Shown: positions 1 through 64,000 of the stretch, piece by piece
Position numbering within the stretch: position 1 is the first letter of the stretch
Layout of the letters: each line of letters starts with the position of its first letter
Program-made: the position numbers and the translations under genes
Notes under the pieces: generated by a model
What the model saw: only the letters and a program-made list of their open reading frames with translations
Told to the model about the DNA's origin: nothing
The model's database searches: none
NCBI RefSeq assembly: GCF_950066645.1
Contig: NZ_CATMFB010000008.1
Span: 115,935 to 179,934 of the forward strand
Direction of reading: 5' to 3'
Source of the DNA: an uncultured Thalassolituus sp.
Lineage (GTDB): Bacteria > Pseudomonadota > Gammaproteobacteria > Pseudomonadales > Oceanobacteraceae
DNA length: 64,000 bases

Positions 1-22
1 ACGGTGCAGAGAGGGAGAGCAC

Positions 23-1360
23 TTATTGTTTTTTCAGGTATTCCTGAGTCAGCCGGAATACCACAGGGCTGAGCAGAATAAGTGCAATCAGATTGGGGAG
101 TGCCATCAACGCATTCAGGGTATCGGCGATAAGCCACACCAGATCAAGTTGCTGAGTGGCTCCCACCGGAATCGCGATGACCCAGATAAAGCGGAAAACA
201 GGAACTGCCTTAAGGCCAAACAGGTATTCCGTGCAGCGCTCCCCATAAAAGGACCAGCCGATAATAGTGGTAAAGGCAAACACTGCCAGACCGAGCGTGA
301 CAATATATTGGCCGATGACCGGCAGTCCCGAATTAAAGGCAGCAGTGGTCAGCGTCGCACCAGACGCACCGGACTGCCATTCACCGGACGCCACAATGAC
401 CAGGCCAGTAATAGAACAGATAATGATGGTGTCTATAAAGGTGCCCAGCATGGCGATGGTGCCCTGACGGACAGGGCTGTCTGTCGTGGCGGTTGCATGA
501 GCAATTGGCGCACTGCCGAGTCCGGCTTCGTTGGAAAATACACCGCGGGCAACGCCATATCGGATGGCGGCCCAGACCGTTGCACCGGCGAATCCGCCCG
601 CCGCCGAAACAGGCGTAAAGGCGTGCGTAACGATGACTGAAAATGCTTCAGGCAGACGGTCTGCGTAAATTATCAGCAGAACAACCCCGGCAATCAGATA
701 AGAAATCGCCATAAAAGGCACCAGCTTACCTGCGACTTCTGCGATGCGGCGGATACCGCCGATGAGAACCAGGGCGACAAGTGCTGCAACGGCCAGCCCT
801 GTTACCCACTCCGGAATGCCCTGACCCCCAATCTCAATATGATGCATCGCGTCAGCGACCGAGTTGGCCTGCACACCGTTACCAATGCCGAAGCCGGCGA
901 GCATACCGAAGAAGGCGAAGGTACCGGCCAGCCATTTAAATTTCGGGCCCAGGCCATTGCGGATGTAGTACATAGGGCCACCAACGAAATGTCCCTGCGC
1001 ATTTTTTTCACGGAAGCGAACTGCGAGTACTGCTTCTGAGTATTTGGTCGCCATCCCGACCAGGGCAATGACCCACATCCAGAAAATAGCGCCCGGGCCT
1101 CCCATGGCAACCGCAGTCGCAACCCCCGCAATGTTACCGGTACCTATGGTGGCTGACAGGGAGGTCATCAGTGCATTAAAGCCTGAAATTTCTCCCTCTC
1201 CCTGACGATGACGGCCGCGCCAGAGTTCGGTAAAGCCGTTTTTCAGGTGGCGCACAGGGTAGGCTTTCAGGCCGATGGTCAGATACAGGCCCGTCAGTGC
1301 AATCAGAGCCAGCATAGGCGGCCCCCATGCCCAGCTGTTGAGGATGTTGATAAAGTCCAT
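23..1360 (-). CDS. Sodium:alanine/glycine symporter (AGCS family)
   Basis: A 445-residue, strongly hydrophobic inner-membrane protein with about ten or more membrane segments. The conserved AGCS stretch TIGTGNIAGV lies at residues 71-80, GGPMYYI near 126 and FSNEAGLGSAP near 276. The family imports alanine or glycine with Na+. Length is normal for the family and the start (ATG at 1360) gives a typical N-terminus. It is divergent from ampD with about 107 bp between them, which must hold both promoters. The precise substrate cannot be read from the sequence. Confidence 0.9.
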   Translation of the reverse strand: MDFINILNSWAWGPPMLALIALTGLYLTIGLKAYPVRHLKNGFTELWRGRHRQGEGEISGFNALMTSLSATIGTGNIAGVATAVAMGGPGAIFWMWVIALVGMATKYSEAVLAVRFREKNAQGHFVGGPMYYIRNGLGPKFKWLAGTFAFFGMLAGFGIGNGVQANSVADAMHHIEIGGQGIPEWVTGLAVAALVALVLIGGIRRIAEVAGKLVPFMAISYLIAGVVLLIIYADRLPEAFSVIVTHAFTPVSAAGGFAGATVWAAIRYGVARGVFSNEAGLGSAPIAHATATTDSPVRQGTIAMLGTFIDTIIICSITGLVIVASGEWQSGASGATLTTAAFNSGLPVIGQYIVTLGLAVFAFTTIIGWSFYGERCTEYLFGLKAVPVFRFIWVIAIPVGATQQLDLVWLIADTLNALMALPNLIALILLSPVVFRLTQEYLKKQ

Positions 1361-1467
1361 GAAGTATCCGTCTTATCTGTATTGTTCTCTGTATTGACTA
1401 CGGACTATATCGGGATGCCCTGTTTATGCCAAACTGCAGGCTCGCGAATCGTACACTATGGAAACTT

Positions 1468-2019
1468 ATGCACGTCGAAGATGGACGTCTCACTGACGCA
1501 GTCTGGATACCTTCGCCGAATTTTGGTCCGCGCCCGGACCCGGCTGATATCTCTCTGCTGGTGATCCACAACATCAGTCTGCCACCCGGGCAATACGGTA
1601 CCGGGTGTATCCCTCGCTTTTTCTGCAACACGCTGGATTGTGAAGAGCATCCGTATTTCCGCGAAATAGAAGGGATGCAGGTATCGAGTCACCTTCTGAT
1701 CGAACGTGACGGCCGGGTGCTGCAGTTCGTCCGGTTTGATCAGAGGGCATGGCACGCTGGGGTGTCCACGTTTGGCGGCAGAGAAAACTGTAACGACTAT
1801 TCTGTAGGTATTGAGCTGGAAGGTACTGACACCGATCCATACACCGATGCGCAGTATCAGGCACTTGCTGACGTCACTTCTGCGTTACAGCAGGCCTATC
1901 CCGGGATTTCCAGTGACAGAATTACCGGGCACGAGCATATTGCTCCCGGCAGAAAAACCGACCCGGGTGAAGCCTTTGACTGGTCGAGGTACCGACGGTC
2001 ATATCAGCAGGGAGTTTAA
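1468..2019 (+). CDS. ampD: 1,6-anhydro-N-acetylmuramyl-L-alanine amidase AmpD
   Basis: Cytoplasmic zinc amidase that removes the peptide from anhydromuropeptides during cell-wall recycling. In many gammaproteobacteria it indirectly controls AmpR/ampC. I chose the ATG at 1468 (183 aa, the E. coli AmpD length) over the in-frame ATG at 1426. With this start the zinc ligands fall at H34, H155 and D165, matching the known H34/H154/D164 pattern, and the VGIELEG segment carries the conserved Glu. No signal peptide, as expected for cytoplasmic AmpD. ampE follows after 3 nt, so the two are an operon. No ampR or ampC is visible nearby. Confidence 0.95.
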   Translation: MHVEDGRLTDAVWIPSPNFGPRPDPADISLLVIHNISLPPGQYGTGCIPRFFCNTLDCEEHPYFREIEGMQVSSHLLIERDGRVLQFVRFDQRAWHAGVSTFGGRENCNDYSVGIELEGTDTDPYTDAQYQALADVTSALQQAYPGISSDRITGHEHIAPGRKTDPGEAFDWSRYRRSYQQGV

Positions 2020-2022
2020 TGT

Positions 2023-2898
2023 ATGAAGTTTTTAGTCCTGTTTGTCGTTTTACTCTGGCAGATCCGTTTTCCGCTGCCGCACCGCAGCACCAGTAGCCGG
2101 ACGTTTGCCCGCTGGCTGGGTGCACTGGAGAAACTTCCGGGCTTTTATCGTTTTCCCCGGCACATGCGTTACGCCCTGGTGGTTGTTCTGCCCACCGTCG
2201 TTATTACGCTGACGATGTTACTGGCCGATCCTTATGCGTTCGGTCTGCTCAGTGTTGCGTTAAAAATCCTGTTGCTGCTGTACGTTCTGTCTCATATGAG
2301 CATCGGCAAACATCTGCAGGCCTATCGCAGCGATCTGCGGCGCGGCGATACCCAGGGCGCGTATCACTGTGCAGAACAGTATCTGGCGGTGCCCGAAGTG
2401 AATGTGACTGATGATCTTGAAGCAATGAATCATCAGGTGATACGAGCACTTCTGCACCGCTGGTTCGAATATTTTTTCCTTATGGTGTTCTGGTACATGG
2501 TGGCAGACGTCGCCGGTATTCTGCTGGCCTGGTTCAGTCTTCAGTACGCCAGGGCGACGCGTTGCGATGCTGAAGGCTGGAGATATCTGCACTGGATCGA
2601 ATGGATTCCGGTGCGTCTGCTTGGCCTGACGTACGGGCTGGCGGGTAATTTTCTGCATGCGTTTCCGGTCTGGCACAGTTATCTGTGGAATCGCAGCGCC
2701 AACAGCTCTGAGGTGCTGTACCGGGTCGCCGAAGAATCACTGGAGTCCAGTGCGAAAGAACGGCGCTGGCATTCTGTCAGGGAAAACAGTGAGGTGGCTG
2801 CGGCCGAGCTGGATGAGTGGCAGCGCCTGCACATCCGCTCGCTGTCTGTCTGGATGGTGATTATTGCCGCGGCGACCGTGGGAGGATTACTGCTTTGA
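2023..2898 (+). CDS. ampE: Regulatory signalling modulator AmpE
   Basis: A 291-residue polytopic inner-membrane protein matching AmpE in length, N-terminus (hydrophobic start followed by RFPLPHR) and position directly after ampD. It has hydrophobic segments near residues 1-12, 50-90, 145-170 and at the extreme C-terminus. AmpE is co-transcribed with ampD and has been proposed as a sensory or transport partner in muropeptide/beta-lactam signalling; its biochemical activity is not firmly known. Its last 12 nt overlap the 3' end of the convergent ROK kinase gene. Confidence 0.88.
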   Translation: MKFLVLFVVLLWQIRFPLPHRSTSSRTFARWLGALEKLPGFYRFPRHMRYALVVVLPTVVITLTMLLADPYAFGLLSVALKILLLLYVLSHMSIGKHLQAYRSDLRRGDTQGAYHCAEQYLAVPEVNVTDDLEAMNHQVIRALLHRWFEYFFLMVFWYMVADVAGILLAWFSLQYARATRCDAEGWRYLHWIEWIPVRLLGLTYGLAGNFLHAFPVWHSYLWNRSANSSEVLYRVAEESLESSAKERRWHSVRENSEVAAAELDEWQRLHIRSLSVWMVIIAAATVGGLLL

Positions 2899-3798
2899 TG
2901 CCTGCTGGCTCCCCAGCCATGCGGCACCGCGGACACCACTGGAATCTCCATGCACCGATCTGAGCAAGGGGGTTTCCACCGTATCAGAGAACACCCACTG
3001 AGGGAGCAGTGCGGGGACTTTCTGATAGATTGAGGTCATATTGGAGGCTCCACCGCCCAGCACAATCGCATGGGGGTCCATGAGGTTGATGACCGACGCC
3101 AGTGCTCTGGCAATGCGGGAGTGATAGCGTTCAAACACACGGATGGCTACTGGATCGCCCGCTTCGTAAAGGCGGTCCCATTCTACCGATGTTCTGTCTA
3201 TACCGGTTTCAACGAGTGCCTGTCGGCGGAATCCGGTGCCGGACAGAAGCGTCTCCAGACATCCTTTCTGACCGCAGTAACACTCAGCCTCTGAGTCTTC
3301 GTCATCCCGCCAGGGCAGCGGGTTATGCCCCCATTCTCCGGCAATGGCGTTAGGGCCAGAGATCAGCTGACCGTTGACGACCCAGCCTCCGCCGCAACCT
3401 GTGCCTATGATGACGGCAAAGACCGTCGGATAGTCTGCGCCAGCGCCATCGGTTGCTTCTGATAACGCCAGACAGTCGGCATCGTTGGCAATCACGATCG
3501 GGTGATTCAGGCGGCGCTCGATGTCACCTTTCAGGTCGTTGCCGATCAGGCAGACGGTGTTTGCGTTTTTAACCAGACCGGTCTGGTAGGAAAGGGCGCC
3601 GGGAATACCAATGCCAAGAGTGTAGGGCTGAGAGAATCTGTCGCGGGCTTGCTCGACCAGGGTACAGATAGTGTCGACGATTGCCGGGTAACTGGTGCTC
3701 GGAGTTGGCGCGCGCTCACGCAGAAGTTCGTCGCCCTTATCGTTCAGGACAATGATTTCGGTTTTGGTTCCGCCAAGGTCAATTCCGAACTGCAACAT
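2887..3798 (-). CDS. mak: ROK-family fructokinase (Mak-like)
   Basis: A 303-aa ROK sugar kinase. The N-terminal phosphate-binding motif FGIDLGGTKTE is followed by VFAVIIGTGCG, GEWGHNPLPW (catalytic and substrate region) and a zinc site CYCGQKGCLE. The C-terminus contains HGDSSGVRGAAWL. These segments resemble E. coli Mak (fructokinase) more than NagK, so fructose or a similar hexose is the likely substrate. Adjacent peptidoglycan-recycling genes could suggest an amino-sugar role, but they are convergent rather than co-transcribed. The start ATG at 3798 is well placed. Confidence 0.82.
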   Translation of the reverse strand: MLQFGIDLGGTKTEIIVLNDKGDELLRERAPTPSTSYPAIVDTICTLVEQARDRFSQPYTLGIGIPGALSYQTGLVKNANTVCLIGNDLKGDIERRLNHPIVIANDADCLALSEATDGAGADYPTVFAVIIGTGCGGGWVVNGQLISGPNAIAGEWGHNPLPWRDDEDSEAECYCGQKGCLETLLSGTGFRRQALVETGIDRTSVEWDRLYEAGDPVAIRVFERYHSRIARALASVINLMDPHAIVLGGGASNMTSIYQKVPALLPQWVFSDTVETPLLRSVHGDSSGVRGAAWLGSQQASKQ

Positions 3799-3855
3799 GA
3801 TACCGGTTTCCTAAGATGGTCACCGGAATCATGTTAACGGCTGACCAGGTTGGTG

Positions 3856-4200
3856 TCAGCTGTCGTGGCGGTAGTCTTTCATCATCACATCCAGCATCTC
3901 AGAGCCAGAGATGATTCTGCAGCCGTTGCCGAACAGGCTGGGGGTCAACTCCTGGCTCCAGACAACTTCGACTTCGCAGGGCGCGGTGCGGCGGTCTTTA
4001 TCCTTGATAATATCGACCAGCTCTATGCTCAGTTTCTCGCCCAGTTTCAGCGGCTGATAACCGGAAAGCATCAGGCCATTTTCTGACCAGTTGACCAGCA
4101 GGCCAATGCATTCTTTGTTGCCCTGAATAAAAACGCTGACAGTACTTTTGAGTTGCCAACGTGGCTCCATACGCATTTCTGCAAAGGATTGTGCACTCAT
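3856..4200 (-). CDS. PilZ domain c-di-GMP-binding protein
   Basis: I place the start at the ATG at 4200 (114 aa). An upstream extension to 4410 would overlap the divergent phosphatase gene. The protein is essentially one PilZ domain: the RxxxR motif is R10-M-E-P-R14 and the second motif N37-x-S39-x-x-G42 is intact, so c-di-GMP binding is expected. There is no fused output domain, so it probably acts through a partner, for instance in motility or surface attachment. It diverges from the histidine phosphatase gene with 90 bp between starts. The target process is unknown. Confidence 0.8.
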   Translation of the reverse strand: MSAQSFAEMRMEPRWQLKSTVSVFIQGNKECIGLLVNWSENGLMLSGYQPLKLGEKLSIELVDIIKDKDRRTAPCEVEVVWSQELTPSLFGNGCRIISGSEMLDVMMKDYRHDS

Positions 4201-4290
4201 AACGGGTAGCCTTTGTTCTGTTCCTGATTCCGTGGGATATACTCGTGAAGTGTAGACCGCCTGCGAAGCTTCGCCTGCCGAGAGAGTAAA

Positions 4291-4917
4291 ATGAGTACAA
4301 GAGTCACCAGAATTGATGTTATCCGCCATGGCGAGCCCGAAGGTGGGGATGTGTTCAGGGGTCATACTGACCACGAACTGACCGAGCGCGGGCGCCGTCA
4401 GTTTGAACATCGCCTGCAGCGCAATCCGGCCCGCTATCAGCGGGTGATATCCTCTCCGTTACAGCGTTGCTATTACAGCGCATCATGGCTGGCAGGTGAG
4501 TGTGCGCTTACTCATGAGGCGGACCAGCGGTGGGCAGAAATTCACTATGGCGATTGGGAGAATCGTCCTGTGGCTGAGGTGATGACTGACGACGCCGAAA
4601 TTGCCCAGCAGTTGTGGCAGGACCCTCTGAATTTCTGCGCTCCGAACGGAGAACCGGTTACACGGCTGCAGCAGCGGGTGTTGGCTGCCTGGGATGATCT
4701 GCTGGATAACCACACGGGCGAAAGCCTGCTGGTAGTGAGTCACGGCGGGGTAATGAGGGTGCTGGCTCAGCACCTTCTCGGACTTGCCCCGGAGGCCATG
4801 AGCCGGTTGTCCATTCCTTATGCCGGGCTTCTTCGCTTCCGCATTGACGAGGTGTCGGATGGGCAACGCTTTGTCACGCTTGAGACCTTAGATGGCGCCT
4901 CTCTGGACCATCTCTGA
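4291..4917 (+). CDS. Histidine phosphatase family protein
   Basis: A 208-aa member of the phosphoglycerate-mutase-like branch. The catalytic RHG motif is R12-H13-G14, and the second conserved His lies in SHGGVMRVL near residue 152. Length and motif layout fit alpha-ribazole phosphatase (CobC)-like or broad-specificity phosphatases. No cobalamin-synthesis genes are adjacent, so I do not assign CobC. An AGAGAG ribosome-binding site precedes the ATG at 4291. The stop is 2 nt before the end of the convergent methyltransferase gene. Confidence 0.78.
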   Translation: MSTRVTRIDVIRHGEPEGGDVFRGHTDHELTERGRRQFEHRLQRNPARYQRVISSPLQRCYYSASWLAGECALTHEADQRWAEIHYGDWENRPVAEVMTDDAEIAQQLWQDPLNFCAPNGEPVTRLQQRVLAAWDDLLDNHTGESLLVVSHGGVMRVLAQHLLGLAPEAMSRLSIPYAGLLRFRIDEVSDGQRFVTLETLDGASLDHL

Positions 4918-4919
4918 GG

Positions 4920-5741
4920 TCAGGGTTTGCGGAACTTCAGCGTCATACGATCGCTCTCGCCGATGCTTTCAAAGTAGGTCAGGTCTGTATTGCCGCCACG
5001 TAATGTCGGGGGCAGTGACCAGACGCCGTGGGGATGAATCCGGGTATCTTTGGGGTTGGCGTTTATCTCGGAATGTCCTGCAGGTTCAAAGCCTGCGTTG
5101 ATCGCCAGTTGGGTCACGTAGGCCTCGGTGACATAGCCGGTTTCGATCATCTGTTCGCGACCAAAATCCGGGGGGGCACGGTGCTCAACGACTCCGAAAA
5201 TGCCACCCGATCTCAGGGCAAGGTAGGCGGCGTCAAAAACTGCCTGTTCCTGATCATTCCGCATCCAGTTATGGACATTACGGAAGGTCAGAACCCGGTC
5301 TGCTTCTCCCGGCGATGCGATGCTCAGTTTTTCTGGTGGCATAAGTTCCGTGAGCTGAATTTTACCGTAGACATCGGGATTATTTATAAATCTGTCTATG
5401 TAGCTCCGCCGGGTCTTCTGAAAAAACGGAACCTCGGTCGACGCGGAAAAGTGTGCCGCGATCAGTTGGCCTTCACGCTTCAGATATGGGCCCAGTACCG
5501 CAGAATACCAACCTGAGCCCGGCCAGATCTCGACGACCGTATGGTCAGGCTGTACTTCGAAATACATCAGGGTTTCGGCAGGGTGGCGGTACTTATCCCG
5601 GGCGCGCTCAGCTGCAGTACGTGCAGGGTAGCTGGGCGCTTTGGGAGCGACGACGTCTGTGACCGTCTGGTTGTTGTCGCTTTTTTCACAACCGCTGAGC
5701 GGAATTGCCGCCAGCATGACTATCAGAAGTGTGCGGATCAT
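4920..5741 (-). CDS. Lipoprotein-anchored SAM-methyltransferase-like protein
   Basis: A 273-aa protein that begins with a lipoprotein signal peptide (lipobox LSGC, Cys18) and continues into a Rossmann methyltransferase-like domain. VVEIWPGSGWYS near residues 70-80 corresponds to SAM motif I, and a later strand reads RVLTFRNVHNW. It resembles the family annotated as predicted methyltransferase (COG4798). Export of such a fold is odd because SAM is cytoplasmic; the function is unknown. It lies 19 nt downstream of the LysR gene on the same strand and may be co-transcribed with it. Confidence 0.7.
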   Translation of the reverse strand: MIRTLLIVMLAAIPLSGCEKSDNNQTVTDVVAPKAPSYPARTAAERARDKYRHPAETLMYFEVQPDHTVVEIWPGSGWYSAVLGPYLKREGQLIAAHFSASTEVPFFQKTRRSYIDRFINNPDVYGKIQLTELMPPEKLSIASPGEADRVLTFRNVHNWMRNDQEQAVFDAAYLALRSGGIFGVVEHRAPPDFGREQMIETGYVTEAYVTQLAINAGFEPAGHSEINANPKDTRIHPHGVWSLPPTLRGGNTDLTYFESIGESDRMTLKFRKP

Positions 5742-5760
5742 CCCTGTGCCATCCCATGTT

Positions 5761-6702
5761 TCAGTCTGAAGGAGTGTCGCCTAATTCTACCTGCCATGGT
5801 GGTGTCGGGCGTACTGCTTCGATAACAAAATCCACAAAACTCCGTACTTTGGCCGATAAGTGGCGGTTACTCGGGTACAGAGCGTGCAGAGGACTGGCTT
5901 CAAAAGGCCATTCCGGCAAAACCGGGACCAGTTTGCCACTGCGGATAGCGGGGGCTGCAATCATAGTCGGAAGAGGAGCAATACCACTGCCCGACAGCGC
6001 CAATGTGTAGAGACTGGCGAAATCATTCACCTGAATACGGGCTTTGACATTCAGGTTGTACGTGTCGTTATCCGGGCCGCTCAGCTGCCAGGAAGGCCAC
6101 TGGGACAGAACCATCAGCGCGTGCTCATGCAGTGAATCCGGATGCTCAGGTATGCCGCGGCTTTTGATGTAGTCCGGGCTGGCACATAGGATAGCGCGGA
6201 CATCTCCGAGGTGGCGGCCGATAAGGGACGAATCTTCGAGCTGTCCGACGCGGAAGGCGACGTCGATACCGTCCTGAACCAGATCAAGGTTCTGATCAGT
6301 GAGCACCATGTCGACGCTTACCTGTGGGTGTTGCTCAAGGTAATCGGCGACCATGCCAGACAGTACAGTAGAGCCAAAAAGCACCGGAGCCGTAATTCTC
6401 AGAGTACCGGTTGGGGTGCTCTGCATGCGGGTCACAGCGACGTTGGCTTCTTCAATTTCGCCCAGAATGCGCGCGCACTGGCTGTAGTAAGCATTACCAG
6501 TATCGGTCAGACGCAGGCTACGTGTTGTTCGCTGAATCAGGCGCACCCCGAGGCGTTCTTCAAGCTGGGTGATTTTGCGACTGACGGTCGATTTAGGCAG
6601 GCCCAGGTTACGGGCGGCGCCGGTAAAGCTGCCAGCTTCCACCACATGAACGAAAATCGCCATTTCATTCAGGTCAAATTCTTCCCGCTTACCTATCTGC
6701 AT
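5761..6702 (-). CDS. LysR-family transcriptional regulator
   Basis: A 313-aa LTTR. The N-terminal winged helix-turn-helix includes FTGAARNLGLPKSTVSRKI near residues 26-45, and a LysR substrate-binding domain follows. It belongs to the CrgA/AaeR-like group, judging by the SPDYIKSRGIPEHP and SGSGIAPLPTMIA segments. It precedes the methyltransferase gene on the same strand. The inducer and targets cannot be read from the sequence. Confidence 0.85.
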   Translation of the reverse strand: MQIGKREEFDLNEMAIFVHVVEAGSFTGAARNLGLPKSTVSRKITQLEERLGVRLIQRTTRSLRLTDTGNAYYSQCARILGEIEEANVAVTRMQSTPTGTLRITAPVLFGSTVLSGMVADYLEQHPQVSVDMVLTDQNLDLVQDGIDVAFRVGQLEDSSLIGRHLGDVRAILCASPDYIKSRGIPEHPDSLHEHALMVLSQWPSWQLSGPDNDTYNLNVKARIQVNDFASLYTLALSGSGIAPLPTMIAAPAIRSGKLVPVLPEWPFEASPLHALYPSNRHLSAKVRSFVDFVIEAVRPTPPWQVELGDTPSD

Positions 6703-6813
6703 GCCGGTGCTCTCTCATCGTGTTTGTGGGGACAGTATGCCCCTGATTGCTTCTATTTGGAACATAAATGAGACAATCATATGTAAAGAAACGCCATTCG
6801 CCCATTTGTCACG

Positions 6814-8814
6814 TCAGAAAAGCAGGCGCACACCCACCGACGCCAGCGGCGGCAGGTCAGTCACATCTTCCCGCTCACTGTAGTCTGCATTCAGATAGCG
6901 GTAGCCGACGACGTTCTCGCGGGCGTAAAGATTAATCACTTCAAAGTAGAGATCCATATCGGCATTGCTGAAGCGGAAACTCCGGTCCGCACGGAAATCG
7001 AGTCGATGATAGGACGGCAGGCGCTCAGAGAAGGGATCTCCGTAGATCGGGTTGTACAGTCCCGCAGTGTCCGGATCTTCTTCAGCGCCCTCGAGAGGTG
7101 TGACCAGCTGCCCACTCTGATAGCGCCATTTAAGGCCCAGAGTCCAGATATCGGAAGCGCGATAGCTGGCAACCATATTAATCACCAGAGGCTGATCGTA
7201 GCTGTAGCGGAAGTCTTCGCCGGTGCGGTCGTTACTGCGCTCTGTCCGTGACAGAGTGACAGAGGTCCAGCCATACCAACGTTCGCTGAAGTCGGCATTG
7301 AGAAGCATCTCAATGCCAAAGGCACGACCGCTTGCATCATTGTTGTATCTGACGCCATCGCTGGTATCCGCTGGCCGGGCCACAATAATGTCGGTGATAT
7401 CTTTGTAGTACAGCTCGGTGGTCAGCATCAGGCCGTCACGCAGTTGCGCTTCGAGCCCCGTGACGTAATGAGTAGCGCGGGTTTCATCCAGATCCGGATT
7501 ACCGAACTCTGGTGTGTACTGACCCGGGTTTGCAGGCATGGAGTGGTAGCGGCCATACCCAAGTGTCCAGCGCAGCGCGTCAGTCAGCTGATATCCCTGG
7601 CTGATACGGGGTTCGACATACTGATTACCGGTGTAAGAGTCGTCACTGAGATGGAGCCCCGGGATCAGCTGCCAGCGCGCGGTCACGCTCCAGGTGTCTT
7701 TAATAAACAGATCTGTCTGACGGATGCGCAGTGTACCGCTGCCCTGCAGGGTTTCTGTGGCGCGCACCAGGCGGCAGTCGGCGGTAAATTCATCACAGGG
7801 AGGTGCTTTGAAAAGGCCCCGGTAATCCACCAGTCGTTCAGAGTATTCCAGGCCCCATGACACTTCGTGATCCAATTCCAGTGGATAGCTGAATTCGCTG
7901 CGGATGCCGTAGCGGTGACTGTTGGCATCAATATAGTTGCCCTGACCCAGTGTGAAATCGAACGCCTGTTCGAGATGAGAAATGCCAATGCGTGAACTCA
8001 GCCCCGACGGTGATACTGAATCAATCACCACGCCCTGACTGTTAAACATCTGTTGAGCTTCCAGACCACCAGTCAGAGCTGGGTCCTGGGCTGTAAAGTC
8101 AGACTCTTCAGTGAAATCCAGACCGGCTTTATCGCGCGCGCCGACAAACTGAAAACGAACGCTGGTCAGGTCACTGGGGCGATATTCGTAGCTGCCCTGG
8201 TAATCGTAAAACTCCGGTACCGTCGTGAATTCAAAATCGTCTGAGTCGACAATATTTTTCAGGTAATACTGAAACAGGCTCATTCTGCCACTGAGATAAA
8301 ACCCCTGATCGTCAGACACAGGCTGATCAATCAGAAAGCCGGCGCGGAGAAGGCTCAGGTCAATAATCTGTTGGCTGTCACGTAATGGGCTGCGCGACTC
8401 TGCGGTAATGACGGCACCCGTGGCACCGTTAAACTCAGGGCCGAACGCCGCCGGATAAAGCTGAAATTCGTCGGTCAGAGAATCGCTGAGAATGCTGGAG
8501 CCGTCGTTATGAAAAAGATACCCAACCGGAAGAAAATCCAGGTAGTAGGCGTTATCGTCGGGTGAAGAGCCGCGCACAGCGGGGCGGGCATCATTCCCCT
8601 TCCCGAACACAACCCCAGGCAATGACTCAAGTGCCCGCAGCGGATCATTTCCTGCCCCGGGTACGACCAGTAATTTGCGGGTCTCGGGTTGTGATTCCGT
8701 AACAGCAGGCGCTTGTGTGGTGACTTTATCGAGCTCGATTTCTTCTGCCTGAGAAGCCGTGGCAAACGTTACTATTGTGGAAGACAGAAACAGAAAAGTA
8801 GTACTGCGTTTCAC
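6814..8814 (-). CDS. TonB-dependent outer-membrane receptor, last gene of the light operon
   Basis: A 666-aa receptor with a signal peptide (cleavage after about residue 23, SQAEE), a plug domain (RALESLPGVVFG, AVRGSSPDDNAYYLDFLPV), a beta-barrel and a C-terminal Phe (GVRLLF). The plug contains PRPAVRG-like and NGATGAVI segments typical of the family. The substrate is unknown; there is no heme- or siderophore-specific signature I trust. Its start overlaps the upstream gene by 4 nt (8811-8814), making it the promoter-distal member of a twelve-gene run. That is an unusual location for a TonB receptor. The gap of 111 nt to the LysR gene shows no clear terminator. Confidence 0.83.
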   Translation of the reverse strand: MKRSTTFLFLSSTIVTFATASQAEEIELDKVTTQAPAVTESQPETRKLLVVPGAGNDPLRALESLPGVVFGKGNDARPAVRGSSPDDNAYYLDFLPVGYLFHNDGSSILSDSLTDEFQLYPAAFGPEFNGATGAVITAESRSPLRDSQQIIDLSLLRAGFLIDQPVSDDQGFYLSGRMSLFQYYLKNIVDSDDFEFTTVPEFYDYQGSYEYRPSDLTSVRFQFVGARDKAGLDFTEESDFTAQDPALTGGLEAQQMFNSQGVVIDSVSPSGLSSRIGISHLEQAFDFTLGQGNYIDANSHRYGIRSEFSYPLELDHEVSWGLEYSERLVDYRGLFKAPPCDEFTADCRLVRATETLQGSGTLRIRQTDLFIKDTWSVTARWQLIPGLHLSDDSYTGNQYVEPRISQGYQLTDALRWTLGYGRYHSMPANPGQYTPEFGNPDLDETRATHYVTGLEAQLRDGLMLTTELYYKDITDIIVARPADTSDGVRYNNDASGRAFGIEMLLNADFSERWYGWTSVTLSRTERSNDRTGEDFRYSYDQPLVINMVASYRASDIWTLGLKWRYQSGQLVTPLEGAEEDPDTAGLYNPIYGDPFSERLPSYHRLDFRADRSFRFSNADMDLYFEVINLYARENVVGYRYLNADYSEREDVTDLPPLASVGVRLLF

Positions 8815-9548
8815 TGCGGAGACTCCTTGTGAGACAGATCCGGATAAGTGTACCGGATCTCAGCATAAATACCCTCGCCGCTTTCTGTCCGGATATTGGT
8901 TAAACCCCGGTAGCGCAACAGACGCTGCGTTTTCAGATCGTAGGTCAGTTGCACAGGATCAAGCAGCCATGACAGAAGGCGGGACTTCAGACGCATTTCT
9001 ACGTCAAGTGTATTGCCGCTTTGTTGCAAAGGAATAAGACGGAAGTCTATCCATTCCAGGCGGGAGGCCACAGCAAACGAAAAACTGGCGGTTTTTCCTG
9101 CTATAAGACGTGGCCAGCTTGCCCGGACAAACTCGTCGAAACCAGCATCGATCACTGGGGTATAGTCAGGTTTGCCCACCGTTCGCTGGTCGGATGTACC
9201 CGCTTCTCTGAAACCGAATGTCCAGCGATTACCTTGTGCGGACACCGACTCACGGTAGTCTGACCGGCTATCGTCGAGTACAAAATCCGGAGTGGTCGGA
9301 GTTGCCTGATAGCGGTTCGATTTGGTGGCAAACAGCGCGCCGTCGCTGTCGAAATAGCGTACTTCGCGTGAGATGGGTTTCTGACCTTCTGTCCGCAGTT
9401 CGTGTTCTTCGCGATAAAGTAATTTTTCGCCGTCGAGAGATACGGCGGTGCCGCTGTAGATCAGTGTCTCAGCACTCATACTTTCTGAAGAAAAAAGACA
9501 CAGAAACAGCCACACAGGCGCTGTGCAGCGGGCGATGAAGGATCTCAT
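8811..9548 (-). CDS. Secreted protein of unknown function in light operon
   Basis: A 245-aa protein with an N-terminal signal peptide (hydrophobic stretch APVWLFLCLFSS, probable cleavage near SMSAE). The remainder is beta-rich and contains no motif I recognise. It is predicted periplasmic or outer-membrane associated. It overlaps the TonB receptor by 4 nt at its 3' end and DUF2878 by 4 nt at its 5' end, so translation is probably coupled. In related lipid-modification clusters a small secreted or membrane protein often accompanies the CFA-like methylase, but I cannot equate this one with a named family. Confidence 0.65.
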   Translation of the reverse strand: MRSFIARCTAPVWLFLCLFSSESMSAETLIYSGTAVSLDGEKLLYREEHELRTEGQKPISREVRYFDSDGALFATKSNRYQATPTTPDFVLDDSRSDYRESVSAQGNRWTFGFREAGTSDQRTVGKPDYTPVIDAGFDEFVRASWPRLIAGKTASFSFAVASRLEWIDFRLIPLQQSGNTLDVEMRLKSRLLSWLLDPVQLTYDLKTQRLLRYRGLTNIRTESGEGIYAEIRYTYPDLSHKESPQ

Positions 9549-10027
9549 AGTGTTACCTTTTTCCAGACCGTCGCAGCAATAAACATCAGGAGCGCCCAGC
9601 TGATCGCAATGACCACATAACCTGACTCCGAAATCTCCAGCGCCCCGAGACGGCTACCGGCGAAGTAACTGATGGGCGCGCTGACGGCGGCCGCAAGAGC
9701 AAGCAGTGCCGGCCGGGCAGTCAGCCAGCGGAGCGAATGCAGCAGGGTCGCAGAAAAGGCGCACCACAGCAGGGCCAGCCACAGAGGGATAACCGGCAGA
9801 GTCAGATCAGCGAAGGTGATCAGGCCGATATTCAGCCAGGCTGAATCGAGCAGAATTCCGCCGACAGACAAGAGTCCGATCAGCCACCACTCATTCTTCT
9901 GACTCTGGCGCAGGTGCCAGAGCAGAAAGATACTGACGGCAGGAAGCGCGACAGCGCTTCCTCCGACAACACAGGCAAACCAGCACAGCTGAAAGCCAAC
10001 AGCATTGATTACCTGTGGTCTGGTCAT
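9545..10027 (-). CDS. DUF2878 inner-membrane protein
   Basis: A 160-aa protein with about five hydrophobic segments, matching the DUF2878 pattern (MTRPQVINAVGFQLCWFACV at the start). DUF2878 genes are known to accompany CFA-synthase-like and DUF1365 genes in bacterial lipid clusters; no biochemical role is established. It overlaps the CFA-like gene by 1 nt and the next gene by 4 nt. Confidence 0.75.
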   Translation of the reverse strand: MTRPQVINAVGFQLCWFACVVGGSAVALPAVSIFLLWHLRQSQKNEWWLIGLLSVGGILLDSAWLNIGLITFADLTLPVIPLWLALLWCAFSATLLHSLRWLTARPALLALAAAVSAPISYFAGSRLGALEISESGYVVIAISWALLMFIAATVWKKVTL

Positions 10028-11277
10028 CAGAGCATTCCCAATACCGGATTACGACGGTTAAGAGGCTTGGAGAACATCAGCTGAACGTCGCCGATCACCC
10101 GTTCTGCAAAGCCACCCTCACAATAGGCAAAGTAGAAATCCCAGAGCCGGATAAAGTCGTCACTGTAGCCCTGTGACTTAATGTCTTCGGCTTTGCTCAG
10201 GAATTCCTTGCGCCATTCCGCCAGTGTTCTGGCGTAGTGCGGCGTGATGTCTTCCATGTGCGTCATTTTCATATCTGACGTGCGGGTGACTGAATTCTGA
10301 ATTGCCGTAATGCAGGGAATAAAACTGCCCGGAAAAATATAACGCTTGATAAAGTCCACTTCATTTTTCGCCTGCTCATAGCGCTGATCATCAATCGTGA
10401 TGGCCTGAATAAGCGCAACACCATCGTCTTTTAACAGGCGGTTGATGGTGGCGGTGTAGGTATCAAGGTATTGCCAACCCACGGCTTCAATCATTTCGAT
10501 TGACACCAGTTTGTCGAATTTACCTTCCAGCGCGCGGTAATCTTTTTTCAGCAGAGTGATGCGTTTTTCCAGGCCTTCTTCACGGATGCGTCGCTCTGCC
10601 CATTCGTATTGCTGTTCTGAAATTGTGGTGGTGGTCACCTGACAGCCATAGTGCTTGGCGGCGTGGATTGCCATCGAGCCCCAGCCCGTGCCTATCTCCA
10701 CCAGGTGATCATCTTCACAGAGTTGCAGTTTCTGGCAGATACGATCCATCTTGCAGATTGATGCTTCTTCCATCGTGGCGTCTTCGGCTGGAAAGATTCC
10801 GCTCGAATACATCATGGTCGGGTCGAGAAACAGTGCGAACATGTCATTACCGAGATCGTAATGCGCCGCGATATTCCGGCGTGAGCCTTTTTCCGTGTTG
10901 CGGTTCAGCCCGTGGAATACTTTCAGTGCAGCTTTCCCCAGGTTCGCGAGCCCGCCATCAATGTTATCGACGACGTCTTTATTACGAGCCAGCAGGCGGA
11001 TCAGGAGTGGCAGGTCTGGGCTGCTCCAGTCGCCGGTCATGTAGGATTCGCCCGCGCCGACACTGCCGCTCAGCGCGATACTACGGTAGGCCTCACTGTC
11101 GTGGATATGAAGTTGCGCATTGAGTTCGCTGTGGGTATTGCCGAACTGATACGTTTCGTCACCTTCAACCACTGTTAATGAGCCGGTATGAAGCTTCTGC
11201 AGGGTAGAAAACAGGCCGCTGCGACAGAAGCGGTCAATCCATGGCATGGAATCAGAACGTACGGTTAACGTTTTCAT
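10027..11277 (-). CDS. Cyclopropane-fatty-acid-synthase-like SAM methyltransferase
   Basis: A 416-aa class I methyltransferase acting on unsaturated phospholipid acyl chains. SAM-binding motif VEIGTGWGSMAIHAAK lies near residues 196-211; the CFA-type substrate region is FIKRYIFPGSFIPCI, and the C-terminus has YCEGGFAERVIGDVQ. It sits 5 nt after DUF1365 and next to the flavin oxidoreductase. This neighbourhood resembles the furan-fatty-acid (UfaM/UfaD) and singlet-oxygen clusters of alphaproteobacteria, so the product may be a methylated unsaturated or furan fatty acid rather than a cyclopropane. That is inference. Confidence 0.88.
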   Translation of the reverse strand: MKTLTVRSDSMPWIDRFCRSGLFSTLQKLHTGSLTVVEGDETYQFGNTHSELNAQLHIHDSEAYRSIALSGSVGAGESYMTGDWSSPDLPLLIRLLARNKDVVDNIDGGLANLGKAALKVFHGLNRNTEKGSRRNIAAHYDLGNDMFALFLDPTMMYSSGIFPAEDATMEEASICKMDRICQKLQLCEDDHLVEIGTGWGSMAIHAAKHYGCQVTTTTISEQQYEWAERRIREEGLEKRITLLKKDYRALEGKFDKLVSIEMIEAVGWQYLDTYTATINRLLKDDGVALIQAITIDDQRYEQAKNEVDFIKRYIFPGSFIPCITAIQNSVTRTSDMKMTHMEDITPHYARTLAEWRKEFLSKAEDIKSQGYSDDFIRLWDFYFAYCEGGFAERVIGDVQLMFSKPLNRRNPVLGML

Positions 11278-11282
11278 GGGAG

Positions 11283-12161
11283 TTACTCCTGTCGTGCTTT
11301 AAGTGAATCTCTGAGAGTCTGCTCCGGCAGATTCTGAGGATGGTCGTAAAAAGGTGCCCGCTTGAACCACAGTCGCGCGGCATTGCTGTAGATGCCCCAC
11401 AAGACCTTCATAGTCATCAGTGGAAATCTCCAGAGCACAGTACTCATGGTGAACGCCGTCAGGGGCTCGCGTTTCATCGTCATGGTGGCATCGAAATCGA
11501 GATTGCCCTGGTTCAGAGTCTGCATATGAATCAGACACTGCTCATGAATCTCAGGCATGCTCCAGACATACTCCATATCAAGTGGGTTGAACGGAGAGAC
11601 ATGGAATACCTTCGGAAAACGGAAGCGGAAACGTTTCAGGCCCGATGTGTTTCTGTGAATATGCTCAGGATTGATTGCCCGGGCAGACCGTCTGAAACCA
11701 GTGCTGAGCGTATAATGGAAACGTTCATTCCACGGCGTATTGGTAATTTCGGCAATAATGCCGAGTAACTGACCGTCATGTCGGTAACCGTAATAAAAAG
11801 TGACAGGGTTGATCAGGTAACCGAAGTAGCGCAGATTGGTCATCATGCACACAGTGTCCGGACGCTGACCGCAATCTTCTTCAAAGCTGTCGCAGACCTG
11901 AGATTTGAGATCAGAGAAGTCTTTACTGGCTGCCATGCCTTGCGGGCAAAAATAGTCCTGGCGACGGAAACAGACAGGCGACCAGCGGGACTTGCCCCAG
12001 AACGGGTGACGCGCAAATATATCCTCAGCGTCATCGAGATTCAGCCACACCATAAATGCCCGGTAGCACAGGGTATGTTCAACGGGCAGGAAACGCCGGT
12101 GGCGGACCTGTCCGGTGAATATTGCGCTCTCCATCACCTGATCTGCCGGCAGCGATGTCAT
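11283..12161 (-). CDS. DUF1365 family protein
   Basis: A 292-aa protein matching DUF1365 ([26 protein letters not shown] at its start, split here as GQVRHRRF...[18 protein letters not shown] in the middle). The family is almost always encoded between a flavin oxidoreductase and a CFA-like methylase, as here, and is thought to take part in acyl-chain modification; its activity is unproven. It overlaps the upstream oxidoreductase by 4 nt and is followed after 5 nt by the methylase. Confidence 0.85.
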
Positions 12162-13420
12162 GGCAGAGGCACTCCGAGCGCTTCGGTCACACGTAATGCG
12201 CTGACAACGCCGTCTTCATGAAAGCCATTAAACCAGTAGGCGCCGCAGAAATGGGTGCGGTTGATTCCACTGATGTCTCCGTGGCGTTGTTGCGCGGCCA
12301 TACCTTCGCGGGTAAATACGGGATGAGCGTAGCGGAAGCGACGCAGAATTGTGTTTTTGTCGATATCTTCGGTTTTATTCAGGGTGACACAGAAATCGAC
12401 CGGAGCATCATCAAAGTTCTGAAGCCGGTTCATGTAGTAGGTCACTGCAACACAGTCCTGAGTTTCCATGCCTATGTGGTAATTCCAGGCGGCGCGGGCC
12501 AGTTCGCGTTCAGGTAAAATCCGGCTGTCGGTATGAAGCACGACATCGTTCATCTTGTAGGGAATAGCGCCAAGAATTTCCTGCTCATCCATACTTGGAG
12601 CGTCAAGCATCTTCAGGGCCTGGTCGCTGTGGCAGGCAAATATCACCTGATCATACGACTCGCAGCCGCGCATCGAATATACATCGACCTTGTCGGCTGA
12701 ACGGACGACTTTTTCAACCGGAGTTTTAATATAAACCTGATCTTCCGGTAGATCCTGCAGGATGCGCTCGACATAGGTGCGCGAACCTCCGGAAATCACT
12801 TTCCATTGTGGACGGTCATCAACACTCAGCATGCCGTGGTTATTAAAGAATCGCACAAAGAAATACAGTGGAAATTCCATCATCATTTCTTCGCTTGCAG
12901 ACCAGACCGCAGCGCCCATCGGAATAATATAATTGTCCCGGAATGCGCGGCCATAGCCCCGGCGGTTAAGGTAACTTCCGAGGGTCTCACTGCGATCGAG
13001 AGTGTCGTCAGACAGCGCTTTCCGGGTCTCTTTATTGAATCTGAGAATATCGCGGATCATGCCCCAGAAAGACGGCCGGAAAATATTGCTTCGCTGGGCG
13101 AACAGAGAATTGAGCGTATGACCGTTGTATTCCAGCCCGGTTTTTTCGCATTTCACACTGAAGCTCATATCCGAGTCTTCACTGGCCACACCGAGTAGTT
13201 CCATCAGACGGATGAAATTCGGGTAGGTCCAGTCATTGAATACAATAAAACCGGTATTCACAGGCCAGGTACGATCGCCGATAGCTACATCAGTGGTCTG
13301 TGTGTGCCCACCTGCATAATCGTTCTCTTCATAGAGGTGAACCTCATATTTTTCGCGCAGAAGCCAGGCAGACGTCAGCCCAGAGATTCCCGCACCTATG
13401 ACCGCAATTTTTTCTTTCAT
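12158..13420 (-). CDS. FAD-dependent amine-oxidase-fold oxidoreductase (UfaD-like)
   Basis: A 420-aa flavoprotein with an N-terminal dinucleotide-binding motif ([16 protein letters not shown], residues 5-20) and the following GGHTQT segment of the amine-oxidase/desaturase superfamily. No signal peptide is present. In Rhodobacter-type clusters a homologous flavoprotein desaturates the methylated acyl chain on the way to furan fatty acids. The neighbouring DUF1365 and methylase genes make the same role plausible here. It overlaps both neighbours by 4 nt. Confidence 0.85.
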
Positions 13421-14208
13421 TGTTCAGTCTCCTGAGCTGATGTTCCGGTCCGGGACATTGCCCGGGTAAGGCGGTGGCGTAGAAATGCCGGAAGCTGTCC
13501 AAGACACCAAAGGACAAAAGTAAAGCGTTTCGGAAAATGGATATGCCAGCTGCGTCGTTCGAGCCCTTTAATCGTCGCGACCGCCGCTTCATCAGCGGTA
13601 ATCCTCATCGGCATGGGAAAGTCGTTGACGTCGGTCAGCGGGGTTTTAACAAACCCGGGGCTGACGACAGATACGTCGATGTTTAAGGCTGCGACATCGG
13701 CCTTCAGGCTCTCCAGAAAGTGAGTGACGGCGGCTTTACTGCTGCCATAGGCTTCGGCACGTGGCATGGCCAGCATGGCCACACTGCTACTGACTCCGAC
13801 TATGTAACCTCTGGGGCTGTTGCGCAGCAGTGGCAGGGCGGCGCCGACTGTGTTGACGAGACCGAAAAGGTTTGTTTCATGCACACGGCGGAACATAGCG
13901 GGCTCAAACGCCTCAACATCCACGTATTCACAGGTGCCGGCGTTGGCGATCAGGGTGTCCAGGCGCTGGTGGTTTTCTCTGATGATTTCTGAAGCCTTGG
14001 CCAGAGACGTCTCATCGGTAATGTCTGCAGGCAGCGCAGTGACGTTATTAAATCCGGCCGCCAGTGCGTTGAGTTTATCGGTGCTGCGTGCCGAAATATA
14101 AAGATGCCTGCACAAGGGTGCCAGGTGACGGGTCAGTGCCTCACCTATGCCGGACGACGCACCGGTCAGCCAGATTACCTGTTGCGACAATGGTAATGTT
14201 CTGCTCAT
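13417..14208 (-). CDS. SDR-family NAD(P)-dependent oxidoreductase
   Basis: A 263-aa classical short-chain dehydrogenase. The cofactor motif TGASSGIGEAL is near residues 15-25, the catalytic Tyr/Lys is YGSSKAAVTHF near 153, and the NAG-type motif is present (IANAGTC). The C-terminal region is extended and basic-hydrophobic. It is embedded in the lipid-modification operon with 4-nt overlaps on both sides. The substrate is unknown; an acyl-chain keto or hydroxy intermediate is a reasonable guess. Confidence 0.85.
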   Translation of the reverse strand: MSRTLPLSQQVIWLTGASSGIGEALTRHLAPLCRHLYISARSTDKLNALAAGFNNVTALPADITDETSLAKASEIIRENHQRLDTLIANAGTCEYVDVEAFEPAMFRRVHETNLFGLVNTVGAALPLLRNSPRGYIVGVSSSVAMLAMPRAEAYGSSKAAVTHFLESLKADVAALNIDVSVVSPGFVKTPLTDVNDFPMPMRITADEAAVATIKGLERRSWHIHFPKRFTFVLWCLGQLPAFLRHRLTRAMSRTGTSAQETEQ

Positions 14209-14651
14209 TGCATTCTTTCCTTCAGCTTGCGTATTACCCAGCCCAGTACCGGAAGGTGCTCGTACAGCAGTGCGCCGGCGTCGAAAATATCCTGATGCGC
14301 GATAATCAGATCGTCCTGCCAGCGAAGAATGCTGGTGCCTTCCACCGAAATACGTTTTTTACCCCGTAAAATGCGGGGGTGACGGAAATGCATCGTCCAG
14401 TGCGCGATGGTCTCTGAGTCCTTATTCAGGGTGCGGTGAAATTCGAACTCAATATCGGAAATATTGCGGTACAACCCATCAAAATACTGTGTCAGCTGGT
14501 CCAGCCCTCTCACGCTATGCAGCGGGTCGGAGAACACAATGTGGGGTGCATACACAGACTCAAGCTGAGCCCGGGTTACCGGGCCGGGCTGCAACTGCTC
14601 ATAAAGGGCAATAAACCGTTCCGAGGGTGACAGCGGCGCTGTGGTATTCAT
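14205..14651 (-). CDS. NTF2/SnoaL-like protein
   Basis: A 148-aa protein with the SnoaL/NTF2-like cone fold pattern (ERFIALYEQL at the start; HIVFSDPLHSVRGLDQLTQYF and FHRTLNKDSETIAHWTMHF further on). Such proteins are ligand binders or small isomerases and often accompany SDR and CFA-like genes in these clusters. No catalytic assignment is possible. It overlaps both the desaturase and SDR genes by 4 nt. Confidence 0.78.
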   Translation of the reverse strand: MNTTAPLSPSERFIALYEQLQPGPVTRAQLESVYAPHIVFSDPLHSVRGLDQLTQYFDGLYRNISDIEFEFHRTLNKDSETIAHWTMHFRHPRILRGKKRISVEGTSILRWQDDLIIAHQDIFDAGALLYEHLPVLGWVIRKLKERMQ

Positions 14652-15595
14652 AGCGAACTGTCCTTTTGTTTGCGTCCTTCCTCCAGAACATGGCGGGGCA
14701 CCGGGCTGAGATCATAAACAATGCCGACCCAGCTCATGGCTTTCAGCACCATGTAAGAAATATCGATTTCCCACCAGTAAAATCCCTGTCGGGCTGAGAC
14801 AGCCCAGCGGTGATGGTTATTGTGCCAGCCTTCGCCAAGCGTCAGTAAGGCGAGCAGCGCGTTATTGCGGCTGTGATCTTTCGTGTTGAAGCGCCGGGAA
14901 CCCCAGATATGGCCCAGAGAATTAATCGTCACCGTGGCATGAAACAGAAATACCGTGGAAATTACGAAACCCCAGACGACGAGTTGAAGGCCGCTGGTCT
15001 CCAGCTGAGGTGCCCAGACTGCCAGTGCTTCGCCGGATACAAACAGCAGAACGATCAGTAGCAGGGGCGCGAAGCTGTCATAGCGGTCCAGAAACCGCAG
15101 CTCAGGAAAACGGGCGAAGTCTTTTATACGGTGCAGTTGAGTACGGAAGCTGGCATCGCAGGTAAACCAGCCCATATGGCTCCACCAGAAACCGCGCTGG
15201 ACCGGAGAGTGCAGGTCTTCCTCAGTGTCCGAGTGCTGGTGGTGCGCGCGATGGTGCGCAGCCCACCAGAGCGGACCACGCTGTGCTGACATATTTCCGA
15301 GTAGCGCGAAGATAAATTGCCAGAAGCGGTTGGTCTTATAACTGCGGTGCGCAAAATACCGGTGGTAAAAGGCGGTAATTGCGAACATCCGCACCCAGAA
15401 GAGTGCCAGGCAAACCACCACCGCTGTGGCACTGGTGCCGGTAATCAGTACCCCGGCACACGCCAGGTGCAGCAGAATAAATGGCACGACTCGTACCCAG
15501 TTAAACTCTGTGCTGGTCATGTTTTCTTCCGCACCCGCGTAAGAATCGAACCAGCGTACGATGTTAAGCAGGGGCTTACGCAGGACTGTTGCCAT
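14648..15595 (-). CDS. Fatty-acyl (delta-9 type) desaturase
   Basis: A 315-aa membrane di-iron desaturase with all three histidine boxes: HRYFAH near residue 77, HHRAHH near 113 and HNNHH near 254. Membrane segments flank the boxes. It would introduce a double bond into an acyl-CoA or acyl-lipid, possibly making the substrate for the downstream CFA-like methylase. It starts 23 nt after the photolyase stop and overlaps the NTF2-like gene by 4 nt, so it is part of the same transcript. Confidence 0.88.
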   Translation of the reverse strand: MATVLRKPLLNIVRWFDSYAGAEENMTSTEFNWVRVVPFILLHLACAGVLITGTSATAVVVCLALFWVRMFAITAFYHRYFAHRSYKTNRFWQFIFALLGNMSAQRGPLWWAAHHRAHHQHSDTEEDLHSPVQRGFWWSHMGWFTCDASFRTQLHRIKDFARFPELRFLDRYDSFAPLLLIVLLFVSGEALAVWAPQLETSGLQLVVWGFVISTVFLFHATVTINSLGHIWGSRRFNTKDHSRNNALLALLTLGEGWHNNHHRWAVSARQGFYWWEIDISYMVLKAMSWVGIVYDLSPVPRHVLEEGRKQKDSSL

Positions 15596-15618
15596 AGGAT
15601 TTCGCAGGGTTGGTTCCC

Positions 15619-17043
15619 TTACGCCTCCAGAGTCTGTTTAAAGGCTGTCAGTGCGCGTTCGCGCGCTGACTTATGTTCTACAATCGGGTCGCAGTATCCA
15701 TACAGCGAGCGCTCACCAGCGCTTGGAAAATGTTTCGATTTAGCACTGAGTTTTGCCAGTTCGGGCAGATAACGTGAAATAAACAGGCCTTGTTTATCGA
15801 ATTTTTCCGATTGCGTGGTCGGGTTAAAAATCCGGAAATAAGGAGCACCATCTGCACCGGTCGATGCGCTCCACTGCCAGCCACCATTGTTGGATGCAAG
15901 ATCTGCATCGACCAGTTGTTCGAAGAACCAGGCTTCTCCCCAACGCCAGTCGATGAGCAGATGCTTGGTAAGAAACATGGCGGTGATCATCCGCAGCCGA
16001 TTGTGCATCCAGCCCTGGTCGAGCAGCTGTTTCATGGCGGCGTCCACAATGGGGTAACCGGTTTCGCCCCGGCACCAGCGATCGAAATCGCTTTTGTTAT
16101 TGCGCCATGGCACGCCTTCCGTTTCCGGCTTGAACGCTTTGTGTTTGCAGAGCTGAGGGTAAGCGACGAGTAAATGGCGGTAGAATTCGCGCCAGATCAA
16201 TTCGTTGATCCAGGTGTCGATGCCCTGTTCGCCGCCGCTCAGCATGCAGTTATTACGTTGCCACGCGGTGTGAATACATTGTCTTGGGGACAGGATGCCG
16301 AGCGCGAGATGAAAAGACAGACGACTGGTGCCTTCTGCATCGGGCAGGTCGCGGAGATCGTGATAGCGCAATACATCGCTGTCGAGAAACTCTGACAGAC
16401 GCTGGTGCGCCGTATTCTCGTCTGTGCTCCATAGCGGGTCTGAAACAGACTCCGGCAGAGCATGTCTGTCATTAATCAGGTCGCTGACGGCGGCAGAAAT
16501 AATGTCACTGGCCTGGGGAGCCGGAGCACCCAGAGGCGCAGGGCAGTAGTCCTGCATCAGACTCAGCCAACTGCGGCGAAACGGTGAATACACCCGGTAG
16601 GGGTCATTATTCTGAGTCCGTACTTCTCCAGGTGCTAACAGGCACTGATCGTGAAATTTGTTTGTGCTGACCTCATATTCCTGACACAGACGGCATACGC
16701 TGATATCCCGGTGGCGTTCGTTGATTTCGTATTCAATGTTGTAATTAAGTTCAGAAACATCCAGCGCACCCAGCACGTGCCTGAGGTCATTCTCAGAGTC
16801 TTTGAACAGGTCAGACTGAATGACCAGAAGCGGGATGCCGAGTTTCTCCAGCGACCGATGAAGGCCGTTGATTGCCTGTTTGATCAGATTTATGCGTCGG
16901 TCACCGAGGCCATGTCGACGCCATTGGCTCTCGCAGACAAACGTAATAGCCAGACAATCTTCCTCGTTGTCACGACGGGCATGCATCAGAGCAGGGTTAT
17001 CATGTACCCGGAAATCATTCCGGAACCATACCAGCCGTGTCAT
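15619..17043 (-). CDS. phrB: CPD photolyase PhrB (class I)
   Basis: A 474-aa deoxyribodipyrimidine photolyase. The N-terminal antenna domain begins MTRLVWFRNDFRVHDNPAL. The FAD domain has TGYPIVDAAMKQL, MHNRLRMITAMFL, DWRWGEAWFFEQLVDAD and NNGGWQWSASTGADGAPYF (split from the preceding stretch). The last motif is typical of class I cyclobutane-pyrimidine-dimer photolyases. It repairs UV lesions using blue light. It overlaps the regulator gene by 4 nt, so regulator and repair enzyme are translationally coupled. Confidence 0.95.
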   Translation of the reverse strand: MTRLVWFRNDFRVHDNPALMHARRDNEEDCLAITFVCESQWRRHGLGDRRINLIKQAINGLHRSLEKLGIPLLVIQSDLFKDSENDLRHVLGALDVSELNYNIEYEINERHRDISVCRLCQEYEVSTNKFHDQCLLAPGEVRTQNNDPYRVYSPFRRSWLSLMQDYCPAPLGAPAPQASDIISAAVSDLINDRHALPESVSDPLWSTDENTAHQRLSEFLDSDVLRYHDLRDLPDAEGTSRLSFHLALGILSPRQCIHTAWQRNNCMLSGGEQGIDTWINELIWREFYRHLLVAYPQLCKHKAFKPETEGVPWRNNKSDFDRWCRGETGYPIVDAAMKQLLDQGWMHNRLRMITAMFLTKHLLIDWRWGEAWFFEQLVDADLASNNGGWQWSASTGADGAPYFRIFNPTTQSEKFDKQGLFISRYLPELAKLSAKSKHFPSAGERSLYGYCDPIVEHKSARERALTAFKQTLEA

Positions 17044-17894
17044 ACAGGTTCTCCAGACGTAGTAATAAATTGTGTGATCATTGCGCCGGTACGTTCTGGC
17101 ATCACATAAAGTTCGCCCGGAGCACCGTTACTGTCTCCGGACAGAAACACAGGAATCTGTCCGTCGTTGCCTATGCTGTGCCAGGCTCTGCTCTCGCCGG
17201 CGCCCGCCGGGTGCAGATGCAGCCATATCCATGACACAGATACGACCGGCGCGAGAATCCGGATGTCTTCGGGCTGTAATTCGCTGCCGAAGTACTCAAC
17301 CCGAAACCCCGCTGCACCCAAAGCATAGGTGATCGCCAGAACCTGTAGCTCGGCATCGCTGTGATTGGTCGCCATTAACAAGGTCCGCCCTTCGCTGTGT
17401 TTCTGCTGCAGGGCAATCAGGCTGTTCAGCTTCCGTTTCAGCAGGTATTCAAAGCTTTTCAGAACTGGGCCGCTGTGGCTGTCGGCGCGCAGATGTTCCA
17501 GCACAGGTTGCAGGCAGCGTTCCCAGTACACCGCCATCGGATAACTGGCGAGGCCCTGCTGCAGCAGGTCATCAAGACCGCGTGCGCTGAAGCGTGAACA
17601 GGCGCGCAGAATCTGATCCTGCTGCGTATGCCAGTCATCGGCATCGTCCTGATGGCTGGAGGCTGGGGTCTGCAGCAGAAGTTTTACCTGGCGTATCGGA
17701 TAACCCTGCTCCAGCCAGTAAAGGATATTGCGCACAAGCTCGACGTGATCATCGTTATAGAAGCGATGACCTTTGGGGGTGCGCAGGGGCCTGATGATGC
17801 CGTAGCGTCGCTCCCAGGCCCGGAGAGTCACCGGGTTCACACCAGTGAGCCGGGAAAACTCGCGGATCGGATAACCGTCAGGGGTATCGCTCAC
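17040..17894 (-). CDS. MerR-family regulator, class II LitR/CarH-like with degenerate B12 domain
   Basis: A 284-aa protein with an N-terminal MerR helix-turn-helix (YPIREFSRLTGVNPVTLRAW, residues 8-27) and a C-terminal region with the layout of the CarH/LitR cobalamin domain. The B12 signatures appear lost. The position of the Co-ligating His aligns with A181 in SDAELQVLAI, and the W-x9-E-H helix-bundle motif aligns with S139...E149-Y150. Pseudomonas class II LitR proteins likewise lack B12 binding and depend on a LOV photosensor in trans. No LOV gene is seen here. It overlaps ybgA and phrB by 4 nt each. It probably controls the operators described below. Confidence 0.8.
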   Translation of the reverse strand: MSDTPDGYPIREFSRLTGVNPVTLRAWERRYGIIRPLRTPKGHRFYNDDHVELVRNILYWLEQGYPIRQVKLLLQTPASSHQDDADDWHTQQDQILRACSRFSARGLDDLLQQGLASYPMAVYWERCLQPVLEHLRADSHSGPVLKSFEYLLKRKLNSLIALQQKHSEGRTLLMATNHSDAELQVLAITYALGAAGFRVEYFGSELQPEDIRILAPVVSVSWIWLHLHPAGAGESRAWHSIGNDGQIPVFLSGDSNGAPGELYVMPERTGAMITQFITTSGEPV

Positions 17895-18865
17895 AGCGCG
17901 TTCCTCAGGCCAAGCTCGTAGGGGTGTGGATTCAGGTACACCTGCTGACGGGCATAATCGTGTACGCCGTCGTGGTGATTGAGATGATGTTTCAGGAGCG
18001 TCAGAGGGACCACGAGAGGAATGATGCCGTTGCGATATTCGTGAATCAGATTCTCCAGCTCGCGTTTGTCTGCTGGTGACATCCAGTTTTTCAGATAGCC
18101 CTGCAGGTGCATCAGCGTGTTCGTATGCATTTTGCGACTTGCGGGTTTGCGCAGCGCGGTCATCAGATGCTGAATATACTCGTCGGCGATCCTGTCGGCG
18201 TCGTTGCTCAGGTTGGCGAGCAAACGGCCGATGGCTTTGTATTCCACCAGACTGTGCGCCATCACCAGGTATTTGTAGCGGGAGTGGAAGTTGATCAGCC
18301 CCTTCGCGGTGACACCTTCCCGGACGAAGTTTTTCCAGTCGCGGTAGGCGTAAACTCTCACCATAAAGTTTTCGAGCAGAGCCGCGTCGTTCAGTCGGCC
18401 GGCTTCTTCAACAGGAAGCAATGGATTCAGGCGGGAAAACTCGGCCGCAAACAGCCCCTGGGCTTTGCCTTCCGGGTGACCATTCGGCAGGTAGCGTTTT
18501 ACCCCGAACAAGCCACAGCTGGGACTCTTCTGCATGAAAATAAATCCGCACAGATCGTCGAACTGTTGCGAGACGGTGTGCGCGTAGTCAGTGAGCTGAT
18601 GAGTGACATCGAGTTCAGGCGAGTCTGTGCCGACCGCACGGATGACAGAGTCCTCCGGCGTTTCTGATACAAGACGTATAGGTTCGCGTGGTACTGACAT
18701 GCCGATGGCGACTTCAGGGCACACAGCTCTGAATTCAAAGTAGCGGCTGAGTGTGTCAGTGCAGAAGCGGGAGCGTTTGTGACCACCGTTAAAGCGTACG
18801 GTCTGCCCCATGAGGCAGGCACTGATGCCCACCGGAATTTTGTCTGAAGATACTGCCTGAGCCAT
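17891..18865 (-). CDS. YbgA-like DUF523/DUF1722 protein, first gene of the light operon
   Basis: A 324-aa protein with N-terminal DUF523 (IPVGISACLMGQTVRFNGGH near residues 11-30, C-terminal to it QKSPSCGLFGVKRY) and C-terminal DUF1722 (FHSRYKYLVMAHS near 193). This two-domain form is commonly found beside photolyase and MerR genes in pseudomonads and relatives. DUF523 proteins resemble tRNA-thiouridine or FeS-type enzymes but no activity is established here. The SD (AGGAG) is separated from ATG by exactly the palindrome TTGTACAA, so a putative operator lies within the ribosome-binding region. It heads the twelve-gene run. Confidence 0.85.
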   Translation of the reverse strand: MAQAVSSDKIPVGISACLMGQTVRFNGGHKRSRFCTDTLSRYFEFRAVCPEVAIGMSVPREPIRLVSETPEDSVIRAVGTDSPELDVTHQLTDYAHTVSQQFDDLCGFIFMQKSPSCGLFGVKRYLPNGHPEGKAQGLFAAEFSRLNPLLPVEEAGRLNDAALLENFMVRVYAYRDWKNFVREGVTAKGLINFHSRYKYLVMAHSLVEYKAIGRLLANLSNDADRIADEYIQHLMTALRKPASRKMHTNTLMHLQGYLKNWMSPADKRELENLIHEYRNGIIPLVVPLTLLKHHLNHHDGVHDYARQQVYLNPHPYELGLRNAL

Positions 18866-18963
18866 TTGTACAACTCCTGAATAGAATGCTGTATAGGTTC
18901 ATTCTGGCAGTACCTTCTTGTACAAGTCAATAAAAGTTGTACAAGAATTTTATTTTCTGTACA
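18866..18963 (-). promoter_or_regulatory. Putative LitR-type operator/promoter cluster upstream of ybgA
   Basis: Five copies of TGTACA or TGTATA occur in about 100 bp. TTGTACAA is at 18866-18873, TGTATA at 18890-18895, the perfect palindrome CTTGTACAAG at 18917-18926, TTGTACAA at 18937-18944 and TGTACA at 18958-18963. Centre spacings are 23, 29, 19 and 19-20 bp. On the minus strand TTGACT followed about 18 nt later by CAGAAT is a possible promoter overlapping two of the sites. TGTACA/TATACA words are the known recognition element of LitR/CarH-type MerR regulators. The encoded regulator is two genes downstream, so autoregulation is likely. Confidence 0.72.
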
Positions 18964-18968
18964 AAAAA

Positions 18969-19367
18969 TCAGGACTCAGCTGACACCTGGCGTATAACGA
19001 TGTTACTGATCGCCGAAGAAACCTCCGGCTCAAGACCGACCGGCGGGTGCAGGATCAGTTCGACCTGGGTGCCACTGTCCGCCAATGCCGCTTTCAGGGT
19101 GTCCAGCTGCCCCGGAACGTCCTTGCGCAGGTGGCGGCCGGCAGCAAAAAACAACGGCAGGATATCAATTTTGCTGAATCCTTCTGTCGCCAGTTGGCGG
19201 ATCTGATCTTCCATCGAGGGGTGTGCCAGCTCCATGTAGGCCAGCTCGACACGCTGTGTATCCAGACCTGAGCGGATCCGGATAAGCAGATCGTTGAAGG
19301 GAGCCAGCCAGTTGGCGTCGCTGCTGCCATGGGCGAGCAGGACGGTGGCGTTTTTCTGTGCGGTCAT
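18969..19367 (-). CDS. cbiX: Sirohydrochlorin chelatase, single-domain CbiX
   Basis: A 132-aa small CbiX-type protein. HGSSDANW near residue 13 holds the N-terminal His, and LPLFFAAGRHLRKDVP near residues 75-90 holds the second conserved His, as in chelatases inserting Co2+ or Fe2+ into sirohydrochlorin. No other corrin-pathway genes are near. It overlaps the renalase-like gene by 4 nt and precedes the light operon on the same strand. Grouping with photolyase and MerR genes is seen in pseudomonads. Confidence 0.85.
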   Translation of the reverse strand: MTAQKNATVLLAHGSSDANWLAPFNDLLIRIRSGLDTQRVELAYMELAHPSMEDQIRQLATEGFSKIDILPLFFAAGRHLRKDVPGQLDTLKAALADSGTQVELILHPPVGLEPEVSSAISNIVIRQVSAES

Positions 19368-20341
19368 GCAAACATCTCCAGAAGTTGTTGTGCGGCATGA
19401 TTACCGCTGATCCAGGCGCCTTCCACAGAGCCGTGCTGACACCAGTCGCCCGCGAGAACCAGTCTGCACTCCGGATCGCTCAGCGAGCCCAGCCCGGGAG
19501 ACTGGGCGGGCACCGCAAACAACCAGCGATGCAGCCACTGTGAACGCACCTCCGGGAGTGGGGAGCTGCAGAGTTCTGTAAAGCTGGCGATCATAGCATT
19601 CTGTATCTGATCCCGGGGAGCGTCCTTATGCAGTGCGCTCCAGGCGTGGCTTGCCTGAATCACCCAGGCATCCGTATCTTCCCGGCCCGGCTTGCTGTTG
19701 TTGCGGGCAACCCACCCCAGTTTACTGTCGCGAACAAAGGCGGCATCAAAAGGAACGTCGAGCGGGCTGGTGAAGCTCATCAATAAGGTCCAGCAGGGCA
19801 GCATGTCGAGTGACCCGACCGTGTCAGCCAGGGCTGTTGCTGGCGGCAGCAGCGGCAGGGACTGCTCCGGCGGTACATTAATAATCAGGCCGTCAAAGGG
19901 GCCGAATGCCCGGTCGTTTTCATCCCAGAGCGTCCAGGCTTCGTCATAGTGGGTGCGTACGATTCTGCAGGATGCCTCAAAGTGATGAGCCGCTCCGATT
20001 AACTGGCGGCTCAGCGCTGTCATTCTCGGCGCGGGCACGTATCTACGGGTGTTATCCGGGGATGGCCCCCGATGCTCTGAGGTGATCAGCCAGGGGTTCA
20101 CCTGCCACTCCTGAATCAGATCTTCATTCTGCCACTGCTCAAGCGCGTGGCGGAACTCGAGCGAGTGTGCGCGCAGAAACTGTGCTCCCATGTCCCAGGA
20201 GTCTTCACCGACCCGCTTGCTGGACAGGCGGCCGCCAGGCCCTCTGGCTTTATCAAATACTGTGACTTCGGCCTGATCTTGCAGGCGCTGAAGAGCGGTA
20301 AGCCCGGCCACTCCGGCTCCGATGATCGCTATCTTCTTCAT
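19364..20341 (-). CDS. Renalase-like NAD(P)/FAD-dependent oxidoreductase
   Basis: A 325-aa flavoprotein with the N-terminal motif IAIIGAGVAGLTALQRL (residues 4-20) and KARGPGGRLSSKR near residues 33-45, a combination typical of bacterial renalase-like proteins. The C-terminal FAD motif is VLAGDWCQHGSVEGAW near 289-304. Bacterial renalases oxidise isomeric dihydropyridine dinucleotides. It overlaps cbiX by 4 nt. Upstream are TATACA-type repeats shared with the light operon, so light induction is likely. Confidence 0.82.
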   Translation of the reverse strand: MKKIAIIGAGVAGLTALQRLQDQAEVTVFDKARGPGGRLSSKRVGEDSWDMGAQFLRAHSLEFRHALEQWQNEDLIQEWQVNPWLITSEHRGPSPDNTRRYVPAPRMTALSRQLIGAAHHFEASCRIVRTHYDEAWTLWDENDRAFGPFDGLIINVPPEQSLPLLPPATALADTVGSLDMLPCWTLLMSFTSPLDVPFDAAFVRDSKLGWVARNNSKPGREDTDAWVIQASHAWSALHKDAPRDQIQNAMIASFTELCSSPLPEVRSQWLHRWLFAVPAQSPGLGSLSDPECRLVLAGDWCQHGSVEGAWISGNHAAQQLLEMFA

Positions 20342-20351
20342 AGTGAGTGCT

Positions 20352-20445
20352 TTGTATAAGAAGTTCGTGCTGAGTGTACGCTGATTGATCCGGCATATGC
20401 AAAACTATTGTACAGAAAAACCTTGTGCTGTATAACTAATGTATA
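20352..20445 (-). promoter_or_regulatory. Putative LitR-type operator between renalase-like gene and acyl-CoA dehydrogenase
   Basis: Copies of the TGTATA/TGTACA word occur at 20352-20359 (TTGTATAA), 20409-20414 (TGTACA), 20429-20434 and 20440-20445 (both TGTATA, start to start 11 bp). On the minus strand TTATAC-N17-TACAAT (within 20408-20436) is a candidate promoter for the renalase-like gene. On the plus strand TTGTAC-N17-TATAAC occupies the same bases and could serve the acyl-CoA dehydrogenase. Either or both divergent genes may be controlled. Confidence 0.6.
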
Positions 20446-20480
20446 GTTTTTAGCAACCCAATCCCCGATAGGAGATACCC

Positions 20481-22250
20481 ATGAGTTACAAAGCCCCTCT
20501 GCGCGACATGCAGTTTGTATTATATGAAGTGTTGAATGGTGACACCGTCCTGCCTGCGCTGCCGGGTTTTGAAGACGCCACCCGTGAAATCATGGATGCC
20601 ATGCTGACGGAAGGTGCAAAACTGGCTGAAAATGTATTGGCGCCGCTGAATACCTCCGGCGACCGCGAAGGGTGCCAGTACGACCCTGAAGCCAAAACTG
20701 TTACGACACCAAAGGGCTTCCGTGAGGCATATCGTCAGTTCGCTGAAGCTGGCTGGACCTCTCTCACCGGCGATGTGAACTACGGCGGTCAGGGCCTCCC
20801 GCACACGCTGAACACCCTTGCAGAAGAAATGGTGTGCTCGGCCAACCTGTCACTCGGTATGTACCCGGGCCTGACTCACGGCGCTGTTAACGCACTGACC
20901 AGCTACGGCTCTGACGAACTCAAAGAAGCTTATCTGCCTCGCCTGATCAGTGGTGAATGGACAGGCACTATGTGCCTGACTGAGCCTCATTGCGGTACAG
21001 ATCTGGGTCTGATCCGCACCAAAGCCGAGCCTCAGGCCGACGGATCCTATGCCATCAGCGGTACCAAAATCTGGATCACCGGCGGTGAGCACGACCTGGC
21101 TGACAATATTGTTCATCTGGTTCTGGCGAAACTGCCGGACGCTCCGTCTGGTTCGAAAGGTATCTCCCTGTTTCTTGTGCCTAAGGTACTTGAAGATGGC
21201 AGCCGCAATCCTGCGTTCTGTGGTGGTCTTGAACACAAAATGGGTATCAAAGGCTCAGCCACTTGTGTGATGAACTTCGAAGACGCCAAAGGCTGGCTGA
21301 TCGGCGAACCACACAAAGGTCTGCAGGCCATGTTTGTGATGATGAACTCTGCCCGTCTGATGGTGGGTCTGCAGGGGCTGGGTATCGCAGAAGCGGCGTA
21401 TCAGGTGTCCCTGGGCTTTGCCAAAGAGCGTCTCCAGTCACGATCTCTCAGCGGGCCGAAAGAACCTGAGAAACCAGCGGATTCCATCATCGTTCATCCG
21501 GATGTCCGTCGTATGCTGTTGCGTCAGAAAGCCACTATTGAAGGTGGCCGTGCCATGGCGTACTTCACGGCCATGCAGCTGGATATCGCTCACAAAGCAG
21601 AGACTCCTGAAGAACGCGAGCAGGCCGACGACCTGGTGCAGCTGCTGACGCCTGTCGTGAAAGCGTACCTGACAGACGAGGGTTTCTTCTGTGCTAACGA
21701 TGGTCTGCAGCTGATGGGCGGTTCCGGATTTACCCAGGACTGGCCGGTCGAGCAGTTTGTCCGCGATTCGCGCATCACCCGAATCTATGAGGGTACCAAC
21801 GGTATCCAGGCGCTGGATCTGGTCGGGCGCAAACTCGGTCACGCCGGTGGTCGGGCGATCAAGCGTTTCTTCGCCATGCTGGATCATTATCTGAAGACTG
21901 ATGGTGGCGTTCCTCATGCGGAGGAACTGCGGGCGGCGGTGACACGTCTGCAGAAAGCGACCATGTGGCTGGTCCAGAACGGCATGGCAGACCGTGAGCA
22001 GGCGGGGGCAGCAGCCACGCCGTATCTGCGTCTGTTTGCTCTGACGTCGCTGGCGTACTTCTGGAGCCGCATGGCACAGACTGCTCAGCAGAATCTTGAC
22101 GAAGGCTCGACAGAAATCGATTTCTATCAGTCTAAAATTAAGACTGCAGAGTTCTTCATGCACAAGCTTCTGCCGCAGCAACTGGCGCTTATGGCAGAAA
22201 TAGAGAATGGCAAAGACTCTCTGATGTCTCTGACAGCAGAGCAGTTCTGA
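20481..22250 (+). CDS. Acyl-CoA dehydrogenase (FadE/DmdC-like, long form)
   Basis: A 589-aa flavoenzyme of the long acyl-CoA dehydrogenase group. It has the FAD/substrate segment CLTEPHCGTDLGLIRTKA near residues 168-185, ISGTKIWITGGEHD near 192-205, and a catalytic Glu in RIYEGTNGIQ near 436, followed by an extra C-terminal domain of about 130 residues. It introduces the alpha-beta double bond in acyl-CoA. A clear paralogue lies at 33793-35577 in this window. GGAGA precedes the ATG. A TIGR01777 epimerase gene follows after 15 nt. Confidence 0.92.
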   Translation: MSYKAPLRDMQFVLYEVLNGDTVLPALPGFEDATREIMDAMLTEGAKLAENVLAPLNTSGDREGCQYDPEAKTVTTPKGFREAYRQFAEAGWTSLTGDVNYGGQGLPHTLNTLAEEMVCSANLSLGMYPGLTHGAVNALTSYGSDELKEAYLPRLISGEWTGTMCLTEPHCGTDLGLIRTKAEPQADGSYAISGTKIWITGGEHDLADNIVHLVLAKLPDAPSGSKGISLFLVPKVLEDGSRNPAFCGGLEHKMGIKGSATCVMNFEDAKGWLIGEPHKGLQAMFVMMNSARLMVGLQGLGIAEAAYQVSLGFAKERLQSRSLSGPKEPEKPADSIIVHPDVRRMLLRQKATIEGGRAMAYFTAMQLDIAHKAETPEEREQADDLVQLLTPVVKAYLTDEGFFCANDGLQLMGGSGFTQDWPVEQFVRDSRITRIYEGTNGIQALDLVGRKLGHAGGRAIKRFFAMLDHYLKTDGGVPHAEELRAAVTRLQKATMWLVQNGMADREQAGAAATPYLRLFALTSLAYFWSRMAQTAQQNLDEGSTEIDFYQSKIKTAEFFMHKLLPQQLALMAEIENGKDSLMSLTAEQF

Positions 22251-22265
22251 GCCTGAGGAGGCGAT

Positions 22266-23171
22266 ATGAGTAAACGCGTTCTTATAACAGGCGGCAGTGG
22301 CTTTATCGGAAGTCGCCTCACCGCACGCTGGCTCGCTGAGGGCCATGAGATCGTCATACTCAGTCGCCGTCCTGACGCAGTTGCACGTCGCTGGGAAGGG
22401 CGTGTGACTGCGGTCTCTGAACTTGCAGAGCTTGAGGGCCGCTTTGACTGGCTGATTAACCTCGCCGGTGAAGGTATCGCTGATCAGCGCTGGAGCGAAA
22501 GCCGTAAAGAAGTATTGCGCGACAGCCGTGTTGCACTGACCGAACGCCTTGGGCGCTGGGCTCAGAGCACCGACCAGCAGTTTGAGGTGGTGCTGTCCGG
22601 ATCAGCGATCGGTTATTACGGTGGTTTTCCGGGAGCACAGCCTGCCCTGACAGAAAGCTCGTCGGCAGGTAAGGATTTCGCTGCGAATCTCTGCATCGAC
22701 TGGGAGAATGCGGCGGCACTGTTGGCCGAGCGTGCAGAGCGGCTGGTATATCTGCGAACGGGTGTCGTACTCGGAGCACGACAGGGGATGCTCGCGCGGA
22801 TGTGGTTACCCTTCAGGCTCGGTCTGGGAGGGCCAATCGGTTCCGGGCAGCAGGTGATTTCCTGGATACATATCGAAGACTATTGCCGTGCGGTCGATTT
22901 CATCCTCAAGTCATCGCTGACAGGGCCGATAAATATGACTGCTCCAGAGCCCGTGGCCAACGCCCGTTTTTCCAGACAGCTTGCCGGGGCTATGTCACGA
23001 CCTGCCTGTCTGCCGATGCCATCGTTTGTGACCACACTGGTGTTCGGAGAGTTGAGCGAACTTCTGTTAAAAGGGCAGAACGTGATTCCGAAGGTGTTGT
23101 CAGACGAAGGCTTCTCGTGGGTTTACAGTGATTCCCGCGAGGCGTTAGAGGCCGTCGTCCGTGTGTGGTAG
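22266..23171 (+). CDS. TIGR01777-type NAD-dependent epimerase/SDR (YfcH-like)
   Basis: A 301-aa extended SDR. The N-terminal motif is VLITGGSGFIGSRL (residues 5-18), followed by INLAGEGIADQRWS near 65-78 and SGSAIGYYGG near 107. It ends with the DUF1731-like C-terminus (NVIPKVLSDEGFSWVY), all characteristic of the TIGR01777/YfcH family. The physiological substrate is unknown. It starts 15 nt after the acyl-CoA dehydrogenase, with a GAGGAGG ribosome-binding site, so it is the second gene of that operon. Confidence 0.87.
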   Translation: MSKRVLITGGSGFIGSRLTARWLAEGHEIVILSRRPDAVARRWEGRVTAVSELAELEGRFDWLINLAGEGIADQRWSESRKEVLRDSRVALTERLGRWAQSTDQQFEVVLSGSAIGYYGGFPGAQPALTESSSAGKDFAANLCIDWENAAALLAERAERLVYLRTGVVLGARQGMLARMWLPFRLGLGGPIGSGQQVISWIHIEDYCRAVDFILKSSLTGPINMTAPEPVANARFSRQLAGAMSRPACLPMPSFVTTLVFGELSELLLKGQNVIPKVLSDEGFSWVYSDSREALEAVVRVW

Positions 23172-23407
23172 TCTGCGCAGGTAACAGTCTGTGTACCGAC
23201 TGTACAGACCACGGATATTTGACACCTGTCTTAGGTAGCATTTGTACCACTCAGCGCGTTTTTTACGCCCTGTAACCTGCTGAAAACACGGAAAAATGAC
23301 GTTGGCAGGTTTCCTGTAGTTTTCTGTTATCAGCGATGGCAAAGGGAGTGATCGGCAGCTAAACCTAAAACTGTAAACAGTTAACACCGCTGCAGGTAAC
23401 GACCATT
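23172..23407. other. Intergenic stretch without a gene
   Basis: 236 bp between the epimerase and the 109-aa gene. It contains a TGTACC/TGTACA pair at 23192-23206 inside an imperfect inverted repeat (TCTGTG... / ...TACAGA), which may be the 3' hairpin of the upstream transcript or a weak LitR-type site. A short palindrome CTGTAAACAG lies near 23370. No convincing terminator T-tract is visible. Confidence 0.4.
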
Positions 23408-23737
23408 ATGAGCATCAGTCGTCAAACACTCGATCAGTACTTATTTGAATTCGATAACAGTTATCGGGTCAGCTATGTCAATTTCTCCCGCGCGACTGAG
23501 CTGGCCGATGCTCAGTTGATCATGACATTAGAGCGCGGCTGCGAACGTAAAACCTTTGCTTTCTCGCAGCCACACTTTAATGACGTAGACAAAAATCTGG
23601 TTGCGAGCAAAGGCTTATATATCGCCGCAGTCAAAAGTTCTCCCCTGGCGCCCAATCGTGTGGAAGTCGGGGATATCGAAGGAGGCTTTGCCTACTTCTC
23701 GGCGAAGAATGTGAAGAACATTACCCCCATGGCATGA
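23408..23737 (+). CDS. Hypothetical protein, 109 aa
   Basis: I do not recognise this protein. It is cytoplasmic by appearance (no signal peptide or membrane segment), with an N-terminus rich in polar residues and a short beta-rich C-terminal half. It is followed by a strong rho-independent terminator and has more than 200 bp of upstream non-coding DNA. It is therefore probably monocistronic and real. Codon use looks like that of the neighbours. Confidence 0.6.
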   Translation: MSISRQTLDQYLFEFDNSYRVSYVNFSRATELADAQLIMTLERGCERKTFAFSQPHFNDVDKNLVASKGLYIAAVKSSPLAPNRVEVGDIEGGFAYFSAKNVKNITPMA

Positions 23738-23777
23738 TGCCCGGGAAGAAAGACAACCGCCACAGCACCCTATTCAG

Positions 23778-23801
23778 AGCAGCCTTCGGGCTGCTTTTTT
23801 T
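23778..23801 (+). terminator. Rho-independent terminator after the 109-aa gene
   Basis: Stem AGCAGCC / GGGCTGCT with a TTC loop, followed directly by a run of seven or eight T on the plus strand. It ends transcription of the hypothetical gene before the FMN-glutamate-synthase-like gene. Confidence 0.9.
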
Positions 23802-23907
23802 GTGCCCGCATCCGGCGCATTAAAAAGTTGCGCATCACGCGGATTTTTCTGACTTTCATGTCATCCGATACTCCATTACTCTGACTGCCTGATCTGAGGG
23901 GAGTGTC

Positions 23908-25434
23908 ATGACGGACGACGTTTTCTACCTGGCCGCCTGGGGCGTGCTGATATTGCTGGGCCTGTTTCTTACCGCACTGGTTGTCGGATCGGTCTGGTTT
24001 CTTATTGCCTATGTGATCGACCGGCGTCAGACCCGTCACACAGTCAGGCGTAACTTTCCGGTCATCGGCCGCTTCCGGTACTTCTTTGAGCACCTTGGTG
24101 AGTTTTTCCGCCAGTATTTTTTTGCCATGGACCGCGAAGAGTTGCCCTTTAACCGGGCCGAGCGCAGTTGGGTATATCGTGCAGCAAAGAACGAGAGCAC
24201 GACCGTTGCTTTCGGCTCGACACGGCGACTGGATACTCCCGGCACAATCATGTTTGTTAACAGCCCTTTTCCCTCTCTGAGCAAAGACCTCAGCGAATCG
24301 CAGTCTCTGGTGATCGGAGAGCATTGTCGTCACCCCTATGCCGCTGCATCGCTGGTCAATATTTCCGGCATGAGTTTTGGCGCCCTGTCGAAACCGGCGG
24401 TGCAGGCGCTTTCCCGGGGAGCGGCGATGGCGGGGTGCTGGATGAATACCGGGGAAGGGGGTCTTTCGCCCTATCACCTGGAAGGTGGCGGTGACATCGT
24501 ATTCCAGATAGGCACTGCCAAATATGGTGTGCGCAGGGAAGACGGTTCGCTCGATGATGAGAAGCTGCTGGAAATCGCTCATAACCCTCAGGTGAAGATG
24601 TTCGAGCTGAAGCTGAGTCAGGGCGCCAAGCCGGGCAAAGGTGGCATTCTTCCCGGTGGAAAGGTGACCGAAGAAATTGCCCGCATACGTCATATCCCCG
24701 TTGGGGAAGACTCCATCAGCCCCAATGGCCAACCGGAAGTGCGCTCGGTCGAAGATCTGCTCGATATGATCAACCATATCCGTGACCTCACCGGTAAACC
24801 GACTGGTTTTAAGGCAGTGCTGGGCAGCAGTGACTGGATCAGGGACCTGTGCCGGGAAATCCGCCAACGCGGCATAGACAGCGCGCCGGACTTTATTACG
24901 TTAGATGGTGCCGAAGGTGGCACAGGTGCAGCTCCCCAGTCATTGATTGACTACATGGGATTACCGCTGGCTCAGGCATTGCCCATGCTGGTGGATACAC
25001 TGGACGAATTCGGGCTGCGCCCGCGCATCCGTGTGATTGCCTCCGGAAAACTGATTACCCCGGACCGCGTAGCCTGGGCGATCTGTGTTGGTGCTGATTT
25101 TATTACGACGGCGCGCGGCTTTATGTTTGCGTTGGGCTGCATTCAGGCCCTGCAGTGCAATAAAAACACCTGCCCGACCGGGATAACCACGCATGATCCC
25201 AGATTGCAGCGCGGGCTGGTGCCAGAAGACAAGGCTCAGCGCGTCGCGCATTTTGCCCGTTCGCTGGTGCAGGAGGTGGGAATCATTGCTCATAGCTGTG
25301 GCGTGGATGAACCACGGCAGCTGCAGCGCGTCCATGCCCGTATGGTGCAGCCAAACGGCGAGGCCCGCCTGCTTTCTGAGCTGTATGGCCGGGAAGGATT
25401 TCACCCGCCGACAGAAGGTAGCGTTCCGGACTGA
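23908..25434 (+). CDS. FMN-binding glutamate-synthase-family protein
   Basis: A 508-aa protein with one or two N-terminal membrane segments (residues 10-40) and a C-terminal glutamate-synthase large-subunit FMN domain. It has [55 protein letters not shown] and [15 protein letters not shown]. The last segment has the cysteines of the FeS cluster region. It lacks the glutaminase domain, so it is not a complete GltB. Such membrane-anchored GltB2-like proteins are common but their substrate is not defined. GGGGAG precedes the ATG. Confidence 0.85.
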
Positions 25435-25540
25435 CGCCGGCATTTCTGGCCCACATAACCATGTAGAAATCTTCAGAGCGACTACACTTAGTCAAAGAGG
25501 ACACTTTTGTGTATCAGTATTGCATCTGGAGGCGGGCCCT

Positions 25541-26827
25541 ATGCGGGATATGTGGAAAAATTATTCAATCAGGAAGCGTCTTACTTTTCTGTTAGTGCTG
25601 GTCTGCGTTGTCCAGTTATCGGCCACCGGATTTATTTTTCGCGAGCTTCAGGTCGCCGAAGGGCATCTCACGAGTATCATGGAGGCCGATGGGACGGTCG
25701 TGGTCTCTGATGCAGGAGCTGAAACCGTGGCGGGGGTGCGCGCTGAAATCCGTCGGATAGAAATGCATCTGGCACTCGCTGCGCTGGTGTCGGTCGCCGT
25801 GGCTTTTGGTATCGGTTTGCTGACCATTCGTGGCATTGGTTATTCGCTGGACCGGGCTAAGCGCTTTATCAGTGGCATCGCTGGCGGAGACATGGAAACC
25901 GTGATCACTCCGGGTGTGAATGATGAAATCGGCGATCTCCTCAGACAAACCGAGCATATGCGCCAGCAGCTCGCAGGGCTGATGAACATTATCCGGGTGT
26001 CAGGCAGCCAGGTGGCCGAAGTGATTCAGGCCCAGTCTCAGAGTGCAGGAGAGATCCGCGAGTGTACTGATCTGCAGAGCACCGAAATTCAGCAGGTCGC
26101 CACAGCCATCCAGCAAATGGCAATCGCCGTCCAGGAAGTGGCCGAAAATTCAAACCGTGCTCACCAGGCCACAGAAGAAGTCGTTCAGCTGGCCGTCAAG
26201 GGGCAGACAGCTAACAGAGAGGCGAGCAGTAAAACGTCGGAACTGGTGACCAGTCTGGGCAGTACTGCGGAGGCTCTGGCCGAGCTTGAGCGCAACAGCC
26301 ACAGCATCTCTAAAGTGCTCGACGTGATCAAAGGCATTGCCGAGCAGACCAACCTTCTGGCCCTCAATGCTGCGATTGAGGCTGCGCGTGCAGGCGAACA
26401 GGGGCGGGGCTTCGCGGTCGTAGCCGATGAAGTACGCACGCTGGCGCAGCGCACACAGGAATCGACTGTGGAAATTGAGGGGATGGTGTCTCAGTTTCTG
26501 AGTGGTTCACAGGCGGCGGTTTCTACAATGAGTAAAAGCAGCGCGCTGGGTGAAGAGACCATCCGTCATTCCAGTTATGCGGCCGATCAGATGCAGAAAA
26601 TCACCGACTCAGTGCGTTCAATTAATGACATGAATATGCAGATCGCATCGGCCGTTGAAGAGCAGACAAGTGTGGCCGATGAAGTGAACGGTAATGTCAC
26701 ACGCATCAGCAGCGCCGCCGCAGATATTCGTGAAGAAATAAGCACATCGACGGGCAAAGTGGATGGACTGTTGAGCACAACGTCAGAAATGAATCAGGCA
26801 CTGATGTGCTTTAAATTACCTTCCTGA
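25541..26827 (+). CDS. Methyl-accepting chemotaxis protein with minimal periplasmic domain
   Basis: I choose the ATG at 25541 (428 aa), preceded by GGAGG at 25528-25532; a longer in-frame reading to 25193 lies inside the upstream gene. TM1 is residues about 14-32 and TM2 about 82-103, with only about 50 residues between them, then HAMP and a cytoplasmic signalling domain. The receptor hairpin tip contains [20 protein letters not shown]. With so small a periplasmic part it may sense membrane state or an intracellular cue. The gene ends 2 nt from the convergent cryptochrome gene. Confidence 0.9.
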
Positions 26828-26829
26828 GC

Positions 26830-28362
26830 TCAGAATAACGACATCTGGCCCGCCTCGCGGGCCTTTTTATTCTCCTGTTTCATGCGGGGGCCAGCCTTTC
26901 TGCTGCCACGTTTACGCGACCCGTGCTTCTCACCAATATCATTGGCCTGTTGGCGAAAATTGTCGTCCCGTATTGCGGTCAGCCTTGCCTTTGCCTGTCG
27001 GGATGCCTGACTGAAATCGACCAGTGGCATCGGGTAATCGTCGCCGATCACGACCTGTGCTTCCCGTTGCTGCCTCTGTGACATGAGCCAGGGCTGATGT
27101 ATCCAGTGATTACTGACGGATCTCAGTTCAGGTACCCAGCGGCGGATAAAGTGACCTTCCGGATCGAGGCGCTGTGCCTGAAGTGTCGGGTTATATATCC
27201 GTGGGATATTAATTCCGGTGGTCCCGGCCTGCATCTGTATCTGTGGATAATGGATGCCAGGTTCGTAGTCGGTGAACAGACTGGCGAGCCAGTGGGCGAC
27301 GGGCTGCCAGGGTTGCCATAAGGGGTAGGTCGCCACCGAGACAAGCATGGCCCGCATGCGGAAATTCACCCATCCGTGGTGGATCAGGTAACGCATACAG
27401 GCATCCACCATCGGCCAACCGGTTTTTCCTTCTTGCCAGGCGGTCATCATGTCCGGGTCGTATTCCCGGTCGAGCTGATTCGTCGCCGGATGCAGATTCT
27501 GTATTTCCATTTCCGGTTCGTCTTCCAGTTTCTGGATAAAGTGGCAGTGCCACCAGAGGCGTGATTCAAACGCCGACAGACTGGTATTCCAACGAACTGA
27601 GCGGGAACGCGCCCGCGCCTGCCGCAGACAGGTCACCAGCTCACGCATACCGATGCAGCCTGTTGCCAGATAAGGGCTTAAGCGCGAACAGCCGTCCTCC
27701 GCCGTCAGCGGTGAGCTGATCGAGCCCCGGTAAAACTCTCCCCGAGTATTGAGAAAACTCTGCAGGATATCGAGCCCCTGACGTCTTCCTCCTGGCTGAC
27801 GACCTGGGCAGGGCAGGCGGTTGTGAGGGTGCATCTGTTGCGGCCATTGCGAAGGCGGGAGGCTTCCGGGCGCCGAGAACGCCGGAATATGCTCAGGTGC
27901 CCCAAGGCAGGGTTGCGACATCCATTTCTGCCAGTGTGAGGCCCAGGTATCACGGTCATTGCCGGCGCGCCTCACGCCCATCTGAGCATGCTCACGCCAG
28001 ACGGTGTCGTGCTGCCTGCACCATTGCGCGACCGCTTGGTCACGCTCGTACGTCCAGAGGTTGCCGGTTTCTTCATGGCTGTGCAGGCAGAAACGTCCAC
28101 ACTCCGCATAAATCCGGTCGAGAATCTGAACTACGTCGCCTCTCGCAACCGACAGAGTGCCCTGTCGGAACTGCAGTTCGAGGTGAAGATCCTGAAGGCA
28201 CTCACGGATAAAATCCCATTGTCGCTGGCTGGTATCGGCCAGCGCCCAGTACTCGTCTTCGATGACATAGAGACAGATCACCGGGCCACGGGCGAGTGCC
28301 TCGGTTAATGGCCGGTGATCATACAGGCGAAGGTCGCGTTTGAACCAGACAACCTGCAACAT
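26830..28362 (-). CDS. Cryptochrome/photolyase family protein with basic tail
   Basis: I start it at the ATG at 28362 (510 aa, beginning MLQVVWFKRDLRLYDHRPL). A longer reading would overlap CRY-DASH. It has a photolyase antenna domain and an FAD domain with GKTGWPMVDACMRYLIHHGW, but the segment FESRLWWHCHFIQKLEDEP differs from CPD class I and DASH enzymes. The last 35 residues are rich in Lys/Arg/Gly (KHGSRKRGSRKAGPR), an extension absent from the other photolyases here. Substrate (repair or signalling) is undetermined. It is the fourth gene of the 31.4 kb photoprotection operon and starts 2 nt after the CRY-DASH stop. Confidence 0.82.
   Translation of the reverse strand: MLQVVWFKRDLRLYDHRPLTEALARGPVICLYVIEDEYWALADTSQRQWDFIRECLQDLHLELQFRQGTLSVARGDVVQILDRIYAECGRFCLHSHEETGNLWTYERDQAVAQWCRQHDTVWREHAQMGVRRAGNDRDTWASHWQKWMSQPCLGAPEHIPAFSAPGSLPPSQWPQQMHPHNRLPCPGRQPGGRRQGLDILQSFLNTRGEFYRGSISSPLTAEDGCSRLSPYLATGCIGMRELVTCLRQARARSRSVRWNTSLSAFESRLWWHCHFIQKLEDEPEMEIQNLHPATNQLDREYDPDMMTAWQEGKTGWPMVDACMRYLIHHGWVNFRMRAMLVSVATYPLWQPWQPVAHWLASLFTDYEPGIHYPQIQMQAGTTGINIPRIYNPTLQAQRLDPEGHFIRRWVPELRSVSNHWIHQPWLMSQRQQREAQVVIGDDYPMPLVDFSQASRQAKARLTAIRDDNFRQQANDIGEKHGSRKRGSRKAGPRMKQENKKAREAGQMSLF
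26847..26868 (+). terminator. Rho-independent terminator for the chemoreceptor gene
   Basis: Perfect stem GGCCCGC / GCGGGCC with a CTC loop and TTTTT at 26864-26868. It lies within the last codons of the convergent cryptochrome gene, so this short sequence serves both as coding DNA and as terminator. Confidence 0.85.
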
Positions 28363-28364
28363 GC

Positions 28365-29732
28365 TCAGTCGCCGTCCGGGGCGGGTACGACAGGGGCAGG
28401 ATACAAGGGCAACCTCTGTTCGCCGGTCTGATGACGGATAATATCTGCGGCATTTTCGCCATTGAGTTCCGGGCACCAGTAGTGGATATGCTCTGCGTGG
28501 GGATCATACTGGCGTAACTGCCGGTTAAGATTAAACTGCCGCTGCGGTCGTGGGTCGTGGCCACACCCTGCGATATAGGCCCAGTTACCGTAGTTACTGG
28601 CGACATCTGCATCCGCTAGGTACATCTCGAACCAGCGGGCACCCAGTCGCCAGTCCAGCTTTAACTGGTGAATAAAATAACTCGCCATATTCTGGCGTAG
28701 CCGGTTAGAAATATGCCCGGTGTGGCGAAGCTCGCGCAGCCCGGCATCTACCATAGGAACACCGGTAGTGGCATTACACCAGGCCTGCCATCGTGCCGGA
28801 TCAGGCCGACTCTCAGGTGTGCGACTGGCAAGGCCGTTGGGTTGAAAGAGCTGCTTGCCGTGGTGGCGGAGCGACCAGTGAAAATACTCCCGCCAGAGCA
28901 GTTCGAACCTCAGCCAGTAGGTATGTTCTGACGCCCCCTTGGCTGCTTCGTATTGCAGAATGTCGTGCCAGATCTGACGCACTGACAGGCAACCCCAGGC
29001 AAGAGCGGCACTCAGGTGACTGCTGCTGTATTTTCCCATTAGCTGATTGCGGGTGGTCTTGTAGTGGCTGACGGCATCACTTTTCAGGTAATCAGACCAC
29101 CAGAGTTGTGCGCCGCGCTCTCCACCACTGACCGGTAGTTTTACCTGATACGCCGACTGTGGCCAGCTGACAGGCGATTGCAGTCGTAAAGGTTGTTCAT
29201 GAACGCCCAGTAGCGGGGTGTCGACCGGTGTTTTTACCTGCCATAAACTAGGGTCACCTTCTACGATGTTTCTGAAGCGGGTGAACGGGCTTGGGTAGCT
29301 GCTTCCCAGCGTCTGTATCTTCTTTTCTGTAAAAAGTGTCTGAGCGTTGTAGGTGGTCACGGGCATACCCAGATCACGTATGCCGGTAATCCAGTCAGAC
29401 TCTTCCGGCGCCTGTGCTTCGGCGGTCAGCAGGCGGAAGTCGGTGCCGGTAAATTCCGCCTGTATGTCTTTAAAAATCTGCAGCGGATCGCCAGAAAAAA
29501 TATGCAGGTCTATGGTCTGGTCTTCAAGCTGGCGATGCAGGTCGATCAGTGCTGAGCGCAGATAATGAGACTTTGCACTGCCGAGGCGATTCATGCCGGC
29601 ATCATCGTTCGTGAGCCATTGCTGAGGAAGAATAAAAATAACCGCCAGCGGTGCGCCATGTCCGGAGGCCAGCCGGAAACCTTCGTGATCGTGCAGACGC
29701 AGATCATTGCGTAGCCATAACAGCTGAACCAT
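28365..29732 (-). CDS. Cryptochrome DASH
   Basis: A 455-aa CRY-DASH protein. N-terminal LLWLRNDLRLHDHEGFRLA; FAD-domain motifs VDAGLRELRHTGHISNRLRQ, DWRLGARWFEMYLADADVAS and NYGNWAYIAGCGHDPR are diagnostic of the DASH class. DASH proteins repair CPD lesions in single-stranded or looped DNA. Its ATG shares an A with the stop codon of the DUF2256 gene (TGATG), so translation is coupled. Confidence 0.92.
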   Translation of the reverse strand: MVQLLWLRNDLRLHDHEGFRLASGHGAPLAVIFILPQQWLTNDDAGMNRLGSAKSHYLRSALIDLHRQLEDQTIDLHIFSGDPLQIFKDIQAEFTGTDFRLLTAEAQAPEESDWITGIRDLGMPVTTYNAQTLFTEKKIQTLGSSYPSPFTRFRNIVEGDPSLWQVKTPVDTPLLGVHEQPLRLQSPVSWPQSAYQVKLPVSGGERGAQLWWSDYLKSDAVSHYKTTRNQLMGKYSSSHLSAALAWGCLSVRQIWHDILQYEAAKGASEHTYWLRFELLWREYFHWSLRHHGKQLFQPNGLASRTPESRPDPARWQAWCNATTGVPMVDAGLRELRHTGHISNRLRQNMASYFIHQLKLDWRLGARWFEMYLADADVASNYGNWAYIAGCGHDPRPQRQFNLNRQLRQYDPHAEHIHYWCPELNGENAADIIRHQTGEQRLPLYPAPVVPAPDGD

Positions 29733-29911
29733 CAGAATTCATCCTCTACCGACCCCGCCGCGCAGATATTGGGCGGCGCTTTTCGGGATGAGCGGCGACA
29801 CCGCTCAGAGCAGTACTTAACGTCTTCCCAGCACTTAAGCCATTTCCGCCGCCAGGAAAAAGGACGTTCGCAGACCACACATAATTTCTGCGGGAGATGC
29901 TCTTTTTTCAT
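29732..29911 (-). CDS. DUF2256 small zinc-ribbon protein, 59 aa
   Basis: A 59-residue ORF read directly from the minus strand. ATG at 29911 overlaps the (6-4) photolyase stop (TGATG) and the TGA overlaps the CRY-DASH start the same way. It has CVVC (C11, C14) and CSERC (C34, C38), and a tryptophan-rich middle (FSWRRKWLKCWEDVKYCSE). This is the DUF2256 pattern, a family repeatedly found beside cryptochrome/photolyase genes. The function is unknown; it may be a nucleic-acid-binding zinc ribbon. Confidence 0.88.
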   Translation of the reverse strand: MKKEHLPQKLCVVCERPFSWRRKWLKCWEDVKYCSERCRRSSRKAPPNICAAGSVEDEF

Positions 29912-31440
29912 CAGAGTTCCTCCAGGTGAATTAACAGGTGCTCTGCGCGATCAAGTGTTCGCTGGCGTTCGTCTTCCTGCATTTTTGCGAAAGACCGGTA
30001 AATCATCGCCATGCGCGGGTTTTTACTGAATTCTTTTTCATGCCGGTGAATAAAATGCCAGTAAAGACTGTTGAAAGGGCAGCTGTCGCTGTCGCTGCGG
30101 GTTTTCACCTGATAGTCGCAATGTTTACAGTAGTCAGACATTTTATGAATGTAATTACCGGACGCAGCATACGGTTTGCTGCCGAGATAACCGCCGTCGG
30201 CGTGCATTACCATGCCGAGGGTGTTGGGCAGTTCGACCCACTCGTATGCGTCGGCATACACCGCCAGATACCACTCACATATTTCTTCGGGAAGTATGCC
30301 GGCCAGCAGAGCAAAATTACCCGTGACCATCAGACGTTGAATGTGATGGGCATACGCATTATCAAAGGTGTTGCGGAAACAATCCGCCATACAGGCCATG
30401 CGGGTGTCGCCGTCCCAGTAATAGTGCGGCAGTGAGCGACTGTTTTTCAGGGTGTTTTCTTTCGCGTATCCGGGCATGTGCAGCCAGTAAATACCGCGCA
30501 CATATTCGCGCCAGCCGATGATCTGGCGGATAAACCCTTCTACGGCATTTAACGGTGCCAGCCCTTCCCGCCAGGCCTGTTCGGCAGCGTCGCACACTTG
30601 TCTGGGGGTGAGTAATCCACAGTTGATATACGGTGAGAGCAGGCTGTGGAAGAGCGCTTTTTCGTTACGCACCATGGCATCCTGAAAATCACCAAAGGCG
30701 GGCAGGGCGTTTTCGATAAAGAAGCTCAGCGCCTGCTCCGCCTGCTCTCTGCGGGTTGCCCAGGGGAAGTGGGTCAGGTTGCCTGTGTGATGGGAAAAGT
30801 GTTCTCTGACCAGCGCCAGGACGTCGCGGTCGATGTCGTCGCGGCTGAATACCGGCGCTTCAGGAAAGGGCGTTTTCCCATCCCAGCGTTTGCGGTTGTC
30901 GGAATCGAAATTCCACTGGCCACCTTCTGGTTCGCCATCCTTCATCAGATATCCGGTGTCGCGGCGCATCTCCCGGTAAAAATACTCCATGCGCAGTTGT
31001 TTACGCCCATCCGCCCAGGCGGCGAACTGCGATGTGCTGCATAAAAAACGATCGTCGCCATAAATAGTTACCGGAATGCCCAGGTGGTCCTGCCACTCCA
31101 TATCCATCGCATGTTGCAGGCGGTATTCGCCGCATTGAGTGAGGACCAGCTCTGAAGGGGCGTCCGACCTGACTCTTTCTGTCACGACATCCAGCAGTGA
31201 GCGGTACTCACTCTGAGGATCGTACTTGTGATAATGAACCTTCCAGCCCACCTGACGCAGTTCGTCGGCGAAATGGCGCATGGCGCTGAAGAGTAGGGCG
31301 ATTTTCTGGGGGTGATGACCAACATAGGTCGCTTCATCCACCACCTCAGCCATGATGAGCTGATCGCAGGCAGGGTCGAGTACACGCAGCGACGCGAGCG
31401 ACGGTGTCAGTTGGTCTCCCAGTATCAGGCCAATACGCAC
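29911..31440 (-). CDS. FeS-containing (6-4)-type photolyase/bacterial cryptochrome
   Basis: A 509-aa member of the FeS-BCP group. It starts MRIGLILGDQLTPSLASLR, has IIGWREYVRGIYWLHMPGY and GNFALLAGILPEEICEWYL, and four Cys in the pattern of the [4Fe-4S] ligands: one in CMADCFRNTFDNA and three in YCKHCDYQVK...DSCPFN. Agrobacterium PhrB of this group repairs (6-4) photoproducts. The start is GTG at 31440, preceded by a weak AGGA and a TATACA word in the spacer. It heads the operon with DUF2256, CRY-DASH and the fourth photolyase. Confidence 0.92.
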   Translation of the reverse strand: MRIGLILGDQLTPSLASLRVLDPACDQLIMAEVVDEATYVGHHPQKIALLFSAMRHFADELRQVGWKVHYHKYDPQSEYRSLLDVVTERVRSDAPSELVLTQCGEYRLQHAMDMEWQDHLGIPVTIYGDDRFLCSTSQFAAWADGRKQLRMEYFYREMRRDTGYLMKDGEPEGGQWNFDSDNRKRWDGKTPFPEAPVFSRDDIDRDVLALVREHFSHHTGNLTHFPWATRREQAEQALSFFIENALPAFGDFQDAMVRNEKALFHSLLSPYINCGLLTPRQVCDAAEQAWREGLAPLNAVEGFIRQIIGWREYVRGIYWLHMPGYAKENTLKNSRSLPHYYWDGDTRMACMADCFRNTFDNAYAHHIQRLMVTGNFALLAGILPEEICEWYLAVYADAYEWVELPNTLGMVMHADGGYLGSKPYAASGNYIHKMSDYCKHCDYQVKTRSDSDSCPFNSLYWHFIHRHEKEFSKNPRMAMIYRSFAKMQEDERQRTLDRAEHLLIHLEEL

Positions 31441-31443
31441 AGG

Positions 31444-31493
31444 TATACATTCCTATTCATTGTGTATAGGTAGTGTATAACTATGACCGTATA
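31444..31493 (-). promoter_or_regulatory. Putative LitR-type operator upstream of the (6-4) photolyase operon
   Basis: TATACA words read on the minus strand occur at 31474-31479 and 31463-31468 (exactly 11 bp apart). A further palindromic GTATAC copy (31443-31448/31449) lies next to the GTG start, and a looser one (CGTATA) at 31488. The same 11-bp arrangement occurs at 20429-20445 and 51351-51367. Confidence 0.65.
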
Positions 31494-31501
31494 ACTGCCA
31501 G

Positions 31502-32410
31502 TCAGAGAGCCGTAAACTGGTGTCGCAGAATTTTAATCAGCCACTGCAGGGCGGCATCATCATTGCGCAGGGCAGACGTAATGATATCGACATCGAAAGG
31601 CGGTATCGGCAGTGGCAGAGGGACACAGCGGATAGGAAGAAGGTTGGCGTACTCATCGGCCATCCGTTTAGGCAGGACAACCGCCATCTCAGAACCAATC
31701 ACCAGATGCGGTGCTCCGAGGTAGTTGGGCGTCACCATGACGATATTGCGTTCCAGACGGTTTTCATCCAGCCACATGTCGACCACGCCCCGTCTCTGGC
31801 CGCCTGACACCCAGATGTGCTGCAGGCTCAGAAAGGTGTCCAGGCTGAGATCGTTTGTGATCTGGGGGTGTTCTGCATCGCAGGCAACCACAAGGTGCTC
31901 TTTCAGAAAGGGGGTCCGACGTATTCTTGGAGGCAATTCACCAAAGCGTCCGATACACAGATCCAGTTCGCCATCTTCCAGGGCCTTGGTGGGCGTTTCC
32001 GGTGGCAGATCCAGAATATCAAACTGAATTCCGGGCGCCATGGCGCGCATGTAGCTGAGCAGGCGCGGCATCAGTGCCAGCTCGGCATAGTCGGTCGTCG
32101 CGATTCTGAAACGTACCTGGCTGCTTGAGGGATCGAACTGATTACGGCCGCTGAGTGTATGTTCTATCTGTTGGATGGCCTCCCGCAACGGCTCTTCAAG
32201 TTCCAGCGCGAGGGCGGTAGGTTGCATACCCTGTGAGGTACGTACCAGCAACTGATCGTCCAGCAGGGTGCGCAGGCGGTTCAGGGCATTGCTGACCGCC
32301 GGCTGGCTGAGAGACAGCTTTTCAGCCACACGGGAGACGTTCCTCTCCCGCATCAGGGCATCGAAGATGACCAGCAGGTTGAGGTCAAAGTTGCGGATAT
32401 TCACCATCAC
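31502..32410 (-). CDS. LysR-family regulator of the adjacent catabolic operon
   Basis: A 302-aa LTTR of the NodD/PnbR-like type. The helix-turn-helix includes VSRVAEKLSLSQPAVSNALN near residues 24-43, and the effector domain has PRLLSYMRAMAPGIQFDILD. It is divergent from the 3-hydroxyacyl-CoA dehydrogenase gene with a 96-bp AT-rich spacer, the usual LTTR-target arrangement. It most likely activates the 32.5-38.7 kb operon. It ends 61 bp before the (6-4) photolyase start, on the same strand. Confidence 0.86.
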   Translation of the reverse strand: MMVNIRNFDLNLLVIFDALMRERNVSRVAEKLSLSQPAVSNALNRLRTLLDDQLLVRTSQGMQPTALALELEEPLREAIQQIEHTLSGRNQFDPSSSQVRFRIATTDYAELALMPRLLSYMRAMAPGIQFDILDLPPETPTKALEDGELDLCIGRFGELPPRIRRTPFLKEHLVVACDAEHPQITNDLSLDTFLSLQHIWVSGGQRRGVVDMWLDENRLERNIVMVTPNYLGAPHLVIGSEMAVVLPKRMADEYANLLPIRCVPLPLPIPPFDVDIITSALRNDDAALQWLIKILRHQFTAL

Positions 32411-32506
32411 AATATGCTATATCACAAAGTTTAATTTCATCAGCGGTGCCACTTTTCTTCAGAATGTGGCTCTCTACATACTATCCGAATAATAACAGGC
32501 CAGACT

Positions 32507-33769
32507 ATGAGCACAGATTTTTCCCCGGTAAATGCTGCAGACATTCAACAGGTTGCCGTCATCGGTGCCGGTACCATGGGGCGTGGCATCGCGATTTCAT
32601 TTGCCAACGCAGGTATTCAGGTAACGCTGGTCGATCTGAATGAGGACGTGCGTCAGCAGGCCCTGACCTATATCCAGGGCATCTATGCCAGTATGGTCAA
32701 GCGTGAGCGCATCACTCAGGCGGACGCAGATGCCTGCCTCGCACGCTTCAGCCTCAGTGGCGACTATCAGGATATCGCCGATGTGCAGCTGGCCATTGAA
32801 GCCGTATATGAAAACATCGACCTGAAGAAGAAAATCTTCCAGCAGCTCGACAGCACGCTTAATCCAGCGGCCATTCTGGCAACGAATACCTCGTATCTTG
32901 ATGTTGATGCGATCGCTGCCGTGACCTCGCGTCCGCAGCAGGTGCTCGGGCTGCACTTTTTCAGCCCGGCGCACATCATGAAACTGCTGGAAATTGTCCG
33001 CGCAGAGAAAACGGCTCCGGCGGTCATTCAGCTGGCTGAAGATCTTGGCTCCCGTCTGAAAAAAGTTGCTGTGGTCGCCGGTAACTGTCATGGCTTTATC
33101 GGTAACCGCATGCTGGAGCCGTATGTGTTCGAAGCCCGTCGTCTGCTGTTAGAAGGCGCTTTACCCGCGCAGGTCGATAATGCACTGCAGGCATGGGGAA
33201 TGGCGATGGGGCCTTTCCGTATGTACGACGTCGTCGGTATCGACCTGGAGTGGCGCGCCCGCCAGTTGTCGGGCACAGTTCTGGAAGAAGGCTCAGATGC
33301 AGAGATGAATGTCCGTATCGATAACCGCCTGTGCGAACTGGAGCGCTTCGGTCAGAAATCAGGCCAGGGGTACTATCGCTACGAAGCCGGTAGCCGCGAG
33401 GCGCTGGTGGATGACAGCGTGAATGCTCTCGTGATTGAAGAGTCTGGTAAAGCAGGCTTTGAGCGTCGTGATATCAGCGATGATGAAATCGTCAGCCGCT
33501 GTATTCTGGCGCTGGTCAATGAAGGCGCGAAAATCCTTGATGAAGGCATTGCCCGTAACAGCGCTGACATTGATAAGGTGTATCTCAATGGATATGGCTT
33601 CCCGAAAGAGCGGGGTGGGCCCATGGCCTGGGCCGACAGCGAAGGCCTGGTCGGCGTGCTGGCCGACATGAAAGATCTGCAGCAGGCGAACGGCAGTCGC
33701 TGGGAGCCAGCTGCACTGCTGAAATCCCTGGCAGCCGATGGCCAGACATTTTCCAGCATTAAAAACTAA
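32507..33769 (+). CDS. 3-hydroxyacyl-CoA dehydrogenase (FadB C-terminal-type)
   Basis: A 420-aa stand-alone enzyme corresponding to the dehydrogenase half of FadB. The NAD motif VIGAGTMGRGIAIS is at residues 18-31, the catalytic His lies in GLHFFSPAHIMKLLEIV, and NCHGFIGNR marks the domain boundary. Two C-terminal 3HCDH domains follow. No enoyl-CoA hydratase is fused or adjacent. It oxidises an L-3-hydroxyacyl-CoA. It is the first gene of a five-gene operon. Confidence 0.9.
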   Translation: MSTDFSPVNAADIQQVAVIGAGTMGRGIAISFANAGIQVTLVDLNEDVRQQALTYIQGIYASMVKRERITQADADACLARFSLSGDYQDIADVQLAIEAVYENIDLKKKIFQQLDSTLNPAAILATNTSYLDVDAIAAVTSRPQQVLGLHFFSPAHIMKLLEIVRAEKTAPAVIQLAEDLGSRLKKVAVVAGNCHGFIGNRMLEPYVFEARRLLLEGALPAQVDNALQAWGMAMGPFRMYDVVGIDLEWRARQLSGTVLEEGSDAEMNVRIDNRLCELERFGQKSGQGYYRYEAGSREALVDDSVNALVIEESGKAGFERRDISDDEIVSRCILALVNEGAKILDEGIARNSADIDKVYLNGYGFPKERGGPMAWADSEGLVGVLADMKDLQQANGSRWEPAALLKSLAADGQTFSSIKN

Positions 33770-33792
33770 GAATAATAACAGGACATCCGATT

Positions 33793-35577
33793 ATGACGGC
33801 TTATAAAGCACCTCTGCGCGATATGCGTTTCGTAATGCATGAAGTACTGAAGGCGAGTGAACACCTGCAGAACCTCGGGCGCTCAGACCTGACCGCAGAC
33901 ATTATCGACGCTGTGCTGGAAGAAGGCGCAAAATTTAATGAAGGCGTACTGGCGCCGCTGAACCGCAGCGGTGACGAAGAAGGCATTCAGTTCAATAACG
34001 GTGACGTTAAAACGCCAGAGGGATTTCCGGACGCTTACCGTCAGTTCTGTGAGAACGGCTGGGCGTCTATGACCGGCAGTGAAGACTTTGGTGGTCAGGG
34101 ATTACCGATTTCTGTGGCGGCACCGTTTCAGGAAATGATGATGAGCGCCAATCTGTCATTCCGCGTTTATACCGGCTTAACCGACGGCGCTGTATTTGCG
34201 CTGACCACGCACGGCAGCGACGATCTGAAAAATGCCTATTTGCCCAAGCTGATTTCCGGTGAGTGGACGGGCACCATGTGTTTGACGGAACCCCATGCGG
34301 GTACTGACCTGGCCCTGCTGCGAACAAAAGCAGAGCCTCAGGCGGATGGTTCTTACGCTATTTCCGGCACCAAGATTTTTATCAGTGGTGGCGAGCAGGA
34401 TATGTCAGAAAATATTGTTCATCTGGTACTGGCCCGTCTTCCGGATGCACCCGCGGGTGTGAAAGGTATTTCCCTGTTTTTAGTTCCGAAAATTCTCGAC
34501 GATGGCAGTCGCAACCCGGCCGTCTGTGGTTCTGTTGAGCATAAAATGGGTATTAAAGCCGCGGCCACCTGTGTAATGAATTTCGATCAGGCGAAGGGCT
34601 GGTTGATCGGCGCGCCGAATAAAGGTCTGGCCTGCATGTTCACTATGATGAACGACGCGCGTTTTCAGGTTGGCCTGCAAGGTCTGGGGATCGGCGAAAT
34701 GGCTTACCAGGGGGCGGTGGAATATGCCATCGACCGACTGCAGTCGCGTTCTCTGAGCGGCCCGAAACAGCCAGAAAAACCGGCGGACCCGATTATCGTT
34801 CACCCTGATGTGCGGCGCATGTTGCTGACTCAGAAAACGCTGGTCGAAGGTTGTCGCATGCTGGCTTATGAAGCGGCGCAGGCACTGGATAACGAACAGC
34901 ATCATAGTGACCATGAAACGCGGGAGCTGGCCGCCGCTCGCGCTGCACTCCTGATTCCGGTCGTAAAATCTTTCCTGACCGATATGAGTGCCGAAGCCGC
35001 TAACCTGGGTATGCAGGTATATGGCGGGCATGGCTTTATCCGCGAGTGGGGGATGGAGCAGCTGGTACGTGACGGACGCATTACTCAGATTTATGAAGGC
35101 ACCAATGGCATTCAGGCGCTCGATCTTCTGCGCCGTAAAGTCATGGGCGATCAGGGCGCTGAGCTGAGTCGTCTGCAGAATGAAATAGATGCTTTCTGTG
35201 AAGCCAATGATCTCGATGATGGTCAGCGTGGCAATATTGCACAGTTAACTTCCGTGAATGCCCACTGGCGTAAGCTCTCTCAGGATATTCTCAGTCGTGT
35301 CGCTGAAAACCCGGAAGAAATTGGTGGCTGCGCAACCGATTTTCTGAATTTTTCTTCGTATGTTCTGCTTGCGTATGGCTGGGTACGTATGGCTCTTACC
35401 GCACAGGAAGCCCTGGCACAGGGGGCGGCCGACAGCGATTTCTATCACGCTAAAATTGCATCGGCGCGTTTCTATTTCGACCGTATTCTGCCCCGTGCCG
35501 AGTTGCACCGTCAGGTTCTTCAGACGCCGGTCGATAACCTGTTTGGTCTGACTGCTGAGCAGTTTGTCCGTCAGTGA
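33793..35577 (+). CDS. Acyl-CoA dehydrogenase (long form), paralogue of the 20.5 kb gene
   Basis: A 594-aa flavoenzyme strongly similar along its length to the protein at 20481-22250. The identical opening YKAPLRDM, CLTEPHAGTDLALLRTKAEP and the catalytic Glu in QIYEGTNGIQ (near residue 434) are shared. Substrate-pocket positions differ. It follows the 3-hydroxyacyl-CoA dehydrogenase by 23 nt and precedes an alcohol dehydrogenase, suggesting a role in oxidation of one specific acyl-CoA rather than general beta-oxidation. Confidence 0.92.
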   Translation: MTAYKAPLRDMRFVMHEVLKASEHLQNLGRSDLTADIIDAVLEEGAKFNEGVLAPLNRSGDEEGIQFNNGDVKTPEGFPDAYRQFCENGWASMTGSEDFGGQGLPISVAAPFQEMMMSANLSFRVYTGLTDGAVFALTTHGSDDLKNAYLPKLISGEWTGTMCLTEPHAGTDLALLRTKAEPQADGSYAISGTKIFISGGEQDMSENIVHLVLARLPDAPAGVKGISLFLVPKILDDGSRNPAVCGSVEHKMGIKAAATCVMNFDQAKGWLIGAPNKGLACMFTMMNDARFQVGLQGLGIGEMAYQGAVEYAIDRLQSRSLSGPKQPEKPADPIIVHPDVRRMLLTQKTLVEGCRMLAYEAAQALDNEQHHSDHETRELAAARAALLIPVVKSFLTDMSAEAANLGMQVYGGHGFIREWGMEQLVRDGRITQIYEGTNGIQALDLLRRKVMGDQGAELSRLQNEIDAFCEANDLDDGQRGNIAQLTSVNAHWRKLSQDILSRVAENPEEIGGCATDFLNFSSYVLLAYGWVRMALTAQEALAQGAADSDFYHAKIASARFYFDRILPRAELHRQVLQTPVDNLFGLTAEQFVRQ

Positions 35578-35584
35578 CAGGGAC

Positions 35585-35602
35585 GCTCCGCGCAAGCGGA
35601 GC
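35585..35602 (+). other. Intra-operon RNA hairpin with GCAA tetraloop
   Basis: Perfect 7-bp stem GCTCCGC / GCGGAGC closing a GCAA (GNRA) tetraloop between the acyl-CoA dehydrogenase and alcohol dehydrogenase genes. There is no T-tract, so it is unlikely to be a full terminator. It could stabilise or separate the two mRNA halves. Confidence 0.6.
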
Positions 35603-35625
35603 ACGTCATCCCAGGGAGAAAAATA

Positions 35626-36789
35626 ATGACAACATTTACCTTCACAACGACCCGCACGATTATTAATGAGCCCGGCGCCGCCAGACGCCTCGTCAGCCTC
35701 TGTGAAGAGCAGGGTGCACGCAGTGTCATGCTCGTGACAGATCCGGGGTTGTTAGCCACAGGATTGCTCGAGCCGGTATTCGCAGGCTTTTCCGATTCGG
35801 CGCTACAACTGACCGTGTTCAGCGATGTCGAAGCAGATCCAGCAGACAGCACTGTTGAGCAGGCCGCTGCGCAGGCCCGTCAGGCGAATGCTGACTTTAT
35901 CGTCGGGTTTGGTGGTGGCAGCTCTATGGATGTTGCCAAGCTGGTGGCGTTGCTGGCGCATCCTGATTGCCGGCAGGCCTTAAGTGATATGTATGGCGTG
36001 GGGAATGCACATGGTGTCCGTCTGCCTCTGCTGCAGGTGCCGACGACGGCGGGTACCGGCTCTGAAGTCACACCGATTGCCATCGTTACTACGGGGGCAA
36101 CGACTAAGGCTGGTGTGGTGTCTCCGGTACTGCAACCGGATATCGCTCTTCTGGATGCCGAACTGACCAAAGGGCTGCCTGCGCATGTTACGGCAGCTAC
36201 GGGCATCGACGCGATGGTCCATGCGATTGAAGCCTATACCAGTGCCCATAAAAAGAACCCTGTGTCTGATCTGCTGGCGCGCGAAGCGTTGCGTCTGCTG
36301 TCGTCGGATCTGCTGACGGTGGTCCGCGAGGGGCATAACCTTGATGCCCGCGGAAATATGTTACTCGGTGCTTTATATGCAGGGCAGGCGTTTGCCAATG
36401 CGCCGGTCGCTGCGGTACATGCACTGGCCTATCCGTTAGGCGGACATTTCCACATTCCGCATGGCCTGAGCAACTCTCTGGTTCTGCCTTATGTTATGCG
36501 CTTCAACGCCCCGCAGGCGGCGCCTCTGTATGCCGAGCTGGCACCCTGCATCATGGGCGATGCTGTGGTTGATGGCAGTGTTGCAGACATCACTGAGGCT
36601 CTGATTGTGTGGCTGGAACAACTGATTGCGGACTCCGGTCTGCCCGCCCGTCTGCGTGAGTGCGGCATTAAAGAAGATGACTTGCCGATGCTCGCATCAG
36701 AAGCCATGAAGCAACAGAGATTGCTGATTAATAATCCGCGAACAGTCAGCGAAGAAGACGCCCTGGCGATCTATCGCGCCGCCTATTGA
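35626..36789 (+). CDS. Iron-containing alcohol dehydrogenase (group III)
   Basis: A 387-aa protein. It has GFGGGSSMDVAKLVALL near residues 89-105, PTTAGTGSEVTPIAI near 136-150, metal ligands around D194 and H198 (GIDAMVHAIEAYTS), and the later HIPHGLSNSLVLPYV with conserved His. The family oxidises primary alcohols or reduces aldehydes with NAD(P). An aldehyde dehydrogenase two genes downstream suggests an alcohol to acid route. GGGAG precedes the ATG. Confidence 0.9.
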   Translation: MTTFTFTTTRTIINEPGAARRLVSLCEEQGARSVMLVTDPGLLATGLLEPVFAGFSDSALQLTVFSDVEADPADSTVEQAAAQARQANADFIVGFGGGSSMDVAKLVALLAHPDCRQALSDMYGVGNAHGVRLPLLQVPTTAGTGSEVTPIAIVTTGATTKAGVVSPVLQPDIALLDAELTKGLPAHVTAATGIDAMVHAIEAYTSAHKKNPVSDLLAREALRLLSSDLLTVVREGHNLDARGNMLLGALYAGQAFANAPVAAVHALAYPLGGHFHIPHGLSNSLVLPYVMRFNAPQAAPLYAELAPCIMGDAVVDGSVADITEALIVWLEQLIADSGLPARLRECGIKEDDLPMLASEAMKQQRLLINNPRTVSEEDALAIYRAAY

Positions 36790-36803
36790 TAAAAGGACAG
36801 AGC

Positions 36804-37238
36804 ATGAGCACTGAAAAACCTGTACAGCGCAGCGATTATAAGCGCTTTTTTCCGATCATTACGCGCTGGATGGATAACGATATTTATGGGCACGTAAATA
36901 ACGTTACTTACTACTCATACTTCGATTCTGCGGTAAACCGCTACCTGATCGAGGAAGGCGGACTGAATATTCACGATGCCCCTGTCGTTGGTTTTGTGGT
37001 GAACTCCCATTGCAATTACCTTGCTCCCATTGCCTATCCTGACGCCATTGAAGTCGGGCTGCGGGTGAATAAACTGGGCAACAGCTCAGTGACTTACGGC
37101 GTAGCTATCTTCAAAGAAGGTGAAGAAAAAGCCTGTGCCTATGGCGATTTTATTCATGTGTTTGTCGAACGCGCAGCGAATAAATCCGTCGCAATACCTG
37201 ACGGTATCCGAAATGCACTTGCTGAACTGGTGATCTGA
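36804..37238 (+). CDS. 4HBT-type acyl-CoA thioesterase
   Basis: I use the ATG at 36804 (144 aa), which has AAAAGGA 7 nt upstream, rather than the in-frame TTG at 36786. It is a hot-dog-fold thioesterase: RWMDNDIYGHVNNVTYYSYF contains the catalytic Asp of the YbgC/4HBT group. It would hydrolyse an acyl-CoA in the same pathway as its neighbours. The aldehyde dehydrogenase begins 2 nt after its stop. Confidence 0.87.
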   Translation: MSTEKPVQRSDYKRFFPIITRWMDNDIYGHVNNVTYYSYFDSAVNRYLIEEGGLNIHDAPVVGFVVNSHCNYLAPIAYPDAIEVGLRVNKLGNSSVTYGVAIFKEGEEKACAYGDFIHVFVERAANKSVAIPDGIRNALAELVI

Positions 37239-37239
37239 A

Positions 37240-38667
37240 ATGACAAAAAAATACCCGTATTACCTCGCCAACGAAGCGGTTTTTGCCAACACCGATCTGA
37301 AAGTCACAGATAAATTCAGTGGCGAAATCGCCTATGAAGTACCGCTGGCAACACCGGACGTTCTGGATCGGGCCATTGCCGCGGCAGAAGCGGCGGCAGA
37401 GCCTATGCGTAATATGACAGTGTATGAGCGGCAGGCGGTACTTGAACACTGTATCAGGCGATTTAAAGAGCGTGCCGATGAACTGGCTGAAGCGTTGTGT
37501 ATTGAAGCAGGTAAACCGATCAATGATGCCCGGGGCGAAGTAGGCCGCTTAATTGATACCTTTAAAATCGCCGCAGAAGAAACGCCGCGTCTGCTGGGAG
37601 AAACGTTACCGTTAGATATCAGCCCACGCGCAAAAGGGTATCGCGGTATGACGCAGCGGGTGCCGATTGGTCCGTGTGCGTTTATCAGTCCGTTTAATTT
37701 CCCTCTCAATCTGGCCGCTCATAAAGTGGCGCCTGCGATTGCGGCGGGTTGCCCGTTTGTATTAAAGCCAGCCAGTATGACTCCAATCGGAGCGCTGCTG
37801 ATTGGTGAAATTCTTGCTGAGACCGATCTGCCCAAAGGTGCATTTTCGGTATTGCCTTGCCGCCGCGACAGCGCCGATCTGCTGACAGAGGACGATCGCC
37901 TGAAACTGCTGAGCTTTACCGGCTCACCCGATGTTGGCTGGAAGCTCAAAGCCCGCGCCGGAAAAAAACCAGTCATCCTGGAGTTAGGCGGCAACGCGGC
38001 CTGTGTGATTGATAACGACTGGGATCTTGATGATGCCGTCGCTCGCGTCATTATCGGTGCGTTTTATCAGTCAGGTCAGAGTTGTATTGGTGTGCAGCGC
38101 TTGTTTGTTCACAGCGATGTGTACGATGTGTTTAAAGAAAAGCTGATCGCAAAAACCAGAACGCTTAAAAGTGGCGACCCGAAAGATCCGCAGACCTTTA
38201 TCGGCCCGATGATTTCAGAAGACGAAGCAGAACGTCTGCATAACTGGATCAACGACGCGCTTAACCGGGGTGCTACTCTGCTGTGTGGTGGTGGGCGCGA
38301 TGGCAATATGCTTCAGGCAACGCTGTTAGAAGGCGTCCCTGCCGATTGTGACCTGAGTGCTGAAGAAGCCTTCGGCCCGGTGGCCATACTCGAACCTTTT
38401 GACGATTATGACGCGGCTCTTAAGCGTGTTAATGACAGTCGTTTTGGCTTACAGGCGGGCATCTTTACCCGTGACCTGTATAAAGCGCAGAAAGCCTGGG
38501 ACACTCTGGATGTCGGTGGCGTTGTGATTGGGGATGTACCGAGCTGGCGCGTGGATCATATGCCTTACGGCGGCGTGAAAGACTCCGGGCTTGGCCGTGA
38601 AGGTATCCGTTGGGCGATGGAAGACATGACCGAACTCCGCCTGATGGTGATCCGCACACCACAGTAG
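37240..38667 (+). CDS. Aldehyde dehydrogenase
   Basis: A 475-aa NAD(P)-dependent aldehyde dehydrogenase. It shows GPCAFISPFNFPLNLAAHK near residues 144-162, FTGSPDVGWKL, the catalytic Glu in LELGGNAACVI and catalytic Cys in QSGQSCIGVQR near 278. The subfamily looks like lactaldehyde/sulfoacetaldehyde-type enzymes (short N-terminus). It is the last gene of the operon and is followed by a 9-bp hairpin. Confidence 0.9.
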   Translation: MTKKYPYYLANEAVFANTDLKVTDKFSGEIAYEVPLATPDVLDRAIAAAEAAAEPMRNMTVYERQAVLEHCIRRFKERADELAEALCIEAGKPINDARGEVGRLIDTFKIAAEETPRLLGETLPLDISPRAKGYRGMTQRVPIGPCAFISPFNFPLNLAAHKVAPAIAAGCPFVLKPASMTPIGALLIGEILAETDLPKGAFSVLPCRRDSADLLTEDDRLKLLSFTGSPDVGWKLKARAGKKPVILELGGNAACVIDNDWDLDDAVARVIIGAFYQSGQSCIGVQRLFVHSDVYDVFKEKLIAKTRTLKSGDPKDPQTFIGPMISEDEAERLHNWINDALNRGATLLCGGGRDGNMLQATLLEGVPADCDLSAEEAFGPVAILEPFDDYDAALKRVNDSRFGLQAGIFTRDLYKAQKAWDTLDVGGVVIGDVPSWRVDHMPYGGVKDSGLGREGIRWAMEDMTELRLMVIRTPQ

Positions 38668-38690
38668 TTGCCACCATCTCTCCCACGAAT

Positions 38691-38721
38691 CAGGCCGGAT
38701 GACATTTTCCCGTCCGGCCTG
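38691..38721 (+). terminator. Probable 3' hairpin of the catabolic operon
   Basis: Perfect 9-bp stem CAGGCCGGA / TCCGGCCTG around a 13-nt loop. No T-tract follows, so it may act with Rho or protect the 3' end. Confidence 0.5.
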
Positions 38722-38779
38722 AATACCCGTCGGCTAAGTGATATAGTCTTCTGACAAATTTATAAAAAGGACGTCAGGG

Positions 38780-39577
38780 ATGTTCCGTTATCTCACCTCT
38801 TTTCTGCTTCTGTTTATTCTTGTCAGCCCTGTTCAAGCAGGCAACGCCAAGCTGAATCAGATACTTGAATTATCCGGCCTGAACGAACAGCTGGACATGA
38901 TTCCGGGCATGATCACCAGTACGGTTGCACAGGGTGACCAGCGTGCGCCTGAAGAAGTGGTGGATAAAGCGGAAGCGATATTCCGCCGTGCTTTTTCTTC
39001 TGAGCGCCTGCGTCGTCAGGTAGTGGATGAACTGAGCGGTCAGTTCAGTGATGCTGAACTCAATGGACTGCTGACCTGGTATGAGTCGCCACTGGCGAAG
39101 AAAATCACCGCCGCAGAGCACGCAGCGGCAAGCGTAGATGCCGCCGAATTGCAGATGGTTGTGGGGGCGCTGGGAGAAAATCAGCAGCTCGTCGAACTGG
39201 CGGTCGAGGTTGAGCGGCTGACAGGCATAACCGATCTGATGATGCGGTTTCAGGAGCAGGCTGCACTGTCTCTGTACACCACAGTGGCGGCCATCATGCA
39301 GCCGGGGCAGCCATTAAACTATGATCAGATGCAGGCAGGTATCCGCCAGCAGATGGGGGGTGCCCGCAGTCAGACCTACAACTACATGCTTGCGATAATG
39401 ATGTACTCGTGGAAAGACATTTCTGTTGAGGAACTGCAGCAGTACCGGACTTTTTTAAGAACAGATGCCGCATCGCGGTTTATGCGACTGGCATCGAAAG
39501 GAACACTGGACGCGATGAATCTGGCGTTTTCAGATGGCGTGGCTGAGTTAATGCAGTCGCTGAAGAAGAACGACTGA
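38780..39577 (+). CDS. DUF2059 secreted protein
   Basis: A 265-aa exported protein with a signal peptide (FRYLTSFLLLFILVSPVQAG, cleavage after about residue 20). The mature part is alpha-helical with a DUF2059-like segment (LNGLLTWYESPLAKKITAAE). Function unknown; periplasmic. AAAAGGA precedes the ATG. It is convergent with bamD, with only 13 nt between the stops. Confidence 0.75.
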   Translation: MFRYLTSFLLLFILVSPVQAGNAKLNQILELSGLNEQLDMIPGMITSTVAQGDQRAPEEVVDKAEAIFRRAFSSERLRRQVVDELSGQFSDAELNGLLTWYESPLAKKITAAEHAAASVDAAELQMVVGALGENQQLVELAVEVERLTGITDLMMRFQEQAALSLYTTVAAIMQPGQPLNYDQMQAGIRQQMGGARSQTYNYMLAIMMYSWKDISVEELQQYRTFLRTDAASRFMRLASKGTLDAMNLAFSDGVAELMQSLKKND

Positions 39578-39590
39578 GCAGCATCGCCGC

Positions 39591-40418
39591 TCAGTCAATC
39601 AGCCCGAAACTGACGATGTTCCAGAAACTGCGGCGGTCGACTTCCGTCAGGCCGCTGCTTTCAAATGTACCGCTCGCAAGCTGGGGATGATCCGGATGGT
39701 TCAGTGTCAGCAGAGCCAGCGCCTTTTCAGATTCCTCTGTTAACCCCAGCAGCTCATAAGCCTCAGTCATGATGGCCAGTGCATCCGCCACTGCGTGGGT
39801 TTTCTGATAGTGCGTCAGAACTTCTTCGCCCCGGTTCGCGGCGGCCAGATAGGCGTGACGCTTCATGTAGTAACGGGCGATTTCCATCTGATACGACGCC
39901 AGGCGCTCGCGCAGATAAATCATCCGTGCACGTGCATCCGTATTATATGCACTGTCAGGGAAGCGTTTGATCAGCTCGTCAAAATACGCGAACGAGTCCT
40001 GCAGGGGCACCGGGTTGCGCTTATCTGTACCGTCACCGAAGTAGCGCTCAACAAAGGCAAAGCCCATTTCGTAGGTCGCCAGGCCACGCATGTAATAGGC
40101 GTAATCCACCTGAGCGTGCAGTGGGTGCAGACGGATAAAGCGCTCTGCCTGGGCCAGCACTGACTCCATATCTGCCATACGGAAGTGCACATAAATCAGT
40201 TCCAGCTGGGCCTGTTCGGCGTACTTGCCGAAAGGATACTGGCTTTCCAGCCGGTTCAGCCGGTCTTCGGCGACCAGCATGTTGTTGTCTTCAATGGCTT
40301 CCCGGGCTTCGCGGTAGTATTCCTGCTCGGTGAGGATGTCGCGTTGCGGATTGGAAGAACAGGCGCTGATCAGAGCTGCAGTGAATACGATCAGGCCGAG
40401 TGACTTTATGGAGTGCAT
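39591..40418 (-). CDS. bamD: Outer-membrane assembly lipoprotein BamD
   Basis: Start placed at 40418 (275 aa) because it gives a lipoprotein signal peptide with lipobox ISAC (MHSIKSLGLIVFTAALISAC). The mature protein is TPR-rich (AEQAQLELIYVHFRMAD, YAYYMRGLATYEMGF), as in BamD, the essential lipoprotein partner of BamA. It is divergent from rluD with 99 bp between starts, the usual gammaproteobacterial arrangement. Confidence 0.92.
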   Translation of the reverse strand: MHSIKSLGLIVFTAALISACSSNPQRDILTEQEYYREAREAIEDNNMLVAEDRLNRLESQYPFGKYAEQAQLELIYVHFRMADMESVLAQAERFIRLHPLHAQVDYAYYMRGLATYEMGFAFVERYFGDGTDKRNPVPLQDSFAYFDELIKRFPDSAYNTDARARMIYLRERLASYQMEIARYYMKRHAYLAAANRGEEVLTHYQKTHAVADALAIMTEAYELLGLTEESEKALALLTLNHPDHPQLASGTFESSGLTEVDRRSFWNIVSFGLID

Positions 40419-40517
40419 TAGCGTACTTCTATACAATGTGCAGATTGCCGTATTAGAACACACCTGAGCCGCTTCATCACCCACAGGTCATGAGGTCAGG
40501 TTTACTTCAGAGTCATT

Positions 40518-41477
40518 ATGTCCAGTCAGATTTCTCATACCGTCGAAGTTCCCTACGAAGAGGGAAATAAACGTCTTGATCAGGTTGCTGCCCGCCTGTT
40601 TCCGGACTTCTCACGCTCCCGCCTGCAGGAGTGGATTAAGAGTGGTCAGCTGACCGTCAATGGCGAGGTCATGCGCGGCCGCGATAAGGTCGTTGGCGGC
40701 GAGACACTGGAGCTTAAAGCCGAGCTTGAGGCTGAAGGCGACTGGCAGCCTGAAGAGATTGATCTGGATATCGTCTACGAAGACGACGATATTCTCGTGC
40801 TCAATAAACAGGCGGGCCTGGTGGTGCATCCGGCGGCTGGTAACCGTACTGGTACCCTGCTGAACGGACTGCTGTTTCATTGCCCCGACCTGATCAATAT
40901 CCCGCGTGCCGGGATTGTTCACCGGCTGGATAAAGACACCACCGGCCTGATGGTGGTCGCCAAGACTCTGCAGGCACAGACGCATCTGGTGGCCCAGCTG
41001 CAGGATCGCAGCATGGGACGTGAGTACGAAGCCGTCGTTCAGGGGCATATGATCAGTGGCGGGACCGTCGACGAACCCATTGGTCGTCATGGCACTCAGC
41101 GCACCAAAATGGCCGTGAACCCGATGGGTAAAGAGGCTGTGACTCACTACCGGGTGCTGCACAAATTTCCAACGCACACCTATATCCGCTGCAAGCTCGA
41201 AACCGGCCGTACCCACCAGATCCGCGTACATATGGCACACATCGGGCATCCGCTCGTGGGCGATGCCACCTACGCCGCACGTCAGCGCCTGACCAAAGGT
41301 ATCGGGCCTGAGCTGCGTGAACTGCTGGTGTCGTTTCCTCGTCAGGCCCTGCATGCCAAGGCACTGACCCTGATGCACCCGCGCACGGAAGAGACCATGG
41401 AATGGGAAATCGAACTGCCGGATGACTTTATCGAACTGCTCAACACCATGGCAGACGACGAAGACAGGGATGACTGA
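40518..41477 (+). CDS. rluD: 23S rRNA pseudouridine(1911/1915/1917) synthase RluD
   Basis: A 319-aa RluA-family enzyme. An N-terminal S4 RNA-binding domain (RLDQVAARLFPDFSRSRLQE) is followed by the catalytic domain with the Asp in HRLDKDTTGLMVVAKT near residue 139. ETGRTHQIRVHMAHIGHPLVGD is the conserved C-terminal motif, split by position near 230-250. It modifies helix 69 of 23S rRNA. pgeF overlaps its 3' end by 8 nt. Confidence 0.93.
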   Translation: MSSQISHTVEVPYEEGNKRLDQVAARLFPDFSRSRLQEWIKSGQLTVNGEVMRGRDKVVGGETLELKAELEAEGDWQPEEIDLDIVYEDDDILVLNKQAGLVVHPAAGNRTGTLLNGLLFHCPDLINIPRAGIVHRLDKDTTGLMVVAKTLQAQTHLVAQLQDRSMGREYEAVVQGHMISGGTVDEPIGRHGTQRTKMAVNPMGKEAVTHYRVLHKFPTHTYIRCKLETGRTHQIRVHMAHIGHPLVGDATYAARQRLTKGIGPELRELLVSFPRQALHAKALTLMHPRTEETMEWEIELPDDFIELLNTMADDEDRDD

Positions 41478-42192
41478 ACTCTACCGTCCTGACTGGGCGC
41501 TGCCTGCCGGTGTGCAGGCCCGATATTCCGGCCGCGCTGGCGGGGTATCGGTCGCCCCCTATGACACCCTTAATCTGGGGGACCACGTAGGTGATAATCC
41601 TCAGGCCGTCGCAGAAAACCGTGCACGCCTGCTGGCACAGCTGCCGGGCTGCGATGACATTCAGTGGTTGGAGCAGGTACACGGCATTGACGTCGCCGAG
41701 GCCCGCCCTCAGGCGCCGGTGGTATGTGCTGATGCCTCTGTCAGTGCTGCTGCCGGAGTCGCGTGTGCGGTTCTGACCGCCGATTGCCTCCCGGTGTTAT
41801 TCTGCGCCCGCGATGGTTCCCGCGTTGCCGCCGCACATGCCGGTTGGCGTGGTCTCGCGGGCGGTATCCTGCCAGAGACGCTGAAGCAGTTCTCAGACCC
41901 CGGTGACGTACTGGTGTTTCTGGCGCCCGCCATCGGGCCCGAGGCTTTTGAAGTCGGCCCGGAAGTGCGCGAAGCCTTTGCCTGGGCCAGCGATGCCTGC
42001 TTCAGGGCAGGGCAGGGGGATCGCCTTTATGCAGACATCTACGCCCTGGCCCGCGAGCAGCTGCAACAGGCCGGTGTCACCTCCGTGGTGGGCGGCACAG
42101 AATGTACTTTCTCGCAGCCGCAACAGTATTTCTCTTACCGTCGCGACGGCGTTACCGGCCGACAGGTCAGCCTGATCTGGCGTTCTCTCTGA
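41470..42192 (+). CDS. pgeF: Peptidoglycan editing factor / multicopper-oxidase-fold PgeF (YfiH)
   Basis: Start at the ATG at 41470 (240 aa), overlapping rluD by 8 nt. The family signature residues are present: EQVHGIDV (His), TADCLPVLF (Cys), HAGWRGLAGG (His). YfiH/PgeF proteins act on purine nucleosides in vitro and affect peptidoglycan precursor fidelity. The bamD / rluD-pgeF order supports the assignment. Confidence 0.9.
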   Translation: MTELYRPDWALPAGVQARYSGRAGGVSVAPYDTLNLGDHVGDNPQAVAENRARLLAQLPGCDDIQWLEQVHGIDVAEARPQAPVVCADASVSAAAGVACAVLTADCLPVLFCARDGSRVAAAHAGWRGLAGGILPETLKQFSDPGDVLVFLAPAIGPEAFEVGPEVREAFAWASDACFRAGQGDRLYADIYALAREQLQQAGVTSVVGGTECTFSQPQQYFSYRRDGVTGRQVSLIWRSL

Positions 42193-42522
42193 AAAAACCG
42201 AGCGCTGTTCTGGGGTATTGAGCGCGAGCCCTTGATTTTACAGGGATTAAGTGGTTCCAACTCGCTCAGTCTGCTGTTAGAATATGCGACGCTTTGTCAG
42301 CTGGTACATGCCCACACCCGGCGCAGTGCCCCTGACAATCACGGCCTCTGATGCGGTTATCCTCCGCATCCGGTTTCCGCCCTGACGTCCCGGAACGGGA
42401 ATCGGGTTTCTGATGACGAACTAAAAGTGACTCATCCAGCCTAATCGGGACTGCGCGAGGCAGGCCCTGTTCGAAGGTTTACGAATATTGCCCAACGTCG
42501 GGCATCGAAAGAGGATACAACG
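42193..42522 (+). promoter_or_regulatory. Leader region of ilvIH
   Basis: 330 bp without a recognised gene. A possible promoter is TTCCAA (42255-42260), 17-bp spacer, TAGAAT (42278-42283). Downstream, a short reading frame from ATG 42308 encodes 25 residues, about eight of which are Ile, Leu or Val. Its end overlaps a hairpin (GATGCGG / CCGCATC, 42350-42370), and CCCG/CGGG follows. This resembles an amino-acid attenuator but lacks a clear T-tract and a good ribosome-binding site for the small frame. Confidence 0.4.
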
Positions 42523-44247
42523 GTGGAATTGATTTCCGGCGGAGATATGCTGGTTCGTGCACTGCATGAAGCTGGTGTTGAATATATTTATGGTTACCCA
42601 GGCGGTTCGCTGCTGCACGTATACGATGCTGTTTACAAGCAGAGTGCAGTAAAGCACGTACTGGTACGTCACGAGCAGGCCGCTGCTCACATGGCGGATG
42701 GTTACGCACGTGCGACCGGTAAACCGGGCGTAGTGATGGTGACTTCTGGTCCGGGTGCGACTAACACAGTGACTGGTATCGCTACTGCGTTTACTGACTC
42801 TATCCCTATGGTTGTCATCTCCGGTCAGGTGATGAGCCATCTGGTGGGCGACGACGCCTTCCAGGAAACCGACATGCTGGGTGTGTCACGTCCTATCGTG
42901 AAGCACAGCTTTGCGGTACGTCGTCCTGAAGACATCCCTGAGATCGTTGCTAAGGCGTTCTACATCGCCAGCACCGGTCGTCCTGGCCCTGTTGTGATCG
43001 ACATTCCGAAAGACATGACCATGCCGAACGAGCGCTATGAGTATGTCTATCCGAAGAAGATCAAAATGCGCTCTTACACGCCGCCTCAGCGTGGTCACTC
43101 CGGCCAGATCAAAAAGGCCGTCGAGATGCTGCTGGCTGCTAAGCGCCCGATCATCTATGCCGGTGGTGGCGTTATCATCGACGGTAGCTCAGACAAACTG
43201 CGCGCACTGGTTGATCGCCTGAACTTCCCATGCACCAACACCCTGATGGGCCTTGGCTGTTACCCGGGTACTGGCGAGCGCTTCGTGGGCATGCTGGGCA
43301 TGCACGGTTCGTATGAAGCCAATATGACCATGCATAACGCAGACGTTATTCTGGCTGTTGGCGCGCGCTTCGATGACCGTGTGACCAACGCAACCAGCAA
43401 GTTCTGCCCGGACGCCAAGATCATTCACATTGATATCGATCCATCGTCTATCTCCAAAACCATCATCGCTGATGTGCCGATTGTCGGCCCGGTCGGTGCA
43501 GTTCTGGACGAAATGATGGCGCTGCTGGATGAAGCTGGTGAAACTCCGGATGCCGATGCACTGGAAACCTGGTGGAAGCAGATCAACGAATGGCGTCAGC
43601 GTCATGGCGGTCACTACGACAAGAACGACAGCCAGCTGATGAAGCCACAGGAAGTGATCGAAGCCATGTGGACCGCGACCAAGGGCGATGCCTTCATCAC
43701 CTCAGACGTAGGTCAGCACCAGATGTTTGCCGCTCAGTACTACAAGTTTGATAAACCAAACCGCTGGATCAACTCCGGTGGTCTGGGCACCATGGGCTTT
43801 GGTTTCCCAGCGGCGATGGGCATCAAAATGAACTTCCCGGACGACATGGTGGTATGTGTGACTGGTGAAGGTTCTATTCAGATGAACATTCAGGAACTGT
43901 CTACCTGTCTGCAGTACGGCATTCCAGTAAAAATCCTGTGTCTGAACAACGGCTCACTGGGCATGGTTCGCCAGTGGCAGGACATGAACTACGAAGGCCG
44001 TCACTCACACTCTTACATGGAATCCCTGCCTGACTTCGTCAAGCTGGTAGAAGCCTATGGTCACGTGGGTATCCGCGTTGAAGGCCGTGATCAGCTGCCT
44101 CAGGCGCTGGAAGATACCTTCGGCAAGTACAACGACCGTCTGGTATTCCTGGACGTCGCCGTCGACGAGACCGAGCACGTGTATCCAATGCAGGTGCCAA
44201 TGGGCTCTATGCGTGATATGTGGCTGAGCAAGACGGAGCGTACGTGA
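42523..44247 (+). CDS. ilvI: Acetolactate synthase large subunit
   Basis: A 574-aa thiamine-diphosphate enzyme catalysing the first common step of valine/leucine/isoleucine synthesis. It has the catalytic Glu in [18 protein letters not shown] near residue 50, and the ThDP-binding [15 protein letters not shown] near 446 with [12 protein letters not shown]. The start is GTG at 42523 with GAGGA at 42511-42515. The small-subunit gene follows after 2 nt. Whether it is IlvB or IlvI type cannot be settled by eye; pairing with an IlvH-length subunit favours IlvI. Confidence 0.93.
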
Positions 44248-44249
44248 TC

Positions 44250-44741
44250 ATGAGACACATTATTTCTATCCTGCTTGAAAACGAACCGGGCGCACTGTCA
44301 CGCGTTGTTGGTCTGTTTGCACAGCGTGGTTACAACATCGAAACCCTCACGGTGGCACCAACCGAAGACGAGACACTGTCGCGTCTGACCATGACCACCA
44401 CAGGTGACGAGCGTAAGATCGAACAGATCACCAAACAGCTCAACAAGCTGATTGAAGTGGTAAAACTGGTCGACCTGTCCGAAGGCCCACACATTGAGCG
44501 TGAACTTATGCTCATTAAAGTGAAAGCCATTGGTGCGCAGCGTGCAGAGATCAAACGGACTGCGGATATCTTCCGTGGCCAGATCGTCGACGTGACCGCC
44601 AGCGTTTACACCATCCAGCTGACCGGCACCAGCGACAAGCTGGAAGCCTTTATTGAAGCGATTGGTGCAGGTTGTGTACTCGAAACCGTACGTACCGGTG
44701 TATCTGGTATCGCACGCGGTGAAAAAGTACTGAGTCTGTAA
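44250..44741 (+). CDS. ilvH: Acetolactate synthase small (regulatory) subunit
   Basis: Start chosen at ATG 44250 (163 aa, IlvH length); a reading from 44220 lies inside ilvI. It has an N-terminal ACT domain (ISILLENEPGALSRVVGLFA) that binds valine, and the C-terminal domain of IlvH/IlvN. It is followed by a strong terminator rather than ilvC, which is the usual next gene; here the integron-like island begins instead. Confidence 0.94.
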   Translation: MRHIISILLENEPGALSRVVGLFAQRGYNIETLTVAPTEDETLSRLTMTTTGDERKIEQITKQLNKLIEVVKLVDLSEGPHIERELMLIKVKAIGAQRAEIKRTADIFRGQIVDVTASVYTIQLTGTSDKLEAFIEAIGAGCVLETVRTGVSGIARGEKVLSL

Positions 44742-44763
44742 GCGTTAACGCTGCAAACTTTGA

Positions 44764-44786
44764 AAAGGGCCTTCGGGCCCTTTTTT
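44764..44786 (+). terminator. Rho-independent terminator of ilvIH
   Basis: Stem AAAGGGCC / GGGCCCTTT with a TTC-type loop and a T-run (TTTTTTATT) on the plus strand, 22 bp after ilvH. Confidence 0.9.
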
Positions 44787-44937
44787 ATTGGCCAGATAAA
44801 AGGCCGCTAAATGTAAATATGGCAGGTCTATACACCGTATGATTTGGGCTTTTCAGGCAAATCAGGCACGCTGTGTTTTCGTGCTTGCGCGTTTTGTCGG
44901 AGCGGGGTACCGTAAACATCAGTCTAATCAAAGAGTT

Positions 44938-44960
44938 ATAAACTTGGTTTACAAGTTTAT
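44938..44960. repeat. Perfect 9-bp inverted repeat upstream of the cassette array
   Basis: ATAAACTTG (44938-44946), 5-nt loop GTTTA, CAAGTTTAT (44952-44960). It could be an operator for the small downstream frame or a remnant of the integron platform. No protein-coding gene is recognised in the surrounding 44787-45019. Confidence 0.5.
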
Positions 44961-45019
44961 GTGCAAGCCCTCGTCAAAATGACAGGCGCGCACGTTTTTC
45001 TGGAAGGGAGATTTGAATT

Positions 45020-45112
45020 ATGGAAAATTCTTCAATGCAATCAATAAGTTATCTCGGAAACCTCGAAAGAGTATCCCGGGATAAACGCGCACGCACACTA
45101 ACAAGCTGTTAA
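45020..45112 (+). CDS. Possible 30-aa ORF cut by the first cassette boundary
   Basis: ATG at 45020 is preceded by GGAAGGGAG. It encodes 30 residues and stops inside the GTTAAAT box (45108-45114) where the first cassette begins. It may be the 5' remnant of a gene interrupted by cassette insertion, or a leader peptide. No homology recognised. Confidence 0.3.
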   Translation: MENSSMQSISYLGNLERVSRDKRARTLTSC

Positions 45113-45128
45113 ATATAAAGTTAAGAAT

Positions 45129-45392
45129 ATGCCACACCATCCAGTTGAAGTGATTTTAGGTAATAAGACATACCTCTTGGATATTGCTCAATCAATTTTC
45201 TGGTCTTGTGTGTTTGTATTTTATTTTTATATGAAGAAAAGAGAAAATGTCTCATATCTAGAGGCTGTAAAATACGTAGTTGGCGTTAAAAAATTTAAGC
45301 ACGATATGTATACCATGGGCTTGGCTGTTATTGCTGTTGGGGGGTTCTTCGGTTTAATTATGTATGGAAATTTTACGAGAGGCAACATTTAA
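45129..45392 (+). CDS. Cassette 1: small membrane protein, 87 aa
   Basis: Unrecognised protein with two likely membrane segments (about residues 15-35 and 60-78) and a basic loop between. AT-rich. The TAA stop is inside the first box of the following attC site, a typical cassette layout. Only about 15 bp separate the cassette boundary from the ATG. Confidence 0.6.
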   Translation: MPHHPVEVILGNKTYLLDIAQSIFWSCVFVFYFYMKKRENVSYLEAVKYVVGVKKFKHDMYTMGLAVIAVGGFFGLIMYGNFTRGNI

Positions 45393-45477
45393 CAAGCCGC
45401 TGAAATTCGTTACGGCCACAAAAAAGCGTGGCCTTCACTAGGACTTGCTTCGCTCGCCGTCTAGCGGGGCGTTATGT
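45387..45477 (+). other. attC-like recombination site A
   Basis: 91-bp imperfect palindrome. It starts with ATTTAAC (fits RYYYAAC), ends with GTTATGT, has outer arms AACAAGCCGC / GCGGGGCGTT and an internal GGCCAC / GTGGCC hairpin. Nearly the same site recurs at 46624. Confidence 0.78.
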
Positions 45478-45493
45478 ATAGTATGGGTGATGA

Positions 45494-45877
45494 ATGAAGT
45501 CCTATAAAATACTATTTGTGGTCGGCATATTCTTTTCAGTTCTAATTATAGTGGTAGGGTTAACCCCATTTGATATGCCACGATCGACTTATGGCGATGC
45601 ATATGTTTTTGTGGGTGTGTTGATTTTTATATATTCATCTTTTAACTTGCATTATTTAAGAAACCGCAGGCCGAAGAAGTTATTGGCAATCTTATTCCCT
45701 ACGGTGTGTATCTGTGCAGCGCATTTTCTTACAATTGGATTAGGTGGTTATTTTAATTACTGGATGCCTCTAGCTGAGCATGAAGTCTTTAGTCGAAACC
45801 TGATTTATGGAGGCGCATCTTTGATGATTTTAATTGTTGGCTTGCTTGGTTTTAAAATCGGGTACAAGCATGCATAA
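45494..45877 (+). CDS. Cassette 2: integral membrane protein, 127 aa
   Basis: Unrecognised protein with about four membrane segments (residues 5-24, 38-55, 64-82, 105-124). It starts 23 bp after the cassette boundary. No motif recognised. AT-rich and flanked by attC-like sites on both sides. Confidence 0.6.
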   Translation: MKSYKILFVVGIFFSVLIIVVGLTPFDMPRSTYGDAYVFVGVLIFIYSSFNLHYLRNRRPKKLLAILFPTVCICAAHFLTIGLGGYFNYWMPLAEHEVFSRNLIYGGASLMILIVGLLGFKIGYKHA

Positions 45878-45952
45878 AAAGGCGGTCAAGAACTGTTCCG
45901 CTTCGATTCACTGGACGCAGCTGACGCTGCGCCTTTTGCCGCGGTGTTAAAT
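45872..45952 (+). other. attC-like recombination site B (divergent)
   Basis: Palindromic region with AAAAGGCG / CGCCTTTT arms and a terminal GTTAAAT box (45946-45952). Its left box (GCATAAA) deviates from RYYYAAC, so it is a weaker call. Confidence 0.55.
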
Positions 45953-45958
45953 ATTTCT

Positions 45959-46261
45959 ATGAATATACGTAAGATTATCAGCGGATTACTTTTTGCGTTC
46001 ACCGTGACGTTATTTGGGATTTCATTCAGTTCTTACTGGGATGCTATGTTAGTCGGGAAAAGAATTCCAGTGACGATAGATTACTTAATCGATGCGGGGC
46101 TCATATCAGCTACAGTGCTTTGGTTATGGATGCTGGGAAATTTTTTTCAGTCAGGTCCTAAAAAAGCTCGTGTTGCTATCGGCTTTGCTATGTTATTTTT
46201 TAATATCATGGCCGCTCCAATATACTGGGCAACTTACTATGTGCATCAGTCAAACACTTAA
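45959..46261 (+). CDS. Cassette 3: membrane protein, 100 aa
   Basis: Unrecognised hydrophobic protein with about three membrane segments (residues 8-26, 43-62, 73-92). The ATG at 45959 lies only 7 nt after the GTTAAAT box, leaving little room for a ribosome-binding site; a GTG at 45944 inside the attC is an alternative start. The stop overlaps the next attC site. Confidence 0.55.
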   Translation: MNIRKIISGLLFAFTVTLFGISFSSYWDAMLVGKRIPVTIDYLIDAGLISATVLWLWMLGNFFQSGPKKARVAIGFAMLFFNIMAAPIYWATYYVHQSNT

Positions 46262-46336
46262 CAAGCGCAGGCAAAATCGCACACTTCGTGTGCTGGACTT
46301 GCAACAAGTTGCTCGCCTTTGCTGCGGGCGTTAATT
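46256..46336 (+). other. attC-like recombination site C
   Basis: 81-bp imperfect palindrome starting ACTTAAC (fits RYYYAAC) and ending GTTAATT. It has AAGCGCAGGC / GCTGCGGGCG arms and an inner GCACAC / GTGTGC hairpin. Confidence 0.72.
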
Positions 46337-46347
46337 GCTAAAGGCGT

Positions 46348-46629
46348 ATGAGAAAGATATCTGATATCAAAAGAGGCCTAGCTAATAGATCTGTCTACCC
46401 ATCTGAAGTGAAGAGGTGTCTTTCTACCTTCCTTTACTCTTTGGATTTCGAACTGGCGATTCCTGTAGAATCAAACCTGTTTGAAAGGGAGGTGCAAGAC
46501 TTTGATAATAGACTTGAGCGTATTATCTACAGCCTCCCAGAAGAGGATCAGATCACGCAAGTGCTTGACGTCCTGGATGAAGCAGAGTTATTTCTGTCTA
46601 GAATGAAAAACAGGGAAGAAGGAGATTAA
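46348..46629 (+). CDS. Cassette 4: small soluble protein, 93 aa
   Basis: Unrecognised acidic-helical protein without membrane segments. Starts 12 nt after the attC C end box and its TAA lies in the next attC site. The C-terminus is rich in Glu, Asp and Leu and likely alpha-helical. An antitoxin-like or regulatory role is possible but not supported by a motif. Confidence 0.55.
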   Translation: MRKISDIKRGLANRSVYPSEVKRCLSTFLYSLDFELAIPVESNLFEREVQDFDNRLERIIYSLPEEDQITQVLDVLDEAELFLSRMKNREEGD

Positions 46630-46707
46630 CAAGCCGCTCAAATTTTTCACGGCCACAAGAAAAGCGTGGCCTTCACTAGGACTCGCTTCGCTCGCCGTCT
46701 AGCGGGG
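46624..46707 (+). other. attC-like site D, right box lost to an insertion sequence
   Basis: Nearly identical to site A over about 80 bp, with the same arms and GGCCAC / GTGGCC hairpin. After CTAGCGGGG the expected CGTTATG is replaced by TGATCTGTAACC, which looks like an IS end. The recombination box is therefore missing. Confidence 0.68.
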
Positions 46708-46980
46708 TGATCTGTAACCACTTTTATGGACAGTTTTTTCTGTTCATTAAAGAGGTGCAGTGTGGAACAAACAAAAAAGAGAAACTATGATCGCTATACG
46801 TTGGCTATTAAACTTCAAGCCGTTAAGTTAGCGAATCATCCTGAAGTTAGGTCGAAGGATGTCGCTGAGTCTTTAGGTGCTAAAGTTGTTCTGCGGTACG
46901 CTATCAAAGCCCGGTAGAGTATAAGCAGAAATATAGCGAGAAGTGCGTCAGAAATGGTTTCTGGTTTTTTGGTAGAATCA
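46708..46980 (+). mobile_element. IS3-family remnant
   Basis: Left end TGATCTGTAACCACTTTTAT followed by GGACAG, typical of IS3-family terminal repeats (IS150/IS51-like). It is followed by the start of a transposase OrfA gene that breaks off after about 40 residues. No right end, OrfB or second terminal repeat is recognised. Coordinates of the right border are approximate. Confidence 0.6.
46762..46917 (+). pseudogene. Truncated IS3-family transposase OrfA
   Basis: GTG start at 46762 with GAGGTG upstream; 51 codons. The N-terminal part (YDRYTLAIKLQAVKLA, RSKDVAESLG) is the helix-turn-helix of OrfA. After ESLG the sequence diverges (AKVVLRYAIKAR) and stops where the intact protein would continue with a Trp/Arg-rich segment. 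It is therefore deleted or frameshifted. Confidence 0.68.
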
Positions 46981-47019
46981 GTTAATTCAACAGAGTTTTG
47001 GATGTATGAGGAGAATAAT

Positions 47020-47427
47020 ATGCTGGAGCAGGTCCATTCTCACTTGGTAAAAGAAATGGAGCAGGCCGCACGAGGAGATACCATATTTCTTGCAAGTGCA
47101 GTGATTTTTAACCTGGTCGTTTTAGGCGTTAATTCTGCGGTGGCAGCCGGAAAATCTTCATTGAGTATTCTGGTGTTTGCAATTTTTGTTGTGGGCTCTA
47201 TTGTGATGACTATTTCAGCCATTGTAGCTCTAAGAAATGGTGCCAAAGCGTGCTCTATATACCGTCAAGCTCTATTGCATTTATACGAAGAAAATAATGT
47301 GGCTAAATACTGGCCACATGAATTAGAGTTGAGGTCAAATCTTAGATTCAAGCTCTATTTTCTAATAATTAGTCTCACTGGTTTCATGGCTGTTCTTGTT
47401 CCGGTCTTGGTCGAGTGGTCTACTTAA
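47020..47427 (+). CDS. Cassette 5: membrane protein, 135 aa
   Basis: Start at ATG 47020, with GAGGAG at 47007-47012. It has an N-terminal amphipathic helix, then about three membrane segments (residues 22-42, 47-68, 110-132) with a soluble central loop containing paired Tyr and Trp. The architecture resembles small SLATT-like or effector-type membrane proteins, but I cannot name a family. A GTTAATT box at 46981 may mark its cassette start. Confidence 0.58.
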   Translation: MLEQVHSHLVKEMEQAARGDTIFLASAVIFNLVVLGVNSAVAAGKSSLSILVFAIFVVGSIVMTISAIVALRNGAKACSIYRQALLHLYEENNVAKYWPHELELRSNLRFKLYFLIISLTGFMAVLVPVLVEWST

Positions 47428-47476
47428 CAAACAGAAGCTGAGGATGTATTCCACGCATCAGCTTCTGGCGCTAGAT
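47422..47476 (+). other. attC-like recombination site E (short, weak)
   Basis: 55 bp: ACTTAAC box at the stop codon of cassette 5, a 9-bp stem AGAAGCTGA / TCAGCTTCT, and an end box GCTAGAT that differs from GTTRRRY at one position. It may equally be a terminator-like hairpin without a T-run. Confidence 0.45.
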
Positions 47477-47491
47477 TTTTGAGGATGCACT

Positions 47492-48280
47492 GTGCAGGAA
47501 TCGCGAAAGTTACATGATTATTTGATAGATCGCCCGAAGCCTAAGGGTATAGATGTTTTATGTGGCTTGAAGCATTTCGCAATCATTACTTATGCTGTTC
47601 CTGTCGATAGGTTTCAAGGGATTTTTCCTGACCGGTTTCGATTAGACACGGTTGAAGTTGATGGTCAACTAATGGGGCTGATATCCGTAGTTCCGTTCAT
47701 TGATGTAGATTTTACTTCAGCGGTTTTCCCATTCCCTAAGTTTACGATGGGACAGACAAACTATCGAATCTACATAATCGACACTGAGACAGGTGAGCGA
47801 TGTGTTTGGTTCCTCGGCACTGTTCTGGACTCCTGGACGCTTGCAGTACCGAGATACCTTTGGAGCCTTCCCTGGCATTCGGGGAAAGTTAGTTTTGATT
47901 GTGCGGTAAACGAAGTATCTGGCTTATATGATAAGTATCACATGGAAACTACTTCCGGTTGGGCAGAAGCCTCGGTCAGCCTGACTCAGGACGAGTCCGA
48001 TCAGTTATACTTTCCTGGTTTTCCTGATAATGAATCCGCTCTTGTTTACTTGACACACCCTTTGGCGGGCTTCTATTACCGCAGAGATGGCAAGCTAGGA
48101 ACATACCGAGTGTGGCATAAAGAACTTCAAGTTAGGCCTGCTAAACTAGTGTCCGCCAATTTCAAGCTTTTATCCAATCTTGGCATCGTTAATCAGTCCG
48201 ATCAAAATGCACCATATAGTGTATTAATTGAGCCATTGAATGAGTTTACTATTTATTTACCTCCAACGGTTATTGGATGA
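47492..48280 (+). CDS. Cassette 6: DUF2071/acetoacetate-decarboxylase-like protein
   Basis: A 262-aa soluble protein starting at GTG 47492 (GAGGA upstream). VDRFQGIFPDRFRLD, LMGLISVVPFIDVDF, and QTNYRIYIIDTETGERCVWF followed by LPWHSGKVSF match the YqjF/DUF2071 beta-sandwich family related to acetoacetate decarboxylase. No catalytic Lys can be assigned with confidence. The low G+C content indicates acquisition with the cassette cluster. There is no clear attC between it and the next gene. Confidence 0.68.
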   Translation: MQESRKLHDYLIDRPKPKGIDVLCGLKHFAIITYAVPVDRFQGIFPDRFRLDTVEVDGQLMGLISVVPFIDVDFTSAVFPFPKFTMGQTNYRIYIIDTETGERCVWFLGTVLDSWTLAVPRYLWSLPWHSGKVSFDCAVNEVSGLYDKYHMETTSGWAEASVSLTQDESDQLYFPGFPDNESALVYLTHPLAGFYYRRDGKLGTYRVWHKELQVRPAKLVSANFKLLSNLGIVNQSDQNAPYSVLIEPLNEFTIYLPPTVIG

Positions 48281-48355
48281 ATAATTTAGTAAGTTAGATT
48301 ATGCGGAGCAGCCAAACGTCGTCTGTTATTGAGAATTTAATATTAAGGAAGAAAT

Positions 48356-48730
48356 ATGAAAATAGGATGTTATCTTGTATTAACTGTTCTGATTTCAGCT
48401 TGTGGTGGTGAGTCTTCAAGTCCAGAAAACGTTGTCGTTGTTAAGTCTTCTGAGACAATTCAATGCGAGGGGGGAGGCTTTACTCTTCAAGAGATCGAAA
48501 CTCCTTTGAGTGAGGCCGGGATCAACGTTCTTCAGAGCAGGTGTGGTTATCTGAAGGGGGTTGCTAATGCTGATGTATGCGGTGCTCCGACCCTTGATGT
48601 CTACCTGTTTACAATCCCTCGCAGCAGTCTCGATACAGCAGAGGCTATGGGGTACATGCTCGGTAGCGATGAAGACGATCCAGGCGATGACGAAATAGCG
48701 TATGGAGTTAGCGAGTGTGGCGACGTTTGA
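48356..48730 (+). CDS. Cassette 7: small lipoprotein, 124 aa
   Basis: Unrecognised protein with a lipoprotein signal peptide (lipobox ISAC, Cys16), followed by a short Ser-rich linker and a mature region with five or more Cys, likely disulfide-bonded, and an acidic patch DEDDPGDDE. AAGGAAG precedes the ATG. The stop lies in the last attC-like site. Confidence 0.6.
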   Translation: MKIGCYLVLTVLISACGGESSSPENVVVVKSSETIQCEGGGFTLQEIETPLSEAGINVLQSRCGYLKGVANADVCGAPTLDVYLFTIPRSSLDTAEAMGYMLGSDEDDPGDDEIAYGVSECGDV

Positions 48731-48809
48731 CGAGCCCCTGAAATTTCTATCGCCACAAGAGTAGGGCCGCTACCAGGATTCGTTTCGCTTGCCTTTTAGC
48801 CGGTTGCTA
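48725..48809 (+). other. attC-like recombination site F
   Basis: 85 bp with recognisable similarity to sites A and D (GAGCCCCTGAAATT, CGCCACAAGA, TTCGCTTGCC, AGCCGGTTGCT), but with several substitutions. Boxes GTTTGAC and GTTGCTA are degenerate. It marks the right end of the array. Confidence 0.6.
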
Positions 48810-48838
48810 TGAGTAAGAGAAACTAACGAGAAAGCCAG

Positions 48839-48865
48839 ATCGGGGCGACTACATCGCCTCCGATC
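48839..48865. terminator. Imperfect hairpin at the array's right border
   Basis: GATCGGGGCGA / TCGCCTCCGATC around a CTACA loop. It could end transcription of the convergent SDR gene or of the cassettes. No T-tract on either strand. Confidence 0.35.
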
Positions 48866-48921
48866 GTTTGCGAACATGCTGAATGAATCTCTTCCTGTAT
48901 CACTTATGTTTTAAGTCAGTA

Positions 48922-49680
48922 TCAGAGGAACATTCCGCCAGATATCTCGATCCGTTGCCCATTCACCCAACGATTGTCGCTTTCAATCAGCGCAGCAATG
49001 GCCGGGCCAATATCATCCGCTTCTCCCACTCGCCCCAGCGCTGTGAATGACGCTACGGTTTGATTGATCTGTGGGTTATCCCGCACTTCTCCGCCGCGGA
49101 AGTCTGTTGCTATCGCACCAGGCGCGACCGTATTAACGCGGATACCTCGCGAGCCAAGCTCTTTTGCCTGATAGCGGGTCATCACTTCGACTGCACCTTT
49201 CATTGCGGCATATGCGGAGTAGCCGGGCAAGCTGAAGCGCGTCAGGCCGCTGGCGATGTTCACTACAGAGCCACCGTCCCGAATGATCGGTAACAACGTC
49301 TGTGTGAGGAAGTAGGGCCCTTTCAGGTGAACGCGATACAGGGTATCGAATTCATCTTCTGTCTGGCTATCAATGGGCGCGGTGTAACCATGGCCTGCGT
49401 TGTTGACCACGATGTCGAGCGTCTGGCGTTGCCATTCTTTTTCCAGCAGTTGCTGAAGGGTTTGGCGAAATTCAATAAAGGTGCGGCTGTCGCCTGTGTT
49501 CAGTGGCAGTGCGAAGGCTTTCGCACCTTTGGCGCTGACTTGTTCAATAATCGCTTGGGCTGCCTGGTTATTCGATTGGTAGGTAAACACGCTGTCGATG
49601 CCTTTACTGGCCAGTGCCAGTACGGTACTGGCCCCGAGCCCCCGGCTGCCACCTGTTATCAGTGCAATTCGTTGAGTCAT
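48922..49680 (-). CDS. SDR-family oxidoreductase
   Basis: A 252-aa classical short-chain dehydrogenase with TGGSRGLGASTVLAL (residues 8-22), NNAGHGY near 92, the catalytic Ser in VVNIASG, and YSAYAAMKGAVEVMTRY with Tyr/Lys near 158/162. The C-terminal GQRIEISGGMFL is typical. G+C content returns to chromosomal level. It is divergent from a LysR gene, its likely regulator. Substrate unknown. Confidence 0.86.
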   Translation of the reverse strand: MTQRIALITGGSRGLGASTVLALASKGIDSVFTYQSNNQAAQAIIEQVSAKGAKAFALPLNTGDSRTFIEFRQTLQQLLEKEWQRQTLDIVVNNAGHGYTAPIDSQTEDEFDTLYRVHLKGPYFLTQTLLPIIRDGGSVVNIASGLTRFSLPGYSAYAAMKGAVEVMTRYQAKELGSRGIRVNTVAPGAIATDFRGGEVRDNPQINQTVASFTALGRVGEADDIGPAIAALIESDNRWVNGQRIEISGGMFL

Positions 49681-49795
49681 CTGCTTCTCCTGATATGAAT
49701 GAACCTGATCGGTAGATGTACGATAATTGGTTTAATTATCTGTATAAATATTGATAATCTGTTATTACCTGTCAGAAAAACTGGATAATTGGCAA

Positions 49796-50731
49796 ATGAA
49801 AGATCTCAATGCCATGCGGATACTGCTTCAGGTCGCGGAACAGAAGAGCTTCTCTGCAGCAGCTGAGGTATTGGGGGTGCCGCGTTCATCGGTGTCCGCT
49901 GCAGTGGCTCAGCTGGAAGAAGAGATGGGCACGCGATTGCTGATGCGTACGACGCGACGGGTAGAAGTTACTCGTGATGGTGAGCTGTTTATTGCCCGGG
50001 CGCATGATCTGTTAGCGGGGCTGGATGACCTGAAGAGTCTGTTCTGTTCAGATGCGCAGGCACTTGAAGGTGTCGTGCGTGCAGATATGCCCGTGCCTCT
50101 GGCGAGGGATCTGGTGATTCCGAAGTTGCATGAATTCCAGCAACGCTATCCACTCATCGGGATCGAACTCAGTTGCACCGATCGGCGGGTTGATCCGGTA
50201 GCGGAGGGCTTTGACCTGGTGATCCGGGTTGGCGAGTTACATGACTCCAGTCTTGTCTGTCGTCGTCTTGGTGAGCATCAGATGGTGAACTGCGCGAGCC
50301 CTGCCTACCTGGAGCACTATGGCATACCCCTGACCCCGGAAGATCTGGTACGGCATAAGGTGGTGGGTTACTCTCAGACGCTCGGGCGACATGCTGGCGA
50401 TTTTGACTACGTATTGCCCAGTGGCCAACAGGGGACGGTGGCCGTCCCGGCTACAATCAGTGTGAATAATGCTGATGCTTACACCGCAGCCTGCCTGGCG
50501 GGTTACGGTATCATTCAGTCACCGCGTCTTGGAATGATGCGCTTGTTGAGTGAGGGGTTGCTGTGCGAAGTACTGGCCGATTACCCGGCACCTGCTATGC
50601 CGGTGTCGATGCTTTTCCCTCAGCGGCGTCTGATCCCACAGAGAGTACGGGTGTTTATGGACTGGATCAGCGAATTGATTACTGATCAGCTGAATACAGG
50701 TGGTGCTGTTGGCGCTTTTTCAGAGCACTGA
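49796..50731 (+). CDS. LysR-family transcriptional regulator
   Basis: Start placed at ATG 49796 (311 aa) because the upstream TTG at 49751 lies in AT-rich promoter DNA. The helix-turn-helix contains FSAAAEVLGVPRSSVSAAVA near residues 19-38; the effector domain includes GYGIIQSPRLGMMRLL. It belongs to the same CrgA-like subgroup as the 5761-6702 regulator. The 115-bp divergent spacer with the SDR gene is AT-rich and likely holds the LTTR operator. Confidence 0.85.
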   Translation: MKDLNAMRILLQVAEQKSFSAAAEVLGVPRSSVSAAVAQLEEEMGTRLLMRTTRRVEVTRDGELFIARAHDLLAGLDDLKSLFCSDAQALEGVVRADMPVPLARDLVIPKLHEFQQRYPLIGIELSCTDRRVDPVAEGFDLVIRVGELHDSSLVCRRLGEHQMVNCASPAYLEHYGIPLTPEDLVRHKVVGYSQTLGRHAGDFDYVLPSGQQGTVAVPATISVNNADAYTAACLAGYGIIQSPRLGMMRLLSEGLLCEVLADYPAPAMPVSMLFPQRRLIPQRVRVFMDWISELITDQLNTGGAVGAFSEH

Positions 50732-50776
50732 ACAGTTTAATAAAAATTATCGACCGGATGTTTCTGAGACTTAAGC

Positions 50777-50992
50777 GTGCTATTTCTTCCTATTCAACAA
50801 GAACTTGATTGTATTACTGACGATGGCCGTATTCTCGGTAAGATCCGTTACGATGATGCTCAGCGTCACCACATATTCTATTCGCCTGAAGGCGAACCAG
50901 AGCTTTCAATCTCTGAGAGGGCAATGATCGACGAGCGTCTGTCGGGTCTGGATTCTGGTCTATATTCGATCCCAATGCAGGATGATGACTGA
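50777..50992 (+). CDS. Hypothetical protein, 71 aa
   Basis: Possible small acidic protein starting at GTG 50777. There is no signal peptide or motif. It ends with QDDD and starts 45 nt after the LysR stop. Codon use is acceptable, but the ribosome-binding site is weak, so it may be spurious. Confidence 0.42.
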   Translation: MLFLPIQQELDCITDDGRILGKIRYDDAQRHHIFYSPEGEPELSISERAMIDERLSGLDSGLYSIPMQDDD

Positions 50993-51079
50993 GGCGCTCT
51001 TCTGGTGCTGAGGCCGGGCGATGCGTCATTCGCACGACAGCGTCTGCCCGCCCGGACAATGGATATATGCCTGGTGTTG

Positions 51080-51262
51080 TTATTTTCTCTCTTCAGATGC
51101 CTCTATCTCCTGAATTTTCTTATAGGCCTCCTCAGCTTCAGTCGATAGCCTGGAGTACGTGCGGATATCGCCATTTCTCTGGGCGTGCATAGCTTTCTCA
51201 AGCAGCGCGGCGCGTTGCTGTCGGAGTTTCTTCGTCGGGTCACTTTTTAAGAACGAGAACAT
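51080..51262 (-). CDS. DUF6435-like small protein, 60 aa
   Basis: Start at ATG 51262 with AGGAG 6-7 nt upstream. MFSFLKSDPTKKLRQQRAAL, then AMHAQRNGDIRTYSRL and EEAYKKIQ follow the conserved pattern of a small, helical, charged family annotated as DUF6435. Function unknown. Direct TATACA repeats lie about 90 bp upstream of its start, on the opposite strand orientation. Confidence 0.75.
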   Translation of the reverse strand: MFSFLKSDPTKKLRQQRAALLEKAMHAQRNGDIRTYSRLSTEAEEAYKKIQEIEASEERK

Positions 51263-51319
51263 GAGGGGCTCCTGTTGGTGGTTGCTGCTCATCGTTTGAG
51301 GTCGGATCAGTTTCTATTG

Positions 51320-51367
51320 TGTACGAGAAGTGGTTTCAGAGGCTAGTACTTATACATAAGTTATACA
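51320..51367 (+). promoter_or_regulatory. Putative LitR-type operator near yjdM / DUF6435 gene
   Basis: TATACA at 51351-51356 and 51362-51367, exactly 11 bp apart, plus TGTACG at 51320-51325. The words are on the plus strand, the orientation that would match control of yjdM (start 51504), though the DUF6435 gene start (51262, minus) is closer. The rest of the 241-bp gap holds a possible TATACT -10 near 51463. Confidence 0.5.
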
Positions 51368-51503
51368 AGAAGAGAGGGCAAACCCGGTAGCTATAGCTCT
51401 TAACTTCATGTGGGCTCAGTCGCAGTCAGAATGTTGTTTTCCCATGTCAGTTGTATGGGTATTTGGTTATACTCCGCGCAGTATTTCTTCTTGAGTTGAT
51501 CTT

Positions 51504-51839
51504 ATGTCTTTTCCTCCTTGCCCTAAGTGCGCCTCTGAATACGTTTATGAAGATCAGGCGAATCTGCTTTGCCCTGAATGTGGCCACGAATGGAACCCAG
51601 CGGACACCTCTTCAGAGGATACGTTTGTAGTCCGCGACTCAAACGGGACAGTACTGGAAGTAGGTGATGCCATCACTCTGATCAAAGACCTCAAGGTGAA
51701 GGGCAGCTCGCAGGGCCTGAAGATCGGCAGCAAGACTGTGATCCGCCGTATTGTCGAAGGCAAGGATCACGAGCTTGACTGCAAGTTCGCCAGTTTCGGT
51801 GAAGTGATGGTCACAGCAAAGTTTGTGAAAAAGGCCTGA
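51504..51839 (+). CDS. yjdM: Zinc-ribbon protein YjdM (PhnA family)
   Basis: A 111-aa protein. N-terminal zinc ribbon CPKC (C6/C9) and CPEC (C23/C26) is followed by the PhnA domain (VVRDSNGTVLEVGDAITLIK, GSSQGLKIGSKT). The old name alkylphosphonate-utilisation protein is misleading; the function is unknown. Confidence 0.9.
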   Translation: MSFPPCPKCASEYVYEDQANLLCPECGHEWNPADTSSEDTFVVRDSNGTVLEVGDAITLIKDLKVKGSSQGLKIGSKTVIRRIVEGKDHELDCKFASFGEVMVTAKFVKKA

Positions 51840-51859
51840 TCGTCGCCAGTAACCTGACT

Positions 51860-52096
51860 TTACTCGCTGTCTCTTTCGAGAAAGGCAAAGCTCATAAAGC
51901 TGGTGAACATGACGATGCCCAGTACGGCTGCCAGGTTTTCGACTGCGAGCATGGTGACGCCGCTGATGATCCAGCCGGTTTTCACCTGTTCCAGTCTTCG
52001 TCGGTAGGTCTCTGTCTGAGTCCACTCTATGTCCGGATGGTGCTCCGGGAGTCTGTAAAAACGGCGGATACGGCTGATGATGCTCCGGTGAGTCAT
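51860..52096 (-). CDS. Small inner-membrane protein, 78 aa
   Basis: ATG at 52096 with a strong AGGAGG ribosome-binding site. Basic cytoplasmic N-terminus of about 37 residues, then one or two membrane segments between residues 40 and 72. Not recognised. The strong SD supports it as real. Confidence 0.58.
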   Translation of the reverse strand: MTHRSIISRIRRFYRLPEHHPDIEWTQTETYRRRLEQVKTGWIISGVTMLAVENLAAVLGIVMFTSFMSFAFLERDSE

Positions 52097-52232
52097 GGTG
52101 TCCCTCCTGCATTAGGCATACCTTTAGCCTAGGAGATATGACAAGCGTGGCACGTCAGAACGCGGCCTGATAGCCATTTGTTCTATCAGGTGCGATGTAT
52201 ATCCAGTGAGGGTCTGAACTGAAAAGGTGCAT

Positions 52233-52252
52233 GGGCACAGTGCACTGTGCCC
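52233..52252. repeat. Perfect 20-bp palindrome
   Basis: GGGCACAGTGCACTGTGCCC lies 12 bp past the 3' end of the large lipoprotein gene. As RNA it forms a loopless or small-loop hairpin; a short CTTTT tract follows on the minus strand. It is probably a terminator for the lipoprotein gene. Confidence 0.5.
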
Positions 52253-52263
52253 GTTCTGGTATT

Positions 52264-54519
52264 TCACTGGCGGGTGAAGGTGATCAGCTCTCGGGAGGTT
52301 GTGCCGTCGTTCCATTCGATCCAGAAGGCCGGACCTTCCTGACGCAGTGTACCTGAGGGATTCGTACTGCAGTTTTGCCCGAAGGTGACGAGGTCTGCAC
52401 TGAACAGATTATCATCTCGTGGTTGAACATTCTGAATCTCATTCAGAAAGCTCTGATCCGGATATTTCAGGGCCTCAAATTCATCGGCTGCAGTGTTGAA
52501 GTAGTAGTATTTGTCCTGGTATCTGATGTCACCACTGTACAGTGGAGGCCAGTAGTTATTGCTCCAATCCAGGTTCAGCAGTTGCGGCAGTTGGTATTCT
52601 TTTAACGTTTCGGTGCCGCTTGAGAAACTGGTGAGTCTGATATCCCCTTTCCACTTGATGCTCTCTGTGACGAATACCGTGTCTTTCCAGATCTGATAGC
52701 CTGTTCTGCGGTTTTCTTCTATTTTTGGGAGAAGGGTCGTATTTCCCATTGGTGACCTGACGTACAACGCCATTTCCTGTGGGAAAGTATAAGTGCTCCA
52801 GTCACCTGGTAGCTGATCGGCCATCAGTTGCCATTCTCCGAAATTCCGGTGCAGATACAGTGGCGTGGTAGAGGTACTGAAGGTGTTGAGATCTACCATA
52901 AGAGTATTTCTGTCACCAAATGCTTTCCGTAGATAAAGCACACCTGAATGATCATCATAAACTGCTGCAAAAGGGCCCGAAGAGGGTTCAAAAAGAGAAG
53001 TGCGACTGAAACTGTAGCTGTGCAGCAGCACAGGCGCCTGGCCATAGGCACGGGATTCGAAATTGAGTGTTTGTGTGTAGGTTGCTTCGTCAAAAAAAGT
53101 GGAAACGTAGAGAAGCTCTCCATTGTGCTGTACATCAGCGACGTAGGTATCGCTTCCGCTTGGGGTGTGATCAAGCTCTTCGCCTGTTTCGAGATCCATT
53201 AAAGTATAAACGGATGTCGCAGGGCCATCTGCAGGATTCAGATGGTATCTGATTCTGGCGAAGTCACCGAGTAGCCAGAGAGCGTAGTACGAGTAGTCCG
53301 CATAATCACCTTTTCTGCCCGGCTCGATGCGATGGTATTCGAGAGTGTCAGGGTTGAAGTAGAATGCCCGGTCTTCTGCCATGGTGTTCTGTTGTTTCAG
53401 TGCAATGCTGCCGTATACGCCAGTAGGTAAGGCATAGAAGGGTAACGTCAGCTCGTGGCTATCAGAGCCGTCTTTGTAGGTGACGCGTAATTGTGTTTCG
53501 TAGGTCCCCGTAGCTGAGTTGATTTCTGTAATAGCATATTGGATGACAATATCATTGAATACGACGCCACCGTTGTAGCCCTGTACCAGTGCGTCAAGTT
53601 GCTCTTCACTACCGGTCTGAGTATCACGTCGGTAAAGGAAACCGTCGTCAGCGTAGTAAGAGTAGGCAGTGTCATGGTCAGCTTCGGGTAATAAAACCGG
53701 AGCAGCTTCCTGTGTGATGTAAGCGGCTCCTGAGCGGGTATCAATAGTGAGAGGGGTTGAATCTATTTCTTCCGGAATGCTACAGGCATTGAGGGTGAAA
53801 CCACCGTCTACTGGAAAAAGCTCGTAGTAGCTCACTGAATGTGATGGTGTTGGTTCCCGGTAGTCAACGAAGCGGCCGATCATTGAGTCTGTGTTTATTT
53901 CAATATGTGTCTGTGCGCCTGTAATAGGGTCATCAAGATTACCTGTGCCATTGCCGTAACTGGCGAACCGAAGTTGATTATCTTCACAGGTAACTGTCTC
54001 TGTGACGGTTGTCATAGAGATGTCTTCTCCTGCGTCTGCAGACTGGGAATCGAAGTCAGATTGGGCGCTGCTATAGCCCCAGCGTGAATGCCCGGCGATC
54101 GCCTGTGGATAGGTCATGGCGATTTGTTGAGCGCTTTCGTCCACCTGATAGGTGCCTTCGCTGTAAAAATAGCCTGTGTAATTATCCAGCCACAATATAA
54201 TCCCGATCTGCTCCAGCGTCAGATCTACGCCGGGGAATATCTCGACGTCATTGCCGGTTTGTCCTGCATTCAGCCAGAGTTGCCACTCATCCAGATCAAC
54301 ATATTTTTTCAGCTCGACGGTGCCATCGTCATGAAAAACGTAGTTGGTCTCGATGTAGGTCAACTCATTATCTTCAGTGAACTGCCAGTCAGCCGCTGCA
54401 CATTCGGCAAGAGTATTGAATTCAACGGGCGGTTCTTCAATGGGTTCACCACCGCAGCCGGTCAATATCGCAGAAAAAAGGGTGATTAATGCAGCGGTGC
54501 AGCGCGCGCAACTGTTCAT
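52264..54519 (-). CDS. Large lipoprotein of unknown function, 751 aa
   Basis: Lipobox LTGC (Cys22) after a signal peptide; the mature protein is beta-rich, acidic and contains repeated Tyr/Asp segments (about 720 residues) that look like a beta-propeller or sandwich. No family recognised. The start (ATG 54519) is well positioned. It appears monocistronic, with 161 bp to coq7 and a palindrome at its 3' end. It is likely anchored in the outer membrane. Confidence 0.68.
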   Translation of the reverse strand: MNSCARCTAALITLFSAILTGCGGEPIEEPPVEFNTLAECAAADWQFTEDNELTYIETNYVFHDDGTVELKKYVDLDEWQLWLNAGQTGNDVEIFPGVDLTLEQIGIILWLDNYTGYFYSEGTYQVDESAQQIAMTYPQAIAGHSRWGYSSAQSDFDSQSADAGEDISMTTVTETVTCEDNQLRFASYGNGTGNLDDPITGAQTHIEINTDSMIGRFVDYREPTPSHSVSYYELFPVDGGFTLNACSIPEEIDSTPLTIDTRSGAAYITQEAAPVLLPEADHDTAYSYYADDGFLYRRDTQTGSEEQLDALVQGYNGGVVFNDIVIQYAITEINSATGTYETQLRVTYKDGSDSHELTLPFYALPTGVYGSIALKQQNTMAEDRAFYFNPDTLEYHRIEPGRKGDYADYSYYALWLLGDFARIRYHLNPADGPATSVYTLMDLETGEELDHTPSGSDTYVADVQHNGELLYVSTFFDEATYTQTLNFESRAYGQAPVLLHSYSFSRTSLFEPSSGPFAAVYDDHSGVLYLRKAFGDRNTLMVDLNTFSTSTTPLYLHRNFGEWQLMADQLPGDWSTYTFPQEMALYVRSPMGNTTLLPKIEENRRTGYQIWKDTVFVTESIKWKGDIRLTSFSSGTETLKEYQLPQLLNLDWSNNYWPPLYSGDIRYQDKYYYFNTAADEFEALKYPDQSFLNEIQNVQPRDDNLFSADLVTFGQNCSTNPSGTLRQEGPAFWIEWNDGTTSRELITFTRQ

Positions 54520-54680
54520 ATGACGTCCCTGATCAAGTGGCTTGTTATCACCCGAGCTGATCGGTGAAGCCTGTGTATTTATTGATCAGAGACTATCAGT
54601 CGGGAAAGAGGCTCTTCAAACCACGATACGTGCCAATAGCAGTCACGCCACTGACCGTCGTGTAGTTCAACAATGGCTAC

Positions 54681-55328
54681 CTAAACCCGGTAGGTCGTTT
54701 TGGTCATAACCTTTGACAGAGCGCTCATACCCAGTTTGACGGGCAGGGGAAATCTGAGACCGCCGGCTTCAAGCGCGTGTGTGGCGTGACGTGCTTCGTC
54801 TTCGAGCATCTGCAATAGCACGGCTTTACTTTTTTCATCCTGCACGGGCAGGCTGCTCATGTGGTGAGACAGGTGTTTGCATACCTGCTCTTCAGTGGCA
54901 GCAACAAATCCCAGGCTCATGCGGTCACTGATTTTACCGGCAACGGCACCAATACCGAACGACAGGGCATAGAAAGCGGGGTTAAGGCGGCTGGTGTGGC
55001 TGCCCAGGTCTTTAATACGGTTCTCGCACCAGACAAGGTGATCCACTTCTTCGCGTGCGGCTTCTTCCATGGCGTCACGAACTTCGGGCAGTCTGGCTGT
55101 CAGAGCCTGGCCCTGATACAGCGCCTGAGCGCAGACTTCGCCGGTATGGTTGATGCGCATCAGGCCTGCGGCGTGTTTACGTTCTTCATCACTCATCTCA
55201 GTAAATTCCCGCTGCTCTGCAGGGGAGGAGCGCTCAGCCGTTGCGGCACCGGGCACAAGGGTGCGCAGGGCCTGGTCAGCCTGGCGGATAACCTGATCGA
55301 AGAGGGAGTAACGACGCTTGGCAGTCAT
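54681..55328 (-). CDS. coq7: 2-polyprenyl-3-methyl-6-methoxy-1,4-benzoquinone monooxygenase Coq7
   Basis: Start at ATG 55328 (215 aa); an upstream reading to 55388 adds a non-conserved stretch. Di-iron ligands occur in [30 protein letters not shown] and [15 protein letters not shown], the classical ExxH pattern of Coq7, which hydroxylates demethoxy-ubiquinone in ubiquinone synthesis. Membrane-associated. Confidence 0.94.
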
Positions 55329-55396
55329 AGTACAGACCTTTAACAGATGACGTGGGGGCATTTTACGTGATCCGGGCGTCAGATGCATGACTGGTG

Positions 55397-57727
55397 TCAG
55401 TATGATTGCGATGGGCGCTTCTGTTGCTGCAGATCGGCGAGTGCTTCGCGCAGGCGCTTGCCGCTGGCGGGTTTAGGAATAATACAGCTGATGCCTGCAG
55501 AGCGGGCTTCACCTTCTACGCTGCTGATACTCATGCCAGTCAGCATCAGCGTGGATGGACGCGGTGAGATTTCATCATCTGCATAGAGCTTCTCTGTCAG
55601 TTGCAGGCCTGACATCACTGGCATGTCGTGGTCGATAATGATCACGTCGTAAGGTTCCTGCAATGAGCACTGGTTGCGCATCATCGCGAGGGCTTCTTTG
55701 CCACTGTAAGTACTGTCTGCCCGGATGCCCCAGCGGCGGAGCTGCTTTTCCAGCACCGAACGCAGGGATGCATTGTCGTCGACAATCAGTACCCGCATGC
55801 CATTCAGCGTGGTGTCGGAGACGTCATCTGCCGTCTGGTCCGGGTCGGGCTGTACTGGCAGGAAGAGTGTCAGTGACGCGCCCTGATTGGTCATGCTCTC
55901 AACGTCCAGAGAGGCGTTCATCTGACGCAGTAGCGCACGCACGACCAGCAGGTTCCAGTATCGCGGATTATTGTCGTCGGTGTTCTGATGTTCGGGCTGC
56001 AGAAGCCGGAACAGCATTTTCAGTTCATCCTGCTTAACGATGGTGCCGGCCAACTGAATCTGCAGTCTCAGTCCCTGCGCCTGACCGCCCCGGTAGTAGC
56101 TGGCCGAGAGCGTAAGTTCGCCGCCTTCTGTGTAGGCAAGCGTACGGGCAAACAGGTTATGCAGCAGAACCTGCAGGCGACTGCGGTCGCCCAGTAAGCG
56201 ATGAGGCACGCTGTCAGAGATATCGACGACCAGTTCCACCTGTTTTCGAATGGCTTCCTGCTGGAAGTGCGCCATGGTTTTGTTCAGCAGGTTTGCGAGG
56301 GTGAAAGGTTTTTCTTCAAGTGTCATTTGTTGCTGGCGGATTTTCGCCAGGTCGGAAAGCTCATCTGCCAGTATCAGCATGTCGCGACTGGCCAGGCGCA
56401 TAGTCTCGATGTAGTCACGCTGTCCGCTGGAGAGCGGCGTGTCGCTGAGCAGCTCGTACATACCGATGATGCCGTTGATGGGGGTGCGCAATTCGTGGCT
56501 GATTTGTGAGAGCAGGGCGGGCGACATACGCACATCACCACTCTGAACGCCGTTGACCGGACGTCGGCGGATACTGATGTCTGCGAGCAACAGGCTGATA
56601 ATCACCAGCATTGGCAGGGCAACGACGATCAGATCATTCAGGTTGTCCAGTGACAGCAGATTCACCGTGTTTAACACGGTCAGTACCAGCCCGCAGGCGA
56701 CTGAAATCGCACCAATCAGCAGGAACTGCTGCGCGTTCTGTTGCTGGCTGCGCCCAAACCAGAGCACGCTGAGCAGGAAGATTTCATTCAGCACAATTGT
56801 GGCGCTGATAATCAGCTCGATGACACCGCTGGGCAGCCAGAACTCGCCAACCGCAATACCCACCTGAATAGCGATCAGGCTGATCAGGCCGACCCGGATC
56901 AGACGCGAGTGCCAGCGTAAACTGTACACAGCGAGCATCTGAGCGATGGCCGACAAGGCGATGGAGAACGTTTCGAGGTTGCCGTTAACGTCCTGCGAGT
57001 ACCCCCAGTACACCCGGAAAATACCTACCCAGGCAGGGATGAAGATCAGGACGCTGATCGCGTAGAGAATCCCTGCGCGGGCGAGCAGGTTGCTGCGCCT
57101 CTGGGCTGACCAGAGGAAATACAGCAGGGCACCAATGATCCAGCCAACGGCGATGCCCGTAACTACGTTGACGCGCTGTTCTGTGTCCACAAAGTGGCTC
57201 AGGCTTTTCACTTCAATGCTGGTCGTCAGCAACGCATCTGTGCGGATACGGATCAGGTAGCTGCGGATCTCTTTGCCGGGAATATGCAGCTGAAACGGAT
57301 GCGCCTGAGGGAAGGTCCCGAGAAGGTCGTACTGAGTCTGCAGCTGCGGGCGCTCGAGGTCGGTAATATCGTACAGCGACACTTCATCAATATGCGCATT
57401 CGACAGTGTCAGTACGACCTGACGTGGCTGATTGTCCGGGTTACGCAGGCTGAAGCGCAGCCACAAGGTGGCGTCGGTGAGACCGCGTTTGAGAAAACGG
57501 GTGTGGCTTGGGGAAAAACGCAGTGGCACGTCGTTGCGTACAACATCGGTCACACTGAGTTCGGAATTGGGGTCTTCGAATACCGACACGGCTTCGGTAA
57601 TCGGCATATTGAATGGGTCGCTTGGCAGTATCACCGGACCGCTGGCGTGGCTGGCAGAGGCCAGCACGCTGAGCAGAAAAGTAACCAGAAGCAGAGTCAC
57701 ACTCAAAAACTGTCTGCGCACTGTCAT
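55397..57727 (-). CDS. 7TM-DISM hybrid sensor kinase/response regulator with degenerate ATPase
   Basis: A 776-aa protein: signal peptide, periplasmic 7TMR-DISMED2-like domain (residues about 35-185), seven membrane segments (about 190-385), HisKA with [18 protein letters not shown] (His near 411), a HATPase region, and a receiver domain ([14 protein letters not shown] near 643; phosphoacceptor in IIIDHDMP near 697). The HATPase lacks the N-box second Asn ([11 protein letters not shown]) and the DxGxG and GxGLGL boxes ([22 protein letters not shown]). It therefore appears to be a pseudokinase. It is followed by purD after 47 bp. Confidence 0.82.
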
Positions 57728-57774
57728 GTCTGGTTACTTTCCCTGTCTGTATGCCCTGACGGGCGTTAGATTGC

Positions 57775-59061
57775 TTAGCTCTTTTCGCGTGCTACTGCAC
57801 GATACCCGATATCAGAGCGGCAGAACATGCCTTCCCACGAGACCAGTTTCACAAGCTCGTACGCCTGTGCCTGAGCTTCGCTGACGCTGTTACCCAGAGC
57901 CGTCGCACAAAGCACGCGGCCACCGGCAGTCACTACTTCGCCTTTGTCGTTCAGCTTAGTACCCGCGTGGAAGACTTTGCGGTCGGTGCCGTCGTTCTCT
58001 GGCAGAGAGATAACATCGCCTTTCGGGTAATCAGCCGGGTAGCCGGCAGCGGCCAGAACAACACCCAGCGATGGGCGTGGATCCCACTGGGCAGTTTCGC
58101 TGTCGAGTTTGCCCTCGAGAGCCGCCAGACAGTGCGCCACCATATCGGACTGCATACGCAGCATGATTGGCTGAGTTTCTGGATCACCGAAGCGACAGTT
58201 GTATTCGATCACCTTAGGTGCGCCAGACTCGTCGATCATCAGACCCGCGTACAGGAAACCTGTGTAGTCGTTGCCTTCAGCAGCCATACCTTCAACGGTC
58301 GGCATGATAACTTCGCGCATGATGCGTGCATCGATTTCTGGTGTCACAACCGGCGCAGGGGAGTATGCACCCATACCACCTGTGTTCGGGCCAGTGTCTT
58401 TATCGCCCACACGCTTGTGATCCTGACTGGTGGCCATTGGCAGTACGTTTTTGCCATCGACCATGACGATGAAAGACGCTTCTTCGCCAGCGAGGAATTC
58501 TTCAATTACAACACGACAGCCGGCTTCACCAAATGCGTTACCAGACAGCATGTCTTTTACGGCTTCTTCCGCTTGTTCCAGTGTCTCGGCAACGATAACG
58601 CCTTTACCCGCAGCCAGACCATCGGCCTTAACTACGATAGGAGCACCTTTCTCGCGCAGGTAGGTGAGTGCTGGTTCAACTTCGGTAAAGTTCTGGTATT
58701 CCGCCGTAGGGATCTGATGGCGAGCCAGGAAGTCTTTAGTGAAGGCTTTGGAGCCTTCCAGCTGCGCAGCGCCTTTTTTAGGGCCAAAGATTTTCAGGCC
58801 AGCGGCTTCAAACTGATCAACCACGCCGTCCACCAGAGGTGCTTCCGGACCAACAATGGTCAGACCGATGTCATTTTCTTTCGCGAAGGCTTCCAGAGCA
58901 TCGAAGTCCAGTACGTCGATGGCGACGTTTTCGATGTTTTCTTCGATGGCGGTGCCAGCGTTGCCTGGTGCAACGAATACTTTTTCAACCAGCGGAGATT
59001 GTAACGCCTTCCAGGCCAGAGCGTGCTCGCGACCACCGGCCCCAATAACTAATACTTTCAT
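57775..59061 (-). CDS. purD: Phosphoribosylamine-glycine ligase PurD
   Basis: Start placed at the ATG at 59061 (428 aa) rather than the TTG two codons upstream. ATP-grasp enzyme: MKVLVIGAGGREHALAWK opening, KADGLAAGKGVIVAE, and NCRFGDPETQPIM with the metal-binding Asn/Glu. It forms GAR in purine synthesis. Purine genes purH and purD are 342 bp apart on the same strand, separated by two structured repeats. Confidence 0.96.
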   Translation of the reverse strand: MKVLVIGAGGREHALAWKALQSPLVEKVFVAPGNAGTAIEENIENVAIDVLDFDALEAFAKENDIGLTIVGPEAPLVDGVVDQFEAAGLKIFGPKKGAAQLEGSKAFTKDFLARHQIPTAEYQNFTEVEPALTYLREKGAPIVVKADGLAAGKGVIVAETLEQAEEAVKDMLSGNAFGEAGCRVVIEEFLAGEEASFIVMVDGKNVLPMATSQDHKRVGDKDTGPNTGGMGAYSPAPVVTPEIDARIMREVIMPTVEGMAAEGNDYTGFLYAGLMIDESGAPKVIEYNCRFGDPETQPIMLRMQSDMVAHCLAALEGKLDSETAQWDPRPSLGVVLAAAGYPADYPKGDVISLPENDGTDRKVFHAGTKLNDKGEVVTAGGRVLCATALGNSVSEAQAQAYELVKLVSWEGMFCRSDIGYRAVAREKS

Positions 59062-59102
59062 TGCCAAATCTCTTGTTATGGCCCGGTCTTAAATCCGCCA
59101 TA

Positions 59103-59179
59103 GCAGCGTTAAAAATTTTATCAAAATGCTCACTTAGCCCACTAAGCTCCGCTTTTTCCAAAATTTTTGCCTTGCTCTG
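59103..59179 (+). repeat. Structured repeat copy 1 (between purD and purH)
   Basis: Outer arms AAAAATTTT (59111-59119) and AAAATTTTT (59160-59168). Core TGCTCA, inner stem CTTAG-CCCA-CTAAG, then CTCCGC, and a TGCCTTGC end. It matches copy 2 in opposite orientation in the segments GTTA, TTTTATC, ATGCTCA, CTCCGC and TGCCTTGC. Confidence 0.75.
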
Positions 59180-59297
59180 ACGAATTTAATCTCCGGGCTT
59201 CGGCTAAATGGTTTTCGTAAAAACCAAATTTAAATTCTTTAACAATGCACCGCTAAAACTAAAGCTATATGTACGGTGCAGAAGCGTTATGAGCGAT

Positions 59298-59383
59298 GCT
59301 GTGGCAAGGCATTTTTTGTCGAGGCTGCGGAGTGTAGTAGTCCTACATGAGCATGCCGAGATAAAAAATAACACCGCCACAGC
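59298..59383 (-). repeat. Structured repeat copy 2, inverted
   Basis: Outer stem GCTGTGGC / GCCACAGC (59298-59305 / 59376-59383), ATTTTTT / AAAAAAT pairing inside. Read on the minus strand the core is TGCTCA, inner stem TGTAG-...-CTACA, then CTCCGC and TGCCTTGC. The inner stem sequence differs from copy 1 while pairing is kept. Confidence 0.75.
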
Positions 59384-59403
59384 GAGCGCAATAGCTTCCT
59401 TAA

Positions 59404-61035
59404 TCAGTGACGGAAGTGGCGCATACCCGTAAACACCATCGCGATTCCAGCTTCATCGGCGGCCGCAATCACTTCCTCATCACGAATCGAACCACCCGGC
59501 TGGATAATCGCTTTAATGCCTGCTTTCGCCGCATTATCGATACCGTCACGGAATGGGAAGAAAGCGTCGGATGCCATGACTGCACCTTCTACCTGCAGAC
59601 CCGCATGTTCCGCTTTAATCGCAGCGATACGTGCAGAGTTTACGCGGCTCATCTGGCCTGCGCCCACACCGACGGTCTGACGATCTTTGGCGTACACAAT
59701 CGCGTTCGATTTAACGAATTTCGCAACTTTCCAGGCGAAGATCAGATCGTTCAGTTCAGCTTCGGTCGGCGTGCGCTTAGTGACGACTTTCAGGTCGTCG
59801 GCAGTAATCATGCCGTTGTCGCGATCCTGAACCAGCAGGCCGCCGTTCACACGCTTGTAGTCGAAGGCTGCAGCGCGTTCGGCTGGCCATTCGCCACACT
59901 CGAGCAGACGAACGTTTTTCTTCGCTTCAACGACTGCAGCCGCCTCAGCGGAGACTTTTGGTGCAATGATGACTTCAACAAACTGACGATCCACGATGGC
60001 TTGTGCCGTTTCACCGTCCAGTTCTCGGTTGAAGGCGATGATGCCGCCGAATGCCGATTCGCTGTCAGTCGCGTAGGCCAGGTCGTAGGCTTTGCGGATG
60101 CCGCCTTCGTCTTCTGGCACCACAGCCACACCACATGGGTTAGCGTGCTTCACGATCACACAGGCGGGTTTGGTGAATGACTTCACGGCTTCCAGTGCGG
60201 CGTCAGTGTCAGCCACGTTGTTGTAAGACAGTTCTTTGCCCTGAATCTGTTTCGCTGTTGCGATAGACGCTTCCGCAGGGTTTGCTTCAACGTAAAACGC
60301 CGCTTTCTGATGCGGGTTTTCGCCGTAACGCATTTCCTGAACTTTGTGGAACTGGCTGTTGAAGGTCTGCGGGAATGCCAGACGGTCATCAGTGCTCAGT
60401 TCGTCAGCAGACTGGTCGATGGTACCAAGGTAGTTGGCGATCATGCCGTCGTAGCTTGAGGTGTGCTCGAACGCTTTCAGTGCCAGTGCAAAACGGGTTT
60501 TGTAGCTCAGGCCGTTAACCTTGTTCAGGTCGTTCAGCACCATGCCGTAGTCAGAAGCGTTCACCACGATGCCAACGTAGGCGTGGTTCTTCGCTGCAGA
60601 GCGCACCATGGTCGGGCCGCCGATGTCGATGTTTTCAATGGCCAGTGGCAGGTGACAATCTGGCTTAGCGACAGTTTCTGCAAACGGGTAGAGGTTCACC
60701 ACCACCAGGTCGATTGGGTTGATGCCGTGCTCTTCCATGACGCTGTCGTCCTGGCCGCGACGGCCCAGAACACCACCGTGAATTTTCGGGTGCAGGGTCT
60801 TAACACGACCGTCCATCATTTCTGGGAAGCCAGTGTAATCAGATACTTCAATCGCTGGGATCTGGTTGTCGATCAGCAGCTTGTAGGTGCCACCAGTCGA
60901 CAGGATTTCAACGCCAGCGGCGTGCAGTGCCTGGGCGAATTCAACGATACCGGTTTTGTCAGACACACTGATGAGTGCGCGGCGGACCGGAGTGATATCG
61001 GCGGGAGTCTCGTTTGCAGGGATATGAGTGCTCAT
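59404..61035 (-). CDS. purH: Bifunctional AICAR formyltransferase/IMP cyclohydrolase PurH
   Basis: A 543-aa enzyme for the last two steps of IMP synthesis. The N-terminal cyclohydrolase ([31 protein letters not shown]) is followed by the transformylase domain ([10 protein letters not shown], with the catalytic Lys-His). The start is ATG 61035. The fis/dusB transcript ends just upstream at a terminator. Confidence 0.96.
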
Positions 61036-61060
61036 AGGGTACTGTTTTCTAAGCGGTTAA

Positions 61061-61086
61061 AAATAGAAAAAGCGGCTCAGGGCCGC
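61061..61086 (-). terminator. Rho-independent terminator downstream of fis
   Basis: On the minus strand GCGGC-CCTGA-GCCGC (61086 to 61072) is followed by TTTTTCTATTTTT. It separates the dusB-fis transcript from purH. Confidence 0.85.
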
Positions 61087-61104
61087 AGGTTCTGTTGGCG
61101 TGCT

Positions 61105-61422
61105 TCAGAGCATGCCGTACTGTTTCAGCTTCTTGCGCAGGGTGCCACGGTTAAGGCCGAGTACGATAGAAGCTTTGGTCTGGTTGTCGCGCGTGTAGCG
61201 CATAACAGTTTCCAGCAAGGGGGCTTCGACTTCTGACAGAACCATGTCGTACAGACCGGCGATGTGCTGACCTTCCATCTGGTCAAAATAGTTTTTCAGT
61301 GCGTACTCAACACTGTCGCGCAGGGTCTGCGTCGCACCCGTAGGGATGCGTAATTGCTGGTTTGTCATGTCGGAGGAGTCTGTCACTGTGTCAACCTTTC
61401 TCAGTAAAGCTTCTGTGTTCAT
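61105..61422 (-). CDS. fis: DNA-binding protein Fis
   Basis: A 105-aa nucleoid protein. [20 protein letters not shown] and [20 protein letters not shown], then KKLKQYGML, match the C-terminal helix-turn-helix of Fis nearly residue for residue. The N-terminal extension is slightly longer than in E. coli (98 aa). It overlaps dusB by 4 nt, the usual arrangement. Confidence 0.96.
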
Positions 61423-62405
61423 GCTGCTGCATCCTTATCTGTTGCTTTGCCCCTGAAGTGCTCTGCCACTGCAGCCAGTTGGGCAGATGGGCAATCCAAT
61501 TGATTAAACGCTTTGCGGAAGCCGTTGCCGGGCTGCGTCTGCAGGTACCAGCTGACGTGCTTCCTTGCGATGCGTACGCCCAGGTACTCACCGTAGAATT
61601 CGTATAAAGAGCGGAGGTGGCGGACCAGAATCGCCTGAACCTCATCGAGCTCTGGCTCGGCCAGGAGTTCTCCGGTATTCAGATAATGAACAATTTCTCG
61701 GAAGATCCATGGTCGTCCCTGTGCAGCCCGGCCAATAAGAACGCCGTCTGCTCCTGTGTACTGCATAACTTCAGCGGCCTTCTGCGCTGAAGTGATATCA
61801 CCGTTGGCGAACACCGGAATGCTGACGCTTTGTTTCACGTCGCGGATGGTGTCGTATTCGACAGTGTTGCCATAACCGCAGGCGCGGGTCCGGCCGTGTA
61901 CCGCCAGTGATACTATGCCTGCCGCTTCTGCCATCTCGGCGATACGGATTGCGTTGCGCATGTCGGGTGACCAGCCAGTGCGGATTTTCAGACTGACCGG
62001 CACATCCACGGCTTCAACGACCGACTGCAAGATATCTTTCACAAGAGGTTCATCGCGCAGTAACGCAGAACCGGCAGCCTTGTTGCAGACTTTCTTCGCC
62101 GGGCAGCCCATGTTGATGTCGATAATCTGGGCGCCATTGCTGACGTTGAATACGGCACTTTCGGCCATTACCAGTGGGTCGCCACCGACAATCTGAACGG
62201 CAATTGGCTCGGGTTCACCGCTGTGATCCAGGCGCAGCTTTGATTTGCGGGTGTTCCGCAGATCAGGGTTGCCTGACACCATTTCGCCCACCACCAGGCC
62301 AGCACCAAGCTCTCGGCACAATTGCCGGAAGGGGCGGTCGGTGACTCCTGCCATTGGAGCCAGAACCACTGGGTTCGGAAGCGTGTAAGGGCCAATAGCA
62401 GGCAT
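61419..62405 (-). CDS. dusB: tRNA dihydrouridine synthase B
   Basis: A 328-aa FMN enzyme. [20 protein letters not shown] near residues 16-35 and [18 protein letters not shown] with the catalytic Cys near 108 mark the Dus family; dusB-fis linkage identifies DusB. It reduces U17 or similar in tRNA. Start ATG 62405. Confidence 0.95.
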
Positions 62406-62468
62406 GGAAGACTGGTGCCTTCTGGTTAAAAAGTGTGCGATGAAAAAGTTGCGGTATGATACTCATAA

Positions 62469-62489
62469 CCCCCTTCTGAATAAAGGGGG
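62469..62489. other. Hairpin between DUF3426 gene and dusB
   Basis: Perfect 7-bp stem CCCCCTT / AAGGGGG with a 7-nt loop. It could be the 3' end of the DUF3426 transcript; no T-run. Confidence 0.45.
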
Positions 62490-62551
62490 AAATGTGCAGA
62501 AAATGTTCAGATTTCTTGCTACGTTGGTCTTGTGTTCGCCGGCCTGATCCG

Positions 62552-64000
<1,449 letters not shown>

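Follow-up and report, generated by a model that had tools for sequence, protein, structure and literature searches.

Which of twelve consecutive genes, joining light regulation, repair, lipid modification and an outer-membrane receptor, belong to one light-controlled system is the question raised by this locus, and it bears above all on the acyl desaturase and the TonB-dependent receptor. In the window analyzed here, a 64-kb stretch of DNA, the set consists of twelve open reading frames, all on the minus strand and running from 18865 to 6814 (Table 1), as the sequence-only reading had placed them. Its description of these genes as coupled, mostly through 4-nt overlaps, was borne out: 8 of the 11 junctions overlap by exactly 4 nt and one by 1 nt, and the other two are gaps of 23 and 5 nt. 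Domains were assigned by Pfam (E 0.01) and by NCBIfam profile matches with the model cut-offs; nowhere within the window did an Rfam family pass its gathering threshold. In a comparison of 34 family genomes, source genome included, the full twelve-gene order was found in 16 (source counted), while genome G007 keeps 11 of the 12 genes, with the LitR gene gone from the operon. The order is therefore not due to chance. Because tight packing is combined with a leader carrying four TGTACA boxes, the genes likely form a single operon, with LitR-type repression in the dark likely. Overall, we consider it probable that this is a light-switched operon for DNA/tRNA repair and furan-type lipid remodelling, with the TonB receptor as an earlier occupant of the site.

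Table 1 Features of the operon and of its surroundings in the window
Feature	Positions	Strand	Remarks
LitR-type box pair TATACA-N13-TGTATA	31444..31468	.	upstream of CryB-like gene 29911-31440
LitR-type box pair TATACA-N14-TGTACA	20409..20434	.	upstream of AO2
Flavoprotein AO2 and CbiX-type chelatase	18969..20341	-	likely same regulon; own box pair
Operon leader, four TGTACA boxes	18866..18968	-	boxes 18958-18963, 18938-18943, 18919-18924, 18867-18872
RudS-type protein, 324 aa	17891..18865	-	PF04463 (TudS, 2-thiouracil desulfurase) and PF08349 (DUF1722)
Class II-like LitR (MerR family)	17040..17894	-	Pfam MerR_1, PF13411 66 bits
DNA photolyase PhrB	15619..17043	-	DNA_photolyase and FAD_binding_7; NF007955 548 bits over cut-off 506
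SCD/DesC-like membrane acyl desaturase	14648..15595	-	FA_desaturase; subfamily found beside UfaD/UfaO/UfaM-like genes
NTF2/SnoaL-like protein	14205..14651	-	Pfam match
Short-chain dehydrogenase (SDR)	13417..14208	-	adh_short
FAD amine-oxidase-type flavoprotein, UfaD-like	12158..13420	-	Amino_oxidase; role by analogy to PMC7380195
DUF1365 protein, UfaO-like	11283..12161	-	Pfam; role by analogy to PMC7380195
CMAS-family methyltransferase, UfaM-like	10027..11277	-	PF02353; Gln291 where E. coli Cfa has His266
DUF2878 membrane protein	9545..10027	-	Pfam match
Secreted protein, 245 aa	8811..9548	-	model resembles DUF1849 and LolA-type folds
TonB-dependent receptor	6814..8814	-	TonB_dep_Rec beta-barrel; GTG start overlaps preceding stop by 4 nt

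The light-and-lipid core (RudS, class II-like LitR, photolyase, NTF2, SDR, UfaD-, UfaO- and UfaM-like proteins, and DUF2878) is of an already known kind. In the excerpts of PMC9758184, the P. mendocina pmlR1/P. putida pplR1 cluster is light-induced, has TGTACA operators, and encodes a class II LitR, PhrB, an SDR, an FAD oxidoreductase, and UfaM; Pseudomonas folE and cryB are likewise light-inducible, and in P. mendocina a short LOV gene lies beside a second LitR gene. The genes named have counterparts here, as do the TGTACA boxes, the pairing of LOV with a second LitR, and, as box-bearing genes, folE and a CryB-like gene; light induction is predicted. However, the window has a desaturase gene between those for the photolyase and the NTF2 protein, a TonB receptor gene after the cluster, and box spacers of 13-14 nt instead of the 12 nt reported in those excerpts. 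By annotated names, the same order (DUF523/DUF1722, MerR, phrB, NTF2, SDR, FAD, DUF1365, CFA, DUF2878) is found on a Salinivibrio kushneri plasmid (NZ_CP114591), which differs in having neither the desaturase nor the TonB gene and in ending with a hypothetical gene and DUF3833. An Acinetobacter plasmid (NZ_CP053948) carries acyl-CoA desaturase, FAD, DUF1365, and CFA genes ordered likewise, but without LitR, PhrB, or TonB and with an additional DUF1295 gene and a second methyltransferase. DUF1365 and photolyase were not found together in the open-licence literature. What is new over the known core is the four-box leader, the box pairs shared with AO2-CbiX, folE, and the cryptochrome gene of the window, and the LOV gene beside the second LitR gene.

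The evidence for light control lies first in the leader, where four exact TGTACA boxes fall within 103 nt; the whole window holds 13 against 9.8 expected. Spacers among the first three boxes are 14 and 13 nt, and a -35-like hexamer, TTGACT (18930-18925), directly abuts a box, although promoter-like matches of this sort number 7 in all, against an expected 9.4. Boxes (TGTACA, TATACA, or TGTATA) were counted in 23 family loci over 260 nt spanning the RudS start, 250 upstream and 10 downstream of it, and compared with 500 mononucleotide shuffles: 101 boxes were found, whereas the shuffles had 6.0 on average and never more than 15, and 23 box pairs, versus a mean of 0.004. A full pair is present in 17 of these loci and absent from 6. 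Genome-wide, 10 pair sites were detected and none with the reversed pattern; 3 are at the operon cluster, 1 precedes folE, 1 precedes the CryB-like gene, 2 lie within coding sequence, and 3 are beside genes without a known light link. Nine genomes of the same genus yielded 55 pair sites versus 3 in the control, and 10 genomes of other families yielded 16 versus 13.

The operon LitR has no match to a B12-binding domain (Pfam, E 0.01), and its alignment with CarH places no His opposite the His of GERHE; this domain content and alignment suggest that it is class II-like. In the source genome, a short LOV protein (locus L244), whose reactive-Cys motif is DCRFLQ and not NCRFLQ, is encoded next to a second LitR gene; the canonical LOV motif GxNCR was absent from 28 PAS places, bar one chance match. 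The box cluster, the LOV-LitR pair, and the shared box-bearing genes support the LitR-type light control proposed by the sequence-only reading, and, since the box cluster is like those of known light regulators, switch-on of the twelve genes by blue light is likely. LitR-type repressors bound to the leader boxes would hold the operon off in the dark; blue light would act on LOV, which would prevent LitR binding so that the promoter opens.

The protein encoded by the first gene, which had been left unnamed in the sequence-only reading, carries a TudS domain fused to DUF1722 (Pfam), matching the definition of RudS. Excerpts of PMC11417400 describe this fusion from light-responsive operons with LitR and PhrB; the fusion is shared here. 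RudS and the photolyase may reverse light damage in tRNA and DNA, respectively. The set may also reach upstream to include the AO2 and CbiX genes, which overlap each other by 4 nt and are followed by a 103-nt gap to RudS.

The lipid genes encode together what the UfaM-UfaD-UfaO pathway requires, namely a CMAS methylase, an NAD/FAD flavoprotein, and a DUF1365 protein, which supports the proposed furan-fatty-acid-type module at the level of gene content. The corresponding R. sphaeroides/Rhodopseudomonas palustris furan pathway, as given in the excerpts of PMC7380195, comprises a SAM-dependent acyl methylase, an NAD/FAD-binding protein, and a DUF1365 protein, all three shared here; our UfaM-, UfaD-, and UfaO-like labels reflect domains and analogy to that work. 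According to the same excerpts, ufaM (RSP2144) of R. sphaeroides is located away from ufaD-ufaO (RSP1091-1090), and a chrR mutant has raised levels of the products. Unlike R. sphaeroides, the window has the ufaM-like gene together with the ufaD- and ufaO-like genes, as well as a desaturase gene; no membrane desaturase appears in these excerpts. By this analogy, the UfaM-like enzyme would methylate acyl chains at cis double bonds, the UfaD-like flavoprotein would then introduce a double bond in conjugation, before closure of the furan ring by the UfaO-like protein.

A rival reading would make the CMAS-family enzyme a conventional cyclopropane fatty acid synthase, with cyclopropane lipids as the product of the cluster. 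Its best solved relatives are indeed Cfa synthases, it scores 263 bits on PF02353, and the light-induced V. cholerae VC1122 was named Cfa in PMC5241685. The NCBIfam Cfa models, however, remain far under their cut-offs (266 of 600 and 263 of 400 bits). The residues Cys139 and His266 of Cfa form what we take to be the bicarbonate-binding site, and the window methylase lacks both, with Ser159 and Gln291 instead. The His266 position is Gln in 104/104 UfaM-like rows and His in 28/28 distant paralogues, and the Cys139 position is Ser in 85 of the 104 rows but still Cys in 11, with a few loci counted twice in these rows and in the tree (L004 = G027, L005 = G025, L007 = G052). Glu at the Gly236 position does not discriminate, as it is also present in 28/28 distant paralogues. 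With UfaD- and UfaO-like neighbours also present at most desaturase loci (below), we regard a cyclopropane product as very improbable.

The desaturase aligns with SCD1 at all His boxes (HRYFAHR, HRAHH, GHIWG, and HNNHH) and would likely act first, putting cis double bonds into acyl chains. Its neighbourhood was surveyed in the best 80 of 580 confirmed matches, from which 16 loci with <4.5 kb downstream were excluded (11 of them still with a UfaD- or UfaM-like neighbour, 5 without). In 51 of the 64 remaining relatives, from several phyla, UfaD-, UfaO-, and UfaM-like genes all lie beside the desaturase gene; 55 have a UfaD- or UfaM-like neighbour and 9 have neither. Such a lipid cluster also surrounds 29 of the 30 best desaturase matches among 55 genomes (own included), and in 7/7 Acinetobacter plasmid records the gene adjoins a UfaD- or UfaM-like gene. 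These counts agree with the earlier joining of the desaturase to the lipid genes and support its place as a frequent member of the lipid module. It is not essential to the methylase set, since genus g2 lacks the desaturase in 6/6 genomes and keeps the set in 5. That g2 and the Salinivibrio operon do without it, that 9 of the 64 relatives have neither partner adjoining, and that the source genome has 12 FA_desaturase-family matches would all fit a general membrane-fluidity (cold) enzyme, present in the cluster by mere position; given the 55 relatives with a UfaD- or UfaM-like neighbour and the Acinetobacter plasmids, we find this unlikely.

We tentatively propose, as a possibility that we would not yet call probable, that in many phyla this desaturase subfamily, as yet without a name, is dedicated to the opening step of bacterial furan fatty acid synthesis, supplying delta-9 chains to UfaM and so giving a positional isomer different from that of Rhodobacter; in this lineage all four enzymes of the route would be under a blue-light LOV-LitR switch. 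If so, a heptanoate-side furan would be expected, e.g., 7-(3-methyl-5-pentylfuran-2-yl)heptanoic acid from 16:1 delta-9. No description of the desaturase-Ufa link was found in the open-licence literature, a weak negative as most subscription papers fell outside its scope.

The DUF2878 and secreted proteins, which the sequence-only reading had placed after the lipid part, are not an extension, as both accompany the lipid core in genera where no receptor homologue is adjacent to it. The secreted protein has no Pfam (E 0.01) or NCBIfam match. A fold search with its model returned DUF1849 and LolA-like rows, along with matches of comparable Z to VioE and ependymin, so that a function is only suggested by the model. 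The secreted protein, possibly LolA-like, and DUF2878 may handle or sense modified lipids.

The receptor shows a beta-barrel with an N-terminal plug, as expected of a TonB-dependent transporter. The sequence-only reading had named a position not conserved in relatives as the result that would speak against its receptor extension; the receptor directly follows the cluster on the same strand in 22/34 family genomes, once without lipid genes (the G025 copy, in two pieces on other contigs, is not included, and the G026 contig stops just short of the receptor). In the 21 relatives among these it is 51-68% identical, and the consensus shows a TonB-box-like LDxVxVxG. In 8/8 same-genus loci with both genes, it starts -8 to 65 nt from the secreted-protein gene, which leaves room for a functional co-expression. 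In locus L121, 33 nt lie between the stop of the secreted-protein gene at 16245 and the receptor ATG at 16281. Conserved position, the 4-nt overlap in the window, and sequence conservation would suit a functional partner, through which light would trigger an uptake or envelope function coordinated with lipid remodelling.

Comparison of sites points the other way. Genera g3 and g6 have no receptor beside the lipid cluster in the retrieved loci, but the receptor stays at the old site in 4/5 g3 and 3/5 g6 genomes, without a LitR-type box pair at these receptor loci. Genome G028 lost the lipid genes and kept the receptor, and in G009 the cluster is kept and the receptor is absent from it. A hairpin lies between RudS and the receptor in three g3 genomes (that of L208 was recognized by eye, the scanner, with its 8-nt loop limit, making no call there), and a separate element, TTCAY-N6-TTCAT, is conserved before the receptor in 4/5 g8 loci. 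In the methylase tree, the family falls into two clades, with G021 (g3) outside both by a long branch; the receptor tree, in which g3 and the outgroup are long branches, has no such split. Thus, the conserved position stood, but nothing indicates a light-driven envelope function in common, because the receptor goes with the chromosomal site rather than with the lipid genes, and we doubt that it is a functional partner. The reading that best fits these comparisons is of a neighbouring gene captured by the transcript of this genus and not of a member of the lipid pathway: an older resident of the site that would have become the last gene of the transcript in the source genus.

The receptor's ligand was not indicated by homology: its sequence had no match in the PDB, and its structure matched siderophore, B12, heme, and PQQ receptors alike. 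Displaced copies have neighbours without a common theme (ion channel, His_biosynth, another TonB receptor, chemotaxis protein, FadL family, helicase, and histidine kinase), and no TonB-dependent receptor was found together with photolyase, blue light, and LOV in the open-licence literature. A B12 link, with the receptor feeding B12 to LitR, was hinted at by the upstream CbiX gene and a weak BtuB score; it was rejected because LitR lacks both a B12-binding domain match and the CarH His and because the receptor reaches 38.7 bits on the BtuB model TIGR01779, against a cut-off of 599.7. In three g6 genomes CbiX adjoins the receptor at a site that lacks LitR; another tetrapyrrole link is possible but unsupported.

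These results add Thalassolituus-like bacteria to the range of the light-defence operon known from Pseudomonas and predict an operator ready for testing; they also propose which specific enzyme has been missing from furan fatty acid synthesis across phyla. The locus also provides an example of a neighbouring receptor gene that mimics an operon partner, yet is read from site comparison as a captured bystander.

All twelve ORFs of the cluster lie on the minus strand (table below). The sequence-only reading, which had seen twelve coupled genes with mostly 4-nt overlaps, was borne out, as neighboring genes overlap by 4 nt at 8/11 junctions and by 1 nt at one, with gaps of 23 and 5 nt at the other two. 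The complete order was found in 16/34 family genomes, including our own (a 3.70-Mb assembly in 30 contigs).

Features discussed, with positions in the window unless a fetched locus (L number) is named
Feature	Position	Strand	Content
Twelve-ORF cluster	18865 to 6814	minus	
Genes 1-4, 5' to 3'		minus	RudS (PF04463+PF08349), MerR/LitR-like, photolyase, FA_desaturase
Genes 5-8, 5' to 3'		minus	NTF2/SnoaL, SDR, FAD amine-oxidase-type flavoprotein, DUF1365
Genes 9-12, 5' to 3'		minus	CMAS methyltransferase, DUF2878, 245-aa secreted protein, TonB receptor
Box pair before AO2-CbiX	20409-20434		
Box pair before CryB-like gene	31444-31468		
Photolyase/cryptochrome row	26830-31440	minus	CryB-like DPRP protein, CRY-DASH, further photolyase-family gene (longest ORF overlaps DASH gene)
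Low-GC stretch	44000-54000		GC down to 0.43-0.52, about 0.55 around
Box pair, L235	1501-1524		directly upstream of folE (1593)
Box pair, L236	near 1501		around start of TetR-like gene
Box pair, L242	near 1501		upstream of 369-aa porin-like gene
L244 (own genome, contig C8 near 80433)	373-1899		second LitR homologue divergent from short LOV-type gene
L209 (genus g3)	10494-13527		FadL/TodX-family transporter close to TonB receptor

The proposed resemblance of the lipid part to furan fatty acid clusters was also supported by gene content, with one gene each of the UfaM (CMAS), UfaD (flavoprotein), and UfaO (DUF1365) type present. In the Rhodobacter sphaeroides / Rhodopseudomonas palustris pathway, UfaM methylates cis-vaccenate in phospholipids, UfaD, an NAD/FAD-binding protein, produces the conjugated methyl-diene, and UfaO is required for the furan ring (excerpts of PMC7380195). 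Our genome contains one full CMAS gene (264 bits) and partial matches at 39 (above the cut-off of 27) and 21. The window enzyme carries Ser159, Glu261, and Gln291 at the positions of Cys139, Gly236, and His266 of E. coli Cfa, of which Cys139 and His266 belong to the bicarbonate site. Gln occupies the His266 position in 104/104 UfaM-like rows (a few loci being counted twice) and His in 28/28 distant paralogues from the same loci. The other two positions give no clean split: Cys is retained at position 139 in 11/104 UfaM-like rows, and Glu is found at position 236 in both sets. We infer that the window enzyme would make no cyclopropanes. Outside the family, the desaturase-UfaD-UfaO-UfaM genes are often accompanied, at up to about 4 kb, by a second, distantly related CMAS-type methyltransferase gene (L016, L022, L031, L043, L046-L048, L054, L065-L067, L070, and others), which may encode an additional, FufM-like methylase.

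The desaturase aligns with SCD1 over all His boxes and would supply delta-9 chains to the methylase. Among the best 80 of its 580 confirmed matches, 64 had at least 4.5 kb downstream; UfaD-, DUF1365-, and UfaM-like genes stood beside it on the same strand in 51/64, just one of the UfaD and UfaM types in 4 more, and neither in 9. The hosts of these clusters, taken from record titles and in many cases MAGs, include gamma- and betaproteobacteria, Deltaproteobacteria, Verrucomicrobia, Planctomycetota, Nitrospirae, Gemmatimonadota, and Acidobacteriota. A desaturase match was found in 30/55 genomes, ours included, and 29/30 sit in a UfaD/UfaO/UfaM-type cluster, the exception being a 36% match. Nine plasmid records carry this desaturase (7/9 typed mobilizable); seven are from Acinetobacter, and the same seven recur among the methylase matches, about 2 kb from the desaturase. 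In one annotated example (NZ_CP053948), the order is acyl-CoA desaturase, FAD oxidoreductase, DUF1365, CFA. Because of these neighbor counts and plasmid records, the desaturase is, as judged by gene order, commonly part of the lipid module and no peculiarity of the window. It is, on the same footing, not essential to the module, since it is absent from 6/6 genomes of genus g2 (codes g2 to g8 stand for other genera of our family), five of which retain the methylase set, and from the operon on the Salinivibrio kushneri plasmid NZ_CP114591. On these same seven Acinetobacter plasmids (L283 and hits H26-H32), the desaturase and UfaM-like genes are neighbors, and a cryptochrome/photolyase gene lies nearby on the one that was read.

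The light-and-lipid core is of an already known kind. The Salinivibrio plasmid has the same core order, Pseudomonas has a light-induced phrB-SDR-FAD-ufaM cluster with LitR (excerpts of PMC9758184), a Cfa gene of V. cholerae is induced by blue light (excerpts of PMC5241685), and RudS is known from LitR operons (excerpts of PMC11417400). Against this core, the apparently new element is the desaturase as a standing UfaD/UfaO/UfaM partner, of which we found no description in the openly licensed literature searched.

Four exact TGTACA boxes lie within the 103-nt gap upstream of RudS. The spacers between the first three are 14 and 13 nt, whereas class II LitR of Pseudomonas binds TGTACA-N12-TGTACA; a TTGACT hexamer, the reported -35 of P. 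mendocina P6650, abuts one box (excerpts of PMC9758184). TGTACA is not enriched across the entire window (13 seen vs 9.8 expected). At the RudS starts of 23 family loci (260 nt each), we counted 101 boxes (TGTACA, TATACA, or TGTATA), where shuffled sequence gave 6.0 on average; 17/23 loci contain a full pair. The pair pattern occurs at 10 sites genome-wide, against 0 for the reversed control: two at the RudS leader, one each before AO2-CbiX (flavoprotein and chelatase genes), folE, and the CryB-like gene that opens a row of three photolyase/cryptochrome genes, and five others, two within coding sequence. Pair sites numbered 55 vs 3 for the control in nine same-genus genomes (own included), 16 vs 2 in ten other family genomes, and 16 vs 13 in ten genomes of other families. 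Sites similar to those at the TetR-like and porin-like genes recur in several same-genus genomes, and both genes may therefore be further regulon members. LitR is missing from the set of one same-genus genome (G007), between RudS and photolyase, and only two boxes are seen in that leader (L129).

The window LitR can be aligned to CarH, with no His opposite that of the CarH GERHE motif, and Pfam gave no match to a B12-binding domain. Next to a second LitR homologue, the genome encodes a short LOV-type protein of 156 aa with the motif DCRFLQ; a GxNCR scan over 28 PAS places returned a chance hit only. This arrangement matches pmlR2-LOV of P. mendocina, where LOV blocks LitR binding in the light (excerpts of PMC9758184). 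A LOV-LitR switch is the likely, predicted control of the cluster.

The TonB receptor has a homologue in 33/34 family genomes; the sole exception is G004, a genome of 80% completeness whose contig breaks off after the secreted gene. The closest organism-named relative is from Thalassolituus sp. (68% identity), which probably places the host in or near that genus. A BtuB identity was rejected, the profile model disagreeing. The receptor had been read as an extension of the cluster. It does directly follow the lipid genes in 21 family genomes, but it stands apart in 11 and tracks its site; in the remaining genome, G028, lipid genes are absent and TonB follows photolyase. The old site reads CbiX-TonB-LysR in 3/5 genomes of genus g6 and RudS-TonB in 3/5 of genus g3, with TonB alone in G021; the other g3 and g6 copies are located elsewhere, sit at the end of a contig, or are fragmented. 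In both genera the lipid cluster lies away from this site, with no TonB nearby. G009 has the lipid cluster at the site and TonB not there. A hairpin stands between RudS and TonB in the g3 loci L207, L208, and L209 (called by the scanner in L209 and by eye in the others, L208 having been missed by the scanner), and the transporter near TonB in L209 has a like place in L207 and L208. A conserved TTCAY-N6-TTCAT direct repeat, which may be a site for separate regulation of the receptor, precedes TonB in 4/5 loci of genus g8 (L123, L125, L126, and L127).

In the methylase tree, family rows at the TonB site form one starred clade (22 rows) and g3 and g6 another with Oleiphilus (11 rows), G021 falling outside both. 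In the receptor tree, a single starred clade takes in all 33 family rows, although g3 is flagged there as a long branch. Because of the displaced lipid clusters, the retained TonB sites, and these trees, the receptor is, on comparative grounds, a follower of the chromosomal site. In the 8 loci of our own genus having both genes, the distance from the end of the secreted gene to the TonB start ranges from -8 to 65 nt, and TonB is therefore probably co-transcribed with the cluster as a captured neighbor. The light genes may have arrived at TonB, or g3 and g6 may later have lost them from its surroundings.
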